Shown here: in pieces, positions 1 to 64,000 of the stretch
How positions within the stretch are numbered: position 1 is the stretch's first letter
Layout of the letters: each line of letters opens with the position of its first letter
From: Nocardioides caldifontis
GTDB lineage: Bacteria > Actinomycetota > Actinomycetes > Propionibacteriales > Nocardioidaceae
Assembly (NCBI RefSeq): GCF_008087345.1
Contig: NZ_ML701736.1
Location: 1 to 64,000 of the forward strand
Direction of reading: 5' to 3'
Length of the DNA stretch: 64,000 nt
The notes under the pieces: model-generated
Database searches by the model: none
Told to the model about the DNA's origin: nothing
The model's input: the letters and a program-made list of their open reading frames with translations, nothing else
Position numbers and translations under genes: made by a program

Positions 1-113
1 TGGCCGGGCTCCGCGACCACCTCACCGATGCGCGGGAGCAGGGGTGGGCGGCCGTCCTGCTCCTCGGCACTGCCGCCACCACCGGTGCCGCGGCCACCCT
101 GGCGTTGGTCGTG
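1..113. repeat. 113-bp exact copy of an internal gene segment
   Basis: Bases 1-113 are identical to 59140-59252, which lies inside the membrane-protein gene at 58962-59579. Identity stops abruptly: base 114 is G where base 59253 is C. From there the sequence turns into G/C-only low complexity and then a C homopolymer. A short perfect copy at the extreme end of the window followed by a homopolymer is more like a misjoined read or contig end than a biological duplication. Confidence 0.9.
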
Positions 114-139
114 GCCCCGCCCGCCCCGCGGGGCCCCGG

Positions 140-215
<76 letters not shown>

Positions 216-253
216 GACTCGACATGTGCGTGCGGGCGGCGCACGATGGGGCG

Positions 254-394
254 ATGGGTGACATCGGCACCGAGAGACGTGAGGTCGAGTTCGAGCCGCT
301 GACCGCGCCGGCACCGGGTCCTGCCCGGCAGCCGTCCCCGGAGCCTGCGCGCGAACCGGCCCCCGCCCCCCAGCCGGAGCCGGCAGGGTCGTGA
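254..394 (+). CDS. Small proline/alanine-rich hypothetical protein
   Basis: A 46-residue product starts at ATG 254, just after the homopolymer artefact. It begins MGDIG, has a charged stretch (TERREVEFEPL) and ends in a Pro-Ala-Glu tail. No catalytic motif or membrane segment is visible. Its stop overlaps the GTG of the next gene (GTGA at 391-394), which supports it being a real, co-translated gene. The upstream sequence is doubtful, so a longer native N-terminus cannot be excluded. Function unknown. Confidence 0.45.
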   Translation: MGDIGTERREVEFEPLTAPAPGPARQPSPEPAREPAPAPQPEPAGS

Positions 395-1143
395 CGGACG
401 ATCGCGCGCTCGTCGCCGGTGAGCTGCGCGGCTACCGCCAGTTCGAGCTGCGCGACGACGGGCTCTACCCACTGGTGCACGGCGACGCGGGGCCGTGGAG
501 CGGCGAGGTCGAGCACGCGCGCTGCCAGGCCGGGGGAGACCACCCCGCGCCGGCGCGAGGGTGTCGCTGCGGCCTCTACGCGTGGTACCTCCCCGGCGCC
601 GCGACCGTCGCGCTCGGCCCGGCCAGCGCCGTCGTCGCGGCCCGCGGCCGGTCGGTCCTCGGCGACCGCGGGTTCCGCGCCGCGGCCGCCCGCATCGAGG
701 CGGTGAGCCTGCCCGTCACCGCGCGGTGGGGGCCGGCGTCGAAGCGGGCGCGCCGGATGCTCGCCGAGCGGTACCCGTCGACGAAGGTCTACTCCTCGCC
801 CCGCCGGATGCTCGCCGACCACCCACCGCACGACGTCGGCGCGCTCGGGATCCACCCGCCGCCGGACCGCAGCCGCACCTACCGGGCCGTCCTGGTCGCG
901 GTGTGGGCTGCCGTCGTGGTGGCGGTCTACTCCCTCGTCGCGGTGCCGCGCGGGCGCACCGCGGAGCTGGCCGAGCAGTGGTGGCCGCTGCTCCTGCTGC
1001 TCGCCGTCGCCTGGCAGGCGTCGCTGGTCTGGCTGGTGGTGCGACTCATGGCACTCCAAGGTTCCCCCGGACCGGGTGTGGGGACGGGCGGACCGTGGAA
1101 GGAAGAAGCGGAGCGTACGACGACGACAGGAGCGAACGAATGA
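391..1143 (+). CDS. Membrane-anchored hypothetical protein
   Basis: This 250-residue protein starts at GTG 391. The N-terminal ~165 residues look soluble, with a short Cys-containing stretch (GCRCGLYAWY, about residues 57-66) and an Arg-rich region. Two hydrophobic segments follow, at roughly 172-190 and 203-222, and the C-terminal tail is charged. It overlaps the preceding small gene and the following gene by 4 bp each, so the three form one translationally coupled unit. I do not recognise the family. The two-segment C-terminal hairpin suggests a cytoplasmic domain tethered to the membrane. Confidence 0.6.
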   Translation: MTDDRALVAGELRGYRQFELRDDGLYPLVHGDAGPWSGEVEHARCQAGGDHPAPARGCRCGLYAWYLPGAATVALGPASAVVAARGRSVLGDRGFRAAAARIEAVSLPVTARWGPASKRARRMLAERYPSTKVYSSPRRMLADHPPHDVGALGIHPPPDRSRTYRAVLVAVWAAVVVAVYSLVAVPRGRTAELAEQWWPLLLLLAVAWQASLVWLVVRLMALQGSPGPGVGTGGPWKEEAERTTTTGANE

Positions 1144-1895
1144 CCGAGCCGCAGACCGGGCGCGCCACCGACGACGACCGGCTGGTCGGGGACCAGAAGG
1201 TCCAGGACACCTCCACCGACCCGCTGACCCCGATCCGGATCGGGCAGCTCTTCGGGTTGACCGCGGCGCTGGCCGTCGCGCTGTACGTCGTCCGCGGGCT
1301 GCTCTTCGGGCGGAAGCAGAAGACCCGTTCGGAGCTCCTCGCGGAGGCCGCCCGGACCAAGAGCGAGGCCGCCGCTGCGTCGGCCCGCAAGGCGGCGGAG
1401 AGGGCGGCCAAGCAGGCCGGGCCTGCGGCGAAGGAAGCCCGGAAGGCGGCGGACAAGGCGGCGAAGAAGGCCGCCCCGATCGCGGCCGCCGGCGCCGGTG
1501 CGGTGACCGCGACCGCGGCGAAGGTCGGCACCGAGGTGGCCGCCAAGGCAGTGGACGTCGGCGGCGAGGTGGCCTCCAAGGCCGCGGCGCTCGGCGCGGG
1601 CGCCGCCGCGGTGGCCGCCGGGATCGGCGAGGAGGTGGGGGACACCGTGCACGGCGTCCAGAAGAAGGTCCGCAAGACGCGGCGCCGGCTCTTCGTGATC
1701 GTCTGCCTGGCGATCGGCTACGTGCTCGGCGCCCGGGCCGGGCGCGAGCGCTACGACCAGATCGTCGCGCAGGCGCAGAAGCTGATGGGTCGGCCCGAGG
1801 TGCAGCAGGCCCGGAACACCGTAGCCGACAAGCTCGACGACGTGGCGGGCTCCGGCTCGAGCCAGGACTCGGGCCCCTCGGCTACGTCGGCCTGA
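1140..1895 (+). CDS. YtxH-like Ala/Lys-rich membrane protein
   Basis: This 251-residue protein starts at the ATG that overlaps the previous stop (ATGA, 1140-1143). An N-terminal hydrophobic segment (about residues 38-55) is followed by a long Ala/Lys-rich helical region with repeated AAKKA/KAAE patterns. A second hydrophobic segment (RRLFVIVCLAIGYVLGARAG) and a basic GRERYDQI motif close it. That ending is typical of actinobacterial YtxH-like envelope proteins, whose biochemical role is unknown. It is convergent with the MFS gene and overlaps it by 14 bp (1882-1895). Confidence 0.6.
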   Translation: MTEPQTGRATDDDRLVGDQKVQDTSTDPLTPIRIGQLFGLTAALAVALYVVRGLLFGRKQKTRSELLAEAARTKSEAAAASARKAAERAAKQAGPAAKEARKAADKAAKKAAPIAAAGAGAVTATAAKVGTEVAAKAVDVGGEVASKAAALGAGAAAVAAGIGEEVGDTVHGVQKKVRKTRRRLFVIVCLAIGYVLGARAGRERYDQIVAQAQKLMGRPEVQQARNTVADKLDDVAGSGSSQDSGPSATSA

Positions 1896-3138
1896 GCGGC
1901 GCGGCCGGTGCTGCGGGGCTCGGATCGTCCAGCCCCCGCAGCACCGGCAGCGCGCTGATCCCGAGCGCCAGAACCACCAGCAGCCCGGCGATCACGAGGA
2001 AGACCGGGTCGACGCCGAGCCACTCGACCCCGCCGCCGGCAAGGAGCTGGCCGAGCGGCGGAGCGGCGTAGAACAGCCCGAGCTGCACGCCGTAGATGCG
2101 GCCGTGCTGGTGCTCGGGGAACCGGTCCTGCACCAGCGAGTTGAGCAGCGGCTCCATCGGCCCCCAGGCGAGCCCGAGCAGCAGCGCCGGGACGACCATG
2201 ACCACCGGCGCCGGCAGCAGCGCCACCGGCACGTAGGCGAGCGCGGCCAGCAGGATCGAGCCGCGCACCAGGCCGTGGCGGGTGGTGCGCCGCGCGATCC
2301 AGCCGTAGCCGAAGGCACCTGCCATCGCACCGACCGACATCGCGCTGAGCACGATGCCGAAGGCCTCCGGCTCGTCGGCGCCCTCGAAGTGCACCGGCAG
2401 CAGCACCGACTCGGTGGGCGCGTAGATCATCCAGATCACCGTCACCGCGATGGTCAGCACCCACAGCGGCTTGTCGCGGAGCAGCGCCCCGACGCCGGCG
2501 CGGGCTGCGTGCCAGGGAGAGGCCTCGACGAGCGCGTCGTCCGACAGCGGCGCCCGGTTCGGCACCCGCATCGCCAGCACCGCGGCCGACGCGAGCACGA
2601 ACGCGGCGAACGCGAACCACATCGTGGCCACCGAGCCGACCGTCGCGATCCCGAGCGCGCCGACCATCGGGCCGACCACCCAGCCGCCCGCGAAGAGCCC
2701 CTCGTGGAGCCCGTTGAGCTGGTCGCGAGGGACACCGCTGGCCGCCGAGACGTTCGGGATCAGCGCCTTGCGGGCGGTGTAGCCCGCCGGGTCGAACGCG
2801 GCGCCGAGCACGGTCAGCGCCAGGATCGCTCCGTAACCGAGCACGCCGAACGCGTCGAGCACCGGGAAGAGCAGCACCGACACCCCGCTGAACAGGTCGG
2901 AGACCACCGAGACCGCCTTGCGGCCGATCCGGTCGACGAGCACGCCGACGACCGGCGCGATGAGGATCCCGGGGATGGCGGAGACCGCGGCGGCCAGCCC
3001 CGCGGCGCCGGGGGAGTCGGTGCGCTCGAGGATCAGCCACGGGATGACGACCATCACGACGGCGTTGCAGACGCCGCCGAGGATGTTCGCGGCCTCGAGG
3101 AGGACGAGCTCGCGCTTGCTCGTGGAGGGCGTGGTCAT
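1882..3138 (-). CDS. MFS transporter
   Basis: The 418-residue polytopic protein has the size and hydrophobic pattern of 12-helix major facilitator transporters. A motif-A-like loop (GVLVDRIGRKAV, about residues 65-76) follows the second helix, as in drug and small-molecule exporters. The start is ATG 3138, 10 bp after the stop of the CocE-type hydrolase gene, so it is the last gene of a three-gene minus-strand operon. The substrate cannot be read from sequence. By context it could move products or substrates of the two upstream hydrolases. Confidence 0.85.
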   Translation of the reverse strand: MTTPSTSKRELVLLEAANILGGVCNAVVMVVIPWLILERTDSPGAAGLAAAVSAIPGILIAPVVGVLVDRIGRKAVSVVSDLFSGVSVLLFPVLDAFGVLGYGAILALTVLGAAFDPAGYTARKALIPNVSAASGVPRDQLNGLHEGLFAGGWVVGPMVGALGIATVGSVATMWFAFAAFVLASAAVLAMRVPNRAPLSDDALVEASPWHAARAGVGALLRDKPLWVLTIAVTVIWMIYAPTESVLLPVHFEGADEPEAFGIVLSAMSVGAMAGAFGYGWIARRTTRHGLVRGSILLAALAYVPVALLPAPVVMVVPALLLGLAWGPMEPLLNSLVQDRFPEHQHGRIYGVQLGLFYAAPPLGQLLAGGGVEWLGVDPVFLVIAGLLVVLALGISALPVLRGLDDPSPAAPAAPLRPT

Positions 3139-3148
3139 GGCGCGACGA

Positions 3149-5038
3149 TCATCGCGGGAACCGTTCGGTCCACTGACGCCGGGCCACCTGCACCTCCCCG
3201 TCGTACGCCTCGAGGTCGATGGTGACGTCGGTCCACTCGCGGCCGAGCTCGACCTGCATGGTCGAGTGGACGCGGACGTCGACGCCGGGCCAGGTGAGCC
3301 GGTAGGTGCAGGCGGCGTCCGCCCGTTGCGCGAAGGTACGCCGGTCGACGCTGACCGTGCCGGTGTAGTGCTCCCAGGCGTGGCCCTCGTGCGGGACGGC
3401 GTAGTCGGAGCCGTGGTCGACGTGGCAGGTCGTGGTGCGGGCCAGCACGTCGTCGCTGATCGTCCACGTGGTGCCGGCCGGGTCCTCGCTGCTGGTCTCG
3501 GCGCCCGGGGTGAACCCGGGGTCTGCCGGCTCGCCGTCCCAGACCGGGAGCGTCACCTCGCCGCCCTGGACCGTGAGGGTGACGGGCGCGGGCGGGGCGA
3601 CGGTGTTGGGCCAGTCGGCGCCGGCGACCGAGACGCGGAGCCGGTGGCCGGGGGCGAACCGGTAGGCGCAGGCGTCGAGCTCGAGGTCGACCGTCACCTC
3701 CTCGTCGGGGACCACGTGCGTGGCCTCGCCGTGGACGTGGTCGCGGAAGGTCAGGCACCGGCTGCCCCGCGTCACCAGGGCGGAGGTGCCGTCGGGGAAG
3801 ACGTCACACAGCTTCACGCTGAGCGTGCCGTGGGTGGCGTCGGCGGTGAGCCGCAGGGTGGCGGTGGGGTGGCCCATGAGCGTGAGCCCGTCCGCCGGCC
3901 ACTCCCAGGTCAGCGAGCGGGCGTCGTCGGCGCGCTGGTCGCCGGACTGGCCCCACGGCAGGTGGCCGGCGCAGTCGATCCAGGCGGCGGTGCCGACGTC
4001 GGGCTGGACGTCGAGGCTCCGCGGTCCGTCGAGGGTGTGGGTCTCCGCCCTGCTCGTCGTGGTCGTCGTCCAGAACCCCTCGTGCAGGTCGAGGTCGGGC
4101 TCCGGGCGGGTGGACCCACGGACGAAGACGTCGACCCGGTCGGGCTCGCCGTCGCCGCGCAGCCAGTGGTCGAAGAACGCCGCCATCTCGACGTCGAGGT
4201 CGATGCGCGGGCCGGGCATCGCGGTCTTCGGGTCAGCGTGCGCCCAGGGGCCGGCGAGGAGCCGGTGCGGGGTGCCGTTGGCCTTGAGCGCCGCGATGGT
4301 CCGGAAGCTGTTGTTGCGGTAGCCGTCGGCCCAGCCGGCGACGATCATCGTGGCCGCCTCGATGCGCTCGTAGCCGGTGCCGTCGGCGCGGCGGACCGAC
4401 CCGTGGCGCCAGTACTCCCCGTCCATGCTGGCCCGGAGCCAGGTCAGCACCCAGGGCTCCATCGTGTCGATGCGCCGGCGCCACTCCTCGCGCCACCCCG
4501 CGCCGTACACCGCGGGGACGGGGGGCAGCGCGCACATCGGCGTCATGTAGTGGTTGTAGTCGACGAGGTCGACCAGCTTCAGCGCGCCGCCGCGGTAGTG
4601 CACGTCGTCGGTCCACCGGTCGTCGGTGGCGTAGATCGCGCAGACCGCCTTCAGCGCCGGGGGCCGCTCGCAGGCGAGCTGGAGCGAGTTGAACCCGGAG
4701 TACGACGTGCCGAACATCCCGACCTTGCCGTTGCACCACGGCTGGGCGGCGAGCCAGGCGATGACCTCCTTGAGGTCCTCCTGCTCGGCCTTCGGGTACT
4801 CGTCCGTCGCGTCGCCCTCGCTGGACCCGGTGCCGCGCAGGTCCACCCGGCAGACCGCGAAGCCGAACTCGTCGCAGAGCCGCTCGTAGGTCGCGGTGTA
4901 GGAGCTGGTGAGGTCGTCCTTGCGGTAGGGGAGCGCCTCGAGCAGGCACGGCTGAGGGTCGTCGCCGTCCGGCACATAGATCGTGGCCGCCAGCTCGATG
5001 CCGTCCCGCATCCGGAGGTGGACGTCGCGGGCGGTCAC
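3149..5038 (-). CDS. CocE/NonD-family alpha/beta hydrolase (X-Pro dipeptidyl-peptidase type)
   Basis: This 629-residue protein starts at GTG 5038, overlapping the previous stop in a GTGA. The N-terminal alpha/beta-hydrolase part carries the nucleophile motif G-T-S-Y-S-G with Ser112. It also has an oxyanion-side Tyr (ALPYRKDD), a GWADG segment compatible with the acid residue, and a GPWAHA segment compatible with the catalytic His. The C-terminal part is the beta-rich domain of PepX/CocE enzymes, which hydrolyse X-Pro peptides, esters or amides. No signal peptide is seen, so it is probably cytoplasmic. It sits between a P1-family aminopeptidase and an MFS exporter, suggesting stepwise hydrolysis of a peptide- or amide-like compound. 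Confidence 0.85.
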   Translation of the reverse strand: MTARDVHLRMRDGIELAATIYVPDGDDPQPCLLEALPYRKDDLTSSYTATYERLCDEFGFAVCRVDLRGTGSSEGDATDEYPKAEQEDLKEVIAWLAAQPWCNGKVGMFGTSYSGFNSLQLACERPPALKAVCAIYATDDRWTDDVHYRGGALKLVDLVDYNHYMTPMCALPPVPAVYGAGWREEWRRRIDTMEPWVLTWLRASMDGEYWRHGSVRRADGTGYERIEAATMIVAGWADGYRNNSFRTIAALKANGTPHRLLAGPWAHADPKTAMPGPRIDLDVEMAAFFDHWLRGDGEPDRVDVFVRGSTRPEPDLDLHEGFWTTTTTSRAETHTLDGPRSLDVQPDVGTAAWIDCAGHLPWGQSGDQRADDARSLTWEWPADGLTLMGHPTATLRLTADATHGTLSVKLCDVFPDGTSALVTRGSRCLTFRDHVHGEATHVVPDEEVTVDLELDACAYRFAPGHRLRVSVAGADWPNTVAPPAPVTLTVQGGEVTLPVWDGEPADPGFTPGAETSSEDPAGTTWTISDDVLARTTTCHVDHGSDYAVPHEGHAWEHYTGTVSVDRRTFAQRADAACTYRLTWPGVDVRVHSTMQVELGREWTDVTIDLEAYDGEVQVARRQWTERFPR

Positions 5039-6090
5039 GTGAGCAGCTCCAGCACCTTCTCGGGGTCCAGTCCTTCGCTGGTGTTGCCGTCGCGCCCGAC
5101 TGTCGTGGGGGAGGAGAGCATCGAGTCGAGCACCGCCTCCTCGGCGCAGTCGACGACGGCCTCGAAGAGCGGGTCGAGGGCGCGGCTCCCGATCGGGTCG
5201 GCGCCCACCCGGTTGCCGTCGCGGTCGGTGCGGAAGGTCGTGCTCGCCGCCAGGAAGATCTCGCCGCTGCCGTGGTGGGCGGTCGAGCCGGTTCGGGCCA
5301 GGCCGAGGCCGATCCGCCGGGCGAGCCGCTCGCACCCGGCGCCGTCGACAGAGGCGTCGGTGACGACGACGCCGATGCAGGAGCCGGCGGGCTTCTCCGG
5401 CCCCGGTGCCGGCGGGAAGTGGCGGCCGACCGGGACGCCGGCGACGGTCAGCCGGTCGCGCTGGCCGAAGTTGGTGAGCAGCAGGACCGCGACCGTGTGG
5501 TCCCCGACCTTCCGGGAGGCGGTCCCGATGCCGCCCTTGAAGCCGAGGCAGGACATGCCGGTGCCGGCGCCGACGGAGCCGGTTCCCGGGGCCGTGGTGC
5601 CGCGGGATTCGCGCGCTCGTGTATAGGCAGTCCTCACGTCCTCGGCGGTGACCTGCATGCGGCGGCAGTCGTTGAGGTAGGAGTCGTCGCACTCGGCGAC
5701 CACCGGGACGACCACGTCGTCGGCCACTCCCGGGTCCTGCTCGAGGGCGAGCTCGCAGGCGGCGTCGTACACCCGGCCGAGCTGCATCGTGGAGGTCAGG
5801 TAGACCGGTGTCTCGAGGGTGCGCCACTCCTGGGCGGAGATGAACCCGGTGCACTCGCCGGCGCCGTTCAGCACCGCGCCGCCGGCGGCGAACGGCCGGC
5901 GGTAGGCGTCGGCGGCGACCAGCAGGACGGTGACGCCGGTGCGCGCGACCCCTCGGCCCTCGGGCGGGGCCGGTTCGTCGCGGACGACGGTGGCATGGCC
6001 CAGGCCGACGCCGGGCACGTCGAGGACCGAGCACGACGGGCCTGGGGGGAGGGACCCGATCACGATCCCGAGGTCTTGGGGACGTGGCAC
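5035..6090 (-). CDS. P1-family (DmpA-type) aminopeptidase
   Basis: This 351-residue protein belongs to the N-terminal-nucleophile peptidases related to DmpA and beta-peptidyl aminopeptidases. These are made as one chain and self-cleave before a Ser or Thr that becomes the nucleophile. The hallmark region GAGTGMSCLGFKGGIGT (about residues 174-190) is present, and the expected Gly-Ser cleavage point is Gly236-Ser237 in AGSCIGVVVTDAS. Length matches the family. It is the first gene of the operon with the CocE hydrolase and MFS gene. It diverges from the deacetylase gene across a 61-bp gap, which should hold both promoters. Confidence 0.88.
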   Translation of the reverse strand: MPRPQDLGIVIGSLPPGPSCSVLDVPGVGLGHATVVRDEPAPPEGRGVARTGVTVLLVAADAYRRPFAAGGAVLNGAGECTGFISAQEWRTLETPVYLTSTMQLGRVYDAACELALEQDPGVADDVVVPVVAECDDSYLNDCRRMQVTAEDVRTAYTRARESRGTTAPGTGSVGAGTGMSCLGFKGGIGTASRKVGDHTVAVLLLTNFGQRDRLTVAGVPVGRHFPPAPGPEKPAGSCIGVVVTDASVDGAGCERLARRIGLGLARTGSTAHHGSGEIFLAASTTFRTDRDGNRVGADPIGSRALDPLFEAVVDCAEEAVLDSMLSSPTTVGRDGNTSEGLDPEKVLELLT

Positions 6091-6151
6091 GTGACTATCT
6101 GAGCAGTCAGCCAGTGTTCTTGTCGAGCGGCTTGTGCTTCGATGCTGACCG

Positions 6152-7216
6152 ATGAGTCAGTACGACGTGCCCGTGGTCTGGTCGCCGACGACCCGGCTCC
6201 ACGACCCGCACCACGAGGTGTGGGTCGGCGTCACCACGCCGGCGGTCGAGGTGGCCGCGCGGGTCGACGCGATCCTGGCGGCGCTGGCGGACTTCCCGCT
6301 GGTGGAGGCTTCCGCGTCGCCGTCGTCCGCGCTGGCGTCGGTGCACTCGGCCGGGCTGCTCGGTTTCCTGGAGTCGGCCTGGTCGCGCTGGGCCGGCGCC
6401 GGCTACGCCGAGGAGGTCGGCCAGGACCGGGTGGTGCCGTACCTGTTCCCGACACCCGCGATGACCGGCGGCATCCCGCTGTCGGTGCCGGCGCGGGTGC
6501 ACGCCGAGGCCGGGAGCTACGCCTACGACACGATGACCCTGGTGGGGCCGGGGACGTGGGAGGCGGCGTCGGCGGCCGCCGCGTGTGCGGTGGAGGCGGC
6601 GTCGCTGGTGGGCTCCGGTTCCTCTCTCGCCTACGCGCTGTGCCGGCCGCCGGGGCACCACGCGACGCTGGGCGGGTTCGGGGGAGCGTGCTACCTCAAC
6701 AACGCGGCGGTGGCAGCGGTCTCGTTGCGGGCCGCCGGGCACGAGCGGGTCGGGATCGTCGACCTCGACGCGCACCAGGGCAACGGGACGGCCGCGATCT
6801 TCTGGTCGCGGTCGGACGTGTTGTACGGCTCGGTGCACGTCGACCCGGCCGCCGGCTGGTTCCCGCACTACGTGGGGTTCGCCTCGGAGACGGGTGCGGG
6901 TGACGGTATCGGCGCCACCCGGAACCTGCCGCTGGAGCCCGGGACCGGGGACGGGCCGTGGCTCGCTGCCGTCTCCTCGCTCGCTGACTGGGTGGTCTCC
7001 GCCGGGTGCACCGCGCTGGTGGTGTCGCTCGGCGTGGATGCGGCCGTCGACGACCCGGAGAGCCCGCTCGAGGTGACCCACGACGGGTACCACCGGGCGG
7101 GGGAGCTGTTGCGTCACACCGGACTGCCGGCGGTCGTCGTGCAGGAAGGTGGCTACCACCTGCCGACGTTGGGGTCCCTCGTCCGGGCCTACCTGACCGG
7201 GCACGCCGGCACGTAG
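6152..7216 (+). CDS. Histone-deacetylase-family amidohydrolase
   Basis: This 354-residue zinc amidohydrolase belongs to the HDAC/acetylpolyamine amidohydrolase superfamily. The conserved sequence includes RPPGHHA (165-171) with the two catalytic His, a CYLNNAA loop, the zinc-binding DLDAHQGNG (Asp204, Asp206, His208), a second metal-side LGVDA segment and the EGGY near the C-terminus. The bacterial family removes acetyl groups from polyamines or other small amines. The substrate here is not determined. It is transcribed divergently from the peptidase operon and converges on the FCD regulator gene. Confidence 0.88.
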   Translation: MSQYDVPVVWSPTTRLHDPHHEVWVGVTTPAVEVAARVDAILAALADFPLVEASASPSSALASVHSAGLLGFLESAWSRWAGAGYAEEVGQDRVVPYLFPTPAMTGGIPLSVPARVHAEAGSYAYDTMTLVGPGTWEAASAAAACAVEAASLVGSGSSLAYALCRPPGHHATLGGFGGACYLNNAAVAAVSLRAAGHERVGIVDLDAHQGNGTAAIFWSRSDVLYGSVHVDPAAGWFPHYVGFASETGAGDGIGATRNLPLEPGTGDGPWLAAVSSLADWVVSAGCTALVVSLGVDAAVDDPESPLEVTHDGYHRAGELLRHTGLPAVVVQEGGYHLPTLGSLVRAYLTGHAGT

Positions 7217-7242
7217 GGCACCTGCTCGACGGCCGAGGTCGG

Positions 7243-7902
7243 TCAGTGCAGCGGCGTGACGCCGTGCCGCCGCAGCAGGTCGAGGCGGATCTCGCGCGCC
7301 TTGCTCATGTGGGCCGCGGCCCGTTCTCGAGCCGATTCGGCGTCGCGGTCGCGGATGGCGGCGAGCACGCCGGCGTGCTCGTCCAGCGCCTCCTCCCAAC
7401 GGCCGCTGGCCGAGAGCGTGGAGTGAGGGGTGCGGACCAGGTGAACGGTGAGCCGGCGCAGCAGGTCCTGCAGCACCGCGTTGTGGGTAGCTGCCCAGAT
7501 CGCCTCGTGGAACTCGGTGTTCGCCTCGGCGCGGGTCGCGTCGAGCGGATCGACCAGCGCCCGGTCGCGCTCCAGCAGCGACTCCAGCCGCATGAGGTCC
7601 GCCTCGGTGCGCGAGGAGGCAGCCTCCGCGGCCGCCTCGCCCTCGAGCAGGATCCGCACGTTGTAGATCTGGATGACCTCGTCGGTGCCGACCCCGCGCA
7701 CCACCAGCCCGCGGGCGGACGGGACGAGGATCCGGTCGTGCTCGAGACGGCGCAGGGCCTCGCGGACCGGCGTACGGGAGACCCCGAAGCGAGAGGCCAC
7801 GGCGACCTCGCGGACCGGCTCGCCGGGGGACAGCGCGCCGTTCACCACGTCCGCGCGCAGGGCGGCGTAGATGGCGGAGGCATCCGCCTTCGGTCCCGCC
7901 AC
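7243..7902 (-). CDS. GntR/FCD-family transcriptional regulator
   Basis: The chosen start is GTG 7902, preceded by GGAGGA at good spacing. A longer frame reaching 7962 lacks such a site and would overlap the upstream gene. The 219-residue product has an N-terminal winged helix (GVSRTPVREALRRLEHDRIL) and an all-helical FCD effector domain with metal-binding-type residues (EFHEAI, HAGVLAAI). It lies 22 bp downstream of the tcuA-like gene on the same strand. It probably represses that gene and the divergent tctCBA genes, releasing them when a tricarboxylate is bound. The 9481-9495 palindrome is a plausible operator. Confidence 0.85.
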   Translation of the reverse strand: MAGPKADASAIYAALRADVVNGALSPGEPVREVAVASRFGVSRTPVREALRRLEHDRILVPSARGLVVRGVGTDEVIQIYNVRILLEGEAAAEAASSRTEADLMRLESLLERDRALVDPLDATRAEANTEFHEAIWAATHNAVLQDLLRRLTVHLVRTPHSTLSASGRWEEALDEHAGVLAAIRDRDAESARERAAAHMSKAREIRLDLLRRHGVTPLH

Positions 7903-7924
7903 CGCATCCTCCTCCGCACCAGGC

Positions 7925-9421
7925 CTAGGCCAGCGACCCCGCGCGCCGGCCGAACACCGCACCCGACACCAGGCCCGTCCCGCCGGGGTAGTTGCCGCTG
8001 AACAGCCCGCCGAGCATCTCCCCGCAGACGAAGAGCCCGTCGAGCGGCGCGCCCGATTCTGTCAGGACCCGCCCGCAGGTGTCCGCGCGGAGCCCCCCGA
8101 AGGTGAAGGTGATGCCGCACGTCACCGGGAAGGCGTGGTACGGCGGTCGGTCCAGCGGCTGGGCCCAGTTGCTCTTCGGTGGCGTGACGGCCGCGCGCCT
8201 CCCGTCCTTGACGGCGGGGTCGAACGGCACGGAGGTGTCGATCGAGGCGTTGAACTCCGCGATCGTGCCGGTCAGGGCGGCCGCGTCGATTCCGAGCTCG
8301 GCGGCCAGCTCGTCGAGCGAGTCGGCGACGACCTCGCTGGTGCCGGGCGCGTCGTAGTCCTCGGTGCGCAGCATCGGCCGGGTGGTGGCGTCGAAGAGCT
8401 GGTAGGCGATGCCGCCGGGCTGGGCCAGGATCAGGGCGCCGTAGCGGGCGTAGGTGTAGTTGCGGAAGTCAGCGCCCTCGTCGAGGAACCGGTGTCCCTC
8501 GCTGTTGACGACGATCCCGATCGGGTAGCCGCCGCGGGTCAGCTGGTTGGTCAGCTCGCGGTCGCCCTCGTCGGCGGCGTTGGCGTCCCACGCCACGCTG
8601 TGGCAGGTCGACCAGTCCCCGTACGGCGCGGCCCCTGCCTCCAGTGCCGCACGCAGCATGTCGCCGGTGTTGAGCGGGGTGCCGCGCACCTTGGCCCGCT
8701 GCCAGCCCTCGCCGAGGTGCTCCCGGCGCATCTCGGCGTCGGCCTCGAAGCCGCCCGCTGCGAGGACCACCGACTCTGCGCGCAGCTCGCCCTCCCGGCC
8801 CTCGGCGTCGCGCACGCGCAGCCCCGTGACCCGGCCGTCCTCGGCCAGCAACGAGGTGCCGGCCACGCCGTACCGGATCTCGACCCCGGCCGCAGCGGCG
8901 GCCGCCTCGTGCTGCTCGACCAGGCCCTTGCCGCCGCCCGTGCTGCCGATGGCCAGGCCGCCCCAAAAGACGTGCTTGCCCTGGCTGCGATCGGCCTGCC
9001 GCTCGTACATCAGCCGGAAGCGCAGCCCATGCGTCTTCATCCACCGCAGAGTCGGCTCGCTCTCCTCGACCAGCGTGCGGGTGAGATCGGGGTCGTTGCG
9101 GCCGTCGGTGACGCGCGCCATGTCGGCGAGGTACTCCTCGGCGGTGTACGGCGGCAGCACCGTGTCGTCGAGCCGCTCGTCGTCGTCGACGAGGTCGCGC
9201 ACGTCGTCGACATCGCCGTGGGTCACCCGCATCGCCCCGGCGGTGTAGAAGGTGTTGCCGCCGTGCTCGCCCCGACGCCCCTTCTCGAGCAGCAGCACCC
9301 GCCGGCCGCGCTCCGCGGCGGAGAGCGCCGCGCAGTGGCCGGCGTTGCCGCCGCCGACCACGACGACGTCGTACGGGTCGCTGGAGTCGATCGAGTGATC
9401 CGTGGGTCGCGCGTCCGTCAC
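7925..9421 (-). CDS. tcuA: FAD-dependent tricarballylate-dehydrogenase-like flavoprotein
   Basis: This 498-residue protein starts at GTG 9421, preceded by AAGGAG. It has an N-terminal FAD-binding Rossmann motif (VVVVGGGNAGHCAALSAAERG), a fumarate-reductase/succinate-dehydrogenase-type active-site region, and a C-terminal GNYPGGTGLVSGAVFGRRAG segment that closes the FAD site. Length and layout fit TcuA, which oxidises tricarballylate to cis-aconitate. The divergent tctCBA transporter supports a tricarboxylate substrate. The electron-accepting partner TcuB is not encoded nearby. Another fumarate-reductase-like dehydrogenase remains possible. Confidence 0.78.
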   Translation of the reverse strand: MTDARPTDHSIDSSDPYDVVVVGGGNAGHCAALSAAERGRRVLLLEKGRRGEHGGNTFYTAGAMRVTHGDVDDVRDLVDDDERLDDTVLPPYTAEEYLADMARVTDGRNDPDLTRTLVEESEPTLRWMKTHGLRFRLMYERQADRSQGKHVFWGGLAIGSTGGGKGLVEQHEAAAAAAGVEIRYGVAGTSLLAEDGRVTGLRVRDAEGREGELRAESVVLAAGGFEADAEMRREHLGEGWQRAKVRGTPLNTGDMLRAALEAGAAPYGDWSTCHSVAWDANAADEGDRELTNQLTRGGYPIGIVVNSEGHRFLDEGADFRNYTYARYGALILAQPGGIAYQLFDATTRPMLRTEDYDAPGTSEVVADSLDELAAELGIDAAALTGTIAEFNASIDTSVPFDPAVKDGRRAAVTPPKSNWAQPLDRPPYHAFPVTCGITFTFGGLRADTCGRVLTESGAPLDGLFVCGEMLGGLFSGNYPGGTGLVSGAVFGRRAGSLA

Positions 9422-9480
9422 GGCTGCTCCTTGATGTTCGGGGCCGTGACCGGCCCGCCCGAGACCTTGTACGCAGCAGG

Positions 9481-9495
9481 ATACAACTGTATACA
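9481..9495. promoter_or_regulatory. Candidate GntR/FCD operator
   Basis: The tcuA-tctC gap contains ATACA-AC-TGTAT (9481-9492) overlapping the 8-bp palindrome TGTATACA (9488-9495). A further TTGTA/TACAA inverted pair spans 9467-9486. FCD regulators typically bind GT-N-AC palindromes of the TTGTATACAA kind. The A/T-rich element stands out in this GC-rich sequence and lies between the divergent starts, so it fits control of both units by the regulator at 7243-7902. Confidence 0.55.
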
Positions 9496-9508
9496 CGAGG
9501 GATGGAAT

Positions 9509-9528
9509 CGAGTGACCGCGGTCACTCG
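9509..9528. promoter_or_regulatory. CRP/GlxR-like palindrome upstream of tctC
   Basis: A perfect 20-bp palindrome contains GTGA-N6-TCAC, the consensus of cAMP-receptor-type regulators (CRP, GlxR). It ends 21 bp before the tctC start. The same 14-bp core (GTGACCGCGGTCAC) recurs at 62470-62483 ahead of the polyamine-type transporter genes. A site this close to the start would act as a repressor position or mark a promoter further upstream. Confidence 0.5.
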
Positions 9529-9549
9529 CGTCTCTCGGGAAGGACGCCC

Positions 9550-10566
9550 ATGGACCCATCGTCGATGCGCTGGCGAGCCGTCGCCCCGTATGCCGTCGCG
9601 CTGGTGCTGGCGGTCGTGCTCGTCGTGGTCACCGTCAGCCGCGGCGGCCGCCCCGCCGCGGCCGAGGCCGCCCTCGGTGACCAGCAGCTCAAGATCATGG
9701 CGCCGGCCGACCCCGGCGGCGGTTGGGACCAGACGTCCCGTGCAATGCAGGAGGCGCTGCGGGACCTTGTCGGCCGCAGCGAGGTCTACAATGTCGGCGG
9801 CGCGGGCGGGACGATCGGGCTGAGCCAGTTCGCCCAGCTCGATGGCCAGCCCCACCAGCTGATGACCACCGGCCTCATCATGGTGGGCGCGATCGCGGCG
9901 AACGACGCAAGGGTGACGCTCGACCAGGTCACCCCGCTGGCTCGGCTGACCACGGACAGCCAGGTCGTCGTGGTCCCCGCCGACTCCGACATCCAGACCA
10001 TGGCGGACCTCGCCCAGCGGATGCGCAGCGACCTGCCGTCGGTCTCCATCGCCGGCGGCTCGGCCGGCGGTGCTGAGCAGATCCTCGCCGGGTTGATGGC
10101 CGACGAGCTCGGCCAGGATCCGGCTGGCGTCAACTACATCGCCCACGCCGGTGGCGGCGAGGCCGTCGCCACCTTGCTCTCCGGCACCGCGGTCGCGGGC
10201 ATCTCGGGCATCTCCGAGATCAAGCCGCAGATCGACGCCGGGGAGATGCGCGCGCTCGCCGTCTCCAGCGCCGAGCGGGTGGACATCCTTCCCGACGTGC
10301 CGACCCTGATGGAGGAGGGCATCGACGTGGAGCTCACCAACTGGCGGGGCGTGGTCGCCCCCGCCGGCATCACCGACGAGCAGGAGCTCGCGCTCGAGGA
10401 GCTTCTCACGGACATGTCCGAGACCGAGGTGTGGCAGGAAACCCTGGAGTCGAACGGCTGGGGCGACGTCTTCCTCGTCGGGCCGGAGTTCGAGGAGTTC
10501 CTCGCCGAGGAGGTCCGGCGCACCAACCAGGTCATCGCCGACCTCGGTCTGGGAGGTGGGCAGTGA
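9550..10566 (+). CDS. tctC: Tripartite tricarboxylate transporter substrate-binding protein
   Basis: This 338-residue extracytoplasmic solute receptor belongs to the TctC/Bug family. ATG 9550 is preferred over an upstream start at 9502 because GGGAAGGA lies just before it and the signal peptide then begins normally. An N-terminal hydrophobic segment (about residues 12-32) exports or anchors it, and no lipobox Cys is seen. The family motifs APADPGGGWDQ and VGGAGGTIG, which form the carboxylate-binding loops, are present. It leads the tctCBA operon and diverges from the tcuA-like gene. Confidence 0.9.
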   Translation: MDPSSMRWRAVAPYAVALVLAVVLVVVTVSRGGRPAAAEAALGDQQLKIMAPADPGGGWDQTSRAMQEALRDLVGRSEVYNVGGAGGTIGLSQFAQLDGQPHQLMTTGLIMVGAIAANDARVTLDQVTPLARLTTDSQVVVVPADSDIQTMADLAQRMRSDLPSVSIAGGSAGGAEQILAGLMADELGQDPAGVNYIAHAGGGEAVATLLSGTAVAGISGISEIKPQIDAGEMRALAVSSAERVDILPDVPTLMEEGIDVELTNWRGVVAPAGITDEQELALEELLTDMSETEVWQETLESNGWGDVFLVGPEFEEFLAEEVRRTNQVIADLGLGGGQ

Positions 10567-11075
10567 TGGCGGCCGGCAACGAGCCGGAGCCCACTTTCTT
10601 CGACCCGTCGCGCGATCGGCGTACCTCCCTCGCGACGATGATCCTCGGCGGCGTGATGCTCGCGCTGGGCGTCGTGGTCGTCGTCCAGGCCACGCGGCTT
10701 GACAACGGCGACGACGTCGTGGGCGCGGCGACGGCCCCCTGGGTGGTCGGCGGTCTGCTCCTCGTCTTCGGTCTGCTGATGGTGCTGCGCGGACGCCGGG
10801 ACATGGGGCCGTGGGAGGAGTCCACGCAGACCCACGCGCAGGACTGGAAGCGCACCGGCGTGATGGTTGCGGTGCTCCTGGCCTTCGCCCTCGTCGTCCC
10901 GTGGCTCGGGTACGTCGTGTCCGCGACGCTGCTCTTCGGCGCCACCGCGATCGTGCTCGGCGCCCCGGCGCGGGCGCGGTCCTTCGCCTACGGCTTCAGC
11001 GTGGCCGTGATCGTCTACCTCGCCTTCGACGTCCTGATCGGGATCTCGCTCCCGACCGGGCCGTGGGGCTTCTGA
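10566..11075 (+). CDS. tctB: Tripartite tricarboxylate transporter small membrane subunit
   Basis: This 169-residue protein has four predicted membrane segments (around residues 25-45, 58-74, 96-115 and 137-155), as in TctB. ATG 10566 overlaps the tctC stop (TGATG). An in-frame GTG three bases earlier is also possible. It forms the membrane complex with TctA and lies between tctC and tctA in the standard order. Confidence 0.85.
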   Translation: MAAGNEPEPTFFDPSRDRRTSLATMILGGVMLALGVVVVVQATRLDNGDDVVGAATAPWVVGGLLLVFGLLMVLRGRRDMGPWEESTQTHAQDWKRTGVMVAVLLAFALVVPWLGYVVSATLLFGATAIVLGAPARARSFAYGFSVAVIVYLAFDVLIGISLPTGPWGF

Positions 11076-11087
11076 GAGGCAACGCCC

Positions 11088-12572
11088 ATGGATGCCCTGA
11101 CCATGCTCATGGACGGGTTCGGCGACGCGCTGACCCCCACCAACCTGTTGCTGGCGCTCCTCGGCGTCACCGTGGGCACCGCCGTCGGCGTGCTGCCCGG
11201 CATCGGCCCGGCGCTCACGGTCGCGCTGCTGCTGCCGCTCACCTTCAAGCTGGATCCGGCGGGCGCGCTGATCCTCTTCGCCGGCGTCTACTACGGCGGC
11301 ATGTACGGCGGGTCGACGTCGGCCATCCTGCTCAACACGCCAGGGGAGTCGGCATCCATGGTGGCCGCCCTCGAGGGCAACAAGATGGCCCGCAAGGGGC
11401 GAGCGGCTTCGGCGCTGGCGACCGCGGCGATCGGCTCGTTCGTCGCCGGCACGATCGGCACCGTCCTGCTGACCTTCGTGGCCGAGCCGTTCGCGGAGAT
11501 CGCCGTCGACTTCACCCCGGCCGACTACGTCGCGTTGATGGCGATCGCCTTCGTGACCGTGGCCAGCCTGCTCGGCGACTCCGCCCTCAAGGGCTTCGCC
11601 TCCCTGCTGATCGGCCTGACCATCGGCCTGGTCGGCATCGAGTCGCAGAGCGGCCAGGCGCGGCTCACCTTCGGGGTCCCGACGCTGCTGGACGGCATCG
11701 ACGTCGTCGTGGTCGTCATCGCGCTGTTCGCCATCGGCGAGGTCTTCGCCCACGCCCTCCGCGGCGGTGGTGGCGGCACGGTCACGCCGCTGCGCGGGGT
11801 GCCGGTGATGAGCCGGCAGGACTTCCGCCGGTCCTGGCCGGCCTGGCTGCGCGGCACCGCGTACGGCTTCCCGATCGGGGCGCTCCCGGCCGGCGGCGCG
11901 GAGATCCCGACGTTCCTCTCCTACGCCACCGAGCGACGCCTGTCGAAGCACAAGGAGGAGTTCGGCCACGGCGCGATCGAGGGGGTCGCCGGTCCCGAGG
12001 CCGCCAACAACGCCGCCGCCGCCGGCGTGCTGGTGCCGCTGCTCACCATCGGCCTGCCGACCTCGGCGACCGCCGCGGTCATCCTCACGGCGTTCCAGTC
12101 CTACGGCCTGCAGCCGGGCCCGCAGCTGTTCAGCGAGTCCGGGCCGCTGGTCTACGCGCTGCTGGCCTCGCTCTACGTCGGCAACCTGATGCTGCTCGTG
12201 CTCAACCTGCCGTTGGCGCGGCTGTGGGCCAAGCTGCTCCAGATCCCGGCCTACGGCATCTACGCCGGCATCCTGGTGTTCGCCACGCTCGGCACGCTCG
12301 CCTCCGGCGGCGGACTCGCCGACCTGCTGGTCCTGTACGTGATCGGCGCGCTCGGGGTGCTGATGGCGATGGCCGACGTGCCCGTCGCCCCCGCGATCGT
12401 CGGCCTGATCCTCGGGCCGCTCTTCGAGACCCAGCTGCGCCGGGCGCTGCTGATCTCTGAAGGTGACCTGTCGGTCCTGGTCGAGACGAAGCTCAGCATC
12501 GTGCTGTGGGTCGTCGCCGCTCTCGCGCTGGTCGTGCCGTTCGTCGCCGGCCGGCTGCGGCGCTCGGCCTGA
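11088..12572 (+). CDS. tctA: Tripartite tricarboxylate transporter large permease subunit
   Basis: This 494-residue polytopic protein has the conserved TctA segments [24 protein letters not shown] near the N-terminus and [21 protein letters not shown] (about residues 65-85). A further [16 protein letters not shown]-type segment lies near residue 300. It forms the ion-coupled transport channel. It begins 12 bp after tctB behind GAGAGG and is the last gene of the operon. Confidence 0.93.
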
Positions 12573-12577
12573 GGTCG

Positions 12578-13300
12578 CTAGCCGACCGCCACCGCCTCCG
12601 CGACGCCGGCCGCGATGAGCCCCTGGCCGGCGGTGTAGGTCGCCATCACCAGCGCGTCGGTCCAGGCCGGCGCTTCGTCGAGCAGGAACCGTCGCGCGCC
12701 GAGGATGGTGTCGGAGGTCAAGAACAGCGCCGTGCCCGCCACGACCCGCCGCCGGGCTCGCCGGGGGAGCTCCGGGCTGAGTCGGGTCGAGGCGGCGACC
12801 ATCGTCGTCAGCGCGCCGGCGTAGGCGACGACAGGCACTCGCAGGCGCTCGCTCTTCCGTCCGGCGGCCCACCCCATCACCGGGGCGAGCGCCGTGAACG
12901 CGGCGGCCGCGCCGACCACCCCGCCGTACGACCCCTCGGCGGGCGGCTGACCGGCGCTGGCGAACGCGGTGGTGTACGCCACGTGCGCGCCGAAGAACCC
13001 GCCGACCCCGGTGAGGAACGCCGCCTCGGACCTCCCGAGCAGCGCGATGTCACCGACGCCGGAGAGCGCCTGGGCGGCCACCGTCCCGCCGCGGAGCAGC
13101 CCGCCGTGGTGCCGCTCCCTACGGGCGAGTGCACCGGCGAACGCCGATCCGAGGACCGGCATCAGCAGCGGCTTGGTCACCAGCCGCCAGCGGCGCACGT
13201 CGGGGGAGGAGGAGCCGGCGAGGGCCGTGTCCAGGGCGGCGAGGCCGGCGTACGCGATCGGGAGGGCTCGTCGGGGGAGTCGCACGGGCACATAGTGCAC
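12578..13300 (-). CDS. YhhN-family (lysoplasmalogenase-like) membrane protein
   Basis: This 240-residue multi-spanning protein matches the YhhN/TMEM86 family in layout and motifs. It has TKPLLMPVL near the first third, a GDIALLG stretch followed by FLTGVGGFFGAHVAYT, and a TSDTILGARRFL segment near the C-terminus. Animal members hydrolyse the vinyl-ether bond of lysoplasmalogens, and the bacterial substrate is mostly unproven. It converges on tctA with only 5 bp between the stops and is followed by a small membrane-protein gene on the same strand. Confidence 0.8.
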   Translation of the reverse strand: MHYVPVRLPRRALPIAYAGLAALDTALAGSSSPDVRRWRLVTKPLLMPVLGSAFAGALARRERHHGGLLRGGTVAAQALSGVGDIALLGRSEAAFLTGVGGFFGAHVAYTTAFASAGQPPAEGSYGGVVGAAAAFTALAPVMGWAAGRKSERLRVPVVAYAGALTTMVAASTRLSPELPRRARRRVVAGTALFLTSDTILGARRFLLDEAPAWTDALVMATYTAGQGLIAAGVAEAVAVG

Positions 13301-13318
13301 CAGCCGACCGACGGGCAG

Positions 13319-13555
13319 TCAGCGGTGCTTGCCGCCGCGGGGGCGCGGCTCCTCACGCCTGACCAGCCGGGTGCCGACGGCCAGCGCGGCGGCGAGCGCG
13401 GCGACGGCTCCGAGGGCGGCCAGGGCGAGCCAGACCCAGGCAAGCGCGTCCCCGTCCCGGGCGGAGCGGCCGGCCGCGATGGCCAGCCACACCAGTCCGG
13501 CCCACGCGACGACCAGGACCAGGAGCGCCAGCGCGCGGACCGTCATGGTGACCAT
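13319..13555 (-). CDS. Small two-helix membrane protein
   Basis: This 78-residue protein has two strongly hydrophobic segments (about residues 7-27 and 38-61) and a basic C-terminal tail. A start at the second Met (residue 4) is equally possible. It lies 18 bp upstream of the YhhN gene on the same strand, so the two may be co-transcribed, and it diverges from nrdR. I do not recognise the family. Confidence 0.5.
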   Translation of the reverse strand: MVTMTVRALALLVLVVAWAGLVWLAIAAGRSARDGDALAWVWLALAALGAVAALAAALAVGTRLVRREEPRPRGGKHR

Positions 13556-13898
13556 TCTGCTGCACCGCCCGCGGAGTCACAGGAGCCCCTCTCGCACCTC
13601 CGACACGCCCGGACCGAGGTCCCGAAGAGGGAAGAACCTGGGTTGACCTGCGGTTTTACCCATGAGCCCGAAACACGTCGCGACGACGCGCCGTGACGGG
13701 TTGCGCCCTTGGGGGCCCGGGAGTACGGTTCCCCAACATCTAGTGATTACAACGGTGTGATTCTCCACAGGTAGTGGTCGGTTACGCACAGACGAGCGGG
13801 AGTTCTCCCCACGTTCTGCACAACCTCCTCCACACCCAGCGGCGGATCAGCCACCGGGACCACGGTCCCACGAACCACCCGCGAAGGAGGTGCCGGAC
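13556..13898. other. Intergenic leader of nrdR-nrdJ
   Basis: No gene was accepted in this 343-bp gap. Minus-strand frames here have no supporting start site or family match. It contains the paired NrdR-box-like sites and the GAAGGAGG ribosome-binding site of nrdR at 13883-13890. I searched for the cobalamin-riboswitch B12 box that precedes some actinobacterial class II reductase operons and did not see one. Confidence 0.6.
13731..13777. promoter_or_regulatory. Pair of NrdR-box-like operators
   Basis: Two 16-bp elements, CCCCAACATCTAGTGA (13731-13746) and TCTCCACAGGTAGTGG (13762-13777), share 10 of 16 positions including TAGTG. They begin exactly 31 bp apart. NrdR operators normally occur as two 16-bp boxes spaced by three helical turns (about 31-32 bp) with an ACACnATATnTnGTGT-like consensus. 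Their position upstream of nrdR-nrdJ supports autorepression when dATP is high. Confidence 0.55.
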
Positions 13899-14405
13899 AT
13901 GCACTGCCCCTACTGCCGGCACACCGACACCCGGGTCATCGACAGCCGCGTCGCCGACGACGGCGGAGCGATCCGCCGGCGCCGCACCTGCTCGTCGTGC
14001 AGCAAGCGGTTCAGCACCGTCGAGCAGATGCAGCTGGTGGTGGTGAAGCGGTCCGGCGCTACCGAGCCGTTCACCCGTGAGAAGGCCGTCGCCGGCGTCC
14101 GGAAGGCCTGCAAGGGCCGGCCGGTCTCCGAGGACGACCTCGCCAAGCTCGGCCAGGAGGTCGAGAACTCGCTGCGGTGCGAGGGGTGGGCCGAGGTGCC
14201 CGCCCACGAGGTCGGCCTGGCCATCCTCAAGCCGCTCCGCGAGCTCGACGAGGTCGCCTACCTGCGGTTCGCGAGCGTCTACCGGGCGTTCGAGTCCGCA
14301 GACGACTTCGAGGCCGAGATCGCGATGCTCCGCCTGTCCAAGCCGGCCGCCGAAAGTGTCGGTGCCGCCGAGCAGGCTGAGCGAGAGCCCGCTCCCGCGG
14401 GCTAG
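13899..14405 (+). CDS. nrdR: Transcriptional repressor NrdR
   Basis: This 168-residue protein begins at ATG 13899. An in-frame GTG at 13890 is rejected because it overlaps the Shine-Dalgarno sequence. The N-terminal zinc ribbon has CPYC (3-6) and CSSC pairs in [13 protein letters not shown] and [13 protein letters not shown]. The ATP-cone domain that senses ATP/dATP follows ([15 protein letters not shown] to about residue 140). NrdR represses ribonucleotide reductase genes, here probably nrdJ and itself. A short Glu/Pro tail extends beyond the conserved part. Confidence 0.95.
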
Positions 14406-14410
14406 CAGAC

Positions 14411-14448
14411 CACCCGGCGCGCGTGTGGGGAAGCGCGCGCGCCGGGTG
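14411..14448 (+). terminator. GC-rich hairpin between nrdR and nrdJ
   Basis: CACCCGGCGCGC (14411-14422) is perfectly complementary to GCGCGCCGGGTG (14437-14448), and G14423-C14436 extends the stem to 13 bp around a 12-base loop. It begins 6 bp after the nrdR stop. There is no T-run, as is usual in high-GC actinobacteria. It could end or attenuate nrdR transcripts and so set the nrdR:nrdJ ratio. Confidence 0.55.
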
Positions 14449-14534
14449 CACCACCCTTCCCCCAGCACCAGAGCAGTCAGCGTTACACCCCCACGCAGGA
14501 CGCACACGACAGCCACAACGGAGAGGAAGTCGGC

Positions 14535-17402
14535 ATGACGGAGACGGTGAACGGGCCCGCACGGCAGCGGAGCCCGAAGAAGGCCGCGGGTCTCAAGATC
14601 GACCGGGTCTTCAGCACCGCGGGCGTGCACCCCTACGACGAGGTGACGTGGGAGCGTCGCGACGTCGTGCAGACCAACTGGAAGACCGGCGAGGCCGTCT
14701 TCGAGCAGCGGGGCGTCGAGTTCCCCGACTTCTGGTCGGTCAACGCCTCGACGATCGTCACGACCAAGTACTTCCGCGGCGCGGTCGGCACCGACGCCCG
14801 CGAGTGGAGCCTCCGGCAGCTGATCGACCGGGTCGTGCACACCTACCGCAAGGCCGGCGAGGACCACGGCTACTTCGCCTCCGCCGCCGACGCCGAGCTC
14901 TTCGAGCACGAGATCACCTGGCTGCTGCTGCACCAGTACTTCTCGTTCAACAGCCCCGTCTGGTTCAACGTCGGGACCAAGTCGCCGCAGCAGGTCAGCG
15001 CCTGCTTCATCCTCTCCGTCGACGACTCGATGGACTCGATCCTGAACTGGTACAAGGAGGAGGGGTTCATCTTCAAGGGCGGCTCCGGCGCCGGCCTCAA
15101 CCTCTCCCGCATCCGTTCCTCCAAGGAGCTGCTGTCCAGCGGCGGCACGGCGAGCGGCCCGGTGTCGTTCATGCGCGGTGCCGACGCCTCGGCGGGGACG
15201 ATCAAGTCGGGCGGCGCGACGCGTCGTGCGGCGAAGATGGTCGTGCTCGACGTGGACCACCCGGACATCGAGGAGTTCGTCGAGACGAAGATGCGCGAGG
15301 AGGACAAGATCCGCGCGCTCCGCGACGCCGGGTTCGACATGGACCTGGGCGGCAAGGACATCACCTCGGTGCAGTACCAGAACGCCAACAACTCGGTCCG
15401 GGTCTCCGACGAGTTCATGCGGGCCGTTGAGGAGGGCACCACCTTCGGGCTGCGCGCCCGGATGACCGGCGAGGTCATCGAGGAGATCGACGCGCGTTCG
15501 CTGTTCCGCAAGATCAGCGAGGCGGCGTGGGCCTGCGCCGACCCGGGGCTGCAGTACGACGACACGATCAACGACTGGCACACCAACCCGGAGACGGGGC
15601 GGATCACCGCGTCGAACCCGTGCTCGGAGTACATGTCGCTCGACAACTCCTCCTGCAACCTGGCGTCGCTGAACCTGCTGAAGTTCCTCAAGGACGACGA
15701 CACCTTCGACTCAGCCCTGTTCGCCAAGGCGGTCGAGCTGATCATCACCGCGATGGACATCTCGATCTGCTTCGCGGACTTCCCGACGGAGTCGATCGGC
15801 CAGACCACGGTCGACTACCGCCAGCTCGGCATCGGCTACGCCAACCTCGGTGCGCTGCTGATGGCGATGGGGCTCGGCTACGACTCCGACGGCGGCCGTG
15901 CGATGGCGGCGTCGATCACGTCGCTGATGACCGGCACGTCGTACAAGCGGTCGGCGGAGCTGGCCGCCGTCGTGGGGCCGTACAACGGCTACGCCCGCAA
16001 CGCCGAGGCCCACAAGCGGGTCATGCGCAAGCACCAGGCGGCGAACGACTCGGTGCGCACGCTGCACTCGACCGACCGTGACGTGCACGCGCTGGCCACG
16101 AAGGCGTGGGACCAGGTCATCAAGCTGGGGGAGAAGAACGGGTTCCGCAACGCCCAGGCGTCGGTGCTCGCCCCCACCGGGACCATCGGCTTCATGATGG
16201 ACTGCGACACCACCGGCATCGAGCCGGATTTCTCGCTGGTGAAGTTCAAGAAGCTCGTCGGCGGCGGCTCGATGCAGATCGTCAACCAGACCGTGCCGCG
16301 GGCGCTGCGGAAGCTGGGGTACCTCGAGGAGCAGGTCGAGGCGATCGTCGAGTACATCGCCGAGCACGGCCACGTCATCGACGCTCCCGGGCTCAAGCAG
16401 GAGCACTACGAGGTGTTCGACTGCGCGATGGGCGCGCGGGCGCTGGCGCCGATGGGCCACGTGCGGATGATGGCGGCCTGCCAGCCGTTCCTCTCGGGTG
16501 CGATCTCGAAGACCGTGAACCTGCCGGAGACGGCGACGGTCGAGGAGATCGAAGACATCTACCTGCAGTCGTGGAAGCTCGGCCTCAAGGCGACGGCCGT
16601 CTACCGCGACAACTGCAAGGTGGGCCAGCCCCTGGCCGACGCGAAGGCGAAGGGCGCCGACAAGGCGGTCGAGGCCGACGAGGGGCAGGTCAAGGTCGTC
16701 GAGGTCCACAAGCCGTTCCGCAAGCGGCTCCCGAAGTCCCGGGCGTCGAAGACCACGTCGTTCACCGTCGGCGGTGCCGAGGGGTACATGACCTCCGGTG
16801 CCCACCCGGACGGCGAGCTCGGCGAGATCTTCCTCAAGCTCGGCAAGCAGGGCTCGACCCTGGCCGGCGTGATGGACGCGTTCTCGATCGCGGTGAGCAT
16901 CGGCCTGCAGTACGGCGTGCCGCTGGAGACCTACGTCTCCAAGTTCACCAACCTGCGGTTCGAGCCGGCCGGCCTGACCGACGACCCGGACGTGCGGATG
17001 GCACAGTCGATCATGGACTACATCTTCCGCCGCCTCGCGCTCGACTACATGCCGTTCGACGAGCGCTCGATGCTCGGCATCTACTCCGCCGAGGAGCGCC
17101 AGCGGCAGCTCGAGACGGGCTCCTACGAGCCGGTCGACGAGGTGGAAGAGGTCTCCGAGGCCGAGTCGCTCCGTGACCACGAGGCCAAGGTGGTCGAGCC
17201 TGTCGAGGCTGAAACCAAGTCGGTCGAGGCCGCCGCGGCGAAGGAGGCGCCGAAGGGCGCCCACACCTCCGCCGAGCTGATGGAGGCCATCACCGGCACC
17301 GCCGTCGACAGCCCGCTCTGCTTCACCTGCGGGACCAAGATGCGCCCGGCCGGCAGCTGCTACGTCTGCGAGGGGTGCGGCAGCACCAGCGGCTGCAGCT
17401 GA
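14535..17402 (+). CDS. nrdJ: Vitamin B12-dependent (class II) ribonucleotide reductase
   Basis: This 955-residue adenosylcobalamin-dependent reductase makes deoxyribonucleotides with or without oxygen. The finger-loop region carries NPCSEYMSLDNSSCNLASLN with the active-site Cys, and a conserved APTGTIGFMMDCDTTGIEP loop follows. The C-terminus has four Cys (CFTCGTKM, CYVCEGCG) forming a metal-binding or redox tail. A Val/Glu-rich linker (about residues 865-925) precedes that tail. The ATG lies behind GAGAGGAAG. It is controlled together with nrdR through the boxes at 13731-13777. Confidence 0.95.
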   Translation: MTETVNGPARQRSPKKAAGLKIDRVFSTAGVHPYDEVTWERRDVVQTNWKTGEAVFEQRGVEFPDFWSVNASTIVTTKYFRGAVGTDAREWSLRQLIDRVVHTYRKAGEDHGYFASAADAELFEHEITWLLLHQYFSFNSPVWFNVGTKSPQQVSACFILSVDDSMDSILNWYKEEGFIFKGGSGAGLNLSRIRSSKELLSSGGTASGPVSFMRGADASAGTIKSGGATRRAAKMVVLDVDHPDIEEFVETKMREEDKIRALRDAGFDMDLGGKDITSVQYQNANNSVRVSDEFMRAVEEGTTFGLRARMTGEVIEEIDARSLFRKISEAAWACADPGLQYDDTINDWHTNPETGRITASNPCSEYMSLDNSSCNLASLNLLKFLKDDDTFDSALFAKAVELIITAMDISICFADFPTESIGQTTVDYRQLGIGYANLGALLMAMGLGYDSDGGRAMAASITSLMTGTSYKRSAELAAVVGPYNGYARNAEAHKRVMRKHQAANDSVRTLHSTDRDVHALATKAWDQVIKLGEKNGFRNAQASVLAPTGTIGFMMDCDTTGIEPDFSLVKFKKLVGGGSMQIVNQTVPRALRKLGYLEEQVEAIVEYIAEHGHVIDAPGLKQEHYEVFDCAMGARALAPMGHVRMMAACQPFLSGAISKTVNLPETATVEEIEDIYLQSWKLGLKATAVYRDNCKVGQPLADAKAKGADKAVEADEGQVKVVEVHKPFRKRLPKSRASKTTSFTVGGAEGYMTSGAHPDGELGEIFLKLGKQGSTLAGVMDAFSIAVSIGLQYGVPLETYVSKFTNLRFEPAGLTDDPDVRMAQSIMDYIFRRLALDYMPFDERSMLGIYSAEERQRQLETGSYEPVDEVEEVSEAESLRDHEAKVVEPVEAETKSVEAAAAKEAPKGAHTSAELMEAITGTAVDSPLCFTCGTKMRPAGSCYVCEGCGSTSGCS

Positions 17403-17422
17403 ATTTGCGCGATGGTGGAGCG

Positions 17423-17447
17423 GGTGACGACCATGCAGGTCGTCACC
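17423..17447 (+). terminator. Hairpin downstream of nrdJ
   Basis: GGTGACGACC (17423-17432) and GGTCGTCACC (17438-17447) form a perfect 10-bp stem with a 5-base ATGCA loop, 21 bp after the nrdJ stop. There is no T-run. The position and stem strength fit the nrdJ transcription terminator. Confidence 0.6.
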
Positions 17448-17567
17448 TGCTTCTGCGTCGGGGGATGGTGCACGTGCCGGTTGAGATCGTCGATGTCTAC
17501 TTTGCATCGGCGATATAGGGACTCAAGTTTCGTGGGGCCGGATTAGTCTTTTGGGGTGGGAAAGCGG

Positions 17568-17611
17568 CCGCTATAACCGCCCCGGCGTTCTTGCCGGCTC
17601 GGTTATAGCGG
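17568..17611. repeat. 44-bp compound inverted repeat
   Basis: CCGCTATAACCG (17568-17579) is mirrored exactly by CGGTTATAGCGG (17600-17611). Inside it CCGGC (17582-17586) pairs with GCCGG (17593-17597) around GTTCTT. This gives a 12+5 bp two-step hairpin. It is A/T-richer than a local terminator and lies about 320 bp before the methyltransferase gene. It could be a terminator, an operator or a remnant of a mobile-element end. Confidence 0.7.
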
Positions 17612-17926
17612 ATTGGCGTCGACATGGCGAGGGGCGTGGGGCACGCCTCTCGGTCAGCACTTGCCGGTCCGTGCTCTGCCGCTGATGGTCGAAGCCACGG
17701 CATAACCTCGCGCGCGCAAATACGCTGGAGGTCGGGTAAGGCGTCAAACTGCCGGACTGTCACGCCGCTGGAGGGCACTCGGTGCAGGGCCGCGGCGATG
17801 GGTGCCGGCTGACCGCGCAGTGGCAGGATCGTCGGCGAATCCTAGATGTCCGCCGCATCTCTGCCGGTCGTTACTAGGGTTTGGGCCGAGTGTCTTCACA
17901 ACCGGGCTGAAGTCTGAGGAGATTCC

Positions 17927-20900
17927 GTGCGATTGACCGCCGACAAGGTTGTGTCCTGGAACGACCCGTCTGCGCCCGCCACCGTGACGACCGAGAAGGT
18001 GTACCTCGGCCCTGACCCGTTCGGGCTGGGCGGATTTCAGGTCGCAACCGCCACCGCGGTCGTCGCCCCATCACGGCAGGTTCTTCGCGACCTTTTCGCC
18101 AACCGCAAGGGCAGGACGCAGATCCAGCTGGTCGTCGCAGTCGCGCACGACGGCGTGGTCCATCTCTTCGGTCCGGATCCGCAGGCCCAGCCGATCGCGT
18201 TGCCGGAGGATCAAGCCGAACGTCAGCTCCAGTCGGTTCTCGCCGAGACTGATGTCCTGGCCGCGACGGAGCGGTTTGCTGGCTTCCGCAAGGCGAACGA
18301 CTCGACCGGCGTGGCGGGCTTCACTAACAGCGGGCTGTTTGCGTCGCACCACATCACGAGCAACGTGCCGAAGCGTTCTGACTGGGGGGCGCTCGGCAGC
18401 AAAGCGGCGCCCCTGCTCAGCAAACGCGGCAAGCAGCTCGTTGAGGCCCTCGGGTTCGGAACCCAGCCCGGGCCGAACGGCACGATGCTCCTGTCGATCG
18501 GCGGCCAGCCGCCGCGTGCGGTAGCCGTCCTCCTCGACGACTCCGAACAGTTCGATGCCAAGACCCAACGGTTTCAGCTCTCCCCGGTGGCGTTCGGTCT
18601 CGCCGTGGCCTCACGGCAGGAGGTCCCGTGGTTGGTGGTCCTTCGCAAGGACCAGATCCGGCTGTATCCGGGGCGTGACGGCGTCGGTGTTGGCTCCAAG
18701 GGGCAGGCAGAGACCTTCTTCGAGGTCGACCTCTCGACAGTCGATGCTGAGTACGCCGCGCTGCTGCCCCTGATCTTCTCGGCGGACGCGCTGGTCGCCG
18801 ACGGGACGGCCGATGAGCTACTGCGGGACAGCTCCCGCTACGCCACGGAGCTCGGCGCCCGTCTCAGGGAGCGCATCTATGACGAGATCGTCCCGCCAGT
18901 GGCAGTCGAGGTTGCGCAGAGGCTGGCGAAGCATGCCGCAGTCAAGCTCGACGCGGACGGTCTGGCACTGGCCTACCGGGTCACGCTTCGCATCCTGTTC
19001 CGGCTGCTCTTCCAGGCCTACGCCGAAGACCGCGGACTCCTGCCCTCGGGACGCAACGAGGGCTTCGACGCGAACAGTCTCAAGACGAATGCTCGCCGGC
19101 TGCTTGCCTCGGACTCCGACGAGTTCGGGGACTCGTCGACGATCTGGTTCGACCTCGTCCAGGTCTGGAATGCCATCGACCAAGGCAACCCGCAGTGGCA
19201 GATCCCGTCCTACAACGGCGGTCTGTTCGGCACCGACCCGGACCGTGCTCCCGAGGGTGCACTCATCAAGAAGATCGAGCTGCCGGACAGTGTGCTCGGA
19301 CCTGCGTTGCGGAGTCTGCTGATTGACGTCACCAATGACGGCGTGCTCGGACCGGTCGACTTCCGGTCACTGAGCGTGCGCGAGTTCGGCACCATCTACG
19401 AAGGCCTCCTCGAGAGCTCGCTCTCCCTCGCAGAGGAAGACCTCACCGTCGACAACAGCGGTGCCTGGGTGCCGGCCAAGGAGGGTGATGAGATCTATGC
19501 GCACTCCGGTTCGGTCTACTTCCACACCGCGTCGGGGGAGCGAAAGGCGACAGGCTCGTACTTCACGCCGAAGGTCGTCGTCGACCACCTCATCGAGCGC
19601 TCGATCGTCCCTGCACTGACCGCCCACCTCGAGAAGATCGCCACATACCTGAACCAGGGCGACGCGTCCGCCGCCGCGCGGGAGTTCTTCGACTTCCGCG
19701 TGGCTGACCTCGCGATGGGCTCAGGGCACTTCCTCGTTGCGGCGGTCGACAAGATCGAAGCGCTGATGCGGACGTTCCTCACCGAACACTCGGTGCCGGG
19801 GGTCACTGAGGAGCTGTTGCGCCTCGCCGCGGTGGCGCGCGACGCGCTCGGCACCGATGACGTTGCGAAGAGCGAGGTTGACGAGGTCGGCCTGCTTCGG
19901 CGTCAGGTTGCTCGACGCTGCATCTACGGGCTGGACGTCAACCCGATGGCTGTGGAACTCGCCCGTCTAGCGTTGTGGATCCACACGTTCGTGCCTGGGC
20001 TACCAATGAGTAACCTCGACCACGGCCTCGTGAACGCGAACAGCCTCACCGGGATCGGCACTATCGAAGAGGCCCTCGATGCGCTCCAGCCAAATCGCAA
20101 GCCGGGGGAGATGAGTCTCTTCGACGAGATCCTCACCGACCAGCTTGCCTCGTCGAAGACCCTCTTGATCGACGTGGCGAACGCAAGTGAGGCCAACAAG
20201 GCCGAGGTCGAAGAAGGTGCCCGCATGCTCGCGCAGGCACGGGAGGCTGCGGACACCGCTCGTCGGATCTTCGATGCCGCTGTCGCCGCGCGCATTGGAT
20301 GGATTCAGCCTGGCGTGATCCTGGACGAAGACTCGCTTCAGGAGGTCCTGAAGCGGCTCGAAGTTGCCGAAGCAGCTGCGGAGCTTGAGCCGGCACACAT
20401 GCCCTACCTCTTCCCTGAAGTCTTCCTGCGTGACAGATCAGGCTTTGACGTCATCTTGGGCAATCCTCCGTGGGAGAAGCTTCACGTTGAGGAGCATCAG
20501 TGGTGGGGGCTGCGCCTTCCGGGCCTCCGTTCCATGCCTACCAAGCAGCGGAATGCGACGCTCACAGCGTTTCGCGCTAGTCGACCTGATCTGGAGGCCG
20601 AGTACGAGACCGAGATCGAGCGTGTTCGCGCCATGGCCGAGGCGGTTTCGTCCGGACCGTACGTTGGCTTGGGCGCGGCTCACCTTGACTTGTTTCAGGC
20701 GTTCGCCTGGAGGAACTGGCAACTGCTTGGCTTGGGGGGACGCTCCGCGCTGGTGTTGCCGCGTGGTGCGCTAGCCGGCTCCGCGCTCACATCGTGGCGT
20801 CGCGAGATCCTGAGGAGCGGCTCGTTTGCCGACGTTTGCTTCTTGGTGAACAACCAAAAGTGGGTGTTTCCGGAGGTTCACCCTCAATACACGGTTTGCC

Positions 20901-21934
20901 TTACGGTGACTGAAAAGGGCGGCGAGAAGGTCGTGAGGTGGTCCGGCCCCTTCTCGAACGAGGAGGACTTCGTCAAGGGCGCCGGAGTTCTCGCTGAAGT
21001 GCCGGGCGACGAGTTCGTTTCCTGGTCGAATACGGCGGCCTTCCCGCTGATTCCTGATCCGCGGTCAGCAGAGGTCTTCCGTCAGATGAAGCGGAGTCCT
21101 CGGTTTGACGCAGTCCGGGCCGGCTGGGAATTCCGTCCGATTCAGGGAGACATGAACGCCAGCGGTGACCGCGGCGTCATGGAGTTCGACACAGAATCGG
21201 CGCGAGGACGAATCCCCATTGTCGCTGGTGCGAGCTACAACATCTGGGCACCCGACGCGGGGAGTCCGTTCGCGTACGGAGATCCCGAGGTTCTGCGTCC
21301 GCACCTGACTACCAAGCTGGCCAGTGCGGTGCGGCACTCGCGCTCGGCATACAACGGCCTGAAGTTCGCACCAAACACCCTGCCCCTCGACAGTGCGCGG
21401 ATCGCGTTCCGCGACATTGCGCGCGCAACCGACACGCGGACGGCGATTCCTTGCCTCCTCCCTCCAGGCACTGCCGCGGTGCACCAATCGCCAATCCTGG
21501 TGAGACGGCAGGGCGACGAAGCTGCGGAAGCATTCCTCCTGGGCGTGATGTCGAGCATCCCGTTCGACTGGGCAGCAAGGCGCTGGGTCGAGCTTCACCT
21601 CACGTTCGAGCTGTTGAATCCGCTGCCCGTTCCGGCTTACGACGCTGACTCCCCGTTTTGCCGGAGGGCTCGCGAGATCGCTGGTCGCCTCGCCGCTATC
21701 GATGACCGCTACACAGACTGGGCGGCTGCAGTCGGGGTTCCGGTGGGGTCGGTGAAGACTCCTGAGGAGAAGGACGACCTCATCGCTGAGCTCGATGCGC
21801 TGGTGAGCCTGTTGTACGACCTCACTGAAGACCAGGTCGAGCATGTCTTCGCGACCTTCCACCGTGGCTGGAACTTCGAAGTCCGCCTCGACGCGGTCTT
21901 GACGCACTACCGAGAGTGGAAGGGCAAGGCATGA
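17927..21934 (+). CDS. Large Eco57I/PglX-like class I DNA adenine methyltransferase
   Basis: This 1335-residue protein starts at GTG 17927 behind TGAGGAGA. An N-terminal region of about 590 residues precedes the methyltransferase core. The SAM-binding motif I is DLAMGSGHF (594-602) and the catalytic motif IV is NPPW (846-849), typical of N6-adenine methyltransferases. A C-terminal target-recognition-like region follows. Size and layout resemble PglX of BREX, DrmMI of DISARM and type IIG enzymes, but no nuclease motif was identified. Its stop overlaps the helicase start (ATGA). It probably marks self DNA for the restriction genes downstream. Wobble positions are A/T-richer than in flanking housekeeping genes. 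Confidence 0.85.
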   Translation: MRLTADKVVSWNDPSAPATVTTEKVYLGPDPFGLGGFQVATATAVVAPSRQVLRDLFANRKGRTQIQLVVAVAHDGVVHLFGPDPQAQPIALPEDQAERQLQSVLAETDVLAATERFAGFRKANDSTGVAGFTNSGLFASHHITSNVPKRSDWGALGSKAAPLLSKRGKQLVEALGFGTQPGPNGTMLLSIGGQPPRAVAVLLDDSEQFDAKTQRFQLSPVAFGLAVASRQEVPWLVVLRKDQIRLYPGRDGVGVGSKGQAETFFEVDLSTVDAEYAALLPLIFSADALVADGTADELLRDSSRYATELGARLRERIYDEIVPPVAVEVAQRLAKHAAVKLDADGLALAYRVTLRILFRLLFQAYAEDRGLLPSGRNEGFDANSLKTNARRLLASDSDEFGDSSTIWFDLVQVWNAIDQGNPQWQIPSYNGGLFGTDPDRAPEGALIKKIELPDSVLGPALRSLLIDVTNDGVLGPVDFRSLSVREFGTIYEGLLESSLSLAEEDLTVDNSGAWVPAKEGDEIYAHSGSVYFHTASGERKATGSYFTPKVVVDHLIERSIVPALTAHLEKIATYLNQGDASAAAREFFDFRVADLAMGSGHFLVAAVDKIEALMRTFLTEHSVPGVTEELLRLAAVARDALGTDDVAKSEVDEVGLLRRQVARRCIYGLDVNPMAVELARLALWIHTFVPGLPMSNLDHGLVNANSLTGIGTIEEALDALQPNRKPGEMSLFDEILTDQLASSKTLLIDVANASEANKAEVEEGARMLAQAREAADTARRIFDAAVAARIGWIQPGVILDEDSLQEVLKRLEVAEAAAELEPAHMPYLFPEVFLRDRSGFDVILGNPPWEKLHVEEHQWWGLRLPGLRSMPTKQRNATLTAFRASRPDLEAEYETEIERVRAMAEAVSSGPYVGLGAAHLDLFQAFAWRNWQLLGLGGRSALVLPRGALAGSALTSWRREILRSGSFADVCFLVNNQKWVFPEVHPQYTVCLTVTEKGGEKVVRWSGPFSNEEDFVKGAGVLAEVPGDEFVSWSNTAAFPLIPDPRSAEVFRQMKRSPRFDAVRAGWEFRPIQGDMNASGDRGVMEFDTESARGRIPIVAGASYNIWAPDAGSPFAYGDPEVLRPHLTTKLASAVRHSRSAYNGLKFAPNTLPLDSARIAFRDIARATDTRTAIPCLLPPGTAAVHQSPILVRRQGDEAAEAFLLGVMSSIPFDWAARRWVELHLTFELLNPLPVPAYDADSPFCRRAREIAGRLAAIDDRYTDWAAAVGVPVGSVKTPEEKDDLIAELDALVSLLYDLTEDQVEHVFATFHRGWNFEVRLDAVLTHYREWKGKA

Positions 21935-24900
21935 CCCAGCTCCCTGACTTCGCGACTAACCACGCGCCGAGCGACGCCGCGACCACGGTGGCCGACAAGG
22001 TCAATGAGTTGTTCCGGCTTCTTCGCGAGAACCGGGTGACGGCCCCGCCTATCGCCATCGCGACGGCATACGTCAACCCGGCCGGGTTCGCACTCTTGGC
22101 TGATGAGCTGGAGACGGCACCGCGGGTGCGCCTGCTGCTCGGTGCGGAGCCGGAGGAGGACTCGGTTCGGGCGATCACGTCGGGGGACTCCGACCAGGAT
22201 GCGCGTCGGGACGCGGCCATCGAACACCACCAGGCATGGCTTGAGGCGGAGCGCGACACGATGGGCTTCGCGCGCGTGCCGACCGCTGAGGCGAAGCGGA
22301 TGGTCGAGTGGCTGAAGAGCGTCGACCCCGAAGGAATCGCCAAGGTCGAGGTGCGGCGCTACGCCGGCGGGTTCCTCCACGGCAAGACCTACCTCGTCGA
22401 GGATGGAGCGGCGCAAGCCGCCATCGCGGGATCGTCCAACATGACCTACGCCGGCTTGGCTCACAACGCTGAACTGAACCTCGGCACCGGTGGTGGCACG
22501 AGTTCGGCGGCCAAGGTGCGTGAGTGGTTCGAGCACTTCTGGAGCCTCAGCGACCCGTATGACTTGGCCGGCCTCTACGGTCGCCTGTGGGACCCCCACA
22601 CACCCTGGGTGATCTACCTCCGGATGCTCTGGGAGCTGTACGGCGAGCATCTCGACGAGGACGAGAACCCCAACGTTCGCACCGGACTCAACCTCACCCG
22701 ATTCCAGGCCGACGGTGTCGCGCGCATGGAGCGACTCTTGGACGAGCACGGCGGAGTCCTTGTCGCCGACGAGGTGGGCCTCGGGAAGACCTTCCTCGCG
22801 GGCGAGGTCATCTACCGCACCGCCAACATCAACCGACAGCGCGTGCTCATCGTGGCGCCCGCTGCGCTGAAGACCTCGATGTGGGAGCCCTTCCTCGTCA
22901 CCCACGACTTCAGCCGGTGGGTGAAGGTCTACTCGTACGAGGAAGTCCGCAACCGGCTCGATCCGGACAAGGGGCCGGTCGACGCCTTCCTCCAGGAGAT
23001 CGAGGACTACTCACTCATCGTCATCGACGAGGCCCACAATCTGCGGAATTCGGGGGCGCAGCGGTCGGGCGCGGTCGACCGCGTCATCACCGCCGGCAAT
23101 CCGAAGAAGGTCGTGCTGCTGACCGCGACGCCCGTCAACAACTCGCTCACCGACCTCGAGACGCTCGTCAAGTACTTCATTCGTGACGATGCCCGATTCG
23201 CCTCACTCGGCATTCCCAGCATCAAGGCGTACATCAAGCACGCTCAGGACATGGATCCGGCCAACCTGACGCCGGAGCACCTGTTCGACCTCATGGACCA
23301 GGTCGCGGTGCGCCGTACGCGCAAGTTCGTCAAGGAGCACTACGCCAACGAGATGATCATCGGGCCGGACGGAAAGCCGACGACGATCAAGTTCCCGCAG
23401 CCGAAGGTGCGTCGGATCGAGTACCCCCTGGACGCCGACGGCTTGGCCCTCATCGATGCGATGGTCTACGCCCTTGACGACCCGACCGACCCCCACGCGC
23501 CTCGCGCGTGGGAGGACCGCAGCCGCGACCCGAAGCGCCTCATGCTCGCCCGCTACCTGTCGAGCATGTACACCGTCGACCACGACCTGCAGGAGTACCA
23601 GATCAGCAACGTGGGCCTGCTCCGGTCCGGTCTGCTGAAGCGGCTGGAGTCGAGTCCCCAGGCCCTGCACGCGTCTCTGGAGAAGATGATCGCCTCCCAC
23701 GAGGCCTTCCTCGATGCTCTGGGAAAGGGCTTCGTGCTCAAGGGGGAGGCGCTGAGCGAGTGGGTCTCGTCGGACTCGGACGACCTCGACGAGTTCGTCC
23801 TCGAGTTCGACAAGGATGACCAGATCGAGTCGGTCGATGGCTACCACCTGACCGAGCTCAAGGCCGACGTCGAGTCAGACATCGTGTTGCTACGCGAGCT
23901 GAGCGACCTCGCCGCTGTCGTCATCAAGGGGACGGAGCCCAAGGTCGAGAAGCTCATCGAGGAGCTGACCCAGATCGCAGCAGATGCCCAGCGCACCGAC
24001 CCCAGAGGGCTCTCACACTCGGACCGGCGCAAGGTCATCATCTTCTCGGCCTTCACCGACACGATCCTTCCGATCTACGACGCCGTCGAGGAGGCGATCA
24101 AGAAGGCCCCCGCGGGATCGCCGCTGGCGGACTACAGGGACCGGGTGGCCCCGCCGATCATGGGTTCATACGCGAAGACCCATGAGCGCGGCGCCAGCGG
24201 TGGCGTCGATCAGGGAGGACGAGCATCCACGATCGCCGGGTTCGCGCCGGCGACGGCCGGCCCCCGAAACGCAGCTGGGGAGCCCACAGCCAAGGACGAG
24301 TTCGACATCCTGTTCACCACAGATGTTCTTGCCGAGGGCGTCAACCTTCAGCAAGCCGGCCAGATGATCAATTACGACCTCCCGTGGAACCCGATGCGGA
24401 TCGTCCAGCGCCACGGTCGAGTGGACCGCATCGGCTCCAAGCATGACTACGTCTACCTCGGGCTCTTCTTCCCGGCCGAGCGTCTTGACGAGCTGCTGGC
24501 CCTGGAAGCTCGCCTGGAGGCGAAGCTTGCCCTGGCTGACGCGGCTGTCGGCGCTGGTGAGGTGCTTCCGGGGAGAGGCCCTGGTCACGAGGTGAACCTC
24601 GCTGACGACGAGGTCACCGACGAGTTCGAGAAGTTGCTCGACGCCGGCGGCTCCAGCGCGTCCCTGTCCGGAGAGGAATACCGCCGCAGGCTCTTCGGCG
24701 CCTTCAACATGGAGCCGGTCGTCAAGGAGGATGCCCTAAGCCTTCCGTTCGGCGCGGGCAGTGGCTTCGTGAACCCGGTCGTGCACGGCAACGGCTATGT
24801 GTTCTGCGTCAAGATCGGGAAGAGCCGCCAGCCCTGGTTCCGCTACGTCCCGACGGACGAAAACTGGGCACTGCGTTACACGGACGATGGCGCGCCGATC

Positions 24901-25392
24901 GTTTCGCCCGACACTCTCGTCTCTCTGCGCGTCGCCGACCCGCAGAACGCGACGGCGGAGCGCTGGTTGCCCGAGGACGTCTACGACCACGCATTCGACG
25001 CCTGGGAGGTAGCACGCGACAGCGTCTACGCAGCGTGGAAGGAGCTCACCGACCCCAATGCGTTCCAGCCCGACCTGCCGCTGTCGTTCCGCGACGCCTA
25101 TGCGCTCGTCCTCCAGAGGGGCACCTTCCTGGACAAGGACGAACGCATCGAACTAGCAAGTCGGTTGCGCAGTGTTCCCACCGCCAAGGTCGCGCGACAG
25201 GTGCGCGGGGCCCTCAATCAGGGTGCAACCGATGAGCAGCGCATCAAGCTGGTCCGCGAGGTACTCGATGAGGCCGGGATCACCGCTCCGCCTCCGCGCG
25301 ATCCGCTCCCCGATATCGAGAAGCACGAAGTCCGGCTCGTGACCTGGATGGCAGTTCGGGGGACTCGCGGGCTGGAGGGATCGAGCGGCTGA
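21931..25392 (+). CDS. PLD-domain SNF2-family helicase
   Basis: This 1153-residue protein starts at ATG 21931. An N-terminal phospholipase-D-like domain carries a single HKD-type motif (HGKTYLVED, then GSSNMT, about residues 150-175). A SNF2/RapA-type motor follows: Walker A GLGKT (283-287), DEAH (366-369), LLTATPVNN, and a C-lobe with TTDVLAEGVNLQQ and RHGRVDRIGS. Length is close to DISARM DrmD, a SNF2-like helicase found beside an adenine methyltransferase. A translocase with an attached nuclease-like domain fits restriction of unmodified DNA. It is co-translated with the methyltransferase, and a hairpin at 25612-25638 separates it from the next gene. Confidence 0.85.
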   Translation: MTQLPDFATNHAPSDAATTVADKVNELFRLLRENRVTAPPIAIATAYVNPAGFALLADELETAPRVRLLLGAEPEEDSVRAITSGDSDQDARRDAAIEHHQAWLEAERDTMGFARVPTAEAKRMVEWLKSVDPEGIAKVEVRRYAGGFLHGKTYLVEDGAAQAAIAGSSNMTYAGLAHNAELNLGTGGGTSSAAKVREWFEHFWSLSDPYDLAGLYGRLWDPHTPWVIYLRMLWELYGEHLDEDENPNVRTGLNLTRFQADGVARMERLLDEHGGVLVADEVGLGKTFLAGEVIYRTANINRQRVLIVAPAALKTSMWEPFLVTHDFSRWVKVYSYEEVRNRLDPDKGPVDAFLQEIEDYSLIVIDEAHNLRNSGAQRSGAVDRVITAGNPKKVVLLTATPVNNSLTDLETLVKYFIRDDARFASLGIPSIKAYIKHAQDMDPANLTPEHLFDLMDQVAVRRTRKFVKEHYANEMIIGPDGKPTTIKFPQPKVRRIEYPLDADGLALIDAMVYALDDPTDPHAPRAWEDRSRDPKRLMLARYLSSMYTVDHDLQEYQISNVGLLRSGLLKRLESSPQALHASLEKMIASHEAFLDALGKGFVLKGEALSEWVSSDSDDLDEFVLEFDKDDQIESVDGYHLTELKADVESDIVLLRELSDLAAVVIKGTEPKVEKLIEELTQIAADAQRTDPRGLSHSDRRKVIIFSAFTDTILPIYDAVEEAIKKAPAGSPLADYRDRVAPPIMGSYAKTHERGASGGVDQGGRASTIAGFAPATAGPRNAAGEPTAKDEFDILFTTDVLAEGVNLQQAGQMINYDLPWNPMRIVQRHGRVDRIGSKHDYVYLGLFFPAERLDELLALEARLEAKLALADAAVGAGEVLPGRGPGHEVNLADDEVTDEFEKLLDAGGSSASLSGEEYRRRLFGAFNMEPVVKEDALSLPFGAGSGFVNPVVHGNGYVFCVKIGKSRQPWFRYVPTDENWALRYTDDGAPIVSPDTLVSLRVADPQNATAERWLPEDVYDHAFDAWEVARDSVYAAWKELTDPNAFQPDLPLSFRDAYALVLQRGTFLDKDERIELASRLRSVPTAKVARQVRGALNQGATDEQRIKLVREVLDEAGITAPPPRDPLPDIEKHEVRLVTWMAVRGTRGLEGSSG

Positions 25393-25777
25393 CGTCTCGG
25401 AGGCGCCGATAGTGCGGCGGGAGGAGGGTTCAGCTGCGTGGTCGTGCGGGCCGAGCTCTCACATGAAGGCGTCTAAGGAGACTGTTGTAGTCCCCGGCCG
25501 GCCCCAGTCGAACCGGCTGGACTTGTCGAATAGATGGTGCGAGCGGTCAGCTCGACTGGAAACCACCTCGGCCCAAATGACGTCCCACCGGGTGGTGTAG
25601 TTCCGGGTTTACCTTCGTCTCGCTGACGGAGACGAAGGCTGCTGTACTGCAGCGTTGCAGAACTCGTTCCGCGCCAGTCTTGACTCGACACCTCCACGAT
25701 CTGGCAAAAGGTACGTACGGTTCATCTCGGCCGTCGCTAAGCTGTATGCCCAGACGTGAACAGGGGGACTACGGGGC
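25393..25777. other. Intergenic gap splitting the defence block
   Basis: This 385-bp stretch between the PLD helicase and the SF1 helicase holds no supportable gene. It contains the hairpin at 25612-25638. The last 140 bp are A/T-richer and carry a TTGACT hexamer near 25680 that could be a -35 element for the second transcription unit. No convincing -10 pairing was found. Confidence 0.5.
25612..25638 (+). terminator. Hairpin between the two defence transcription units
   Basis: CCTTCGTCTC (25612-25621) pairs perfectly with GAGACGAAGG (25629-25638) around a 7-base loop. It lies 220 bp after the helicase stop and 140 bp before the SF1 helicase start. The likely role is termination of the methyltransferase-helicase transcript. 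There is no T-run. Confidence 0.55.
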
Positions 25778-27340
25778 ATGCCGACTGCTCGCTCATCCAG
25801 TTTGGAACAGGCGCTGACAACGCACTTGACTGAGGCTGGCCTCAGCGTCTTCTGGCCGGAGTCCGACGACCTGCCAAGCCTGGTCGCGGTGGATGCTCAG
25901 TGGGGCCTTCTGGTTGTCGACCTCGTTGAGCACGAGGAGGGCGCCCTTGTCGAGCTCAACCGCAAGCTCGCTCGACTTCGCAACGACATCCCGCAGATCG
26001 CACGAGTGCCCACGCAGAGGCTAGTTGTAGCCGGCGACGCAAGTGCTTCTGACGGCCGCACCTTGGCGCTCGCGGATGTATTCGAAGGCACCTTTGTCTC
26101 GGGACTCACGCCGAATGCGATTGACGAAGGTGCCGTCAGCGCGGTCACGGACCGCTTTGCACCTCGCCTCAGTATCGACGTTCCTCGCCGTGACCCGATG
26201 TCGGACGAAGGTGCGTCTGCTCGAGCTGCGCGGCGGCTCGTGCTAGACGCCACGCAGAGCGGCATCGCTTGCAGGAAAGTGGAAGACGTCCTCCTCGTCA
26301 CCGGTCCACCGGGTAGCGGGAAAACCCTGGTCCTGGCCGCTCGAGCCAAGTGGCTGGCGACCCAGAATCCCAGTTGGCGCATCGTGTTGCTCTGCTACAA
26401 CCGCTTGCTTGTCCCGTACCTGGAAACCTTGGTCTGGGGCCACGCCAACATCACGGTCTGCACCTTCGGGCAGCTGACAAGTCGACTTCGGATCCGCGTC
26501 TCCCTCGACAACGAGGAGTGGGCCAGGCAGAACGTCAAGCACGCGCTAAAGCAAGTCAAGCCGGTGTTCGACGCAGTCCTCGTTGACGAATGGCAGGACT
26601 TCATGGATGCGTGGACCCGCCTCGTCCTGGCCACGGTCCGGCCCGGGCGGGGCGGTGTGACCCTGGCCGGTGACCCCAAGCAGGCGCTCTATCGCGACGC
26701 GAACAGCGAAGTCGCCCTCGCAGGCCATGAAGTGGAGATGGCCACGCTGACCCGTCCCTACCGATCAACGCGGCAGATCCTCGAAGTCACCTCAGCGCTG
26801 GACAGGACGATGGATGTGAAAGGCCGGGAGGACGCCTTCGACGGTCAGGCGGTGGACCTCGTCTGGGCGGAGAACGTGTCAGAGCTCGGGGCCGCCATCG
26901 CTCGCGACATCCAGCTCCTCCTCGCGGAGGACAAGCGGAATCCCCAGGACATCGGAGTGCTCGTCACCCGGAAGTGGGACATCGGAAAGGTGATGTACGC
27001 CTTGAAGAAGGTCAGCGTCCCGGCGCGGGCCGTGTATCCGAACCAAGCGAAGGAGTTCGACCTGTCGGAGCCTTCGGTCAAGGTGATGACGGTGCATTCG
27101 GCGAAGGGCTACGAGTTCGACGTCGTCTTCCTGGTCGGGATGGAGCACCTCGCCGATCCTGACGGAAGCGAGCGTGCCGGTCGCGAGGGACGCTGTGGCT
27201 ACGTTGGTTCGACGCGGGCCAAGGACCAACTGGTGCTCACCTACTCCCGCGACAACGTCTACCTCGACCGGATCCGCTCGCTGCCCGATGAGCTGGTACA
27301 GCAATGGGTATGGCCCGACGACTATCCCGAGGTCGGCTGA
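25778..27340 (+). CDS. UvrD/Rep-like SF1 helicase with divergent N-terminal domain
   Basis: This 520-residue protein has about 150 N-terminal residues of unrecognised, possibly degenerate nuclease-like sequence (LVAVDAQWGLLVVDLVE). An SF1 motor follows: Walker A GPPGSGKT (about residues 179-186), Walker B-like VDEWQDF, the Q/R motif GDPKQALYRDA, and the UvrD-type C-terminal VMTVHSAKGYEFDVVF and YVGSTRAKDQLVLTYS. It is compact for a UvrD protein, with short accessory insertions. Its stop overlaps the start of the kinase-fusion gene (TGATG), so these two and the following genes form the second operon of the block. Confidence 0.8.
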   Translation: MPTARSSSLEQALTTHLTEAGLSVFWPESDDLPSLVAVDAQWGLLVVDLVEHEEGALVELNRKLARLRNDIPQIARVPTQRLVVAGDASASDGRTLALADVFEGTFVSGLTPNAIDEGAVSAVTDRFAPRLSIDVPRRDPMSDEGASARAARRLVLDATQSGIACRKVEDVLLVTGPPGSGKTLVLAARAKWLATQNPSWRIVLLCYNRLLVPYLETLVWGHANITVCTFGQLTSRLRIRVSLDNEEWARQNVKHALKQVKPVFDAVLVDEWQDFMDAWTRLVLATVRPGRGGVTLAGDPKQALYRDANSEVALAGHEVEMATLTRPYRSTRQILEVTSALDRTMDVKGREDAFDGQAVDLVWAENVSELGAAIARDIQLLLAEDKRNPQDIGVLVTRKWDIGKVMYALKKVSVPARAVYPNQAKEFDLSEPSVKVMTVHSAKGYEFDVVFLVGMEHLADPDGSERAGREGRCGYVGSTRAKDQLVLTYSRDNVYLDRIRSLPDELVQQWVWPDDYPEVG

Positions 27341-30300
27341 TGGCGGATCTGCGGGTCAAGGGCGAGTATGTAGGGCCAGGTGAGCAGCGGACCGCCGAGC
27401 ACCTCGCGGAAACCCTCCCGGAAGACTGGGTCATTTTTGCGGGCAGGAAGCTGCCAGGCCCGAACCGTGACGACGCCGACCTTGTCATCGTCGGCAAGTC
27501 GCTTGTCTTCGTCATCGAGGAGAAGGCCTGGGGTCCGACTGTCGTCGTCGACGACAACAACTGGTACGTCGGCTCAGACGCACGGCCGAACCCGCTGAAT
27601 CGTGTGGGTCAGGTGGCGCGCATCGTGGCCGGTACTCTCAAGCAGCGGGCCAACGGGTATAGGAATCTCGGTTCGGCCCACCGCGTCGTACCGGCCGTGG
27701 TCCTAAGCCACCCCAAGCTGCAAATCCTGCGTGGGCACAACCACGACGAACGGGAGCACATCTGGGCACTCTCGGAAGCCGCGGATGCGATCCTGGCTCT
27801 GGACGAGCGATTCCCGGGATCGGGCCTGGGCGTCGCCCGTCGCCCCGTCATCGCCTACCTCGACGACCTGCCGAAGCCCGACGGCAAGCCGACCCTTGGC
27901 GGGTACACGCTGGATTCCCGGGTTGCCAGCGCCGGACGGGAACAGGCGTGGTCCGCCACGGATTCGACCGGCGAGCGGCTGGTGCTGAAGTGCTATCCCT
28001 CGGCGGCCTTTGGCGCCCACGGGGATCCCGAGGAGTTTCTGCGACGGGAGTACGTCGCTGTCAACCGGGTTGCAGACCTCGGCCGGACGTGGCGCGCGTT
28101 CCCACCCTTCAAGGACGACACCGGCAGCCTCTTCGTCGTACCGGTCGTGCCCCCCAGGGGCGGCATGACCCTGCGTGCGTCGGTGCAGGACGGGGTGCCT
28201 GAACGTCGTGACGGCCGGTTGGACGACCAGATCGCGCGGGCTGTGACCATCGACGCCTTCCGCGCGCTTCAGGACATCCACGACGCAGGCCTCGTGCACC
28301 GGGCGCTTCATCCCAAGCGCGTGTGGCTGCACCAGAAGCGGCGCGTCATGTTCAGCGACCTCAACTTCGCCCGTGTCGTGGGCGACGAGTCGATCGCCCT
28401 GTGGGCCGACGACGGCGACATGAGCGAGGACTACCGGGCGCCCGAATGCGCGCCCAGCCTCGCGCTCGCGAACAGCAGGTCGGACGTGTTCAGCCTGGCG
28501 CTGTGCCTCGGCTACTGGTTGCTGGGAAGAGACGTCATGGAGCTCACCCACGAGGAGCTGGGCCGCGCCGTGGCCACGACATATCCGTGGGCCGAGCCGA
28601 TGCTCCGGGCGCTGTCTGGTGCCTCGAAGGACCGGCCTCATGCCGGAGAACTGGCCGACGAGCTCGTGGCGCCCACGCCGTCGCCGGAGCCGATACCAAC
28701 GCCCTTGGGGGTTTTCGAGGAGGGGGGCCTGATCGCTGATCGCTACGAGATCGTCCGCAAGCTGGGCAGCGGGGGGTTCGCGACGTCGTGGAAGGTCTAC
28801 GACCGTCAGCGCGAGCTGCCCATGGTGCTCAAGCAGTTCCACGAGGACGTGCCCGACAACGTGCGCGCCGAATTCCAGTCTGCCCACGGACTGCACTACG
28901 ACTACTGCGGAAGCGTCTACGACATCCATGTCAACGAGGCGCCGCACTACCTGGTCTCGGAGTACGTCGAGGGCGAGAGCCTCGCCGACGAGGGCCAGGC
29001 GTTCGCAGTCGAGCAGCTGCGCGACATCGCCGTCTGCATCCTCAAGGCCCTCGACTACATTCACAACCGCGACCGGGTCCACGGGGACGTCACGCCCTCA
29101 AACGTGATCGTGTCCCCGGACGGCAGCAGTGCGAAGCTGATCGACTTCGGCCTCATGGTGCGCGCCGGTAAGCGGCCGGCCGGGCAGACGCCCAGGTTCG
29201 CGGCGCCGGAGTTGAGCGACGGCGAGCCCGCGACTGTGTCCAGCGATCTGTTCGGCTTCGCCGCGACCATGGCCTACGCCATGCTCGGGCGCCCGGTTAG
29301 CTCGACGGCGTCCGGCAGCTTCGAGTTGATCCCGCCGACCCTTGCAGAAAGGGAGGCGTGGGGCCACGGCGGAACAAGGCTGCTGGAGACGTTCTTGATG
29401 GCAGCCAAGTTGGCGCCGGTTGACCGCCCGCGATCCGCCGCGGAACTTCTCGACCTCGTGCGGAGCACGCGCATCGCCTCGGAACCCGACACGCCCTCAG
29501 ACGGCGAGGACACGTTCCGTGTGAACCCCAACGTCGCAGCGATCAGACGGCTGTACCGCGCGAGCTCGATCGGCAACGCCGGCAACCGCGGGCTGGACGA
29601 TGAGTTCGCCCTCGCGACGTATGTCCCCACGCGCCTCGACCAGAACCTCGTTCCGAGGGTGTTAGCCGGCGACCTGGACGTGGTACTTCTCAGCGGCAAC
29701 CCAGGCGACGGAAAGACCTCGCTCCTGGTGCAACTTGGTCAGTTGCTCAGGGACCGCGGCGCGGAGGCTCTCCACTCGGACGACGCAGGATGGGTCCTGC
29801 GACTGCGGGACCGCACCTTCCATGCGGTGTTCGATGCCAGCGAAGCTCACGGATCGCTGAGCTCAGATGAGCTGGTGAAGCAGGCGCTGGAGCCGGTCCG
29901 CACGTTGAGCGATGGACCGGCCACCGCTCTCATCGCGGTCAACGACGGGCGCCTGCACCAGTTTTTCGAAGACAACAGCGATATCTACGAGGACTGGTGG
30001 TTTGAGATCCAGGACCAGATCGCGGGACGAGACCCCGGCACCTCCCGGGTAGTGCTCGTTGACCTGAAACGCCGATCGTTGGCTTCCACGGACGCAACGG
30101 GCTTGTCCGACCGGGCCCTCGCGTCCCTGGTCCGACCCGAGCTCTGGGACACCTGCTCCTCCTGCGCAGCTCGGACGGCCTGCCCGATCCTCGTCAATAG
30201 GGACCGCTTGAGCGGGCCGGGCGCGGGTGCGTTCAGCGAGCTGATGCTGATCAGCCACCTGCGGCGCCGGCGCCGGGCGACCTTCCGTGACGTCCGGTCC

Positions 30301-31131
30301 GCGGCCGCCTGGGTCATCACGGGTGATCGGGACTGCGCCGAGGTCCACGAGCTGGTCCGGCAGGGGAGGAACGCCAGCTTGATGTCCGACGCCCTCGCGC
30401 ACGACCTCGCCTTCGCGACCGACAGCAACGACTATCTGATCAACGAGTGGAGCGACCTGGATCCCGCGCTGGTGCCGAACCCGAGTGTCGACAGGGCCCG
30501 GCGGCAGTCCTCCACGGCCGACGGGACCGCGTTCCTCCGCAGCAGCGAGAGCGCCGCCCGCTCCATCTACTTCGGCGAGCGCGTCGCCGACGACATCACT
30601 CGCAGCGATGTCCGCGTGTACCGCTACTTGAGCGAGTTCGTCAGGATGCTTCACGGCAACGACCCCATCGCCACCAGGGACCGCCTGCTGCTCGGCATCA
30701 GCCGGCTGCTCGGCGCGCCCGGCTACCGGTCGTCCGGCCTTGCGTTCGGCGTCGGTGCAGGGGACTCGAACTGGGCCATTCTCCACGCGATCGAGAGCGA
30801 GGCCTTCACCGTGCACGTCGCCGATTCGACGCACCCATTCGTGGAGACGATGCCCGACCTGCTCGAGCTTCGCCACGAGTCTGGGGCGTCGAAGCACACG
30901 CTCAGGCTCAACCTCGACACCGCCGAGATGATCCTGCGCGCCGCCGACGGCGAGCTCGTGGACGACCCGGCGTCTGACGCGATCCGCCAGGAGATCGATG
31001 CCTTTGTCGGGCAACTGAGCCGCCATCCCTCGAAGGCCGCGCACATCGTGGACTCGTCCGGCTCGGTGACCACAGCCACCATCCGCGGCGTTGCGATCTC
31101 GTTCGCGCTCGACGGGGAGGAGCGTTCGTGA
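27340..31131 (+). CDS. NERD-pseudokinase-kinase-DptF-like ATPase fusion
   Basis: This 1263-residue protein starts at ATG 27340. Residues ~10-130 form a NERD nuclease-related domain (GEQRTAEHL, DDADLVIV, VIEEKAW). Residues ~190-450 are kinase-like but HRD is HRA (320-322) and DFG is replaced, so this is a pseudokinase. Residues ~470-720 are an intact Ser/Thr kinase: GSGGF loop (476-480), HGD (581-583), DFG (602-604). The last ~500 residues carry a P-loop GNPGDGKTS (786-794) and a CSSC..CPI cysteine cluster as in DptF, the ATPase of Dnd phosphorothioate restriction. NERD plus kinase recalls PglW. Its stop overlaps the next GTG. Confidence 0.75.
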   Translation: MADLRVKGEYVGPGEQRTAEHLAETLPEDWVIFAGRKLPGPNRDDADLVIVGKSLVFVIEEKAWGPTVVVDDNNWYVGSDARPNPLNRVGQVARIVAGTLKQRANGYRNLGSAHRVVPAVVLSHPKLQILRGHNHDEREHIWALSEAADAILALDERFPGSGLGVARRPVIAYLDDLPKPDGKPTLGGYTLDSRVASAGREQAWSATDSTGERLVLKCYPSAAFGAHGDPEEFLRREYVAVNRVADLGRTWRAFPPFKDDTGSLFVVPVVPPRGGMTLRASVQDGVPERRDGRLDDQIARAVTIDAFRALQDIHDAGLVHRALHPKRVWLHQKRRVMFSDLNFARVVGDESIALWADDGDMSEDYRAPECAPSLALANSRSDVFSLALCLGYWLLGRDVMELTHEELGRAVATTYPWAEPMLRALSGASKDRPHAGELADELVAPTPSPEPIPTPLGVFEEGGLIADRYEIVRKLGSGGFATSWKVYDRQRELPMVLKQFHEDVPDNVRAEFQSAHGLHYDYCGSVYDIHVNEAPHYLVSEYVEGESLADEGQAFAVEQLRDIAVCILKALDYIHNRDRVHGDVTPSNVIVSPDGSSAKLIDFGLMVRAGKRPAGQTPRFAAPELSDGEPATVSSDLFGFAATMAYAMLGRPVSSTASGSFELIPPTLAEREAWGHGGTRLLETFLMAAKLAPVDRPRSAAELLDLVRSTRIASEPDTPSDGEDTFRVNPNVAAIRRLYRASSIGNAGNRGLDDEFALATYVPTRLDQNLVPRVLAGDLDVVLLSGNPGDGKTSLLVQLGQLLRDRGAEALHSDDAGWVLRLRDRTFHAVFDASEAHGSLSSDELVKQALEPVRTLSDGPATALIAVNDGRLHQFFEDNSDIYEDWWFEIQDQIAGRDPGTSRVVLVDLKRRSLASTDATGLSDRALASLVRPELWDTCSSCAARTACPILVNRDRLSGPGAGAFSELMLISHLRRRRRATFRDVRSAAAWVITGDRDCAEVHELVRQGRNASLMSDALAHDLAFATDSNDYLINEWSDLDPALVPNPSVDRARRQSSTADGTAFLRSSESAARSIYFGERVADDITRSDVRVYRYLSEFVRMLHGNDPIATRDRLLLGISRLLGAPGYRSSGLAFGVGAGDSNWAILHAIESEAFTVHVADSTHPFVETMPDLLELRHESGASKHTLRLNLDTAEMILRAADGELVDDPASDAIRQEIDAFVGQLSRHPSKAAHIVDSSGSVTTATIRGVAISFALDGEERS

Positions 31132-32741
31132 CCTTCGCCATTCCCAAGGGACTCACCCAGAACTCGCTCATCACCGAAAACGTCATCAACGTCGAACTCA
31201 ACGACACCGACATCGACCGGATGATGACGAAGATCCTCGAACGGGCCGTCAAGCGCGGCCGAGTTTCGGGTTCGCGCGTGGACACCAAGGCCTACGACGG
31301 TTATCTGGCAAAGCTACAGCGGTCCCCGCACCTCGCGGGCGTTGACGGGGACCGGGGGCTCGAAGTCCTCGACGGGTGGATCCGGTCGTCCGTTCTGGTC
31401 CAGGAAACGGCAGGCCTGCGCCGGGACACGGTTCAGATGGGCTACCTCCGCCCGCTCACTATCGCTGCTTACCGCAGTGGGCTACCTCGGAGCCAATCCC
31501 GCAACCGCCGAGCGGACGCGCTCGCCTACAAGGCAATGGCCCGCATGATCAAGGCTCGTGGCGACGAGAACGAGTCGGCGGTCATTCAGACACTGTTCTT
31601 GGAAACTTTCGGCCGGGGCGTCGAGCTGGGCCCGTTCCCGTCGACCAACCCCTCGTACGACGGCTCCGAGGTCGACATCGACACGCTTCTGGCCCTCCGG
31701 TTTATCGAGCAGTTCGAGGGGAACGAGGCGCACAACCGAGACCTCGAGCCGCTCGACCCGCCCGTACCCCTTGCGGTTGACCCAGTCGGACAGGACCTCC
31801 TCGACTTTCTGACGTTCTACGGCCCCAAGCTCCCGGTCGCCGAGGCGTATACGCACCTCTCAGCCCTGCTGAGCCTGCGCCTGTTCCAGCTGCCTCTGGT
31901 CACCGCACATGCGGTACGGTCTCTACTCTCCACCGGGGCTCAGCTGCCCGTAGGAGCCAATCCGTGTGCCCAGTACTTCGACTTCGTGCGCCTGCGCGGT
32001 CACCCGTCGGACGAGCTGTCACGGATGTCGGTCCAGCGCGACCTCGAGGTAATGCGCACGTTCTTCGGTGACCGCTTGTTGCTGCGCTCGCTGCAGGAGG
32101 CCGTCGCTGTGCTGCCGACCAAACCGGATCTGGGCGAAACAGCGGCAGCGCGGATGGCTGCTCTTGCCGCGCTGAAGGATGACGGCATGATGCAGATGGC
32201 CCTACAGATGCAGATCAGTACGATCGAGGCGGCGCTGGCGCCGACGGACGAGGGTCGTGCGTTCGTCGCGGAGGTGAGGGCCTCAGAGGGCCTCACCGCA
32301 GCTGATCAACTGACGGCGATCCTCGTCGAGGGTTTGCGCAAGCGGGGTCTAGAGAACCAAGTCAAGTGGTTCCACTCTGCCGGAGGCATCAAGAAGGCCT
32401 ACGGCGTTCTTAAGGGCGACCTTCGTTCCCGCGGCAGCTGGCGTTACTCGCTTTCCGACGAAGGGTTGGTCGCTCTGCTGTGCATGGTCTTCGTAGACCG
32501 CAGCGGTCAGCGGACCACGACCAGGCTGCCGATCCGGGAGGTGCTGAGCCGGCTTGAGCGACGCTTCGGGATCCTCATCGACGCACCCCCGGCGGATCTC
32601 GACTCCGCCGACGCACGCGCCGGCGCGGCGGCGAACCTGTCTGCCTTCACTCAGCGGATGAAGCTCCTCGGCTGCTTCGAGGGGCTGTCCGACGATTTCA
32701 ATGCTCAGTTCGTGACCCGACCCAGGGAGGCGGCCAAGTGA
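31128..32741 (+). CDS. DptG-like restriction component (tentative)
   Basis: This 537-residue, mostly helical soluble protein starts at a GTG overlapping the kinase-fusion stop. No catalytic motif is visible. The segment LDFLTFYGPKLPVAEAYTHLSALLSLRLFQLPLV (which spans about residues 222-255) resembles the way DptG proteins read. Its place between a DptF-like ATPase and a DptH/HerA-like ATPase is the Dpt F-G-H order. It is longer than Dnd-associated DptG. The call rests mainly on position and general character. It should be treated as an uncharacterised scaffold subunit until a profile search is run. Confidence 0.5.
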   Translation: MTFAIPKGLTQNSLITENVINVELNDTDIDRMMTKILERAVKRGRVSGSRVDTKAYDGYLAKLQRSPHLAGVDGDRGLEVLDGWIRSSVLVQETAGLRRDTVQMGYLRPLTIAAYRSGLPRSQSRNRRADALAYKAMARMIKARGDENESAVIQTLFLETFGRGVELGPFPSTNPSYDGSEVDIDTLLALRFIEQFEGNEAHNRDLEPLDPPVPLAVDPVGQDLLDFLTFYGPKLPVAEAYTHLSALLSLRLFQLPLVTAHAVRSLLSTGAQLPVGANPCAQYFDFVRLRGHPSDELSRMSVQRDLEVMRTFFGDRLLLRSLQEAVAVLPTKPDLGETAAARMAALAALKDDGMMQMALQMQISTIEAALAPTDEGRAFVAEVRASEGLTAADQLTAILVEGLRKRGLENQVKWFHSAGGIKKAYGVLKGDLRSRGSWRYSLSDEGLVALLCMVFVDRSGQRTTTRLPIREVLSRLERRFGILIDAPPADLDSADARAGAAANLSAFTQRMKLLGCFEGLSDDFNAQFVTRPREAAK

Positions 32742-35700
32742 CGGCGTCGGCTAATGAACTGCTCACGTCCACACTCGCCCACCATCTTGCCTCACTACTC
32801 GACGAAGCGGAGCCGGGACACTGTGTGCGCGTCGACGACGTGAATGCCGCGCTGGCTCCCGATCTCGCCTTCGCCCTCTCGGAGAAACTGTCGAAGGCCG
32901 CCGTCCACGTGCTTCGGGCGCACCCCGAAGGCCCCCGGGAGATCGCGGCCGAGCGCGCGATCGAAATCCGCAACCGCAAGCAGCAACCGTGCGTCCTAAT
33001 CGTGCCGGCGGGGGAGGGCCACGCCGCTAGCTCCCTCGACAACTCGTTCCAGCGAATCCCCGTCCTCGACGCTTACACCCACGTCGAGCGACTGCTGCTC
33101 GATCGCATCGGCGACCAGGTTGTCCGCGAGCTGGCCGTCCGGAACCGGCGCTGGCTGCGGGCGCAACGCCAGGAGGCTTGGACCGAGTTCCTCGCCCAGC
33201 TCTGCGTCGAACCGACCGAGGCCGCCTTCGGGCGGAACCTGTGGATGGTGGGTCTGGTGCCAGACCACGCCGACCACCCAGGCAACCGCGTCGAGCGGAA
33301 CCGGCTGGCGGTGCAGGCGATCAGCCGCCCCTCGCGGCCGGCGGCCGCGATGGACGAGCGGTTCACGGTCGCGGGACTCCAGGAGGGGCCATGGCGCGGG
33401 CCACTGCGCCGGTTCTGCGAGCAGCGGGGAGCGCAGCTCGCCAACCCGCGCCTCTGGGCTCAGGCGATCGCCGAGCACCATCCCGAGCTCACCTTCGACA
33501 AGTGGCCCCTGGCGGAGGACATCGCCGAGGACATCGACGAGCTGGAGGTCGTGCCCTTCACCAGTGCGGCGGGCACAGTCGAGAAGTGGAGCAAGCTCAA
33601 GCAGGGAGCCGACGGCCAGCTGGTCCTCGAGGTGCCAGAAGGAGGTACCGGCTCCGTCACCGTCAAGTGGAGGACCGCTCCCGCCAACATTGCCGCGGTG
33701 GCCAAATGGGAGCTGTCGGTAGTCCCGCCGGATGATCTGCGCACAGACGACACCGAACCTCTAGCGTCGACAGTGATCGCGGGCGGCCGCCGTCAGGGCA
33801 CTGTCAAGGTTGCCCTCGAGGAGGACTCCCTGACCGCCGGGACCCGGTTCGTGGTGAGCGTACGGGCGATCGCGGAGCACGGGGAGTCGGTCAACCTCAC
33901 GTCCGGCGATCCGGCCTCCGCGGACAGTCAGGAGTTCCAGATCGTCGGCGCCCAGGAGGGCGAGACGAAGACCCGGCGGACAGCGGCCACGAGCGTCCCC
34001 GAGGCCGTTGTCCGCGCTGCGCTTGATGGTCTCGACGATCTGTCCGAAGACCTAGTCTCCTGGGACTTGGACGGACAGGTCTTTTCCCTGCGGCTTGGGA
34101 ATAGGCGCGCCGTCCAGGTCCGGATCTGTGCCCCGCTGATCAGCTGCCAGCGCACGGCCACCGCGCAGCCCGACCGGCCGGTGCACTTCCGCGCACGCGG
34201 AGCCCACGGCACGCCGCTTGAGCCGGACCGGGTCGAGGAGATCGAACTGGCGCTTCCCGCCGCGCTCAAGCGGGCGCGCTCGGAGTTCTTGGCGGCCCTC
34301 GCTGGCACGCCGCACCGGGACACGATCGAGTCGGCGGCCTGGAGTGAAGGGCTGCGCGAGCTCGCCGCGACGTATGCCGCGTCCTACAAGCGGGCGCTTG
34401 AGCTCCCAGGACAGCAGCTCGACGACCTGCTGCGGATGGACACGATGTCGCTCGACGTCTTGCGTAGCAACACCGTCATCCGTGCCGTCATCGTCCTCCC
34501 GACGCACCCGCTGCGTGCGGCCTGGGCGGCGACTCACGACCTCGTTCTGCGGGACTGGGCTCAGCAGCTCACCGAACTGACCCCGCGTGGTGCGCGTGCG
34601 CGCATGGTCGATGCCGATCTAGTCGCCCAGGTCGTGCCGGCGAACCTGCCGTTCACCGTCCCCGTCGATGGCGAACTCGCGGTGTACACCGAGGAGCTGA
34701 CGTTTGGCTCCGGGCTCTATCTCGTGCCCGGCGACGTCGATAGTGAAGCGGCCGCCGAGTCTGTGGCCTCGGTGCTGGAGTTGCAGCGGGCCGGATCGAC
34801 GATGCGAGCGTCGTCGCAGATGGTGGCCGAGCGGATCAAGGCCTACGAAGCCGCGCACAACCCCGGTGGGACGCTGCGGGTGCTGGCGGTCAACCCCGGT
34901 TCAGGGGGGTTACTCGCCGGCGCTCTTCGTGAACCTGTCCAGCAGGGCGAGGATGATGAGGAGGACCCGCGGCGGCTGGAAATCCTGGTTTACTCCGACA
35001 GCCCGTCCTACACCCAGCCCGTGCCGGCCCTCTCCGGCCTGCAGCAGAGTATGCGTCGCCGCGAGCTCGCTCGGAAGACTACCCACCTGACGCCTCCGCT
35101 GTCCCTGTCGGTGCGCCGCGTCAACGACCTCAAGACGGACCCGCAGGGCGCACACCTGACGGTCATACAGGACATCGGCGCACCTGCAGTCGATTTCGGG
35201 CCGGATCCCGAACGTCGCCCGGCGTTCGAGGACCTCCTCGTGCCGATCGTGACCCGCTCGTTCACCGAGGCTGGTGACCTGATCTGGGAGAGTGCTGCGG
35301 CGACCGGCCCGTCCACCGGTGGCGGCGACGGCGAGCTGCCCGTCGTGCACCGCACCCACCAGCGCGCTGTGGCGCGGCTCGCCTCGTCGCCGGAGGGGGC
35401 AGTTCCGGCCGTCAAGGTGGTGCTGGACGGGGAGCATCAGGCCCGCATCGGCGCGGCCCACGCCAGGTCGGATTGGGTGATCGGCGTCGACCGGTTCATC
35501 GGTGTTGACCTGTTCGAGCTCGGCACCGGCGCGATCGGCGAGTCCTACATTCTCGACTATGCCCCGGACTTCGTTGAGGGCATCGGCGAGCGCCTCACCG
35601 TGACCACTGCGAACCGTCGCGAGGTGGAGCTTCTCCTTGAGGAAGCAATGCGCGAGCTTGGCCTCGCCGACGTTCAGCACAGCGTTGGCGGGGTGCTGTC

Positions 35701-37747
35701 CACGTTGGCCGTCGTCTCCGGTCGGTTGGCGCTGCGGCTGCTCGAGAACACCAACCACGCCCGCGAGGCGGTTGCCCTGGCGGCGGTCATCACCCACCTG
35801 CGGGAACGGGGTGACCTCGAGGGGCTGATCGTCGTACCCGTCGATGCCCACCCGGAGATCTTCGGCGTCGCAGCCCGCGACGAAGGGGCCAGGCGTCGCT
35901 GCGACCTTCTGCTTGTGCGCGTCGGCCAGCGCTCCTTCAAGATCGAGTGCGTCGAGGTGAAGTCCCGAAAGGAGGCGCGCCTGCCGCAGATGCTCGCTGA
36001 CCACATCGTCGACCAGCTGCAGGACACCAAGCGCTTGCTGCAGTCGCGATTCTTCGCCAGCGACCCTCCTCGCATCGACATCAGACTGCAGCTGGCGCGT
36101 TTGGCGAGCGTCCTCCACTATTACGCCGACCGCTCTGTCCGGCACGGCCTTATCTCCGGGGAGAGGGCAGCCGACGTTCACCGTCACATCGACCGGGTGA
36201 CCGAGGGGCAGATCGCTCCGGAGATTTCCCTGCGGGGATATGTGATCAGCCTGAACGGCGATGAGGGATTCAGGAAGAAGTACGGCGAGATCCCGCTCAC
36301 CGTCCTGACGGCGAACGACTTGGGCCGACTCGGCTTCACCACCGTACTGCCGACGCCCTCTGCGCGCGGAAAGGAGGGCGAAGGGTCCAGGCCCGGGGCC
36401 TCGGCCCGGCGACCGGGCGACCCCCCGGTTTACCCGAGCCCCGATTCCCGACCAGACGCCGAGCCAGGGGAGCCCGCACCGCAATCGGATCCCCAGCCGG
36501 AGCCCGAGGCCCAGTCCCGAGCCAACAGTTCGAGTTCCCAGCCTAATGGCGTGCCGTCCGCAGGCCCGGAATCGGTAAGCACAAGCGGGACGGCCCAGGT
36601 GAAGAAGCGGGCTACGAGCACCTCTACTGACGGTCCCGCGGTTGCGGCGCCCTTCTCTGACGGCCCCGTGGCGGATCCCGAGGTCGGCACCGTGGAGCCG
36701 GTCGCCAGAAGGAATCCGAGCGAGGTCGAGACTGTCTTGGGGGTCGACGCAAACTCCTCTGATGTGCTGTGGCGAGTCAGCACCCAAGGCAGCCCGCACG
36801 CCTTCATCGTCGGGATCCCAGGGCAGGGCAAGTCCGTGACGACTCGTCACATCATCCGGAGTTTCGCCAACCAGGGTCTGCCGTCACTGGTCTTCGACTT
36901 TCATGGTGACATGGCGGCTGATCCTCCCTCGGGAGCAACGGTCCTGAACGCAGCGGAGGGGCTGCCGTTCAGTCCATTCGAGGCGGACGTACGAGTTGGA
37001 CGACCGATCAACACGACCGCGTGGGAAATCTCGGAGATCGTCGCCTATGTCACCAAGCTCGGCGAGATCCAGCGGAATCACGTTTATGACGCGCTTCAGG
37101 CAATGTACTCGGCGCACGGTTGGCACGGCACTGAGCGAGGTGACAGCCTGCCGGTTATAAGTGAGTTCGGTGATGCCGTAGAAGCAGCCGAGGCCAACGC
37201 CCGTGGCCGTAACGCGCGCCAACGGCTGAGGCCGATGACGGACTTTGGGTTATTTCGCGATGACGCAGATGCGGCCTTCGACCTGCTCAACGCCTATCGT
37301 GGTGGCGTCGTCGTCGATGTGAGTCAGCTGGGGCTCGAAGAGGTGCAGCTCTTCGCTGCGTCGTTCATCCTGCGCAAGATCTACCGAGAGATGTTCAAGT
37401 GGCCACAGGATCGAGCTATGAAGCTGGCGGTCGTTCTCGACGAGGCCCATCGGATGGCGCGCGACGTGACCCTGCCGAAGCTAATGAAGGAGGGTCGGAA
37501 GTACGGGGTGAGCGTCATCGTGGCCAGCCAGAACGCCGACGACTTCCACAAGGATGTCCTTGGCAACGCGGGAACGAAAATTGTCTTCCGGACCAATCAC
37601 CCTGCTTCGCGGGCTGTTGCCGGATACTTGCGAGGGCGAGGTGGGCTCGACCTAAGCGTGGAGATTGAGAAACTCAACGTGGGCGTGGCGTACGTGTCGA
37701 CGCCCGACCACCCACAGGCGCGGCGCACCTACATGCAGGAGTACTAG
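32738..37747 (+). CDS. Giant HerA/DptH-like DNA-translocating ATPase
   Basis: This 1669-residue protein starts at a GTG overlapping the previous stop. The first ~1200 residues have no clear motif, apart from a nuclease-like KIECVEVKSRKEA stretch near residue 1070. A Pro/Ser/Glu-rich linker lies at about 1205-1310. The C-terminal ~350 residues are a FtsK/HerA-type motor: Walker A GIPGQGKS (1359-1366), Walker B VVLDEAH (Asp1568, Glu1569) and a downstream VIVASQNADDF sensor. DptH of Dnd systems has the same size and C-terminal motor. It is the last gene of the block and should be the motor of the restriction complex. Confidence 0.75.
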   Translation: MTASANELLTSTLAHHLASLLDEAEPGHCVRVDDVNAALAPDLAFALSEKLSKAAVHVLRAHPEGPREIAAERAIEIRNRKQQPCVLIVPAGEGHAASSLDNSFQRIPVLDAYTHVERLLLDRIGDQVVRELAVRNRRWLRAQRQEAWTEFLAQLCVEPTEAAFGRNLWMVGLVPDHADHPGNRVERNRLAVQAISRPSRPAAAMDERFTVAGLQEGPWRGPLRRFCEQRGAQLANPRLWAQAIAEHHPELTFDKWPLAEDIAEDIDELEVVPFTSAAGTVEKWSKLKQGADGQLVLEVPEGGTGSVTVKWRTAPANIAAVAKWELSVVPPDDLRTDDTEPLASTVIAGGRRQGTVKVALEEDSLTAGTRFVVSVRAIAEHGESVNLTSGDPASADSQEFQIVGAQEGETKTRRTAATSVPEAVVRAALDGLDDLSEDLVSWDLDGQVFSLRLGNRRAVQVRICAPLISCQRTATAQPDRPVHFRARGAHGTPLEPDRVEEIELALPAALKRARSEFLAALAGTPHRDTIESAAWSEGLRELAATYAASYKRALELPGQQLDDLLRMDTMSLDVLRSNTVIRAVIVLPTHPLRAAWAATHDLVLRDWAQQLTELTPRGARARMVDADLVAQVVPANLPFTVPVDGELAVYTEELTFGSGLYLVPGDVDSEAAAESVASVLELQRAGSTMRASSQMVAERIKAYEAAHNPGGTLRVLAVNPGSGGLLAGALREPVQQGEDDEEDPRRLEILVYSDSPSYTQPVPALSGLQQSMRRRELARKTTHLTPPLSLSVRRVNDLKTDPQGAHLTVIQDIGAPAVDFGPDPERRPAFEDLLVPIVTRSFTEAGDLIWESAAATGPSTGGGDGELPVVHRTHQRAVARLASSPEGAVPAVKVVLDGEHQARIGAAHARSDWVIGVDRFIGVDLFELGTGAIGESYILDYAPDFVEGIGERLTVTTANRREVELLLEEAMRELGLADVQHSVGGVLSTLAVVSGRLALRLLENTNHAREAVALAAVITHLRERGDLEGLIVVPVDAHPEIFGVAARDEGARRRCDLLLVRVGQRSFKIECVEVKSRKEARLPQMLADHIVDQLQDTKRLLQSRFFASDPPRIDIRLQLARLASVLHYYADRSVRHGLISGERAADVHRHIDRVTEGQIAPEISLRGYVISLNGDEGFRKKYGEIPLTVLTANDLGRLGFTTVLPTPSARGKEGEGSRPGASARRPGDPPVYPSPDSRPDAEPGEPAPQSDPQPEPEAQSRANSSSSQPNGVPSAGPESVSTSGTAQVKKRATSTSTDGPAVAAPFSDGPVADPEVGTVEPVARRNPSEVETVLGVDANSSDVLWRVSTQGSPHAFIVGIPGQGKSVTTRHIIRSFANQGLPSLVFDFHGDMAADPPSGATVLNAAEGLPFSPFEADVRVGRPINTTAWEISEIVAYVTKLGEIQRNHVYDALQAMYSAHGWHGTERGDSLPVISEFGDAVEAAEANARGRNARQRLRPMTDFGLFRDDADAAFDLLNAYRGGVVVDVSQLGLEEVQLFAASFILRKIYREMFKWPQDRAMKLAVVLDEAHRMARDVTLPKLMKEGRKYGVSVIVASQNADDFHKDVLGNAGTKIVFRTNHPASRAVAGYLRGRGGLDLSVEIEKLNVGVAYVSTPDHPQARRTYMQEY

Positions 37748-37805
37748 CCTTCGACGGCGGGCCCTCAGGCACGGTCCGGACAGCAATGTTCCAGTTGGCA
37801 AGCTG

Positions 37806-37916
37806 TTATGAGCCGTTGCATCCGAAACTTCCGAAGCCGAGCACCTCGGCCCACGTCGTCGGTGCGCCGAACGCGGTGAAAGCCGCGGTGTTCAGCCAGT
37901 TGGTGACGCTGTCCAT
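37806..37916 (-). pseudogene. pnuC: Truncated pnuC N-terminus at the right edge of the defence block
   Basis: The frame starts at an ATG overlapping the nrtR stop (TGATG). Its first 28 residues (37916-37833) include NTAAFTAFG and TTWAEVLGF, which read like the beginning of the nicotinamide riboside transporter PnuC. After EVLGF the expected first membrane helix is replaced by a few unrelated residues and a TAA at 37806-37808. PnuC normally has about 200-250 residues. nrtR followed by a NAD-precursor transporter is a natural pairing. The break lies near 37833 and probably marks where foreign DNA replaced the gene. No remainder was found at the left edge. Confidence 0.55.
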
Positions 37917-38662
37917 CAGTTCCCCCTCGTCCTGCCGCGGGGCCGCTGGTCACGAGGGAGCAGCAGACGGCGGCGTTCGTCGTCCGACAGTTGTCGCTGC
38001 TGGCGTGTCAGGTACAGCTGTGCCGGTCGCCCGCCGCTGCTGCGCACCGCAGGCGAGCCGTCGCGCTCGAGCACCGGCGACAGGTGCGGTGTCATCCGCC
38101 GGTTGAACGTGTCGCGGAGCAGCGGTTCGCCGAGGACGGCCTCGTGGACGGCGCGCAGCTCGGCGAGGGTGAACGGTCCGGCGAGCAGGCCATCCGGGTC
38201 CGGGCGCCGCTCGTACCGCGCCCGGATCGCGGCGACCGCAGCACTGACGATGTCGGCGTGGTCGTAGAGCAGCGGGCGCTTCGGTCGCGGGCGACCCTGG
38301 AGGTCCACGCCCACCAGCTCCCCCTGCGCGCTCTCGAGCTCGTCGGCGGGCAGGGCGAGTGCGTGGGCGAGCGACATCGTCCATGCACGCGGGTCTCTCG
38401 CCGGGTCGTCGAAGACCCCGAGCAGAGTGAGGCGGGACGGCGTGATGCGCAGCCCGACCTTGATCCCGAGGACGTCCGCCACGGCGTCCTCCATGGTCTG
38501 CTGCGGCCGGAGGAACCGGCCGGGGAGCGCCCACGCGTCGTCCACCGGTTGCAGGAGGATGCCGAGCCGCCCGACCGCGGTCCGCCCCTCGGCCGGCAGC
38601 ACCGTCATCAGCGCGAGGTCGACCGCGACGTTGGGCCGGGGGTACCGGTTCAGCTCTGCCAC
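37916..38662 (-). CDS. nrtR: NrtR-type Nudix-related transcriptional regulator
   Basis: The N-terminal Nudix-fold domain has a degenerate Nudix box (GRFLRPQQTMEDAVADVLGI, with the REUXEE core lost), so it should bind but not hydrolyse its ligand. The C-terminal winged helix includes GPFTLAELRAVHEAVLGEPL and a GRPAQLY motif. This is the NrtR architecture, an ADP-ribose-sensing repressor of NAD-metabolism genes. GTG 38662 is preferred (248 residues). The longer frame to 38722 would run through the divergent promoter. No clear ribosome-binding site is seen, so it may be leaderless. It diverges from the ADP-ribosylglycohydrolase gene and precedes the truncated pnuC. Confidence 0.75.
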   Translation of the reverse strand: MAELNRYPRPNVAVDLALMTVLPAEGRTAVGRLGILLQPVDDAWALPGRFLRPQQTMEDAVADVLGIKVGLRITPSRLTLLGVFDDPARDPRAWTMSLAHALALPADELESAQGELVGVDLQGRPRPKRPLLYDHADIVSAAVAAIRARYERRPDPDGLLAGPFTLAELRAVHEAVLGEPLLRDTFNRRMTPHLSPVLERDGSPAVRSSGGRPAQLYLTRQQRQLSDDERRRLLLPRDQRPRGRTRGN

Positions 38663-38672
38663 GTGCGGCAAC

Positions 38673-38692
38673 TTAGCGCGAATATGCGTTAA
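38673..38692. promoter_or_regulatory. Candidate NrtR operator
   Basis: The divergent gap contains the imperfect 20-bp palindrome TTAGCGCGAATATGCGTTAA, with half-sites TTAnCGC and GCGnTAA around an A/T centre. It is A/T-rich against a GC-rich background and lies between nrtR and the ADP-ribosylglycohydrolase gene. It could repress both when NAD turnover, read as ADP-ribose, is low. Confidence 0.5.
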
Positions 38693-38722
38693 AATGCAAT
38701 CGACGAGACCGAGGGGGACCAC

Positions 38723-40258
38723 ATGAGACTCGCATCAGCACAGACCGACCGCGCCGCCGGCGTCCTGCTCGGGGCAGCCGTCGGTGACGCGTTGGGTGCC
38801 GGCTACGAGTTCGGCACGGCCCGGCTCGCGCCGGACGAGCAGCCGCGCATGATCGGCGGCGGGCTCGGCGGGTTCGAGCCGGGGGAGTGGACCGACGACA
38901 CGGCGCAGACGTGGGCGGTCGCCGAGGTCGCCGCCACCGGCGCCGACCTGCGCACGGACGAGGCGCTGACCGACGTGGCCCGGGGCTTCGCCCGGTGGTA
39001 CGCCGAAGGGCCGCCGGACGTCGGCGTCCAGACCTCCCGCGTGCTCGGATCCGTCGGCCGGCAGCCGACGGCCGGAGCGCTGCGGGACGCCGCCCGCGAC
39101 GTCCTGGCTCGCACCGGCCGCGCCGGCGGCAACGGTTCGCTGATGCGCACCTCGCCGGTCGCGCTCGCGCACGTCGACGACGCTTCGGCCACCGCCGAGG
39201 CGGCGGTCGCCGTGAGCGAGCTGACCCACGCCGACCCCCGAGCGGGTGAGGCGTGCGTCCTCTGGTGCCTGGCGATCCGGCACGCCGTGCTCGAGGGCGA
39301 GCTCGACGTCCGGGCGGGGCTACCGTTCCTCGATGCCGACGCGCGGACCTTCTGGGAGGCGCGCATCGACGAGGCGGAGTCGATGCCGCCGTCGACATTC
39401 CGTCCCAACGGCTACGTGGTGACCGCGCTCCAGGCGGCGTGGTCGGCGATCGTCTCTACACCCGTGGCTGACGCCGAGCCGCACCGTCACCTCGTCGACG
39501 CCCTCGCCACGGCGATCCACATCGGAGACGACACCGACACAGTCGCCTCCATCGCGGGTGCGCTGCTCGGCGCGCGGTGGGGCTCGTCCGCCGTGCCGGC
39601 GGAGTGGCGGCGCGTGGTGCACGGCTGGCCCGGTCGTACGGCGCGGCAGCTGGTGGACCTCGCCATGCTCACGATCAACGGCGGACGGCCGGACTCCTAC
39701 GGCTGGCCCGGTGTCTCCCGCGTCGACTACCACGGCTGGACCGGCAACGGCCGGGTGACCGTGCACCCGGACGACGACCGGGTCTACCTCGCGGGGATCT
39801 CCGCCCTCGACGACCTCCCCGCGGACGTCACCGCGGTCGTCAGCCTCTGCCGCACTGGAGGCGAGCACGTGCCAGGCTCGGTGACGCACATCGACTTCCG
39901 CCTGGTCGACAGCACCGCTGCCGACAACCCGAACTTGGCCTACGTCATCGACGACGCGGCGCGGACCGTCCAGGCTCTCCGCGATGAGGGGCACACCGTG
40001 CTGCTGCACTGCGTGGCGGGGCAGAGCAGGACGCCGACGGTGGCGGCGCGGTACTCGATGCTGCGGGCCGGCGTGTCAGCCGACGAGGCGCTCGACAAGG
40101 TCTGCGCCGCCCTGCCGGACCCGCGGCCTAACGAGGTGCTCGTCCGCGCCCTCCGGAAGCTGGATGGACTCCGTCGAGAGCAGGGTGACGATCGGGCCAC
40201 GCGTCACGCGGACAGCGGGGCTCCTTGGAAGACCTCCGTCCGGTGCCACGACACGTGA
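38723..40258 (+). CDS. ADP-ribosylglycohydrolase fused to a dual-specificity phosphatase
   Basis: This is a 511-residue two-domain protein. Residues ~8-320 are an ADP-ribosylglycohydrolase (DraG type) with GAAVGDALGAGYE, the Mg-binding EWTDDTAQ and the C-terminal IGDDTDTVASIAGALLGA. Residues ~330-490 are a cysteine phosphatase with the P-loop HCVAGQSRT (Cys430, Arg436, the CX5R motif). The first half would remove ADP-ribose from proteins, nucleic acids or metabolites and the second would dephosphorylate a partner or product. The 3' end overlaps the convergent endonuclease gene by 55 bp. It is divergent from nrtR, which suggests control by ADP-ribose/NAD status. Confidence 0.82.
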   Translation: MRLASAQTDRAAGVLLGAAVGDALGAGYEFGTARLAPDEQPRMIGGGLGGFEPGEWTDDTAQTWAVAEVAATGADLRTDEALTDVARGFARWYAEGPPDVGVQTSRVLGSVGRQPTAGALRDAARDVLARTGRAGGNGSLMRTSPVALAHVDDASATAEAAVAVSELTHADPRAGEACVLWCLAIRHAVLEGELDVRAGLPFLDADARTFWEARIDEAESMPPSTFRPNGYVVTALQAAWSAIVSTPVADAEPHRHLVDALATAIHIGDDTDTVASIAGALLGARWGSSAVPAEWRRVVHGWPGRTARQLVDLAMLTINGGRPDSYGWPGVSRVDYHGWTGNGRVTVHPDDDRVYLAGISALDDLPADVTAVVSLCRTGGEHVPGSVTHIDFRLVDSTAADNPNLAYVIDDAARTVQALRDEGHTVLLHCVAGQSRTPTVAARYSMLRAGVSADEALDKVCAALPDPRPNEVLVRALRKLDGLRREQGDDRATRHADSGAPWKTSVRCHDT

Positions 40259-41118
40259 GCCGACGACGGCAAGACAGTCCCCGGCCGTGGTCGGAGGCTG
40301 TTGCCGTGCAGGTCGTACACGAGCCTGCCGATGCCGTCGCCCGCCGAGAACCGGTCGGAGACGACGATCGCGTAGGAGTCGTCGAGCCCCATGGCGCCTC
40401 TGTCAAGGAGCTTGTGGTGCAGCGAGCAGAGAGCGAGCCCGTTGTCGAGAGTGTCGGGTCCGTCGAAGTTGAACCAACGGACGTGTGCCGCTTCGAGTCC
40501 GACAGGAGCGTGTCCGAGCCGGCCGTCGAAGCCACAGAACGCGCAGCGGTTGTCCCAGGCCTGCAGGACGGCTGACCGCCACACCGCGCTCCGCTGCCGT
40601 CCGGCCGTGGTGCCCGGCGCCGCTCCGGTCGTGAGGATGACTTGCGGGTCGAGACCCACCGCCTGCAGCACGTCGGGTGCGACGGTCGGTGGGAACTGGC
40701 TCTCGACCAGGAGCCGCGCTGCCTTCTCCAGCGCGCCCGGCGCCTTCAGCTCACGCTCGAGACTCGGTTCGAGTCGTCCTGTGACGGGCGCTTCGTCGAG
40801 CGGTCCGACATTGTCCATCGGGACCTCGCGGTCCAGGAGCCAGACCCCGTCCGCGCGCAACCGGGTGAAGGGGTACGCCGCCGACTGCCGGCGCCCGGTC
40901 CTTGACGGTCGACCGAACTGCGCGATGAGGTCCGCGAGCTCGCCCTCGACGTCGGACCATCGCATGCTGCTCGTCCCCTGGTTCGCCAGCCTGCCGAGCG
41001 CCAGCAACGCCAGCAGCGGCTTGTGAGGTGACCGCTTCCCGTCCTGTTGGTGCTGACGCAACGATGCAAGCCGCGCGACGACCGCTTCTGCTGCAGAGCG
41101 GCCGTCGGAGTGAGTCAT
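40204..41118 (-). CDS. Phosphorothioated-DNA-dependent HNH restriction endonuclease (ScoMcrA-like)
   Basis: This 304-residue type IV restriction enzyme starts at ATG 41118. The N-terminal half contains a sulfur-binding-type domain beginning RSPHKPLLALLALGRLA (29-45) and including the AYPFTRLRADGVW segment. The C-terminal HNH nuclease has CAFCG (192-196), LEAAHVRW (208-215) and NGLALCSLHHKLLDRG (226-241). Homologues such as ScoMcrA cut DNA with phosphorothioate links and are toxic beside Dnd modification genes. None are present here. It converges on the ADP-ribosylglycohydrolase gene and diverges from the NERD gene. Confidence 0.82.
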   Translation of the reverse strand: MTHSDGRSAAEAVVARLASLRQHQQDGKRSPHKPLLALLALGRLANQGTSSMRWSDVEGELADLIAQFGRPSRTGRRQSAAYPFTRLRADGVWLLDREVPMDNVGPLDEAPVTGRLEPSLERELKAPGALEKAARLLVESQFPPTVAPDVLQAVGLDPQVILTTGAAPGTTAGRQRSAVWRSAVLQAWDNRCAFCGFDGRLGHAPVGLEAAHVRWFNFDGPDTLDNGLALCSLHHKLLDRGAMGLDDSYAIVVSDRFSAGDGIGRLVYDLHGNSLRPRPGTVLPSSAHVSWHRTEVFQGAPLSA

Positions 41119-41224
41119 GGCGCCGACACTAGCGACGGGAGAGGTCGAGCGTCCGGTCTCCCCGAACTTGGCCACCGGTCCGATTTGTCCGATTAGGATG
41201 GCGCATCTGGAGCAGGAGGCGAGC

Positions 41225-42112
41225 GTGAGAGCAGGGCATTCCGCCGACGAGGTGGCTCGGCGCGCGCGGGAGAACGCTGAGCGACACCTGCGGCGAGCGG
41301 AGATGTTCGAGCGCGGTGCCGCGGGCGAACGGGCGACTGCCGCTGCGCTCGGTGCGCTCGGCTCTGGCTGGGTCGCACTGCACGACCATCGCTGGCCAGG
41401 CCGACGCCTCGCGAACATCGACCACGTGCTGGTGGGCCCGGGCGGCGTATTCGTCATCGACTCGAAGAACTGGTCCGGCGACGTCCGGGTCGTCGACGGG
41501 ATTCTGCGACAGAACGGGCGCTCGCGCGAGAAGGCGGTCGCTGCGGCCGCGGACGCGGCTTTGGCGGTGTCAGAGCTCGTAGGTCCGCATGCCGAAGTCG
41601 TACGACCCGTGCTCTGCTTCACCGGCGACCGTGAGCTGGCGGGCTGGGCCCGGGACGTGATGGTGTGCTCGGTCGACAACCTCAGGACGATGCTCGAGAC
41701 ACGCCCACAGGTGCTCGCACCGGAGGTCGTGCGGGACCTCGCGGTCAGGGTGGACGCGTCGATGCAGAGCGCGTCGCCGATCTTGCCGGCCCGGCCGCAA
41801 ACCGGCCCACGGCGACCGGCTCCGTCTGAGCCGCCCGCGAAGACCACGCCGAACGGACGTGCCCGCCGTTCGAAGCGCCGTTCCCCGGGTCGGGTCCTCG
41901 CGGTGCTTGTCGGGTGCTTGGTGCTGGTCGCGAGCGTGCCGACCGTCCTGCCGGCACTTGGCGACGCCGTGGCCGACTTCGTCGTCGAGTCGACGAAGCG
42001 GGACGTCCACACGTGCGCCGGAAGGCAGCCGGCGGAAGCTCCCCGTCAGGACGGCGTCGGCCAGGACGGTAAGCGTGAGCGGGCGTCGGCACTCACCGAC
42101 AAGTGCGAGTGA
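41225..42112 (+). CDS. NERD-domain membrane-anchored nuclease-like protein
   Basis: GTG 41225 is chosen because GGAGG lies 5-7 bases upstream. Longer in-frame starts at 41117 and 41198 lack this. The 295-residue product has an N-terminal helical stretch, then a NERD nuclease-related domain with the expected Glu35 (GAAGERATA), Asp66-His67 (NIDHVLV) and Asp79-Ser-Lys81 (VIDSKNW). After a Pro/Arg-rich linker comes one hydrophobic segment (about residues 220-240) and a hydrophilic tail with two Cys. A TAGGAT hexamer at 41193-41198 could be its -10 element. It lies back to back with the phosphorothioate endonuclease. Confidence 0.72.
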   Translation: MRAGHSADEVARRARENAERHLRRAEMFERGAAGERATAAALGALGSGWVALHDHRWPGRRLANIDHVLVGPGGVFVIDSKNWSGDVRVVDGILRQNGRSREKAVAAAADAALAVSELVGPHAEVVRPVLCFTGDRELAGWARDVMVCSVDNLRTMLETRPQVLAPEVVRDLAVRVDASMQSASPILPARPQTGPRRPAPSEPPAKTTPNGRARRSKRRSPGRVLAVLVGCLVLVASVPTVLPALGDAVADFVVESTKRDVHTCAGRQPAEAPRQDGVGQDGKRERASALTDKCE

Positions 42113-42184
42113 CACCCCGGAACGAGCACCTGGCCGTGTCGGCCCCGCGCCAGGCAGACTTCGGGAGGCCGGGCGCAAGGGGGA

Positions 42185-42298
42185 TCATCTCGACGGTACG
42201 ACAGGCTCGCCGCAGGTCGGGCACTGCACATGATCGGTGGTCTCGTCCGGCCGCGTCGTTCCGGTCGTCCCGCAGTAGTCGCACACCCAATCAGTCAT
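42185..42298 (-). CDS. 37-residue zinc-ribbon protein
   Basis: This short frame starts MTDWVCDYCG and has a second knuckle QCPTCGEP, giving a CxxC-x19-CxxC pattern that should bind one zinc. It lies 6 bp after the stop of the coiled-coil/RelE-like gene on the same strand, so it could be its co-transcribed partner. It is too short for most gene callers. The function is unknown. Small zinc ribbons often act as protein or nucleic-acid binding adaptors. Confidence 0.6.
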   Translation of the reverse strand: MTDWVCDYCGTTGTTRPDETTDHVQCPTCGEPVVPSR

Positions 42299-42303
42299 CA
42301 GTC

Positions 42304-43695
42304 TCACATCGCCCTCAGGAAGCGGTTCTGATCCTTCTTGTCCTTCTTGTGGTGGAGCTCGACATCAACGCGTCCGTCCTTTGTCGGGTGGTAGTAGATC
42401 CGACCCATGTCTCCATGCGCGGCATGTCCCGTGTGCGTCCGGAGCTCCCACCAGCCGTCACGTCCGACGACCTTCGTCCGAAGCCGCTCGTCCGTCCGAT
42501 CCTCGATGCTGAGGAGGTGCTTCACCGCGGCCGCAGGGCGTGGCCACTCCAACAGCAGGTCGATGCCGTCCGCCGAGAGGTCGAGCCGCTCGAAGAGCCT
42601 CTCGAGGAAGAGCTCTGTCGACCCGCGCGGACCGCCTCCTCCATGGGCTGAGGCCACGGACCGTCTCTTCTCGCGGTGCTCGTCGCGTTCTTCCACGGCC
42701 GTTCGGTAGTTGGACTCGTAGAACTCGGCCGCATCCCGAGCGCTGTCGAGCTCCGCCCTGAGGGTGCGTACGTCGGTCTGGAGGTCGTCGACCTCGAGCG
42801 CAGCCGCCTTCCACTGGTCGATGGCGTGCCGTTCGGCGGCGCGGGCTGAACTCACAGCCTCGTCCGCGCTCGGGGTGGTGGCGCTGGGGTCGGTCACCTC
42901 TTCCAGCAGCGCTTCGAGCTCCGACACCTGGGTCTCGAGTGCTCGCCGGCCCGATCGGGCCTCGTGCAGGTCGCGAGTCAGCCCGTCGACCTGCTTCTGT
43001 GCCAGCCGCTTGGCGGCCGTGAACTGGTCGATCAGACGGTCGCGCTCGGTCTCCTGGTACGTCTTGAGCGCTTGTAGCTCGGAGCGCAGGACACGGAGAT
43101 CGTCCTGCATCTGGTCGAGCAGCTCGGCGGCTTCGCGGACGGAGTCGGCCTGCGTCGACGACAGGATTGCTGACGGTGCCGAGGTGGCCGGTCCCGTGGC
43201 GGCCAGCACGTGCCGAACGCGACGCAGGCACTCTTCGCGTGACCCGTCGAAGGCGAGCCGGATGAACCAGTCGTACTGTTCGCCGTTGTCCGAGACGCGC
43301 ACGCTCTCGTCCCATCGACGGACACCGATGCCGCTGGAGTCCATCAATGCGACGACACGCTCGGCTAGGGTCACGGACGCGTCGAACACCAGATAGTGAC
43401 CGAAGCGATTGCTCTCGACGTACCAACGCTTGAGCTGAACCCCCGGAGGTTGGGCTGGTGTCGATGATGGGCCGTAGGGCACCGGTTCGCCGGCGTCGAC
43501 AAATGACGAGCACGACGTCTTATCGTAGGAAGCGCCGGTCACCTCGATGCTGTTGTCGGCGCGGAGGGGGTAGACGTCTCCGGCGTACACGACGCCGCCG
43601 TGTCCGCTCGGTGTGAGGCGCACGGGCCTCGAGACCAATGTGTCGATCCGCTTTCCGTGGCTCAGGACTGCCACGTCCACCTTCGCCGAACCCAT
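42304..43695 (-). CDS. Coiled-coil protein with C-terminal RelE-like domain
   Basis: This 463-residue protein starts at ATG 43695 (AAGGAGCGGGGGAAGC precedes it). An N-terminal globular part (1-170) includes WYVESNRFGHYLVF. A long charged coiled coil (about 180-365) follows, with a Gly-rich break. The last ~90 residues read like a RelE/HigB toxin fold: EWPRPAAAVKHL, DGWWELRT, GRIYYHP and a final HHKKDKKDQNRFL like the toxin C-terminal helix. The RelE-like call is by motif only. No classical antitoxin gene is adjacent, though the 37-residue zinc ribbon follows it. Confidence 0.6.
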   Translation of the reverse strand: MGSAKVDVAVLSHGKRIDTLVSRPVRLTPSGHGGVVYAGDVYPLRADNSIEVTGASYDKTSCSSFVDAGEPVPYGPSSTPAQPPGVQLKRWYVESNRFGHYLVFDASVTLAERVVALMDSSGIGVRRWDESVRVSDNGEQYDWFIRLAFDGSREECLRRVRHVLAATGPATSAPSAILSSTQADSVREAAELLDQMQDDLRVLRSELQALKTYQETERDRLIDQFTAAKRLAQKQVDGLTRDLHEARSGRRALETQVSELEALLEEVTDPSATTPSADEAVSSARAAERHAIDQWKAAALEVDDLQTDVRTLRAELDSARDAAEFYESNYRTAVEERDEHREKRRSVASAHGGGGPRGSTELFLERLFERLDLSADGIDLLLEWPRPAAAVKHLLSIEDRTDERLRTKVVGRDGWWELRTHTGHAAHGDMGRIYYHPTKDGRVDVELHHKKDKKDQNRFLRAM

Positions 43696-43902
43696 GCTTC
43701 CCCCGCTCCTTGCTCCGCAGTACATCTTCGGCCAGGAGGGCTGGAAGCATGAGCCATTCAGCGCAGCTCGAGGGCACGTCAGCCTGGGATCGAATCCGGA
43801 GCGGCGCCGCCCTTCCGGAGGCCACCGACCCCAGACCTAGGTCCCGCGGCCCGGGACCGAGGCGCGTCACGCCGCTCCGGCGGCGCGCGGGATGCTCGGG
43901 TC

Positions 43903-46500
43903 GTGACGGTCCTCGTCCTGACCACCAAGCTCTTCGCGCCGGCCCGGCGTGAGAGCACGGTCCAGCGCCCGTCGGTCCTCCGGCTGCTCGACGCGACGCT
44001 GCGACCGGGCAACCGGCTCACCCTGGTCGCGGCACCCGCCGGCTTCGGGAAGTCGACGCTGCTGGCCGAGTGGACAGTTGCGGCGCGCGAGGCTGGCACG
44101 CACGTCGCCTGGCTCTCGCTCGACGAGGGCGACAACGACCTCACGAGGCTGCTCACCCACCTGGTCGCCGCACTCGACGCAAAGAGCGATTCGATCGAGC
44201 GGCTGCGGGACGGTATCCCCGCCGCGATGACGGTCCTCGTCAACGACCTGGCAGACCGCCCGCAGACCGTCCTGGTCCTCGACGACTACCACGTCCTCAC
44301 CGCACCCGTCGTCCACGAGGCGATGACCTTCCTCGTCGACCACGCGCCGGAGAGCCTGCACCTCGTCGTCGCCACCCGCGCGGACCCGCCGCTGCCGCTG
44401 GCCCGCCTCCGCAGCCGCGGCCAGCTCACCGAGCTCCGTGCCAAGGAACTCCGGTTCACCACCGAGGAAGCCGGCCAGCTCCTCCAAGACCTCGAGCTCG
44501 CCGACAGCGACGTACGAGCCCTCACCGACCGCACCGAGGGGTGGGCCGCCGGACTGCAGCTCGCTGCGCTGGCACTCCGCGGGGCCGAGCCAGACAACGC
44601 CTCCGCCTTCGTCGAGGACTTCACCGGCAGCAACCGGTTCGTCCTCGACTACCTGGCCGACGAGGTGCTCGCACGTCAGCCCGAAGCCACCCGCGACTTC
44701 CTCTTGAGGACGGCGGTCCTCGACCGGCTCACCGGCCCGCTCTGCGACGCCGTGACGAAGGTGCCGGACGCGAAAGGAACGCTCGATCAGCTCGACCGGG
44801 ACAACCTCTTCCTGATCCCGCTCGACGACCGACGCGGCTGGTACCGCTACCACCACCTCTTCGCCGACGTCCTCCGCGCCCGCCTCCTCGCCGACCACCC
44901 CGACGAGGTGCCGACGCTGCACCGACGGGCCAGCGACTGGTACGCCGATGCAGGGCTCGTCGAGGAGGCCGTCCGGCACGCGCTGCTGGCCGAGGACGTC
45001 GACCGGGCGGCGTACCTCATCGAGCAGGCGGTCCCGGAGATGCGCCGCGCCCGGCGGGACGCCCTGCTGATGAGCTGGGCCCGCGCGCTGCCGGACGACG
45101 TCGTGCGCCGGAGCCCGGTGCTCAGCATCGTCTCGGGTTGGGCGCACCTGATGGTCGGAGACCTCGGCGGGCTCGAAGCGAGGCTCGACGACGCGGAGGC
45201 GGCGCTGGCCGCCGGCGACAAAGACCCCGCACTGAAGGCCCGCTGGGCCGACACCGAGGACCTGCGCACCGCACCGGCGCACATCGCCGTCTACCGCGCC
45301 TCCCTCGCCCAGGCCCGCGGCGACGTGCCGGGCACGGTCCAGCACGCCCGCCGCGCCGTCCAGCTCGCCGCGCCGGACGACCACTTCGTGCGCGGCGCCG
45401 GCGGCGGCTTCCTCGGCCTCGCCGCCTGGGCAGCCGGGGACGTCGAGGAAGCACTGACGACGTTCACCGACGCCGTGCACCACCTCGAGGCCGCCGGCAA
45501 CCACATCGACGCGCTCGACGCCACGATCGTGCTCGCCGACCTCCAGGTCGCCGCGGGCCGCCCCGGCCGTGCCCGGCAGCTCTACGAGACCGCGCTTCGG
45601 ACAGCAGCCCGCATGGGGGAGCCGCCGCCCCGCGCCGCCGCCGACCTGCACGTCGGGCTCGCAGAGCTGGCCACCGAGCTCGACGACCTCCCGACCGCCG
45701 AGGCCCACCTCGAACAGGCGCGCCAGCTGGGGGAACACGGCTCGATCACCGAGAACCGGCACCGATGGTTCGTCGCCAGCGCCTGGCTCCGCGCCGCGCA
45801 GAGCGACTATGCAAAGGCGGTCGCATTACTTGAGGAGGCGGAGGCGGTCTACCGCCACGGCTTCTACCCGGACGTCCGGCCGATCGCGGCGATGAAGGCC
45901 CGCGTGCAGATTCGCGCGGGGGAGCTCGACGCAGCAGGCGCCTGGGCGGAGGGGCGGAGCAGCGAGCCGGAGTTCCTCCGAGAGTACGACCACCTCACCC
46001 TTGCCCGGCTCCTCCTCGCGCGAAAGGAGGACGCCCTGCCGCTCGTGACCCGGCTGGAGGAGGCCGCCGCACGTAGGGCGGGAAGTCTTCGCGAGGTGCG
46101 GGTGCTCAAAGCCCTCGCGCACCAGGCGAACGGCGACCGGGCAGAGGCACGAGCCGCGCTACTGGCCAGCTTCGACACCCCCGAGCCCGACAGCGCCGTA
46201 CGGCTCTACCTCGACGAGGGCCGGCCGATGGTCGAGCTCCTGCACGATCTCGACCACCCGCACGCCCGGCGACTGCTCGCCAAGGCGCACGCCCAGCGCC
46301 CGCTCGCCGAGCCCCTCAGCCCCCGCGAGCTGGAGGTCCTGCGGCTCCTCGAGAGCGAACTCACCGGCCCCGAGATCGCCCGCACCCTCTACGTCTCGCT
46401 CAACACGCTGCGCACCCACACCAAGCGGATCTTCACCAAGCTCCAGGTCACCACCCGCGCGGCCGCCGTACGACAAGCGCACGAGCGCGGCCTGCTCTGA
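43903..46500 (+). CDS. MalT-like LuxR-family transcriptional regulator
   Basis: This 865-residue STAND-type regulator starts at GTG 43903. The N-terminal ATPase has Walker A APAGFGKSTLL (44-54) and the VLVLDDYH Walker B. A middle TPR-like helical region (about 370-790) follows, then a C-terminal LuxR helix-turn-helix (LSPRELEVLRLLESELTGPEIARTLYVSLNTLRTH, which spans two helices). Such proteins activate nearby operons upon binding a small inducer. The immediate downstream target is probably the membrane-protein operon at 46589-48125, 88 bp away on the same strand. Confidence 0.9.
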   Translation: MTVLVLTTKLFAPARRESTVQRPSVLRLLDATLRPGNRLTLVAAPAGFGKSTLLAEWTVAAREAGTHVAWLSLDEGDNDLTRLLTHLVAALDAKSDSIERLRDGIPAAMTVLVNDLADRPQTVLVLDDYHVLTAPVVHEAMTFLVDHAPESLHLVVATRADPPLPLARLRSRGQLTELRAKELRFTTEEAGQLLQDLELADSDVRALTDRTEGWAAGLQLAALALRGAEPDNASAFVEDFTGSNRFVLDYLADEVLARQPEATRDFLLRTAVLDRLTGPLCDAVTKVPDAKGTLDQLDRDNLFLIPLDDRRGWYRYHHLFADVLRARLLADHPDEVPTLHRRASDWYADAGLVEEAVRHALLAEDVDRAAYLIEQAVPEMRRARRDALLMSWARALPDDVVRRSPVLSIVSGWAHLMVGDLGGLEARLDDAEAALAAGDKDPALKARWADTEDLRTAPAHIAVYRASLAQARGDVPGTVQHARRAVQLAAPDDHFVRGAGGGFLGLAAWAAGDVEEALTTFTDAVHHLEAAGNHIDALDATIVLADLQVAAGRPGRARQLYETALRTAARMGEPPPRAAADLHVGLAELATELDDLPTAEAHLEQARQLGEHGSITENRHRWFVASAWLRAAQSDYAKAVALLEEAEAVYRHGFYPDVRPIAAMKARVQIRAGELDAAGAWAEGRSSEPEFLREYDHLTLARLLLARKEDALPLVTRLEEAAARRAGSLREVRVLKALAHQANGDRAEARAALLASFDTPEPDSAVRLYLDEGRPMVELLHDLDHPHARRLLAKAHAQRPLAEPLSPRELEVLRLLESELTGPEIARTLYVSLNTLRTHTKRIFTKLQVTTRAAAVRQAHERGLL

Positions 46501-46588
46501 AGTCACCCGCCCTGTCACATCATGTGGGGACGCGAGGCCACCTCGTCGCTCCATACGTTCCAAGCACCCCCAGGAACAGGAGACCGAG

Positions 46589-47260
46589 ATGAACCTCGAC
46601 ACCACCACCCTCACCCGGGCCGCCGGCCTCGCCGCCGTCGCGGCAGGGCTGCTCTTCATCTGCGTCCAGGTCGGCCACCCGCACGTCGACCTCACGTCGA
46701 TCACGACCACCGAGATGACGGTCCGCACCACCGTGAAGCTCGTGATGGCGGCGCTGGTGCTGGTCGGCATCACGGGGATGTACCTGCACCAGGTCCGCCG
46801 CAACGGCTTGCTCGGGCTGGTCGGGTACCTCGTCTTCGGCGCCGGCTACCTGATGATCATGTGCACCACGTTCGTCGCCGGGTACGTCGTCCCGTCCCTG
46901 GTCGACACCGACCCCGCGTACGCCGAGGACGTGATCGAGGTGGCGACGGGCGGGTCGGCCACGGGTGACCTCGGGGCGTTGGGCGTCGTCTTCCAGCTCC
47001 AGGGCGCGGCGTACCTCGGCGGCGGGCTGCTCTTCGGCATCGCGCTGTACCGGGCCGGCGTGCTGACCCGCTGGGCCGCCGCACTCCTCGCCGTCGCCGG
47101 GCTCGTCAGCGCTGCGCTGTCGGTGATGCCGGACGCGTTCTACCGGTTCCTCGCCTTCCCGAACGGCATCGCGATGGTCGCCCTCGGCTGGTCGCTCTGG
47201 CGAGTCGCGACCGTCTCGCAAGCGCCCGCGCCCATGCCGGTCGAGGTCGGTGCCCGGTGA
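46589..47260 (+). CDS. Multi-pass membrane protein downstream of MalT-like regulator
   Basis: This 223-residue protein has about six hydrophobic segments and no catalytic motif. The ATG follows ACAGGAGACC. Its stop overlaps the next start (GTGA), so it heads a three-gene operon with a DUF2306 protein and a 69-residue protein. Its layout (four to six helices in ~200 residues, beside a LuxR-type regulator) resembles that of the membrane proteins at 56370 and 58962. Function unknown. Confidence 0.65.
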   Translation: MNLDTTTLTRAAGLAAVAAGLLFICVQVGHPHVDLTSITTTEMTVRTTVKLVMAALVLVGITGMYLHQVRRNGLLGLVGYLVFGAGYLMIMCTTFVAGYVVPSLVDTDPAYAEDVIEVATGGSATGDLGALGVVFQLQGAAYLGGGLLFGIALYRAGVLTRWAAALLAVAGLVSAALSVMPDAFYRFLAFPNGIAMVALGWSLWRVATVSQAPAPMPVEVGAR

Positions 47261-47919
47261 CGACCCAGCTGCGACCCCGGCCGGCGGAGCGCCGTCGGTC
47301 GGGCTCGCTCGTCCCCGTGCCGCTGATCCTGCTCAGCCTGATCCCGTTGGTCGCCGGCGCGCTACGGCTCGTCGAGATCGCGGGCGGCCCGCAGGTCATG
47401 CCGGCCAACCCGCGGGTCGAGGCGGTCCCCGCGCCGGTGGTCGCGCACGTGCTCGGGGCGGCGGGCTACGCGCTGGTGGGCGCCTTCCAGTTCCCCGCGC
47501 GGTTCCGCCGTCACCACAGGACCTGGCACCGGCGAGCGGGTCGTGTCCTGGTCGTGGCCGGGCTCGTCGTCGCGCTCTCCGGGCTCTGGATGACGCTGTT
47601 CTACCCGGACGCCCCCGGTGGTCTGCTGCTCTGGTCGGTCCGGCTCGTGGCTTCGTCGGCGATGGCGGCGGCGCTGGTCCTCGGCTCCGCCGCGATCCGG
47701 CGGCGGGACATCAGCGCGCACCGGGCATGGATGATCCGTGCGTACGCCCTCGGGCTCGGCGCCGGCACCCAGGCGATCACCGAAGGGATCGGCGAGGCGG
47801 TCGCCGGGAGCGGTGACCTGACCAAGGCCGTGTCGATGGGCTCTGCGTGGATCCTCAACGCCCTCGTCGCCGAGTGGATCGTCCGCCGTCCGGCCAGGCT
47901 TCGGGCGAGGGCGGCATGA
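47257..47919 (+). CDS. DUF2306-like membrane protein
   Basis: This 220-residue protein starts at GTG 47257, overlapping the upstream stop. After a basic N-terminus it has about five hydrophobic segments. A histidine-rich loop, FRRHHRTWHRRAGR (about residues 84-97), and an SAHRAWMIRAYALG segment are characteristic of DUF2306 proteins and suggest heme or metal ligands. The biochemical role of the family is not established. Confidence 0.7.
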   Translation: MTTQLRPRPAERRRSGSLVPVPLILLSLIPLVAGALRLVEIAGGPQVMPANPRVEAVPAPVVAHVLGAAGYALVGAFQFPARFRRHHRTWHRRAGRVLVVAGLVVALSGLWMTLFYPDAPGGLLLWSVRLVASSAMAAALVLGSAAIRRRDISAHRAWMIRAYALGLGAGTQAITEGIGEAVAGSGDLTKAVSMGSAWILNALVAEWIVRRPARLRARAA

Positions 47920-48125
47920 GCAGGTACCTGCTCCGGCTCGCCGGCCACCTCGACCAAAGGTGGTCACCCTGGTTCGACGGTTTCGAGGTCGTGCACGAGC
48001 CCGACGGCACGACGACGTTGTACGGCGAGGTGGCCGACCAGGCTGCCCTGCATGGACTGCTCGGCAAGGTGCGGGACCTCGGTGTTCCCTTGCTCGCCGT
48101 CGAGGTCATGCCGGAACGGTCCTGA
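47916..48125 (+). CDS. Small hypothetical protein, last gene of the membrane operon
   Basis: The 69-residue product starts at an ATG overlapping the previous stop (ATGA). It reads as a small alpha/beta domain: RYLLRLAGHLD, WFDGFEVVHEPDGTTTLYGEV and a terminal helix plus strand. Bacterial proteins of this kind are often annotated as small ligand- or ion-binding domains, but the match is too general to name one. Confidence 0.6.
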   Translation: MSRYLLRLAGHLDQRWSPWFDGFEVVHEPDGTTTLYGEVADQAALHGLLGKVRDLGVPLLAVEVMPERS

Positions 48126-48166
48126 GCGCGACCAGAAATGTCGGAGGCGGCTGGGATCGTCTTCTC

Positions 48167-49477
48167 ATGGCGGCAGAAGTCAGTGAGGACGTCGCGGGGT
48201 CCCCGACGCCGATGGCGCTGCGCGACCGACCGTGGCACGTGTTCAGCGGACGGCTGCACGCTCGCCTGGACGAGCTGGCGGACACCGAGCCGTGGAGCAT
48301 GACGCCTTCCGAGACGGCTGAGACGATCGTGGAGCTACGGCGGGCGCAGGCCAAGCTCGCAGCGGCGGAGGCGCGGCTGCTCGCGCACGCGGAGCGGCTG
48401 GACCTTGCGCAGCACCACCACGCCACCTCGACCGAGGCCTGGTTCCGGGGCGAGCTGCGTGTGACGGCGCGGGAGGCGAAGCGGACGGTGGCGTTCGCGA
48501 AGGCGCTCGAGACGGGGGCCTATCCGGCGACGATGCAGGCGCTGGGCGCCGGTGAGCTGCATGTCGACCAGGCACAGGTGGTCGTGGCCGCCGTCGACGC
48601 GTTGCGTGACGACGTGGATGCCGACGTCCGGCTGCTCGGAGAAGCGCACATGGTCGAGCTGGGGCGGCGCCACGACGCGAAGGAGCTGCGGGCGCTGGGC
48701 CGGCACCTGCTGGAGGTGGTGGATCCCGAGGCGGCCGAGCAGGAGCTCGCCGCGCGGCTCGAGGCAGAGGAGGCGGACGCGGCCCGCGCCACGTCCTTCA
48801 CCCTGGTCGACGACGGGCACGGCAAGGCGCACGGCCGGTTCACCGTCTCCAGCCTCCACGGACGGATGCTGCGTTCGCTGCTCGAGGGGTTCGCCAACCC
48901 GGCCATCTCCGACGCCATCCCGCGGACGGAAGGGCCGGTGGACGGTGGTCGGCGCCGGCTGACGCGCGAGGTCCTCGGTGACGCACTGGTCCGGCTGATC
49001 GAGACCTACCCGGCCGACAAGGTTCCGACGTCCGGCGGGCTGAACGCCACCGTGGTCGTGACGATGCAGGTCGACGCGTTGAGGGAAGGGCTGACGCACG
49101 CCACGGTGGCCGGCACGGACGTGACCCTGTCCGCGTCCGCGGCCCGTCGGATGGCCTGCGCCGCAGGGGTGATCCCTGCCGTCCTGGACGGGAAGGGCAG
49201 AGTGCTCGACCTCGGCCGCCGCAGCCGGCTGGCCAGCCGGGCGCAGCGGCTCGCGAAGCTACTCGAGCAGGACGGGCTGTGCGCGATCGAGGGGTGTGAC
49301 CGTCCGGCCTCGTGGGCCGACGCGCACCACTGGAAGAAACGATGGGTCGACGGCGGCAGGACCGACCTCGACGACCTGATCATGATCTGTCCGCGCCACC
49401 ACACGCTCGCGCACCTGCCAGGTCGGACGGTGTCGCAGGTCGAAGGCGGGCGGTACCGGATCCGAAGGCAGACGTGA
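48167..49477 (+). CDS. DUF222/13E12-family HNH endonuclease-like protein
   Basis: This 436-residue protein has an N-terminal DUF222 helical region (about residues 20-330, with AEARLLAHAERLDL). A C-terminal HNH motif follows: CAIEGCDRPASWADAHHWKKRW and LIMICPRHHTLAHL. These are abundant multi-copy genes in Nocardioides, Mycobacterium and relatives, sometimes linked to mobile introns or repeats, and of unproven function. ATG 48167 is chosen because frames extending upstream run antisense-like over the previous gene. Confidence 0.85.
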   Translation: MAAEVSEDVAGSPTPMALRDRPWHVFSGRLHARLDELADTEPWSMTPSETAETIVELRRAQAKLAAAEARLLAHAERLDLAQHHHATSTEAWFRGELRVTAREAKRTVAFAKALETGAYPATMQALGAGELHVDQAQVVVAAVDALRDDVDADVRLLGEAHMVELGRRHDAKELRALGRHLLEVVDPEAAEQELAARLEAEEADAARATSFTLVDDGHGKAHGRFTVSSLHGRMLRSLLEGFANPAISDAIPRTEGPVDGGRRRLTREVLGDALVRLIETYPADKVPTSGGLNATVVVTMQVDALREGLTHATVAGTDVTLSASAARRMACAAGVIPAVLDGKGRVLDLGRRSRLASRAQRLAKLLEQDGLCAIEGCDRPASWADAHHWKKRWVDGGRTDLDDLIMICPRHHTLAHLPGRTVSQVEGGRYRIRRQT

Positions 49478-49561
49478 GGGGCATGCCCACCACGACGGTT
49501 CTCCACAGGGCTGCATCACGGCCCCAGGGGTAAGAGTCCGGTCGGTGCTCGGAAGCTGCCG

Positions 49562-49705
49562 ATGGTGCGGACAATCCTCGACGGCCTGGTGGATCACACG
49601 GTCGTGGACGATCCATGGCCCGTGGTCGGCGCGACGCTCCTCGACCCAGACGTCTTCGTGGGGCTCGCCGAGTGGCTGGTTCCGTCCGACGGTCCGAAGC
49701 TGTAG
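49562..49705 (+). CDS. Possible 47-residue hypothetical protein
   Basis: This short frame starts MVRTILDGLV and ends in PSDGPKL. It is acidic, with WPVVGATLLDPDVFVGLAEWLV as its hydrophobic part. No ribosome-binding site is strong and no family is recognised. It is listed because it fills an otherwise empty stretch and reads like protein rather than antisense. Confidence 0.3.
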   Translation: MVRTILDGLVDHTVVDDPWPVVGATLLDPDVFVGLAEWLVPSDGPKL

Positions 49706-49852
49706 CGGCTCGCTGACTCATTGGCGGAACCTGCGTCCACGCTTCGACTGGTCCTGGCCGGTGCGGCGAGGCCGGCGGCGACGCAGAGCTGAGCCGGTCG
49801 TGGGCGCAGGGCACGAACTGGCTTTCTGCAGGAACGTCGTTATGGTCGAGGC

Positions 49853-50029
49853 ATGGAGGCGAACGAGGTGACACCGGTGGCCTTTGCGGCCGACCGCACG
49901 CTCGTTCCTTCACACGTGCCGTCCGGTGCGGTGCTGCTCGCGCTGCAGCTCAACGAAGAGGCGCGCGGCGCGAGCGGACTCGATGTGCTGCGTCGCAGCG
50001 TCGATCGCGCGCCGCCCGCTCAGTCCTGA
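49853..50029 (+). CDS. Possible 58-residue hypothetical protein
   Basis: This short frame starts MEANEVTPVAF and contains LLALQLNEEARGASGLDVLR, a plausible amphipathic helix. There is no strong ribosome-binding site. No domain is recognised, and it is not coupled to its neighbours. Confidence 0.35.
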   Translation: MEANEVTPVAFAADRTLVPSHVPSGAVLLALQLNEEARGASGLDVLRRSVDRAPPAQS

Positions 50030-50151
50030 TCCCGCACCCTCCCAGGTGATGTCCTCGCGGCGTCGCCTCCCTCTCGCGCACCCCGGCACGACGCGACTCG
50101 CCCTGCAAGGCCGCGATCGCCGGGCGATGCGGCACACCCGAAGGACTGAGC

Positions 50152-50376
50152 ATGACCCCCACGCACACCCGTCCCGCACCTTCTCCCGAGCCGGCGTCGC
50201 ACCGGTTCCCCGTTGCCGGCCCTGAACCCCGCTCCGTCGAGCCGGAGCGGCGCGCGTTCCCCGCCGCTGGGCCCGCGACGGCCCCGGTCGAGTTCCCGAC
50301 TCCGTCCGGTGGTTCCTTCCGGGCGCCGGAACGGATGGCCCGCGTGAGCGCCGAGTCGGCGCAGCACGGCTCCTGA
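50152..50376 (+). CDS. Possible Pro/Glu-rich small protein
   Basis: This 74-residue frame has AAGGA 7 bases before its ATG. The product is rich in Pro, Glu and Arg, with no hydrophobic segment, like low-complexity spacer sequence in GC-rich DNA. It lies 30 bp before the two-helix membrane-protein gene and could be co-transcribed with it. Coding status is uncertain. Confidence 0.35.
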   Translation: MTPTHTRPAPSPEPASHRFPVAGPEPRSVEPERRAFPAAGPATAPVEFPTPSGGSFRAPERMARVSAESAQHGS

Positions 50377-50406
50377 GCCGACCGGAACCATCGGGAGGAG
50401 GTCACC

Positions 50407-50751
50407 GTGCTCGATCAGCAGACCGGCAACATGAGTGCTTCCCGCGGGTCCCCGACTGCGTGGCCCGAACCGGCCGTCCGTGCCCTACGGCGCTCGCAGC
50501 CGCCTCCCACCGGGCCGCGGGTCCACGGGCGCCGCGAACGGCGCTTCTGGGGGTTCCTCGTGCTCAGCGTCGTTCTCGCCGCACTCATCCCGATCACGGC
50601 CGCGGTCGGGATGAACGTCGCGAGCTCCACCACGTCGCGCCTCCTGGTCGCGTTCGCCATCCCCGTGCTGGCGGGGTCGGCGGTCACCGCCTCGGCTGCG
50701 GCGACGAACGCACTGCCACGGATGCGGCGTCGCGACCGACGTCGGGGGTGA
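50407..50751 (+). CDS. Small two-helix membrane protein
   Basis: This 114-residue protein starts at GTG 50407 behind the excellent ribosome-binding site GGGAGGAGG. A basic, Pro-rich N-terminal 45 residues precede two hydrophobic segments (about 47-69 and 77-100) and a basic tail. No family is recognised. It converges on the decayed doxX-like gene, 3 bp away. Confidence 0.6.
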   Translation: MLDQQTGNMSASRGSPTAWPEPAVRALRRSQPPPTGPRVHGRRERRFWGFLVLSVVLAALIPITAAVGMNVASSTTSRLLVAFAIPVLAGSAVTASAAATNALPRMRRRDRRRG

Positions 50752-50754
50752 CGC

Positions 50755-51155
50755 TCAGGTGTGCCGATCGCGGCGGGTGAGCCAGCCGCCGCCGAACAGC
50801 GCCCACAGCACCAGCACCGGCTGGAAGAACAGCCGCACTAGCCGCCTAAGTCAGCGTTGAGGCCGAAATCGTCGTTTGCCCTCGACGTACTGCGCGATGT
50901 TGCCCGCGACGATCGCGACGAAGAACGTTGTCAGCAAGCCGCCGACCAGCCGCTGATGGCGGGGGAGCGCCACGAAAGCCGCGCCGAGGCTGATCTCGGC
51001 GAGGCCGGGCCGAGCACCGTCACGTCCCTATCGACCGGGAACCACGACGGCACCTGCGCCTGAAACTCCTCGCGCGACACCGTGAGGTGGCTGACTCCCG
51101 CTCCGACCATCAGTGTCCCGAGGACGACGCGGGCGGCGGTGCGGGCCAGGCTCAT
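50755..51155 (-). pseudogene. Frameshifted DoxX-family membrane protein
   Basis: The intact N-terminus (MSLARTAARVVLGTLMVGAG, continuing to VTVLG) is an actinobacterial DoxX-like start. Near 51007 one C appears to be missing, and the protein continues in another frame as PGLAEISLGAAFVALPR and AIVAGNIAQYVEGKRRF. Further shifts near 50865 and 50850 bring in FGLNAD and then RLVRLFFQPVLVLWAL to a TGA at 50755. Stitched together it is about 133 residues, the normal DoxX size. Three frame breaks in 400 bp mean either a dead gene or poor sequence quality. Confidence 0.7.
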
Positions 51156-51194
51156 GCGCGGAACCTACGGTGGTCCCCGGAGTGAGGACGTGGT

Positions 51195-51743
51195 TCAGTC
51201 GATGAGCTCTACCGGACAGACCTGCATCTCGTACGGCGCCGACACCGTGCCGCTCGCCTCGCCGGTGAGCCGGAGCTCCTCGTCGTACCGACCGTCGCGC
51301 AGCTGCCACACGACGAGCTCGAGCCCGATCGGGTCGAAGACCCAGTACGACGCGCAGCCGGCCTCCTCGTAGCGGGCGTTCTTCAGGTTGAGGTCGAACA
51401 GCCGGGTGCTCGGTGACAGCACCTCCACGGCGAGCAGTGGAGCCACCGGAAGGTTCCGGTCGGTGAGGTCACTGCGCCGCGTGACGATCAGGTCGGGCTG
51501 CACCACCGTGTCATCGGCCAGCCGGACCTCGAACGGCGCCAGCCGCACCGCCAGCTCGTGCGGGCACTTCGCCGCGAGGAGGAGGTGCAACTTGCCGACC
51601 GCGCCCTGGTGGCGGTTGCTCGGTGCCGGTGTCACGACGAGGGTGCCGTCGACCAGCTCGTAGCGGTGCCCGTCATCAGGCATCGCTTGCAGGTCGTGGT
51701 GCGTCAGCGGCCTGCTCCAGGGGAGCGTGGTCATGGTCGTCAT
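51195..51743 (-). CDS. Uma2-family (DUF820) PD-(D/E)XK-type protein
   Basis: This 182-residue protein starts at ATG 51743 behind AAGGAG. The Uma2 features are present: RYELVDGTLVVTPAPSNRHQ near the N-terminus, VVQPDLIVTRR, the LLAVEVLSPSTR core with the catalytic-type Glu, and RYEEAGCASYWVFDP. Uma2 proteins have a restriction-endonuclease fold and occur in many copies in some bacteria and cyanobacteria. Their function is unproven, with links to mobile DNA suggested. Confidence 0.85.
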   Translation of the reverse strand: MTTMTTLPWSRPLTHHDLQAMPDDGHRYELVDGTLVVTPAPSNRHQGAVGKLHLLLAAKCPHELAVRLAPFEVRLADDTVVQPDLIVTRRSDLTDRNLPVAPLLAVEVLSPSTRLFDLNLKNARYEEAGCASYWVFDPIGLELVVWQLRDGRYDEELRLTGEASGTVSAPYEMQVCPVELID

Positions 51744-51823
51744 CGTGCTCCTTGTCGTCATGCCCGGCAATCGTGGGGCCCGGCACCGACAAGCCGTGCC
51801 GCGAGGCGCCTACGGTGTGGAAC

Positions 51824-52294
51824 GTGACTCTTCCGCCGCACCCGGACCGGCTCCGAATGAGCCGGCGGCTCGCGTTCCTGCTCGACGACCTCGTGCGGAT
51901 CCCGGGGACGAACCGGGGCGTCGGGCTCGACGCGCTGATCGGGCTGTTCCCCGGTGTCGGCGATCTGGTGGGCTCGGGGCTTTCGGGGGCGATCATGTTC
52001 GAGGCGGTGCGCAACCGGGTGCCGATCCCGACGCTCGCGCGGATGGCGTGGAACCTGCTGCTCGACGCGCTGCTCGGGATCGTGCCGTTCGTGGGCGACG
52101 TAGCGGACGCGGCGCACCGCGCCAACCGCCGCAACTACCAGCTGCTCGTGCAGGCGGTGGAGAGGAACCCGGACCCGGCGCCGCCGACCGCCGGTTACCT
52201 GGCGGCCGGGCTCGCACTCACCGTCCTCCCGCTGGTCCTCACGGTCGTGCTCGGGGTGGTGACGCTGGTCCTGCTGGTGCGCTGGCTGGTGTGA
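51824..52294 (+). CDS. DUF4112 membrane protein
   Basis: This 156-residue protein starts at GTG 51824. The conserved DUF4112 core is clear: LDDLVRIPGTNRGVGLDALIGLFPGVGDLVGSG (which spans about residues 20-52), followed by LLDALLGIVPFVGDVADAAHRANRRN and one C-terminal membrane helix. Function unknown. It converges on the VOC gene with 2 bp between stops. Confidence 0.85.
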   Translation: MTLPPHPDRLRMSRRLAFLLDDLVRIPGTNRGVGLDALIGLFPGVGDLVGSGLSGAIMFEAVRNRVPIPTLARMAWNLLLDALLGIVPFVGDVADAAHRANRRNYQLLVQAVERNPDPAPPTAGYLAAGLALTVLPLVLTVVLGVVTLVLLVRWLV

Positions 52295-52296
52295 CG

Positions 52297-52770
52297 TCAG
52301 GCGCCGTCGTACGCCGCCTGCAGCTCGGCGACATCGATCTTCGACATCGTCAGCATCGCCTGGCAGACGCGCTGGTTCGCCTCGGTCGAGTAGTCCCCGG
52401 ACAGCTCCTCGAGCTCGCGCGGGATCACCTGCCACGACACCCCGAACATGTCCTTGCACCAGCCGCACGCACCGGGCTCGCCGCCGTCGGCGGTGAGGAG
52501 CTCCCAGTACCGGTCGACCTCGGCCTGCCCCTCGACGAGGAGGTAGAACGAGAACGCCTCGTTGAGGTGAAACGACGGTCCGGCGTTGAGGCCGACCACC
52601 TCGTGGCCGGCGACGGTGAACTCGACGACGTCGGCGACCCGGTCGTCCGGGGAGGTGCGGGCCGTGATCACCCGCTTCACCTCCGAGCCCGGGATGTGCT
52701 CGGCGTAGAATGCTGCGGCCTCGACGGCCTGGTCGTTGCCGAACCACAGGTGCGTTCGTACGGAAGCCAT
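52297..52770 (-). CDS. VOC-superfamily (PhnB-like) protein
   Basis: This 157-residue protein starts at ATG 52770 behind AGGAGAA. It has the PhnB/3-demethylubiquinone-methyltransferase-like VOC fold: THLWFGNDQAVEAAAFYAEH, FTVAGHEVVGLNAGP and CGWCKDMFGVSWQVIP. Members bind a metal or small ligand, and many are annotated as glyoxalase-like with unknown substrate. It is a single gene, divergent from the deaminase gene. Confidence 0.85.
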   Translation of the reverse strand: MASVRTHLWFGNDQAVEAAAFYAEHIPGSEVKRVITARTSPDDRVADVVEFTVAGHEVVGLNAGPSFHLNEAFSFYLLVEGQAEVDRYWELLTADGGEPGACGWCKDMFGVSWQVIPRELEELSGDYSTEANQRVCQAMLTMSKIDVAELQAAYDGA

Positions 52771-52870
52771 GGCTGTTCTCCTGTCTCGACGGGTCGTCAC
52801 TGCTACCGACCGAGCGAAGGCGCGGAACTCATCGGTCGGCCGTCGAGCCGCGAGTGCCACACTGCTCCGC

Positions 52871-53362
52871 ATGACGAGTACGACGTTGTCCGAGAAGGAG
52901 CTGCGGCACCTCCGTCGCGCCATCGAGCTGGCCGAGGAGGCGCTGGAGGCCGGCGACCAGCCCTTCGGCTCGGTGCTGGTCGACGCGGACGGACAGGTGC
53001 TGTTCGAGGACCGCAACCGGGCGAACAGCGTGGACGTCACCCGCCACCCCGAGTTCGAGATCGCGCGGTGGGCGGCCGCGAACCTGACGCCTGAGCAGCG
53101 GGCGGGCTGCGTCGTCTACACCTCGGGCGAGCACTGTGCGATGTGCTCCTCCGCGCACGCCCGGGCAGGGCTGGGGCCCATCGTCTTCGTCATCTCGGGG
53201 AAGCAGCTCGAGAGGTGGCTCGCCGAGTGGGGCGTCCCGCCGGCACCGGTGGCGACGTTGTCCATCAACGACGTTGCTCCGGAGGTCCAGGTGACCGGGC
53301 CGGTGCCCGAGCTCGTCGACGAGGTCAAGGAGCTGATCCGGCGCCGCCACCAGGAGCGCTAG
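52871..53362 (+). CDS. Cytidine/guanine-deaminase-family nucleoside deaminase
   Basis: This 163-residue protein belongs to the CDA/tRNA-adenosine-deaminase fold. The zinc-site His-x-Glu is HPE (in TRHPEFEIARWAA) rather than HAE. The PCxxC motif is HCAMC (SGEHCAMCSSA), so the usual Pro is replaced by His. Both metal-binding Cys are kept, so activity is possible. The 3' end overlaps the convergent methyltransferase gene by 4 bp. Confidence 0.82.
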   Translation: MTSTTLSEKELRHLRRAIELAEEALEAGDQPFGSVLVDADGQVLFEDRNRANSVDVTRHPEFEIARWAAANLTPEQRAGCVVYTSGEHCAMCSSAHARAGLGPIVFVISGKQLERWLAEWGVPPAPVATLSINDVAPEVQVTGPVPELVDEVKELIRRRHQER

Positions 53363-53952
53363 GACCGCCGGGAGAGCACCGCGACGAGGAACTCCGAGGT
53401 CTCGCGGAACGGCCGCAGGTCCCACGACGACAGCAGCAGCTCCTCGGCCAGCCCGACGGACCGCGCGTCGTCGAGGAACTGCTCGAACGTGTAGCCGCGC
53501 CCGGCGCCGAACCCGACCACCAGCCGGCCCTCGTCGGCCAGGTGCGCCCCGAGCCGCTCGAGGACCGTACGTCGAGCGGCCGGGTCCACGAAGGTGATCA
53601 CGTTGCCCGCCGAGACGACCACGTCGAACCGGTCCGGCAGCTCCAGGGTCGCCAGGTCGCCGACCAGCCAGGTCGGCCCGGGGTGGTCCTCCTCGGCCGC
53701 CTCGACCAGCACGGGGTCGATGTCGACGCCGACCACGGTGTGGCCGGCCCGGTGCAGGGAGCCGCCGAGCCGGCCGCCTCCGCAGCCGGCGTCGAGGATC
53801 CGCGACCCGCGGCCCACCATCGCGTCGACGAGGCGTGCTTCGCCGTCGAGGTCGCGTCCCTCGGCGGCCATCGTGCGGAACCGCTCGACGTACCACCGCG
53901 AGTGGTCGGGGTTGTCACGGACGATCTCGGTCCAGGTGCGGTGCTCGCTCAC
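53359..53952 (-). CDS. Class I SAM-dependent methyltransferase
   Basis: This 197-residue protein has motif I ILDAGCGGGRLGGSLH (about residues 52-67), an acidic motif II VVGVDIDP and the motif IV region FDVVVSAGNVITFVD. It is compact, like small-molecule methyltransferases of the UbiE/Tam type. The substrate is unknown. It lies 25 bp downstream of the hypothetical gene at 53978-54418 on the same strand. Confidence 0.85.
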   Translation of the reverse strand: MSEHRTWTEIVRDNPDHSRWYVERFRTMAAEGRDLDGEARLVDAMVGRGSRILDAGCGGGRLGGSLHRAGHTVVGVDIDPVLVEAAEEDHPGPTWLVGDLATLELPDRFDVVVSAGNVITFVDPAARRTVLERLGAHLADEGRLVVGFGAGRGYTFEQFLDDARSVGLAEELLLSSWDLRPFRETSEFLVAVLSRRS

Positions 53953-53977
53953 AGCGCCGAGGTTACGGGCGCAGGAC

Positions 53978-54418
53978 TCAGGCAGACGCAGCCAGGTCGT
54001 CGGGGGCGATCACGACCAGCTCACGGTCGTTCGCCCGGTGGACCGGCCAGGTCCGCAATCCCTCCCGGCTGAGCACGCCGGTCAGCAGAGACGCCCAGGC
54101 CCGGTCGCCGCCGGTCAGCCCGTCGCGCCCGGGTCGCGAGAGCAGGAACGCGACCTGGCACGGACCGAGGTCGCCGACGAGGTGCGCGAGGAAGTGGCCG
54201 AGGTGCTGCTCCTCCTGCTCGTCCGGCGCGGCCGGCATGTCCTCGATCTGCACCAGGTGCTGCGTCGGCCGGCCGTCCTCCTCCAGCAGCAGCATCCACA
54301 GGGACCGGCCGCCGAACCCGAGGGGCCCCATGAGGGCCCGCCAGAGCCGTTCGAGGTCGGCCTGGGTCCGGACCGGGGGAGTGTTCTCGGGGTTCGTGAG
54401 AGGTGGGATCTCGTCCAT
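53978..54418 (-). CDS. Conserved actinobacterial hypothetical protein
   Basis: ATG 54418 is preferred over a start 7 codons upstream because CAGGG precedes it. The 146-residue soluble protein contains LWRALMGPLGFGGRSLWMLLL and an acidic QIEDMPAAPDEQEEQHL loop. No catalytic motif is seen. Similar proteins are common in Nocardioides and relatives, but none has a known function that I can cite. Confidence 0.6.
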   Translation of the reverse strand: MDEIPPLTNPENTPPVRTQADLERLWRALMGPLGFGGRSLWMLLLEEDGRPTQHLVQIEDMPAAPDEQEEQHLGHFLAHLVGDLGPCQVAFLLSRPGRDGLTGGDRAWASLLTGVLSREGLRTWPVHRANDRELVVIAPDDLAASA

Positions 54419-54481
54419 GCGGTGAACCCTGACGTACATCGTGGGGGCGTGGGTGGTTCTCCACAGGGTGGTTTCGACAGG

Positions 54482-55135
54482 TCAACCACCGGCGCCGGGG
54501 CGGACGAGTCCCATCTCGTACGCCGCGACCGCCGCCTGGGTCCGGTCCCGGAGCCCGAGCTTGCGGAGGATCGAGGCGACGTGGGTCTTCACCGTCCCCT
54601 CGCTCACGAAGAGCCGGAGCCCGATCTCGACGTTCGACAGCCCGGCCGCGACCTCCCGGAGGACATCGAGCTCGCGGGCGGTGAGCCGGGACAGCTCGGG
54701 GGCGGGGGAGACGTGGCGGGAGGCGTACTCCTGCACCAGCCGGTCGACGAGCGATGGTGCCAGCGAGGTGCGGCCGGCGACGGCGTCGAGCACCGCGGCG
54801 CGGAGCTCGGCGGGCGGCATGCTCTTGAGGAGGTACCCGGACGCCCCGGCCCGGATCGCGCCGACGATCAGCGCGTCGTCGGAGAACGTCGTCAGCATGA
54901 CGACCGGCGGAGCGCCCGGCGACGACGCGATGCGCCGGGCCGCCTCGATGCCGTCCATCTCCGGCATCCGGATGTCCAGCAGCACCAGGTCGACCGGGCG
55001 GGAGGTCAGCGCCTGCAACGCCTCCAGGCCACTCGAGGCCTCGGCGACCACTTCGAGCTCCCCGCCGTGCTCGAGGACCATCCGCAGCCCCGACCGGACG
55101 AGCGCCTCGTCGTCGACGACCATCACCCGGACCAC
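54482..55135 (-). CDS. NarL/LuxR-type response regulator (module 1)
   Basis: This 217-residue protein has a receiver domain with VVDDE and the phosphoacceptor Asp54 (LVLLDIRMPEMDG) and Lys in YLLKSMPP. The C-terminal LuxR helix-turn-helix is LTARELDVLREVAAGLSNVEIG. GTG 55135 gives the usual residues before VVDDE. Alternative starts are GTG 55126 and ATG 55123. It overlaps the kinase gene at 55123-55135 and is co-transcribed with it. Confidence 0.88.
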   Translation of the reverse strand: MVRVMVVDDEALVRSGLRMVLEHGGELEVVAEASSGLEALQALTSRPVDLVLLDIRMPEMDGIEAARRIASSPGAPPVVMLTTFSDDALIVGAIRAGASGYLLKSMPPAELRAAVLDAVAGRTSLAPSLVDRLVQEYASRHVSPAPELSRLTARELDVLREVAAGLSNVEIGLRLFVSEGTVKTHVASILRKLGLRDRTQAAVAAYEMGLVRPGAGG

Positions 55136-56223
55136 GAGGCACCTCCCGGCAACGGGATCCGCGCCACCAGCCGCCACCCGTCCTCGGTGGCCGACGACGT
55201 GATCGTGCCGCCCACGGTCGCGAGCCGCTCCCGCAGCCCGACCAGCCCCCGTCCGCTTCCCGGTAGGGAGGCCGCCCGTGCCACTCCGATCGACGACACG
55301 CTCGCGACGACGGCGCTCCCGTCCCGCTGCACCGCGACTGCCACTTCCTGCGCGTCGCTGTGCCGGACGACGTTGGTCAGCCCCTCCTGCACGACCCGGT
55401 ACACCGCCGTCGACACCCCGCTCGGGACCTCCTCGACCGAGACGTCGACGGAGACGGCCAGCCCGCCGCGGCGTACCCCCTCGACCAGCGCGGGCAGGTG
55501 CGCGATCCCCGGCTGTTCCTCGGGGGTGCTGTCCAGCAGCCGCAGGAACCGGTGCATCTCCGCCAGCCCCTCCCGCGCACCCTCCTCGATGCTCCCGAGC
55601 ACCTCCGTGACGTCGGGCGAGCTGGCCCGCTCCCTTGCACTCCCGGCCTGCAGCGTGATCAGCGTCAGCGTGTGCGCGACCGAGTCGTGTAGATCGCGGG
55701 AGATCCGCCCACGCTCCTCCTGAACGGCGACCCTTGCCGCCCGGTCGGCGGCCACCTCCGCGGCCACGCGGCGGTCGCTGGCGACCCGCACCGCCCGTCC
55801 GGCGCCCCACGCCGCCACCAGCAGCACGACGTTGACCACCAGGTCGGCGAGCACGAAGTCGTCGGTCGTCGCGTCGAACACCAGCCCGCCGGCGACGACG
55901 GCGAGCACGCCGATGACACCGTCCTTGGGCGCGGCGTACCAGCCCAGCGACGCCAGCACGAACAGCAGCACCAGGAACCCGGTCGCTACCGGCGCAGTGC
56001 CGGCGAGCGGCTGGAGCGCCATGCTCACCGCGCCGACGAGGGCGGCGGCCAGCGGGTGCGTCCGGCGTACGGCGAGCGCCGGCACGATCAGCAGGTTGAG
56101 CCCGGCGTTCCCCAGCACGGACCCCTCGACCTCGTCCGCAGACAGCCACAGCTCGACCTCGGCCACGGCCGCCACGAGGAGGCCGACCACTAGGTCGCGG
56201 GGCCAGGCAGGACGAGGGGACAT
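55123..56223 (-). CDS. Sensor histidine kinase (module 1)
   Basis: This 366-residue protein has five or six N-terminal membrane segments (up to residue ~145) and no large extracellular domain. It then has a HisKA_3 dimerisation helix with phospho-His179 (RISRDLHDSVAHTL) and an HATPase with VVQEGLTNVVRHSDA and GSGRGLVGLRER. It is a typical partner of NarL-type regulators. It diverges from the membrane-protein gene at 56370, which is a likely target. Confidence 0.88.
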   Translation of the reverse strand: MSPRPAWPRDLVVGLLVAAVAEVELWLSADEVEGSVLGNAGLNLLIVPALAVRRTHPLAAALVGAVSMALQPLAGTAPVATGFLVLLFVLASLGWYAAPKDGVIGVLAVVAGGLVFDATTDDFVLADLVVNVVLLVAAWGAGRAVRVASDRRVAAEVAADRAARVAVQEERGRISRDLHDSVAHTLTLITLQAGSARERASSPDVTEVLGSIEEGAREGLAEMHRFLRLLDSTPEEQPGIAHLPALVEGVRRGGLAVSVDVSVEEVPSGVSTAVYRVVQEGLTNVVRHSDAQEVAVAVQRDGSAVVASVSSIGVARAASLPGSGRGLVGLRERLATVGGTITSSATEDGWRLVARIPLPGGASWSG

Positions 56224-56369
56224 GACGGGATCGTAGGAGCCCGCGGACGGCCTCGCCTCTGTCTCAGGGCAGAGACGCCGTGGCCCGCAGGGCGATGTGC
56301 CGGCCGTCGCGGTCTTCCTAGCGTCCGGTTCACCGGCAGCGCCGCTGCCCGAGCCAGAAGGAGCCCACC

Positions 56370-56972
56370 ATGACCGCCCTCGCCGCCACGCCCACGACAG
56401 GGACCACCGATCGCCCGTGGGGCCGCATCGTCTGCGCCGCCACCGCCGTCGGCACCTTCGTGCCCTTCGCCATGCTCGAGATCACCGGCGACAGCGGCGC
56501 GGAGATGACCGCCGGGCTCGTCGACGACGTCACGCTCCTCATGAGCGGCTCGATGGTCGCGGTGCTCGTCGCCGCCGGGCTGTTCGTCGCCGCGGCCCGG
56601 CTCGGGAAGGCCGTCGGCGGTGAGCCCGGCATTCTTGTCACAGCAACCGGAAGTGCCGTCGCCCTGATGTTCGCCGGCTTCTACGCGGTCTTCGGTGCCG
56701 GCGGTGTCGTCGCCGCCGAGGTGATGGCCGAGCCGGGCCCCGGTGTGGGGGAGGCGACGTCGGTGCTGCTCAACACCATGGAGATCATGCGCTACGCACC
56801 CGGGCTCGCCCTGACGGCGGTCGTCCTGCTCGCAGGTGCACGGTTCCCGCGGTGGGTGCGCGGCACCGCAGCGTTCTTGGTGCTCCTCACGCTGGTGCCG
56901 TTCACCAGCTGGGTGGCGGCGCTGCTGATCCCGCTCTGGCTCCCCGCGGTGGCCGCGAAGGTCAGGGCGTGA
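56370..56972 (+). CDS. Membrane protein divergent from two-component module 1
   Basis: This 200-residue protein has about five hydrophobic segments and no known motif. The ATG lies 10 bases after AGAAGGAG. It sits back to back with a kinase-regulator operon, the same layout as the protein at 58962 beside module 2, so it may be the module's regulated target. It overlaps the convergent regulator gene at 56962-56972. Confidence 0.65.
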   Translation: MTALAATPTTGTTDRPWGRIVCAATAVGTFVPFAMLEITGDSGAEMTAGLVDDVTLLMSGSMVAVLVAAGLFVAAARLGKAVGGEPGILVTATGSAVALMFAGFYAVFGAGGVVAAEVMAEPGPGVGEATSVLLNTMEIMRYAPGLALTAVVLLAGARFPRWVRGTAAFLVLLTLVPFTSWVAALLIPLWLPAVAAKVRA

Positions 56973-57615
56973 CGACACCTGCCCGGAAACCGAGGATCAC
57001 GAGGTGCACCCGGTCCCGGCACCCGGTCTTCGCGAGCAGCTGCCCGACGTACGTCTTCACGGTGCTCTCGCTGAGGTGGAGCCGCGCGCCGATCTCGGCG
57101 TTGGACGCGCCGGAGCAGATCTCGACCAGCACCTCGCGCTCCCGCTCGGACAACCGGTCGAGGACGGCGGCGAGCGCGGGATCGCCGGAGCGCTGGAGGT
57201 GCCGCTCGACGAGCCGCAGCGTGATGCCGGGGGCCAGCAACGTGGCGCCCTCGTGCACCTGGCGGACCGCCTCGGCGAGCACCCGCTTGGAGACGTCCTT
57301 CAGCAGGAAGCCGCTGGCTCCTGCCTGCAGCGCCGCCAGCACGTAGTCGTCGGCGTCGAACGTGGTCAGCACGACCACCCGGGGGTGGGGCGGCGGGCCG
57401 GCCATGATCCGGCGCGTCGCCTCCAGCCCGTCGGTGCGCGGCATCCGGACGTCCATCAGCACGACGTCGGGCGCGCAGGTGCGCACCATCTCGACCGCCT
57501 CGTCGCCGTCGGCCGCGCCGCCGACGATCGTCAGGTCCTCCTGCCCCTCGAGGATCGTCTCGATGCCCCGGCGCACCAGTTCCTGGTCGTCGGCCACCAG
57601 AACCTTGATCGTCAC
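56962..57615 (-). CDS. NarL/LuxR-type response regulator (module 2)
   Basis: This 217-residue protein starts at ATG 57615. The receiver has LVADDQ and Asp55 (VVLMDVRMPRTDG), a Thr in VVLTTFDADDY and Lys in FLLKDVSK. The LuxR output domain contains LSEREREVLVEICSGASNAEIG. It lies 18 bp downstream of its kinase gene. The inverted repeat at 58832-58865 is a plausible autoregulatory site. Confidence 0.9.
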   Translation of the reverse strand: MTIKVLVADDQELVRRGIETILEGQEDLTIVGGAADGDEAVEMVRTCAPDVVLMDVRMPRTDGLEATRRIMAGPPPHPRVVVLTTFDADDYVLAALQAGASGFLLKDVSKRVLAEAVRQVHEGATLLAPGITLRLVERHLQRSGDPALAAVLDRLSEREREVLVEICSGASNAEIGARLHLSESTVKTYVGQLLAKTGCRDRVHLVILGFRAGVVTP

Positions 57616-57633
57616 GTGACTCTCACCGCCGTC

Positions 57634-58794
57634 TCACCTCAGGGGCACCTCGGCCGTCACCCGGAAGCCCGTGCCGTCCTCGCCGGCCTCCACCGTCCCG
57701 CCGTACGGCGCCACCCGCTCCTGCATCCCGACGAGCCCGTGCCCGGAGCCCGGCCGGGGGACGGTGCGCCGCGGCCCCGGGTCGACGACGGAGCACCGAA
57801 GTGTGCCGGCGGAGGCCGTGACGTGGACGGACACCGCCTCCGCGTGGCTGTGCCGCAGGACGTTGGTGAGCGCTTCCTGCACCAGCCGGTAGACCGCGTT
57901 GCCCAGCCCCGGCGGCAGCACGGCGGACGAGGGGACGTCGAGCTCCAGCGAGACGGAGAGCCCCGACCCGGACAGCAGCGAGGTCAGCGCCGGCAGCTCC
58001 GACAGCTCGGGGGCCGGCAGGTCCAGCTCGTCCTCCCGGAGCACGTCGATCAGCCGCCGCAGCTCGGCGAGCCCACGGCGTCCGGCGTCCTGCACGTTGG
58101 TCAGGGACTCCCGGGCGCGGTCCGGCGAGTCGAGCAGCTCCTCGGCCTCCTCTGCCTGCCAGACCATCACCATCACGGTGTGCGCGAGGACGTCGTGCAG
58201 CTCGCGTGCCAGCCGGATACGCTCGCCCGCCACCGCCAGCCTCGCGGTCGTCTCCTGGTCGCGGGCGAGCACCTCGTTGTAGCGGCGGAGCTGGGCGCTC
58301 CGCTGCTCGAGCACCCGCAGCGCCCGGCCCAACCCCCAGGCGGCGGAGGTGTAGAAGAGCGGGAAGAAGAGCTCGGCCGGCTCCTCCCCGATGCTGGACG
58401 CCATCGCGACGGCGCCACCCGCCAGCACGGGAAGGGCTCCAGCCAGGGCGTCCGGGGTGCGGGCGACGTGCCGCCCCACGCTGAACAGCGCGACGAGCCC
58501 GGCGAGGAACGAGCCGAAGCCGACCGTCCCGCCCAGCCACGCCTGCGCCACCAGCGCCGCCCCGACGAGCACCGCCGCCAGCACCGGCCGGGTCCGGCGT
58601 ACGGCAAGGGGGAGTGCGAGCGCGAGCCCGGCCACCGCGAGCGACCAGCCGCTGCCGTCCCACGGCTGCTCCAGCCCCAGCCCGGTGCTCGCGACCGCGG
58701 CGACCCCGAGCACGACCAGCCAGTCGACCGTCGCCGCGACCACCGGGTCGCGCGCCGCGCCGGGCGCGGGCGCGGTGCTGGTCAAGGGAGCCAC
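57634..58794 (-). CDS. Sensor histidine kinase (module 2)
   Basis: GTG 58794 (386 residues) is chosen because the sequence upstream of it in the longer frame is Pro/Arg-rich and runs through the intergenic inverted repeat. No ribosome-binding site is seen, so it may be leaderless. About six N-terminal membrane segments are followed by phospho-His200 (RLARELHDVLAHTV) in a HisKA_3 helix and an HATPase with LVQEALTNVLRHSHA and GSGHGLVGMQER. It pairs with the regulator at 56962. Confidence 0.87.
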   Translation of the reverse strand: MAPLTSTAPAPGAARDPVVAATVDWLVVLGVAAVASTGLGLEQPWDGSGWSLAVAGLALALPLAVRRTRPVLAAVLVGAALVAQAWLGGTVGFGSFLAGLVALFSVGRHVARTPDALAGALPVLAGGAVAMASSIGEEPAELFFPLFYTSAAWGLGRALRVLEQRSAQLRRYNEVLARDQETTARLAVAGERIRLARELHDVLAHTVMVMVWQAEEAEELLDSPDRARESLTNVQDAGRRGLAELRRLIDVLREDELDLPAPELSELPALTSLLSGSGLSVSLELDVPSSAVLPPGLGNAVYRLVQEALTNVLRHSHAEAVSVHVTASAGTLRCSVVDPGPRRTVPRPGSGHGLVGMQERVAPYGGTVEAGEDGTGFRVTAEVPLR

Positions 58795-58831
58795 CCGGCA
58801 CAGCGTAGGGCGCGGACGGCCCCCGGGGACC

Positions 58832-58865
58832 GTCCTCAGGTACCGGCAGGTCGGCACCTGAGGAC
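58832..58865. promoter_or_regulatory. Inverted repeat between module 2 and its divergent membrane gene
   Basis: GTCCTCAGGT (58832-58841) and ACCTGAGGAC (58856-58865) are exact inverse copies separated by 14 bp. The element lies 38 bp upstream of the kinase start and 97 bp upstream of the membrane-protein gene. Two half-sites about two helical turns apart (24 bp between starts) suit a dimeric NarL-type regulator. Confidence 0.6.
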
Positions 58866-58961
58866 CACCCGACGGCCCCCGCGGCCGAGGCGGCGGGACG
58901 GGCGCGGCCGCGAGGGTGGTCACGTCGGCTCCGCAGGGGAGCCGGGACCAGGAGGACCCAG

Positions 58962-59579
58962 ATGGACACCAGCACCGTTCCCGCACGTGCCGCAGCCCTC
59001 GCCGGCGCGCTGGCGACCGTCGGCGTCGTCGGCGTCGTCGCCGGAGAGGTCACGATCGGCACCGACTTCATGGAGACCACCGCAGCCCAGCTGCTCGGCT
59101 GGTGCGGCTTCGCCGCTGCCTGCGCCCTGGTCCTCGGGGTGGCCGGGCTCCGCGACCACCTCACCGATGCGCGGGAGCAGGGGTGGGCGGCCGTCCTGCT
59201 CCTCGGCACTGCCGCCACCACCGGTGCCGCGGCCACCCTGGCGTTGGTCGTGCCCGCTCTCGCCGAGCGGGCCCCGGACGTCGCCACCGACCCGCCGGCC
59301 GCGGTGCCGGCGACGTTCATCCTCAGCGGCGTGGTGATGGGGATCAGCGGGATCGCGATGACGCTGCGGATCCGGTCGGCGGTGCCGTCGCTGCCCCGGC
59401 CGGTGTTCCTGCTGATGCTGGTCGGCTCGGTCGTCGCGATCCTCCCGCTGCCGTCGCGGTTCTTCCTGCTGGCGTTCGGGATCGCGGCCCTGCTCGGCCA
59501 CCTGGGGACTGTGCATGGGACGCACCTCACGTCGGGTGCGCGTGTCCACCCGGACACCGCGGGCACGCTCGCCCCATGA
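58962..59579 (+). CDS. Membrane protein divergent from two-component module 2
   Basis: This 205-residue protein has five or six hydrophobic segments. The ATG follows CCAGGAGGA. It is the source of the 113-bp copy at the start of the window (59140-59252). Its stop overlaps the next gene (ATGA, 59576-59579), so it is co-translated with the CsbD-like gene. By layout it parallels the protein at 56370. Function unknown. Confidence 0.7.
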   Translation: MDTSTVPARAAALAGALATVGVVGVVAGEVTIGTDFMETTAAQLLGWCGFAAACALVLGVAGLRDHLTDAREQGWAAVLLLGTAATTGAAATLALVVPALAERAPDVATDPPAAVPATFILSGVVMGISGIAMTLRIRSAVPSLPRPVFLLMLVGSVVAILPLPSRFFLLAFGIAALLGHLGTVHGTHLTSGARVHPDTAGTLAP

Positions 59580-60112
59580 CCCACGACAAGGACACCGCAG
59601 CAGAGGCACGCGAGGGGCTCTTCGACAGCGTCGCCGGCAAGGTCAAGGAGGTCGCCGGGGCCGTCGGCGGCAACAGCGACCTCGTCCAGGAGGGCCAGCT
59701 CCAGCAGGAGGAGGCCCGCAACCGCAAGGAGGCCGTCGCCGAAGAGGCGATCGCCGACGCCAAGCGCGAGGAGGCCACCGAGGAGTACCGCCAGGAGGCC
59801 CGCGAGGCCGCCGGGACGAGGGACGCCGCGCGCGCGCACGCCGAGCGGGCCGGGGCCGAGGCCGACCGGCAGCGCGCCGCCGACCAGCAGGCCGCCGAGC
59901 GCGAGGCGACGCTCCAGGAGGCTGCGGGACGCGAGGCGGCCGAGGAGCGGGCGGACGACCTCGCCGAGGCACGGCTGCGCGAGGCGGAGCGGATCGAGGC
60001 CGGCGCCGACCGCACCGCGGCACAGGGTGCCGCCGAGAGCGGGCGCCTCGAGCGCGAGGCGGCGGCGGCCGAGCAGCAGGCGGCGCGACTCCGCGCCCAG
60101 GACGGAAAGTGA
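59576..60112 (+). CDS. CsbD-like N-terminus with long Ala/Glu coiled coil
   Basis: This 178-residue protein starts at an ATG overlapping the previous stop. Residues ~14-40 (GLFDSVAGKVKEVAGAVGGN, then SDLVQEGQLQ) match the start of CsbD-like stress proteins. The remainder is an Ala/Glu/Arg-rich coiled coil with repeated EREA/EEA patterns. CsbD-type proteins rise under stress, and their activity is unknown. It is translationally coupled to the next gene (GTGA). Confidence 0.7.
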   Translation: MTHDKDTAAEAREGLFDSVAGKVKEVAGAVGGNSDLVQEGQLQQEEARNRKEAVAEEAIADAKREEATEEYRQEAREAAGTRDAARAHAERAGAEADRQRAADQQAAEREATLQEAAGREAAEERADDLAEARLREAERIEAGADRTAAQGAAESGRLEREAAAAEQQAARLRAQDGK

Positions 60113-60750
60113 GCACCCAGATGATCAGCAACCTCATCGCCCTTCCCTACGAGATCGCCCGCCGCCCGGTGGCGGCCGTGGGGGAGCGGCTCCCCGAGAC
60201 CGTCGCGAACCGGGTCGGGCTCGCCCTCGGCTCCGCCGACAAGGTTGCCGGCGCCCTGCTCCGCAACCCCGCGCTCACGCGCCGAGGCGGCGAGGAGATC
60301 GACCGGGCGAGCCGGTTCCTCGAGGCCACCCGCCTCGAGGAGGAGGCAGAGCGGAAGCGTGAGCAGGCGCAGGAGACCGCGGCAGCGACACGCAGTGAGG
60401 CGGCCGCGAAGCGCGCGAGCGCCCAGGAGCGCGCTGCGGACGGGCTCGAGGACGCCGACGCCGTCGAGGCCCGTGGCAAGCAGGAGGCCGAGCGGCGCGC
60501 CGACGAGGCCGCCGCGAGGAAGAAGGCCGCCGCCGCGAAGCGGGCCGCCGCCCGCAAGACGGCAGCCGAGCAGCGCCGACAGTCCGCCGAGTCGGCCGCC
60601 GACGCGAAGCAGAAGAGCGCCCAGCGGCGCGCGACGGCCCAGCTCGACGACGCCCGCGAGGACCAGCGCAGCGCCCAGGAGACGCGGGCCGAGGCCGACC
60701 AGCTCGACGAGCTGGTCGACGCCAAGAAGGGGGAGCGCCGCCAAAGGTGA
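60109..60750 (+). CDS. Coiled-coil Ala/Arg/Lys-rich protein
   Basis: This 213-residue protein starts at GTG 60109, overlapping the previous stop. ATG 60121 is an alternative. A short ordered N-terminus (MISNLIALPYEIARRPVAAVG) precedes a long basic coiled coil rich in AAARKKAAAAKRAAARK-type repeats. It resembles heparin-binding or envelope-associated coiled coils of actinobacteria but has no diagnostic motif. It closes a three-gene unit beginning at 58962. Confidence 0.6.
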   Translation: MSTQMISNLIALPYEIARRPVAAVGERLPETVANRVGLALGSADKVAGALLRNPALTRRGGEEIDRASRFLEATRLEEEAERKREQAQETAAATRSEAAAKRASAQERAADGLEDADAVEARGKQEAERRADEAAARKKAAAAKRAAARKTAAEQRRQSAESAADAKQKSAQRRATAQLDDAREDQRSAQETRAEADQLDELVDAKKGERRQR

Positions 60751-60814
60751 GCTGAGCTGACCGACAGTCAGATCCGACCGTCAGCCCACCGAGCGCCCGT
60801 GCCACACTCACGCC

Positions 60815-62473
60815 GTGGCCATGGCACTACGGGAGGTGCTCGACCTGCCGGTTCTCAGACGAGCCAGCCCTATCGTCGTGGCCGGCGCAGACCGGCTGGA
60901 CAATGCGGTCCGCTGGCTCCACGTCTCTGAGCAGGTGGACGTTGCAACCTTCCTCTCCGGCGGAGAGCTGCTGCTGACTACCGGGATGCTGCTGGGCCAC
61001 GACCTAGACCTGCAAGAGCGGTTCGTCACGCGCCTGGCCGAAGCGGGAGTCGCCGGTGTTGCGGTCCGCCTCGGGGGCGCGCTTCATGACGTGCCGTCCC
61101 TCATGCGCGAACGTGCCGATCAACTGGGGGTGCCGCTCGTCGTCTTGCGGCACCGCATCGCGTTTGCCGACGTCATGGAAGAGGTCCACCGAGCGCTCGT
61201 GGGCGAGCAGGCCACGCTGCTACGTCGTGCCGCCGACCTCCGGAACGAGTTCAACGACCTGGTGCTGCAGGAACGCAGCGTCGAGGAGGTGATCGATCGG
61301 CTCGTGGAGCTGGTCGGGGGGAGCGTTGTCGTCGAGGATGCGGCCCGCCGGCCCCTGCACGCGGCGGGGAACCTCGGTCGGGAACTGGACCCTGACTTCT
61401 GGAGGCGGCACTCACGGGTGGGGCACGCAGACGATCCGGCGCCGCTCACGGTGTCCATCGTCGAGGAGGACGGAGGCTGTGTCTGGGTGCCGTTGCAGAT
61501 GCGGCAGGAGGAGCCCTGGGGTCGGCTCCACCTGCTTCGTGCCGGGCCTCCTTTCGACGAGCTGGACCGGATGGCTGTCGAGCGCGCCGCTACCGCCGTG
61601 GTGCTCTCGGCGAGCTCTGCTCGCACGACGGTCCTCGGGCAACCGGCGGCAGACGCCTTGTTCAGCGACCTCATCGATCACGGTCGCGGCGGCGCCGAGC
61701 GGTTCAGGCGACGGGCACGGAGCCACGGCTTCTCACTCGACGCAGCGACGGCTGTGCAGGCTCTGGCCATGACACGCGTCGCAGGCGCCCGGTGCGCCGC
61801 GACGTCCGCGGACGAGACTTCACCGAGCCGGGCCCTCGAGGCTGCGGCCAGGTCGTTGCCCGGCGACGAGGAGCGGCTGACGGGCTGGTACGGCGACACG
61901 CTGGTCGTTCTCACGGCCGACCCAGCCTCGGGCGACATCACATTTCTGGACGATCTCGAGGGGGCCCTCGGTCAGAGGATCGGCGTCGGGATCAGCGACA
62001 TTCTCCCCAACGGATCTGCCCGTGAGGCGGTACTGCAGGCGTTGGAGGCCTCGCGGGTAGCGGTCCAGCCGCTCGCCGGCTCGCGGCTGCGGCGCTTCGG
62101 TGACCTGGGCCTCGACGGGCTTCTCTCTTCCGCGGGAAGTGACCCTGCCCTGGCCCGTTTCGTCGAGGGCGAGCTCGGTCCTCTGCTCGCGTGGGACGCC
62201 TCTCGAGTAGACGGGGAAAGAGCCACCGCCGAAAGACCACTCCTGCCCGTGCTCGACGCCCTCCTGCGCGCGAACGGTCGAGTGGCTCGCGCCGCGGCGG
62301 AGCTCGGCGTGGACCGCCGTACGCTGGCGTCCCGGGTGCGGGTGCTCGAGGAGCTCCTTGACGCAGACCTCGAGTCCTACGACTGTCGGCTCCGGCTGGG
62401 CGTCGCCCTCCGCTCCCTCCGGATGCTGGAGACGCACGACATGCCGCAGGGGGGCCAGCCGCCTACGACGTGA
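60815..62473 (+). CDS. PucR-family transcriptional regulator
   Basis: This 552-residue protein begins at GTG 60815. ATG 60821 is also possible and neither has a ribosome-binding site. The N-terminal PucR domain contains LREVLDLPVLRRASPIVVAG and ELLLTTGMLLG. A central GGDEF-like/CdaR region follows, and the C-terminal PucR helix-turn-helix is LLRANGRVARAAAELGVDRRTLASRVRVLEEL. Such regulators control purine, polyamine or amino-acid catabolism. It lies 152 bp upstream of a polyamine-type transporter on the same strand and probably activates it. Confidence 0.88.
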   Translation: MAMALREVLDLPVLRRASPIVVAGADRLDNAVRWLHVSEQVDVATFLSGGELLLTTGMLLGHDLDLQERFVTRLAEAGVAGVAVRLGGALHDVPSLMRERADQLGVPLVVLRHRIAFADVMEEVHRALVGEQATLLRRAADLRNEFNDLVLQERSVEEVIDRLVELVGGSVVVEDAARRPLHAAGNLGRELDPDFWRRHSRVGHADDPAPLTVSIVEEDGGCVWVPLQMRQEEPWGRLHLLRAGPPFDELDRMAVERAATAVVLSASSARTTVLGQPAADALFSDLIDHGRGGAERFRRRARSHGFSLDAATAVQALAMTRVAGARCAATSADETSPSRALEAAARSLPGDEERLTGWYGDTLVVLTADPASGDITFLDDLEGALGQRIGVGISDILPNGSAREAVLQALEASRVAVQPLAGSRLRRFGDLGLDGLLSSAGSDPALARFVEGELGPLLAWDASRVDGERATAERPLLPVLDALLRANGRVARAAAELGVDRRTLASRVRVLEELLDADLESYDCRLRLGVALRSLRMLETHDMPQGGQPPTT

Positions 62474-62483
62474 CCGCGGTCAC
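62470..62483. promoter_or_regulatory. CRP/GlxR-like palindrome before the polyamine-type transporter
   Basis: GTGACCGCGGTCAC is a perfect palindrome of the GTGA-N6-TCAC type. Its first bases include the pucR stop codon. The same 14 bases form the core of the palindrome ahead of tctC (9512-9525). It lies 143 bp upstream of the binding-protein start, a suitable distance for activation. Confidence 0.5.
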
Positions 62484-62549
62484 GAACGTGACGCGGCGGG
62501 CGGGCACCTGTCACACCTGGGTCATCTCGGGCAGGTCGAGTCACAGGTA

Positions 62550-62606
62550 CGGTTCCGGCGGAACCGACGACCGGCGCCCTTCGGAAGGGCGAGACGCTGG
62601 GGCGTC
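62550..62606 (+). promoter_or_regulatory. Structured leader: three consecutive hairpins
   Basis: CGGTTCC-ggc-GGAACCG (62550-62566), CGCCCTTC-G-GAAGGGCG (62575-62591) and GACGC-TGGG-GCGTC (62593-62606, touching its neighbour) are three perfect stems of 7, 8 and 5 bp in 57 bases. They end 7 bases before the GGGAGAGGAG ribosome-binding site of the binding-protein gene. No named riboswitch consensus was recognised. The middle stem has almost no loop and would be weaker as RNA. Confidence 0.55.
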
Positions 62607-62625
62607 GCGCGGGAGAGGAGAGCTC

Positions 62626-63750
62626 GTGACGGGTGCACAAAGGCGAATGGTCAACCGGCGGTCCGTCCTCCTGGGAGGGCTGGCGGCAGCGGCCACCATG
62701 GGGCTGGCGGCGTGCGGAGACGACACCAAGACGGCGGCCGCAGGGAAGAGCGCGAAGGCGACTGTGAAGCCGAAGCCCGACGGCGACCTCACCTGGTTCA
62801 GCTGGGCCGACTATGTGGCACCCGAGGTCGTCGAGGGCTTCGAGAAGGAGTATGGCGTCAAGGTCACCTTTGACGCCTTCGACTCCGACGACACCATGCT
62901 GCAGAAGCTCGCCGCGGGGCTGCCGTACGACCTGGTGACCACCAACAGCGCCTACATGTACCGTGCGATCCAAGGTGGGCTGCTCCTTCCTCTCGAGATC
63001 TCGGCCCTCAAGAACGGCGGCGAGATCCTCCCGTACTTCGAGAAGCCGGCCTACGACAACGGTGATCAGCTCCACTCCGTGCCCTACAGCGGTGGACCGA
63101 CCGGGATCGTGTACCGGACCGACCAGCTCACCGGGACCGAGTCGTGGGACGACCTCTGGGAGCTGGGCGAGGACGGCAAGGTGTTCGTCCTCGACTACGT
63201 GGAGGATGCGATCGGCGCGTCCTTGCTCCGGCTCGGCTACGACCTCAACTCCGCCGACGCGGCTGAGGTCGAGGAGGCCACCAACGAACTCGTCGCGCTG
63301 AAGCCGCGACTCGGCGGGATCTCGAACGACACGCGCAACAACATGAGCACCGGCAACGCCTATATCCACCAGGCATGGTCCACCGACGCATACGCGGTGA
63401 TGACCGACGGCAAGTACGCCGACAAGATCGCCTTTCAACAGACCACCGAGGACGGCGTGCCGTTCGGCATGGATCTGTTGTCGATCGGCGCGAACGCCAA
63501 GGCGCCGGGAACTGCGATGGCGATGATCGACTGGCTGCTCCGTCCGGAGAACCAGGAGAAGAACGTCACCTACATCGGTCAGCTCGCCGGCACCCGGACC
63601 GGTGACGAGGTCTACCGCGACGTCGTCAAGGACATCCCGAGCCTGCAGGTCCCCGAGAACTTCTACGAGACGGCTCAGTGGCGCGACTCGTTGGAGGGCG
63701 AGCGCCTCCAGCTCTGGACCCAGAGCTGGAACCGGTTCAAGGCTTCCTGA
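62626..63750 (+). CDS. PotD/PotF-like polyamine-type ABC transporter binding lipoprotein
   Basis: This 374-residue extracytoplasmic solute-binding protein starts at GTG 62626 behind GAGAGGAG. The N-terminus carries a basic n-region, hydrophobic core and lipobox (GLAACGDD), so it is a lipoprotein. The mature part has the PotD/PotF pattern: LTWFSWADYVAPEVVEGFEKEYG, PYDLVTTNSAYMYRAIQ, PYSGGPTGIVYRTDQL and a C-terminal MAMIDWLLRPENQ. Ligands of the family are putrescine, spermidine or related cations. It leads the transporter operon, with a permease gene 11 bp downstream. Confidence 0.9.
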   Translation: MTGAQRRMVNRRSVLLGGLAAAATMGLAACGDDTKTAAAGKSAKATVKPKPDGDLTWFSWADYVAPEVVEGFEKEYGVKVTFDAFDSDDTMLQKLAAGLPYDLVTTNSAYMYRAIQGGLLLPLEISALKNGGEILPYFEKPAYDNGDQLHSVPYSGGPTGIVYRTDQLTGTESWDDLWELGEDGKVFVLDYVEDAIGASLLRLGYDLNSADAAEVEEATNELVALKPRLGGISNDTRNNMSTGNAYIHQAWSTDAYAVMTDGKYADKIAFQQTTEDGVPFGMDLLSIGANAKAPGTAMAMIDWLLRPENQEKNVTYIGQLAGTRTGDEVYRDVVKDIPSLQVPENFYETAQWRDSLEGERLQLWTQSWNRFKAS

Positions 63751-63761
63751 CCGGTCTTGAC

Positions 63762-64000
63762 ATGACGAGGCGTGACGGGAGGGGACTCTGGGCCGCGATG
63801 CTGGCGCCGAGCTCCCTCGTGCTGCTCCTGCTCTTCCTGGCCCCCTTGGCCATGCTGGCGGCGTACTCGTTCGGCACCGTCGACGTCCTCGGCCGGCCTC
63901 AGCTGGGCTTCACCCTGGACAACTACGAGCAGGCGGTTCAGGGATACAACCTGGCGATCGTGGCCCGTACGGTCTGGTACGCCGCCGCGGCGACCGCGAT
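63762..64000 (+). CDS. ABC transporter permease (PotB-like), cut by the window end
   Basis: The frame starts at ATG 63762 and runs off the window after 79 complete codons. It begins with a basic segment, then a strong membrane helix (SLVLLLLFLAPLAMLAAYSFG) and a periplasmic stretch with LGFTLDNYEQAVQ, the usual start of PotB/PotH-type permeases. It is the first membrane subunit of the polyamine-type transporter. The second permease and ATPase should lie beyond the window. Confidence 0.82.
   Translation, partial: MTRRDGRGLWAAMLAPSSLVLLLLFLAPLAMLAAYSFGTVDVLGRPQLGFTLDNYEQAVQGYNLAIVARTVWYAAAATA

Follow-up and report, generated by a model that had tools for sequence, protein, structure and literature searches.

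The 64,000-nucleotide stretch of the Nocardioides caldifontis genome analysed here (contig NZ_ML701736.1, positions 1 to 64,000, hereafter the window) contains a gene for a protein of 1263 residues, which a preliminary description read as a NERD nuclease, a pseudokinase, an active kinase and a DptF-like ATPase in one chain, with a PglW-like front and a DptF-like back that would physically link BREX-type signalling to Dnd-type restriction. This raises the question of whether the protein is a special bridge between two defence systems, or a member of a system of its own. We consider it probable that the protein is a divergent MAD6, that is, a kinase-fused DndF/SspF subunit, which would belong to a kinase-gated F-G-H anti-phage restriction complex often accompanied by a UvrD-like helicase.

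Domain composition of the fusion protein

All four modules were recovered within one intact ORF, in the order NERD, pseudokinase, kinase and P-loop/Cys tail (Table 1). Conservation was assessed in an alignment of 77 fusion ORFs from several phyla, including that of the window, following a scan of bacterial genomes that yielded 410 relatives, 80 of which were kept; the scan was keyed on tail motifs, placing tail-less fusions outside its reach.

Table 1 Features of the locus in the window (residues of the MAD6-like protein are counted from the start at 27340)
Feature	Coordinates	Strand	Evidence or remark
Type IIG/DrmMI-like DNA methyltransferase	17927..21934	+	PADLOC PDLC03620, 1e-251
HKD/PLD-SNF2 helicase gene	21916..25392	+	Ends 385 nt before UvrD-like gene
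UvrD-like SF1 helicase gene, 520 aa	25778..27340	+	UvrD_C 1.3e-20; coupled to mad6-like gene
mad6-like gene (kinase-fused DndF/SspF-like), 1263 aa	27340..31131	+	Intact open ORF
NERD nuclease domain (residues about 13-122)	27376..27705	+	PF08378 1.5e-12; E15, D47, E60-x-K62
Pseudokinase (residues about 172-439)	27853..28656	+	HRA at 320-322
Active-type Ser/Thr kinase (residues about 463-718)	28726..29493	+	Pkinase 96 bits, 2.6e-27
DndF/SspF-like core (residues 715-1263): P-loop, helical lid with Cys cluster, alpha+beta domain	29482..31128	+	SspF match, AF2
Walker A GNPGDGKT (residues 786-793)	29695..29718	+	G789, K792, T793 in 77/77
Cys cluster C939-x2-C942-x5-C948	30154..30183	+	All three Cys in 77/77
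mad7-like gene (DndG/SspG position), 537 aa	31128..32741	+	NF047733 391.4 bits, cut-off 410
mad8/DndH-like gene, 1669 aa	32738..37747	+	PD-ExK nuclease + HerA translocase

The NERD residues E15, D47, 60 (either E or D) and K62 are kept in 76 of 76 alignable relatives. The first kinase-like region is a kinase fold: scanned alone it matches Pfam Pkinase at 37.1 bits (cut-off 31.7), its profile aligns with the active kinase of PglW (E 9e-12), and both lobes are visible in an AF2 model of the kinase pair. As the preliminary description had it, HRA stands in place of HRD and DFG is absent, the corresponding position being occupied by DLN (340-342), in which the Asp is present. The HRD Asp is replaced by A, N or G in all 77 fusion ORFs, among which the DFG position is also altered, and the ATP-lysine position is variable in one of two deep clades (A, to which the window belongs) and Arg in the other (B). 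Since its HRD Asp is missing, this domain is predicted not to be catalytically competent. The second kinase carries the expected GSGGF, HGD583 and DFG602, together with K498, E511 and N588, and its model matches PknB with a Z of 28; HxD583, N588 and D602 occur in 77 of 77 fusion ORFs, and K498 and E511 in 76. Its DFG, typical of clade A, contrasts with the DFN of clade B, where the canonical MAD6 proteins of MADS are found. The AF2 models were built from 53 sequences, and for the kinase pair a pLDDT of 89.5 with a pTM of 0.69 indicates that the individual folds can be relied on, and their relative arrangement to a lesser degree.

This front (residues 13-714) aligns with residues 17-833 of PglW at an hhalign probability of 100 (E 1.2e-51), bearing out the proposed resemblance; in PglW of type 2 BREX the NERD domain, the pseudokinase (HRA/HRG) and the active kinase are colinear and homologous with those of the window. 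The match stops after the kinase, beyond which profile alignment finds nothing in common between the PglW tail and the DndF-type tail.

The tail, in turn, is matched by five SspF profiles (PADLOC SspF, 5.9e-19), and hhalign pairs it with a stand-alone SspF-like protein over 459 columns (probability 99.5, E 3.8e-22), a protein that itself precedes SspG-like and SspH/DndH-like genes and lacks the NERD-kinase front. Judged by these alignments, the tail is homologous to SspF/DndF over its full length, and no other ATPase family fits it better by sequence. The DptF model TIGR03238 does not match the MAD6-like protein at E<=0.1, nor anything in 247 actinomycete genomes or the controls, and the SspF profile was therefore used instead. 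C999 and N868 are, like the Walker A and cluster residues, present in 77 of 77 fusion ORFs, and the Cys cluster is likely a metal site. Given this uniformity and the equally constant loss of the HRD Asp in the first kinase, the residue pattern is not accidental.

The chemistry of the tail is less easily assigned. Its AF2 model is of high quality (pLDDT 91.6, pTM 0.91), yet a PDB sequence search with the tail returned no DndF relative, and fold searches gave middling AAA+ matches with no DndF structure among them. It is possible, at somewhat less than even chances, that the tail is an AAA+ ATPase of the Orc1/Cdc6 or STAND kind, with D832 as Walker B, N868 as sensor 1 and R983 as sensor 2, acting as a switch or oligomeriser rather than as a P-loop nucleotide kinase. 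The best fold matches are to Orc1/Cdc6 (1fnn, Z 9.8, rmsd 4.8, 245 aligned) and STAND proteins, AAA_16 matches at 7e-5, and the three proposed residues are invariant in 15 sequences. However, the Z of the fold match is close to the background of unmatched models, the best Foldseek E is only 0.07, and the DndF core is classed as a derived P-loop kinase in PMC10853773. Overall, the fold matches modestly favour AAA+. This reading concerns the tail alone and would alter its chemistry, not the family of the protein, and so is compatible with our preferred assignment to a kinase-gated MAD6. The fit of the invariant D832, N868 and R983 (window 29695-30400) to Walker B and the two AAA+ sensors disagrees with the P-loop kinase reading in the literature.

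Partner genes and affiliation of the locus

The partners that identify the system, MAD7-like, MAD8/DndH-like and UvrD-like, were missed in the preliminary description. The ATG of the mad6-like gene at 27340 overlaps the stop of the UvrD-like gene (TGATG), and its own stop overlaps the start of the mad7-like gene (GTGA, 31128-31131); from these overlaps, the genes across 25778-37747 are predicted to be a translationally coupled series. The similarity of the MAD7-like protein to SspG is weak. The MAD8-like protein combines a MAD8-like N-terminus with a DndH/HerA-like C-terminus, the latter matching the solved DptH structure 7es4 (E 6.6e-6). Its PD-ExK nuclease residues D1056, E1073 and K1075 are kept in 65, 64 and 63 of 65 relatives, respectively, and its HerA translocase (residues about 1330-1657) is intact, with Walker A in 65 of 65. 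Homology to a stand-alone SspFGH-like trio extends over long stretches of both the tail and the MAD8-like protein, and the order MAD6-like, MAD7-like, MAD8-like is kept across phyla. The window shares with SspFGH/DndFGH (DptFGH) both the F-G-H order and homologous F and H proteins, the latter with nuclease and HerA translocase; for G, the sequences give only a weak connection.

MADS, reportedly an anti-phage system described by Maestri in 2024, has MAD6, MAD7 and MAD8 among its genes, in the same order as the three genes of the window. Its canonical MAD6 (clade B) is the same full fusion, of about 1380-1400 residues, and canonical loci of clade B contain MAD2, MAD5, MAD6, MAD7 and MAD8 above the NCBIfam cut-offs. 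In contrast, the window falls below all of the corresponding cut-offs (NF047741, 334.9 against 460 bits; NF047733, 391.4 against 410; NF047742, 62.4 against 175), lacks MAD2 and MAD5, and has a UvrD-like gene in front. Membership of MADS was rejected on the scores and the missing genes. The MAD2 methyltransferase has no above-cut-off match in the genome, where a distant hit of 98 bits lies on another contig. More generally, MAD2 methylase and MAD5 specificity genes are found at 0 of 41 clade A loci and 30 of 35 clade B loci, and in 0 of 9 clade A genomes against 6 of 6 clade B genomes. Certain genomes (e.g. L062, L031) appear in both sets of loci, which makes the two counts non-independent. 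Because a regular-expression search for methylase motifs lacked sensitivity, a MAD2 profile was used, which unrelated methylase types would escape. The phosphorothioation gene DndC is likewise absent in 9 of 9 clade A genomes (G000 included). We thus describe the locus as MADS/DndFGH-like, apparently methylase-free and of known architecture. Its less usual aspect is that this branch of kinase-fused DndF occurs without the methylation genes that true MADS carries.

The NCBIfam MAD6 model NF047741 (612 positions) matches window positions 27340-29100 and ends inside the second kinase, so that in MAD6 proteins of approximately 1400 residues the DndF-type half goes unseen.

We find no BREX module and no DndABCDE module here. 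The PglW equivalog scores 49 bits against a cut-off of 990, and none of the five further genes within 17927-37747 reaches a BREX equivalog cut-off for PglX, PglY or PglZ. Moreover, the architecture is not new. In Rakesh, Aravind and Krishnan 2024 (PMC10853773), the DndF core is reported fused to NERD, to tandem inactive and active kinases, and to the combination of both; domain order, dead-then-live kinases, the Cys insert and linked G and H proteins are all as in the window protein, from which that architecture does not differ. DndABCDE is not needed in those systems, and DndFGH is proposed there as a stand-alone defence. According to a 2026 BREX paper, the tripartite arrangement of PglW is identical to that of these DndF proteins (PMC12839542). 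Consequently, while the joining of a PglW-like front to a DndF-like back holds, the special bridge between BREX and Dnd that it was taken to represent is rejected: the fusion is widespread, ancient, already published and the usual form of MAD6. MADS is not mentioned in the accessible text of PMC10853773 and PMC12839542, and the equation of MAD6-7-8 with kinase-fused DndF-G-H may thus be a connection that these comparative papers have yet to make explicit. At the protein level it ties together three separately named systems, with BREX PglW represented in the front, DndFGH/SspFGH in the back and the partners, and MADS in the whole trio.

Distribution and age of the fusion

Trees of the front and of the back show the same deep split between clades A and B. 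Clade B is monophyletic in each, but the back tree, for which a single sequence served as root, does not resolve clade A as monophyletic. This agreement points to one old fusion, which most likely predates both clades. Clade A keeps the F-G-H trio, and a UvrD-like gene adjoins the fusion in the window and in 11 of the 41 other loci of clade A, against 0 of 35 clade B loci. Besides ORFs lying antisense to core genes, only the UvrD-like and HKD-SNF2 helicases stand out as recurrent neighbours of clade A fusions. Three pattern hits on viral contigs included no relative, and the best matches on plasmids are partial only and 25-28% identical.

At one further locus (L147:7915-17484), an SspFGH-like trio has a C5-cytosine-type methyltransferase gene directly before it, in a genome without DndC.

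Proposed kinase gating and its alternatives

Domain order, the dead first kinase, the conserved catalytic residues, the DndF tail and the coupled partners are all readings of the sequence; upon them we infer kinase-gated regulation of the MAD8-like nuclease-translocase. Under this model the tail would dock the protein onto its MAD7- and MAD8-like partners and sense nucleotide or phage DNA; upon an infection signal, the pseudokinase, which would otherwise hold the neighbouring kinase, would release it to phosphorylate itself or its partners, and this phosphorylation would license the MAD8-like protein to translocate and cut DNA, while NERD would serve as a second nuclease. The allosteric switch suggested in the preliminary description is plausible, given that a dead pseudokinase invariably neighbours a live kinase. 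We also count in favour of gating that PglW, which has the same front, requires its kinase activity for phage resistance, the substitution K677A abolishing autophosphorylation (PMC4365076). The weak similarity of the MAD7-like protein to SspG tells against this model, and the sequence evidence fits sensing by the tail no better than sensing at another site.

The main alternative is that NERD and the kinase are backup suicide effectors, deployed when restriction by the MAD8-like protein is blocked, such that NERD would cut host DNA and the kinase phosphorylate host proteins, leading to cell death. This has been stated for DndF fusions by Rakesh et al. 2024 (PMC10853773) and for PglW (PMC12839542), and the intact NERD catalytic residues are in keeping with it. 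Nevertheless, we regard it as unlikely, as the front is fixed in all 77 ORFs, beyond the need of an occasional backup, and the conserved pairing of a dead with a live kinase is better accounted for by regulation.

A still less probable proposal is that the methyltransferase and HKD-SNF2 helicase (17927-25392) supply self-marking, making the locus a six-gene DISARM/MADS hybrid. Both genes lie directly upstream on the same strand, and an HKD-SNF2 helicase, accompanied in two cases by a methyltransferase, is found in the vicinity of 4-5 further clade A loci. However, the 385-nt gap precedes the UvrD-like gene, neither gene is present in the closest relatives (86% and 74% identical), a search of the 8 other clade A genomes at E<=1e-30 returned no relative of the window methyltransferase, and most clade A loci have no methylase neighbour by motif regex and MAD2 profile. 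No promoter- or terminator-like site was found in the gap, which is uninformative for an actinomycete. The methyltransferase was rejected as a core part, being not conserved, and together with the helicase it is probably a module separate from the quartet.

An HKD/PLD-SNF2 helicase was seen near clade A fusions (the window, L063, L083, L051 and L057) and near none of clade B, and a large methyltransferase stands beside it in three cases, the window included. This recurrence could reflect a habit common to defence islands or a loose connection in function.

Clade A, without MAD2 and MAD5, offers a smaller four-gene system in which the contribution of the kinase to restriction could be studied free of methylation. 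The broader view that MAD6-7-8 and DndFGH/SspFGH form one family of kinase-gated restriction machines, in which clade A works without partner DNA modification and the pseudokinase-kinase pair, and not methylation, decides when the MAD8-like nuclease-translocase cuts, is doubtful and is put forward only tentatively.

A MAD6-model search of 395 actinomycete genomes, independent of the tail-motif scan as the model covers the front, found the full NERD-pseudokinase-kinase front at MAD6/clade A level always in an ORF of more than 1250 residues. The same genomes yielded stand-alone proteins of approximately 480-530 residues, in 14 of the 395, with NERD and the dead kinase alone (HRAL, GFD; e.g. L148:9068-10501, L151:9221-10816 and L150 about 9119-10600 on the minus strand), which pass the NCBIfam MAD6 cut-off and so would be misnamed 'protein kinase MAD6'.

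Follow-up and report, generated by a model that had tools for sequence, protein, structure and literature searches.

A pnuC remnant at the edge of a variable defence island between nrdJ and an nrtR-like gene in Nocardioides caldifontis

The 64,000-nucleotide stretch of Nocardioides caldifontis DNA analysed here (contig NZ_ML701736.1, positions 1 to 64,000; hereafter the window) carries 28 codons at 37833-37916 on the minus strand that are confirmed, by comparison of sequences, as the real 5′ end of a pnuC gene. A broken pnuC is ordinary by itself, and the point of interest is its site, together with the NAD-linked genes at the border. The remnant shows where DNA was joined at the border of a defence island, and the interval on which it abuts, from the ribonucleotide reductase gene nrdJ to an nrtR-like regulator gene, is a variable, recurrently refilled hotspot. 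Within the family it is a recurrent site for Pgl/BREX, Druantia, Dpd, ZacC, SIR2 and MADS-like genes, and the ADP-ribose system at its border is predicted to be a defence in its own right.

The remnant begins with an ATG at 37916, overlapping by 1 bp the TGA stop codon of the nrtR-like gene (37918-37916, minus strand), and opens a frame of 36 codons (37806-37916, minus strand) that closes with TAA at 37806. Its first 28 codons encode MDSVTNWLNTAAFTAFGAPTTWAEVLGF. The sequence-only reading had taken these codons for the start of PnuC, and the alignments bear this out. When the remnant was compared by tblastn with 30 PnuC loci of the family, the best match was to the PnuC of the genome designated G345 (locus L053), with 28/28 residues aligned and 75% identity (21/28, E 5e-13), and the region matched is the true N-terminus of a complete PF04973 protein. 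The next eleven among the PnuC loci listed share 11-17/28 residues with the remnant. At the DNA level, 70/84 positions are identical to pnuC of G345, five codons differing silently and seven in a way that changes the residue. A search of the organism’s own genome with a complete PnuC of 220 amino acids returned the remnant as the only match (E 5.3e-9), and no PF04973 domain was found in that genome (33 contigs, 99.65% complete). The 36-codon frame gave no PF04973 (NMN_transporter) domain and no PnuC match against Pfam, NCBIfam or PDB sequences; this silence of the family models is expected, as the Pfam domain begins near the end of the remnant. Compared with the PnuC transporter of nicotinamide riboside and NMN, the remnant thus has the N-terminal 28 residues in common, most closely with the protein of G345, but it is without any membrane helix or Pfam domain and cannot transport.

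The break falls at codon 28, or possibly codon 30 (37827-37833), in agreement with the junction near 37833 proposed earlier. Two further residues (GS) after codon 28 are compatible with some PnuC proteins of the class sample. Third-position GC is 26/28 in the remnant codons and mixed in those beyond, where the eight non-PnuC codons and the TAA that close the frame (37806-37832, minus strand) have no significant similarity to PnuC and show a shift in codon use. These codons form part of a junction segment that extends from the stop codon of a HerA-type ATPase gene to the remnant (37748-37832), and for these 85 bases there was no match among the sequences compared; DNA homology with relatives of the neighbouring gene block stops before or at the HerA stop. 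A continuation of pnuC similarity beyond the stop codon (the genome match reached query residue 49) was considered and rejected, as 48/400 shuffles reach the score of the 85-base segment, and unrelated pieces of intergenic DNA exceed it. The remainder of pnuC was said to be lost and not to lie at the left edge; it is also absent from all 33 contigs. Flanking repeats had been proposed as a check on insertion, and a comparison of 17403-17926 with 37748-37833 gave none above chance, direct or inverted, the longest direct match being 7 bases and the longest inverted match 9 bases, both inside the shuffle range. No integrase was seen among the genes of the block, and no tRNA at the site.

The interval is occupied in N. 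caldifontis by six genes, all on the plus strand. The first (17927-21934) encodes a type IIG-like or DrmMI-like methyltransferase (PADLOC PDLC03620, 836 bits), and is followed by genes for a PLD-SNF2 (HKD-SNF2) helicase (21916-25392) and a UvrD-like helicase (25778-27340), both assigned by domain and PADLOC matches. The fourth gene encodes a protein with NERD and protein kinase domains that is mad6/PglW-like (27304-31131, PADLOC mad6 5e-36), the fifth a mad7-like protein (31128-32741, mad7 3.7e-8), and the sixth the HerA-type ATPase, with a mad8/DndH-like C-terminal part (32738-37747, mad8 2.8e-20), so that homologs of mad6, mad7 and mad8 stand in order. The PADLOC models concerned (mads_6-8, SspF/G and DndH) represent the MADS, Ssp and Dnd defence systems, which the block resembles in its run of consecutive genes for a kinase, a mad7-like protein and a HerA/DndH-like protein. 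It differs from MADS in that the best match of its methyltransferase is a type IIG model, and there was no mad1-mad5 among the best 25 PADLOC matches listed for genes 1-3. The block has a GC content of 0.62-0.70, lower than the 0.73-0.74 measured at 38-40 kb and over much of the flanking DNA (nrdJ itself has 0.66-0.69), and a value below that of the 38-40 kb flank fits a foreign origin. A strong inverted repeat, CCGCTATAACCGCCCCGGC / GCCGGCTCGGTTATAGCGG, lies at 17568-17611, between nrdJ and the methyltransferase gene.

Relatives of the HerA C-terminal part were found in 4/340 other genomes of the family, and HerA had no match in plasmid and phage records. One of the four, G341 (locus L155, contig C30), has relatives of all six genes, with 77% DNA identity over 7.4 kb in the methyltransferase-SNF2 pair. 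This pair is opposite in orientation to the UvrD-kinase-mad7-HerA genes in G341, and the block therefore resembles two exchangeable modules. In neither of the two relatives with an nrtR ortholog does the related block lie between nrdJ and nrtR: in G341 it is on a different contig from that genome’s own nrdJ-nrtR place, and in G249, where nrdJ is about 0.5 Mb away, it is found in the other orientation, 22 kb downstream of nrtR. There was no PnuC match near the block relatives in G341 and G249, and at 1e-30 the remaining two genomes, G191 and G156, lack an nrtR ortholog.

The left border of the interval is nrdJ (14535-17402, plus strand), encoding a class II ribonucleotide reductase; its DNA is 87% identical to that of congeners up to the stop codon and no further. 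Two of the congeners, G002 and G003, were tried as empty-site references and set aside; their nrdJ is 87% identical but the sequence downstream is unrelated. An nrtR ortholog, defined by an E of at most 1e-30, is present in 27/340 other family genomes (28 loci), and a contig scan with the nrtR protein gave one remote contig. In 12 of these 27 genomes nrdJ is convergent with nrtR on one contig and within 40 kb, with gaps of 0.5-36 kb; for the other 15 the link is missing, the two genes lying on separate contigs or at a distance of hundreds of kilobases. In N. caldifontis 20.5 kb separate them (17403-37915). The gap is short in G157 (about 0.5 kb), G165 (1.6 kb), G162 and G341 (2.6 kb each) and G255 (3.8 kb), and long in G275 (about 15 kb), G122 (25 kb), G265 (29 kb), G139 (34 kb) and G215, G228 and G118 (36 kb each).

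The contents of the interval differ almost completely from genome to genome. PADLOC gave matches at 1e-8 or better for 20/27 interval proteins (G215, 5; G122, 3; G118, 6; G139, 3; G265, 3; G228, 2; G275, 2; G345, 3), a set made up of the larger proteins, which favours defence genes, and excluding those that cross the ends of stretches. Of 10 control proteins, drawn from the flanks in the window and from the DNA that follows nrdJ in congeners, one gave a match, a weak one, these controls being smaller on average than the scanned interval proteins and not matched in size. Strong matches comprise PglW, PglX, PglZ, DruE and DruF in G215; DpdD, E, F and H in G118; a DpdE/ZorD-like protein in G275; ZacC in G122 and G139; PDC-S37 in G139; and a type IV restriction enzyme in G265. 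In G345, which is outside the 12, DrmD, DrmMI and DrmA of DISARM type directly follow nrdJ. The 36-kb interval of G228 gave no convincing defence match in the two proteins scanned, only a weak TnsB-like one, and the interval of G157 holds a piece of a NOV_C gene. SIR2_2 genes lie in the interval, adjoining nrtR, in G162, G165, G341 and G118, and that of G255 is 84% identical to the one in G165; yet no ADP-ribosyltransferase or sirtuin was seen among the window genes scanned. In G165 the SIR2_2 gene starts within the end of nrtR (L107:5753-7258, a 4-bp overlap), as it does in G255 (the region L112:12483-13979). Such an overlap suggests that an NrtR-like repressor and a putative NADase may be co-transcribed.

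Defence hotspots and islands are known for conserved borders and exchangeable defence contents. The nrdJ-nrtR interval is like them in having fixed borders and swapped defence contents, and differs in what the borders are, namely nrdJ and the glycohydrolase/NrtR-like gene pair described below, with no integrase or tRNA seen in the window copy. It offers a fixed address at which to seek unknown defence genes. No description of a hotspot at nrdJ-nrtR, or of a link between ADP-ribosylglycohydrolase and PnuC, was visible in the literature searched, mostly as judged from listings.

The distribution of nrtR and PnuC bears on a further claim, that the cell had traded a NAD-precursor transporter for the defence block. 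Its components, the truncated pnuC, the junction and the loss of the 3′ part, hold; the exchange itself is not supported. PnuC of any kind is found in 157/341 family genomes and in 0/4 congeners, and the nrtR ortholog is likewise absent from all four, so the whole segment of nrtR, pnuC and glycohydrolase is accessory. With pnuC accessory here, the idea of a trade has no baseline of a cell that normally owns the transporter. An intact nrtR-pnuC pair beside nrdJ, which was to be sought in close relatives, occurs in 0/12 of the genomes in which nrdJ and nrtR are linked. After nrtR, no remnant-like or PnuC-like peptide was found at any of the 28 nrtR loci (flanks of about 1.5 kb, or less where a contig ended sooner), and in longer stretches PnuC was seen only in G345 and G123, both sampled because they carry PnuC.

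As to which event broke pnuC, we infer that the gene was probably cut beyond codon 28-30 by a recombination that placed or trimmed foreign DNA in the nrdJ-nrtR hotspot. The ancestral state would have been an nrtR-pnuC operon with overlapping stop and start codons, beside the glycohydrolase gene. This operon rests on the remnant and on the different gene order of G345, as no relative has an intact nrtR-pnuC in that order. The nrdJ side of the interval would then have been refilled, or trimmed later, so that foreign DNA came to abut pnuC behind codon 28-30, with loss of the remainder of the gene, presumably in the same recombination event. Given that neither an integrase, a tRNA nor a flanking repeat was found, the join may have been made by end-joining or by exchange of flanks.

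As defence genes of various kinds occupy the interval in many relatives, the break in pnuC need not be the work of the present block. The gene could have been truncated before the block arrived, by an earlier occupant or a simple deletion, and we regard this as a serious possibility that nevertheless falls short of probable. The variation of interval contents among relatives speaks for it, as does the 85-bp junction segment, which resembles neither pnuC nor a known end of the block. On the other hand, the 28 codons show no visible decay, with the frame open, third-position GC still high and a strong match to PnuC, and the break is thus probably not old. It is very unlikely that the 36-codon frame is a short gene with a function under selection, for example one for a leader peptide or a small regulator: it does have an ATG, a plausible ribosome-binding stretch and the overlap with the nrtR stop, but relatives with the same short frame and no pnuC, which would have undermined the identification of the remnant, were not found at any of the 28 nrtR loci or 52 longer loci, and its last eight codons, with their altered codon use, have no homolog here. 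A misjoin inside pnuC is a slightly poorer explanation still; the genome is a draft of 33 contigs, but the junction sits within a contig of 606 kb, the remainder of pnuC is on no other contig, and the convergent arrangement of nrdJ and nrtR in the window recurs in 12 relatives. That the resemblance to PnuC arose by chance, in a stretch of only 28 residues covered by no family model, can be dismissed in view of the whole-genome E value, the exact N-terminal register, the DNA identity to G345 and the position directly after an NrtR-type gene.

Recombination in the hotspot, our preferred explanation, leaves the genes at the right border in place. The nrtR-like gene (37916-38662, minus strand) is best given a GTG start at 38662, as the coordinates of the sequence-only reading imply. 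Its product contains an NrtR winged-helix domain (PF21906 NrtR_WHD, 3.8e-8, 33.8 bits against a cut-off of 27), while no NUDIX match was obtained from Pfam at 0.001 and the Nudix part is recognised only via homology to NrtR models. The NCBIfam NtrR model scored 57.1 bits, far under its cut-off of 400, and for these two reasons the protein is named NrtR-like. Divergent from it, as in relatives, is a gene for a fusion of ADP-ribosylglycohydrolase (ARG) and dual-specificity phosphatase (38723-40258, plus strand; PF03747 2.1e-48, PF00782 3e-12). A conserved site between the two genes, TTAACGC-N6-GCGCTAA at 38673-38692, is likely the operator of the divergent pair, a prediction based on its recurrence upstream of nrtR. 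The motif GCGCTAA, chosen after inspection of the same sequences, is exact in 21/28 upstream regions (N. caldifontis and 27 loci) against 0.145 expected from mononucleotide shuffles, and the two-part site TTARCRC-N(4-9)-GCGCTAA occurs in 10/28. An operator search based on 8-bp palindromes gave a weak excess, with at least 7 matches in 11/28 regions against 18.9% of shuffles, and 8 matches in none.

Section 3.8 of PMC9503650 describes predicted anti-phage systems that undo ADP-ribosylation, in which an ARG-phosphatase protein occurs together with a Nudix-HTH repressor, ARPP and TY-Chap proteins that bind peptides. The pair in the window matches these ARG-centred systems in that ARG is coupled to a phosphatase, with PF03747 and PF00782 in one protein, and in that the divergent nrtR-like gene provides the neighbouring repressor of Nudix or WYL type. 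The nrtR-ARG pair of G157 has a TY-Chap gene next to it, and that of G162 an ARPP-1 gene. On a third feature of such systems, the lack of a coupled ADP-ribosyltransferase or sirtuin, the window genes scanned and the SIR2_2 genes beside nrtR in relatives point different ways. PnuC does not appear in that section, nor did a count of the term find it anywhere in PMC9503650; its remnant comes after the repressor gene in the window, and the PnuC of G345 shares a frame with the glycohydrolase. There is also a likeness to the NrtR regulons of NAD metabolism, for which PMC6800001 gives a nadR-pnuC-nrtR cluster in Streptococcus suis, in the NrtR-type winged helix and the pnuC neighbour. The window gene differs from the regulons as presented there in being tied to a glycohydrolase-phosphatase and not to nadABC, as well as in its score below the NtrR cut-off.

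In G345, a single open frame of 736 codons (L085:9727-11937, minus strand) spans an ARG-phosphatase region and PnuC, with PF03747 at 34-320 and PF04973 at 537-716; the phosphatase part is recognised by similarity to the ARG protein of the window, Pfam having given no score. This may be a natural fusion. A ribosome-binding-like stretch precedes the PnuC ATG within the frame, so PnuC may be produced on its own as well. The frame is followed by a nadR-like gene, and a diverged NrtR-like gene, with a NUDIX match, is divergent from it; nadR, PnuC and ARG lie on the strand opposite to nrdJ, at a distance of about 32 kb. ARG adjoins pnuC in 1/58 PnuC loci (30 of the family and 28 of the class sample). 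The shared frame hints that PnuC belongs to the ARG system, and the window and G345, two cases in different gene order, point the same way as thin evidence.

If so, PnuC would have served the ADP-ribose system by importing NAD precursors. The NrtR-like repressor and ARG-phosphatase, with their likely shared operator, make up the core of the predicted anti-phage system and need no pnuC to be complete. Tentatively, and with more doubt than confidence, we propose that PnuC was one arm of an ADP-ribose-sensing anti-phage system, in which ADP-ribose released by phage enzymes or SIR2-type NADases would free the NrtR-like repressor from DNA, and the cell would then produce both the glycohydrolase-phosphatase, to strip and recycle ADP-ribose, and the transporter, to refill NAD. 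G345 would keep this arrangement in its ARG-phosphatase-PnuC frame followed by nadR, while N. caldifontis would have lost the transporter arm and had the adjacent slot filled by another defence system. This suggests a connection, open to testing, between the uptake of NAD precursors and ADP-ribose defence.

To the right of the glycohydrolase gene, the window also carries a NERD-domain gene (41117-42112) and a gene for Uma2, a putative restriction endonuclease (51195-51761), each with a relative in the corresponding neighbourhood of G157.
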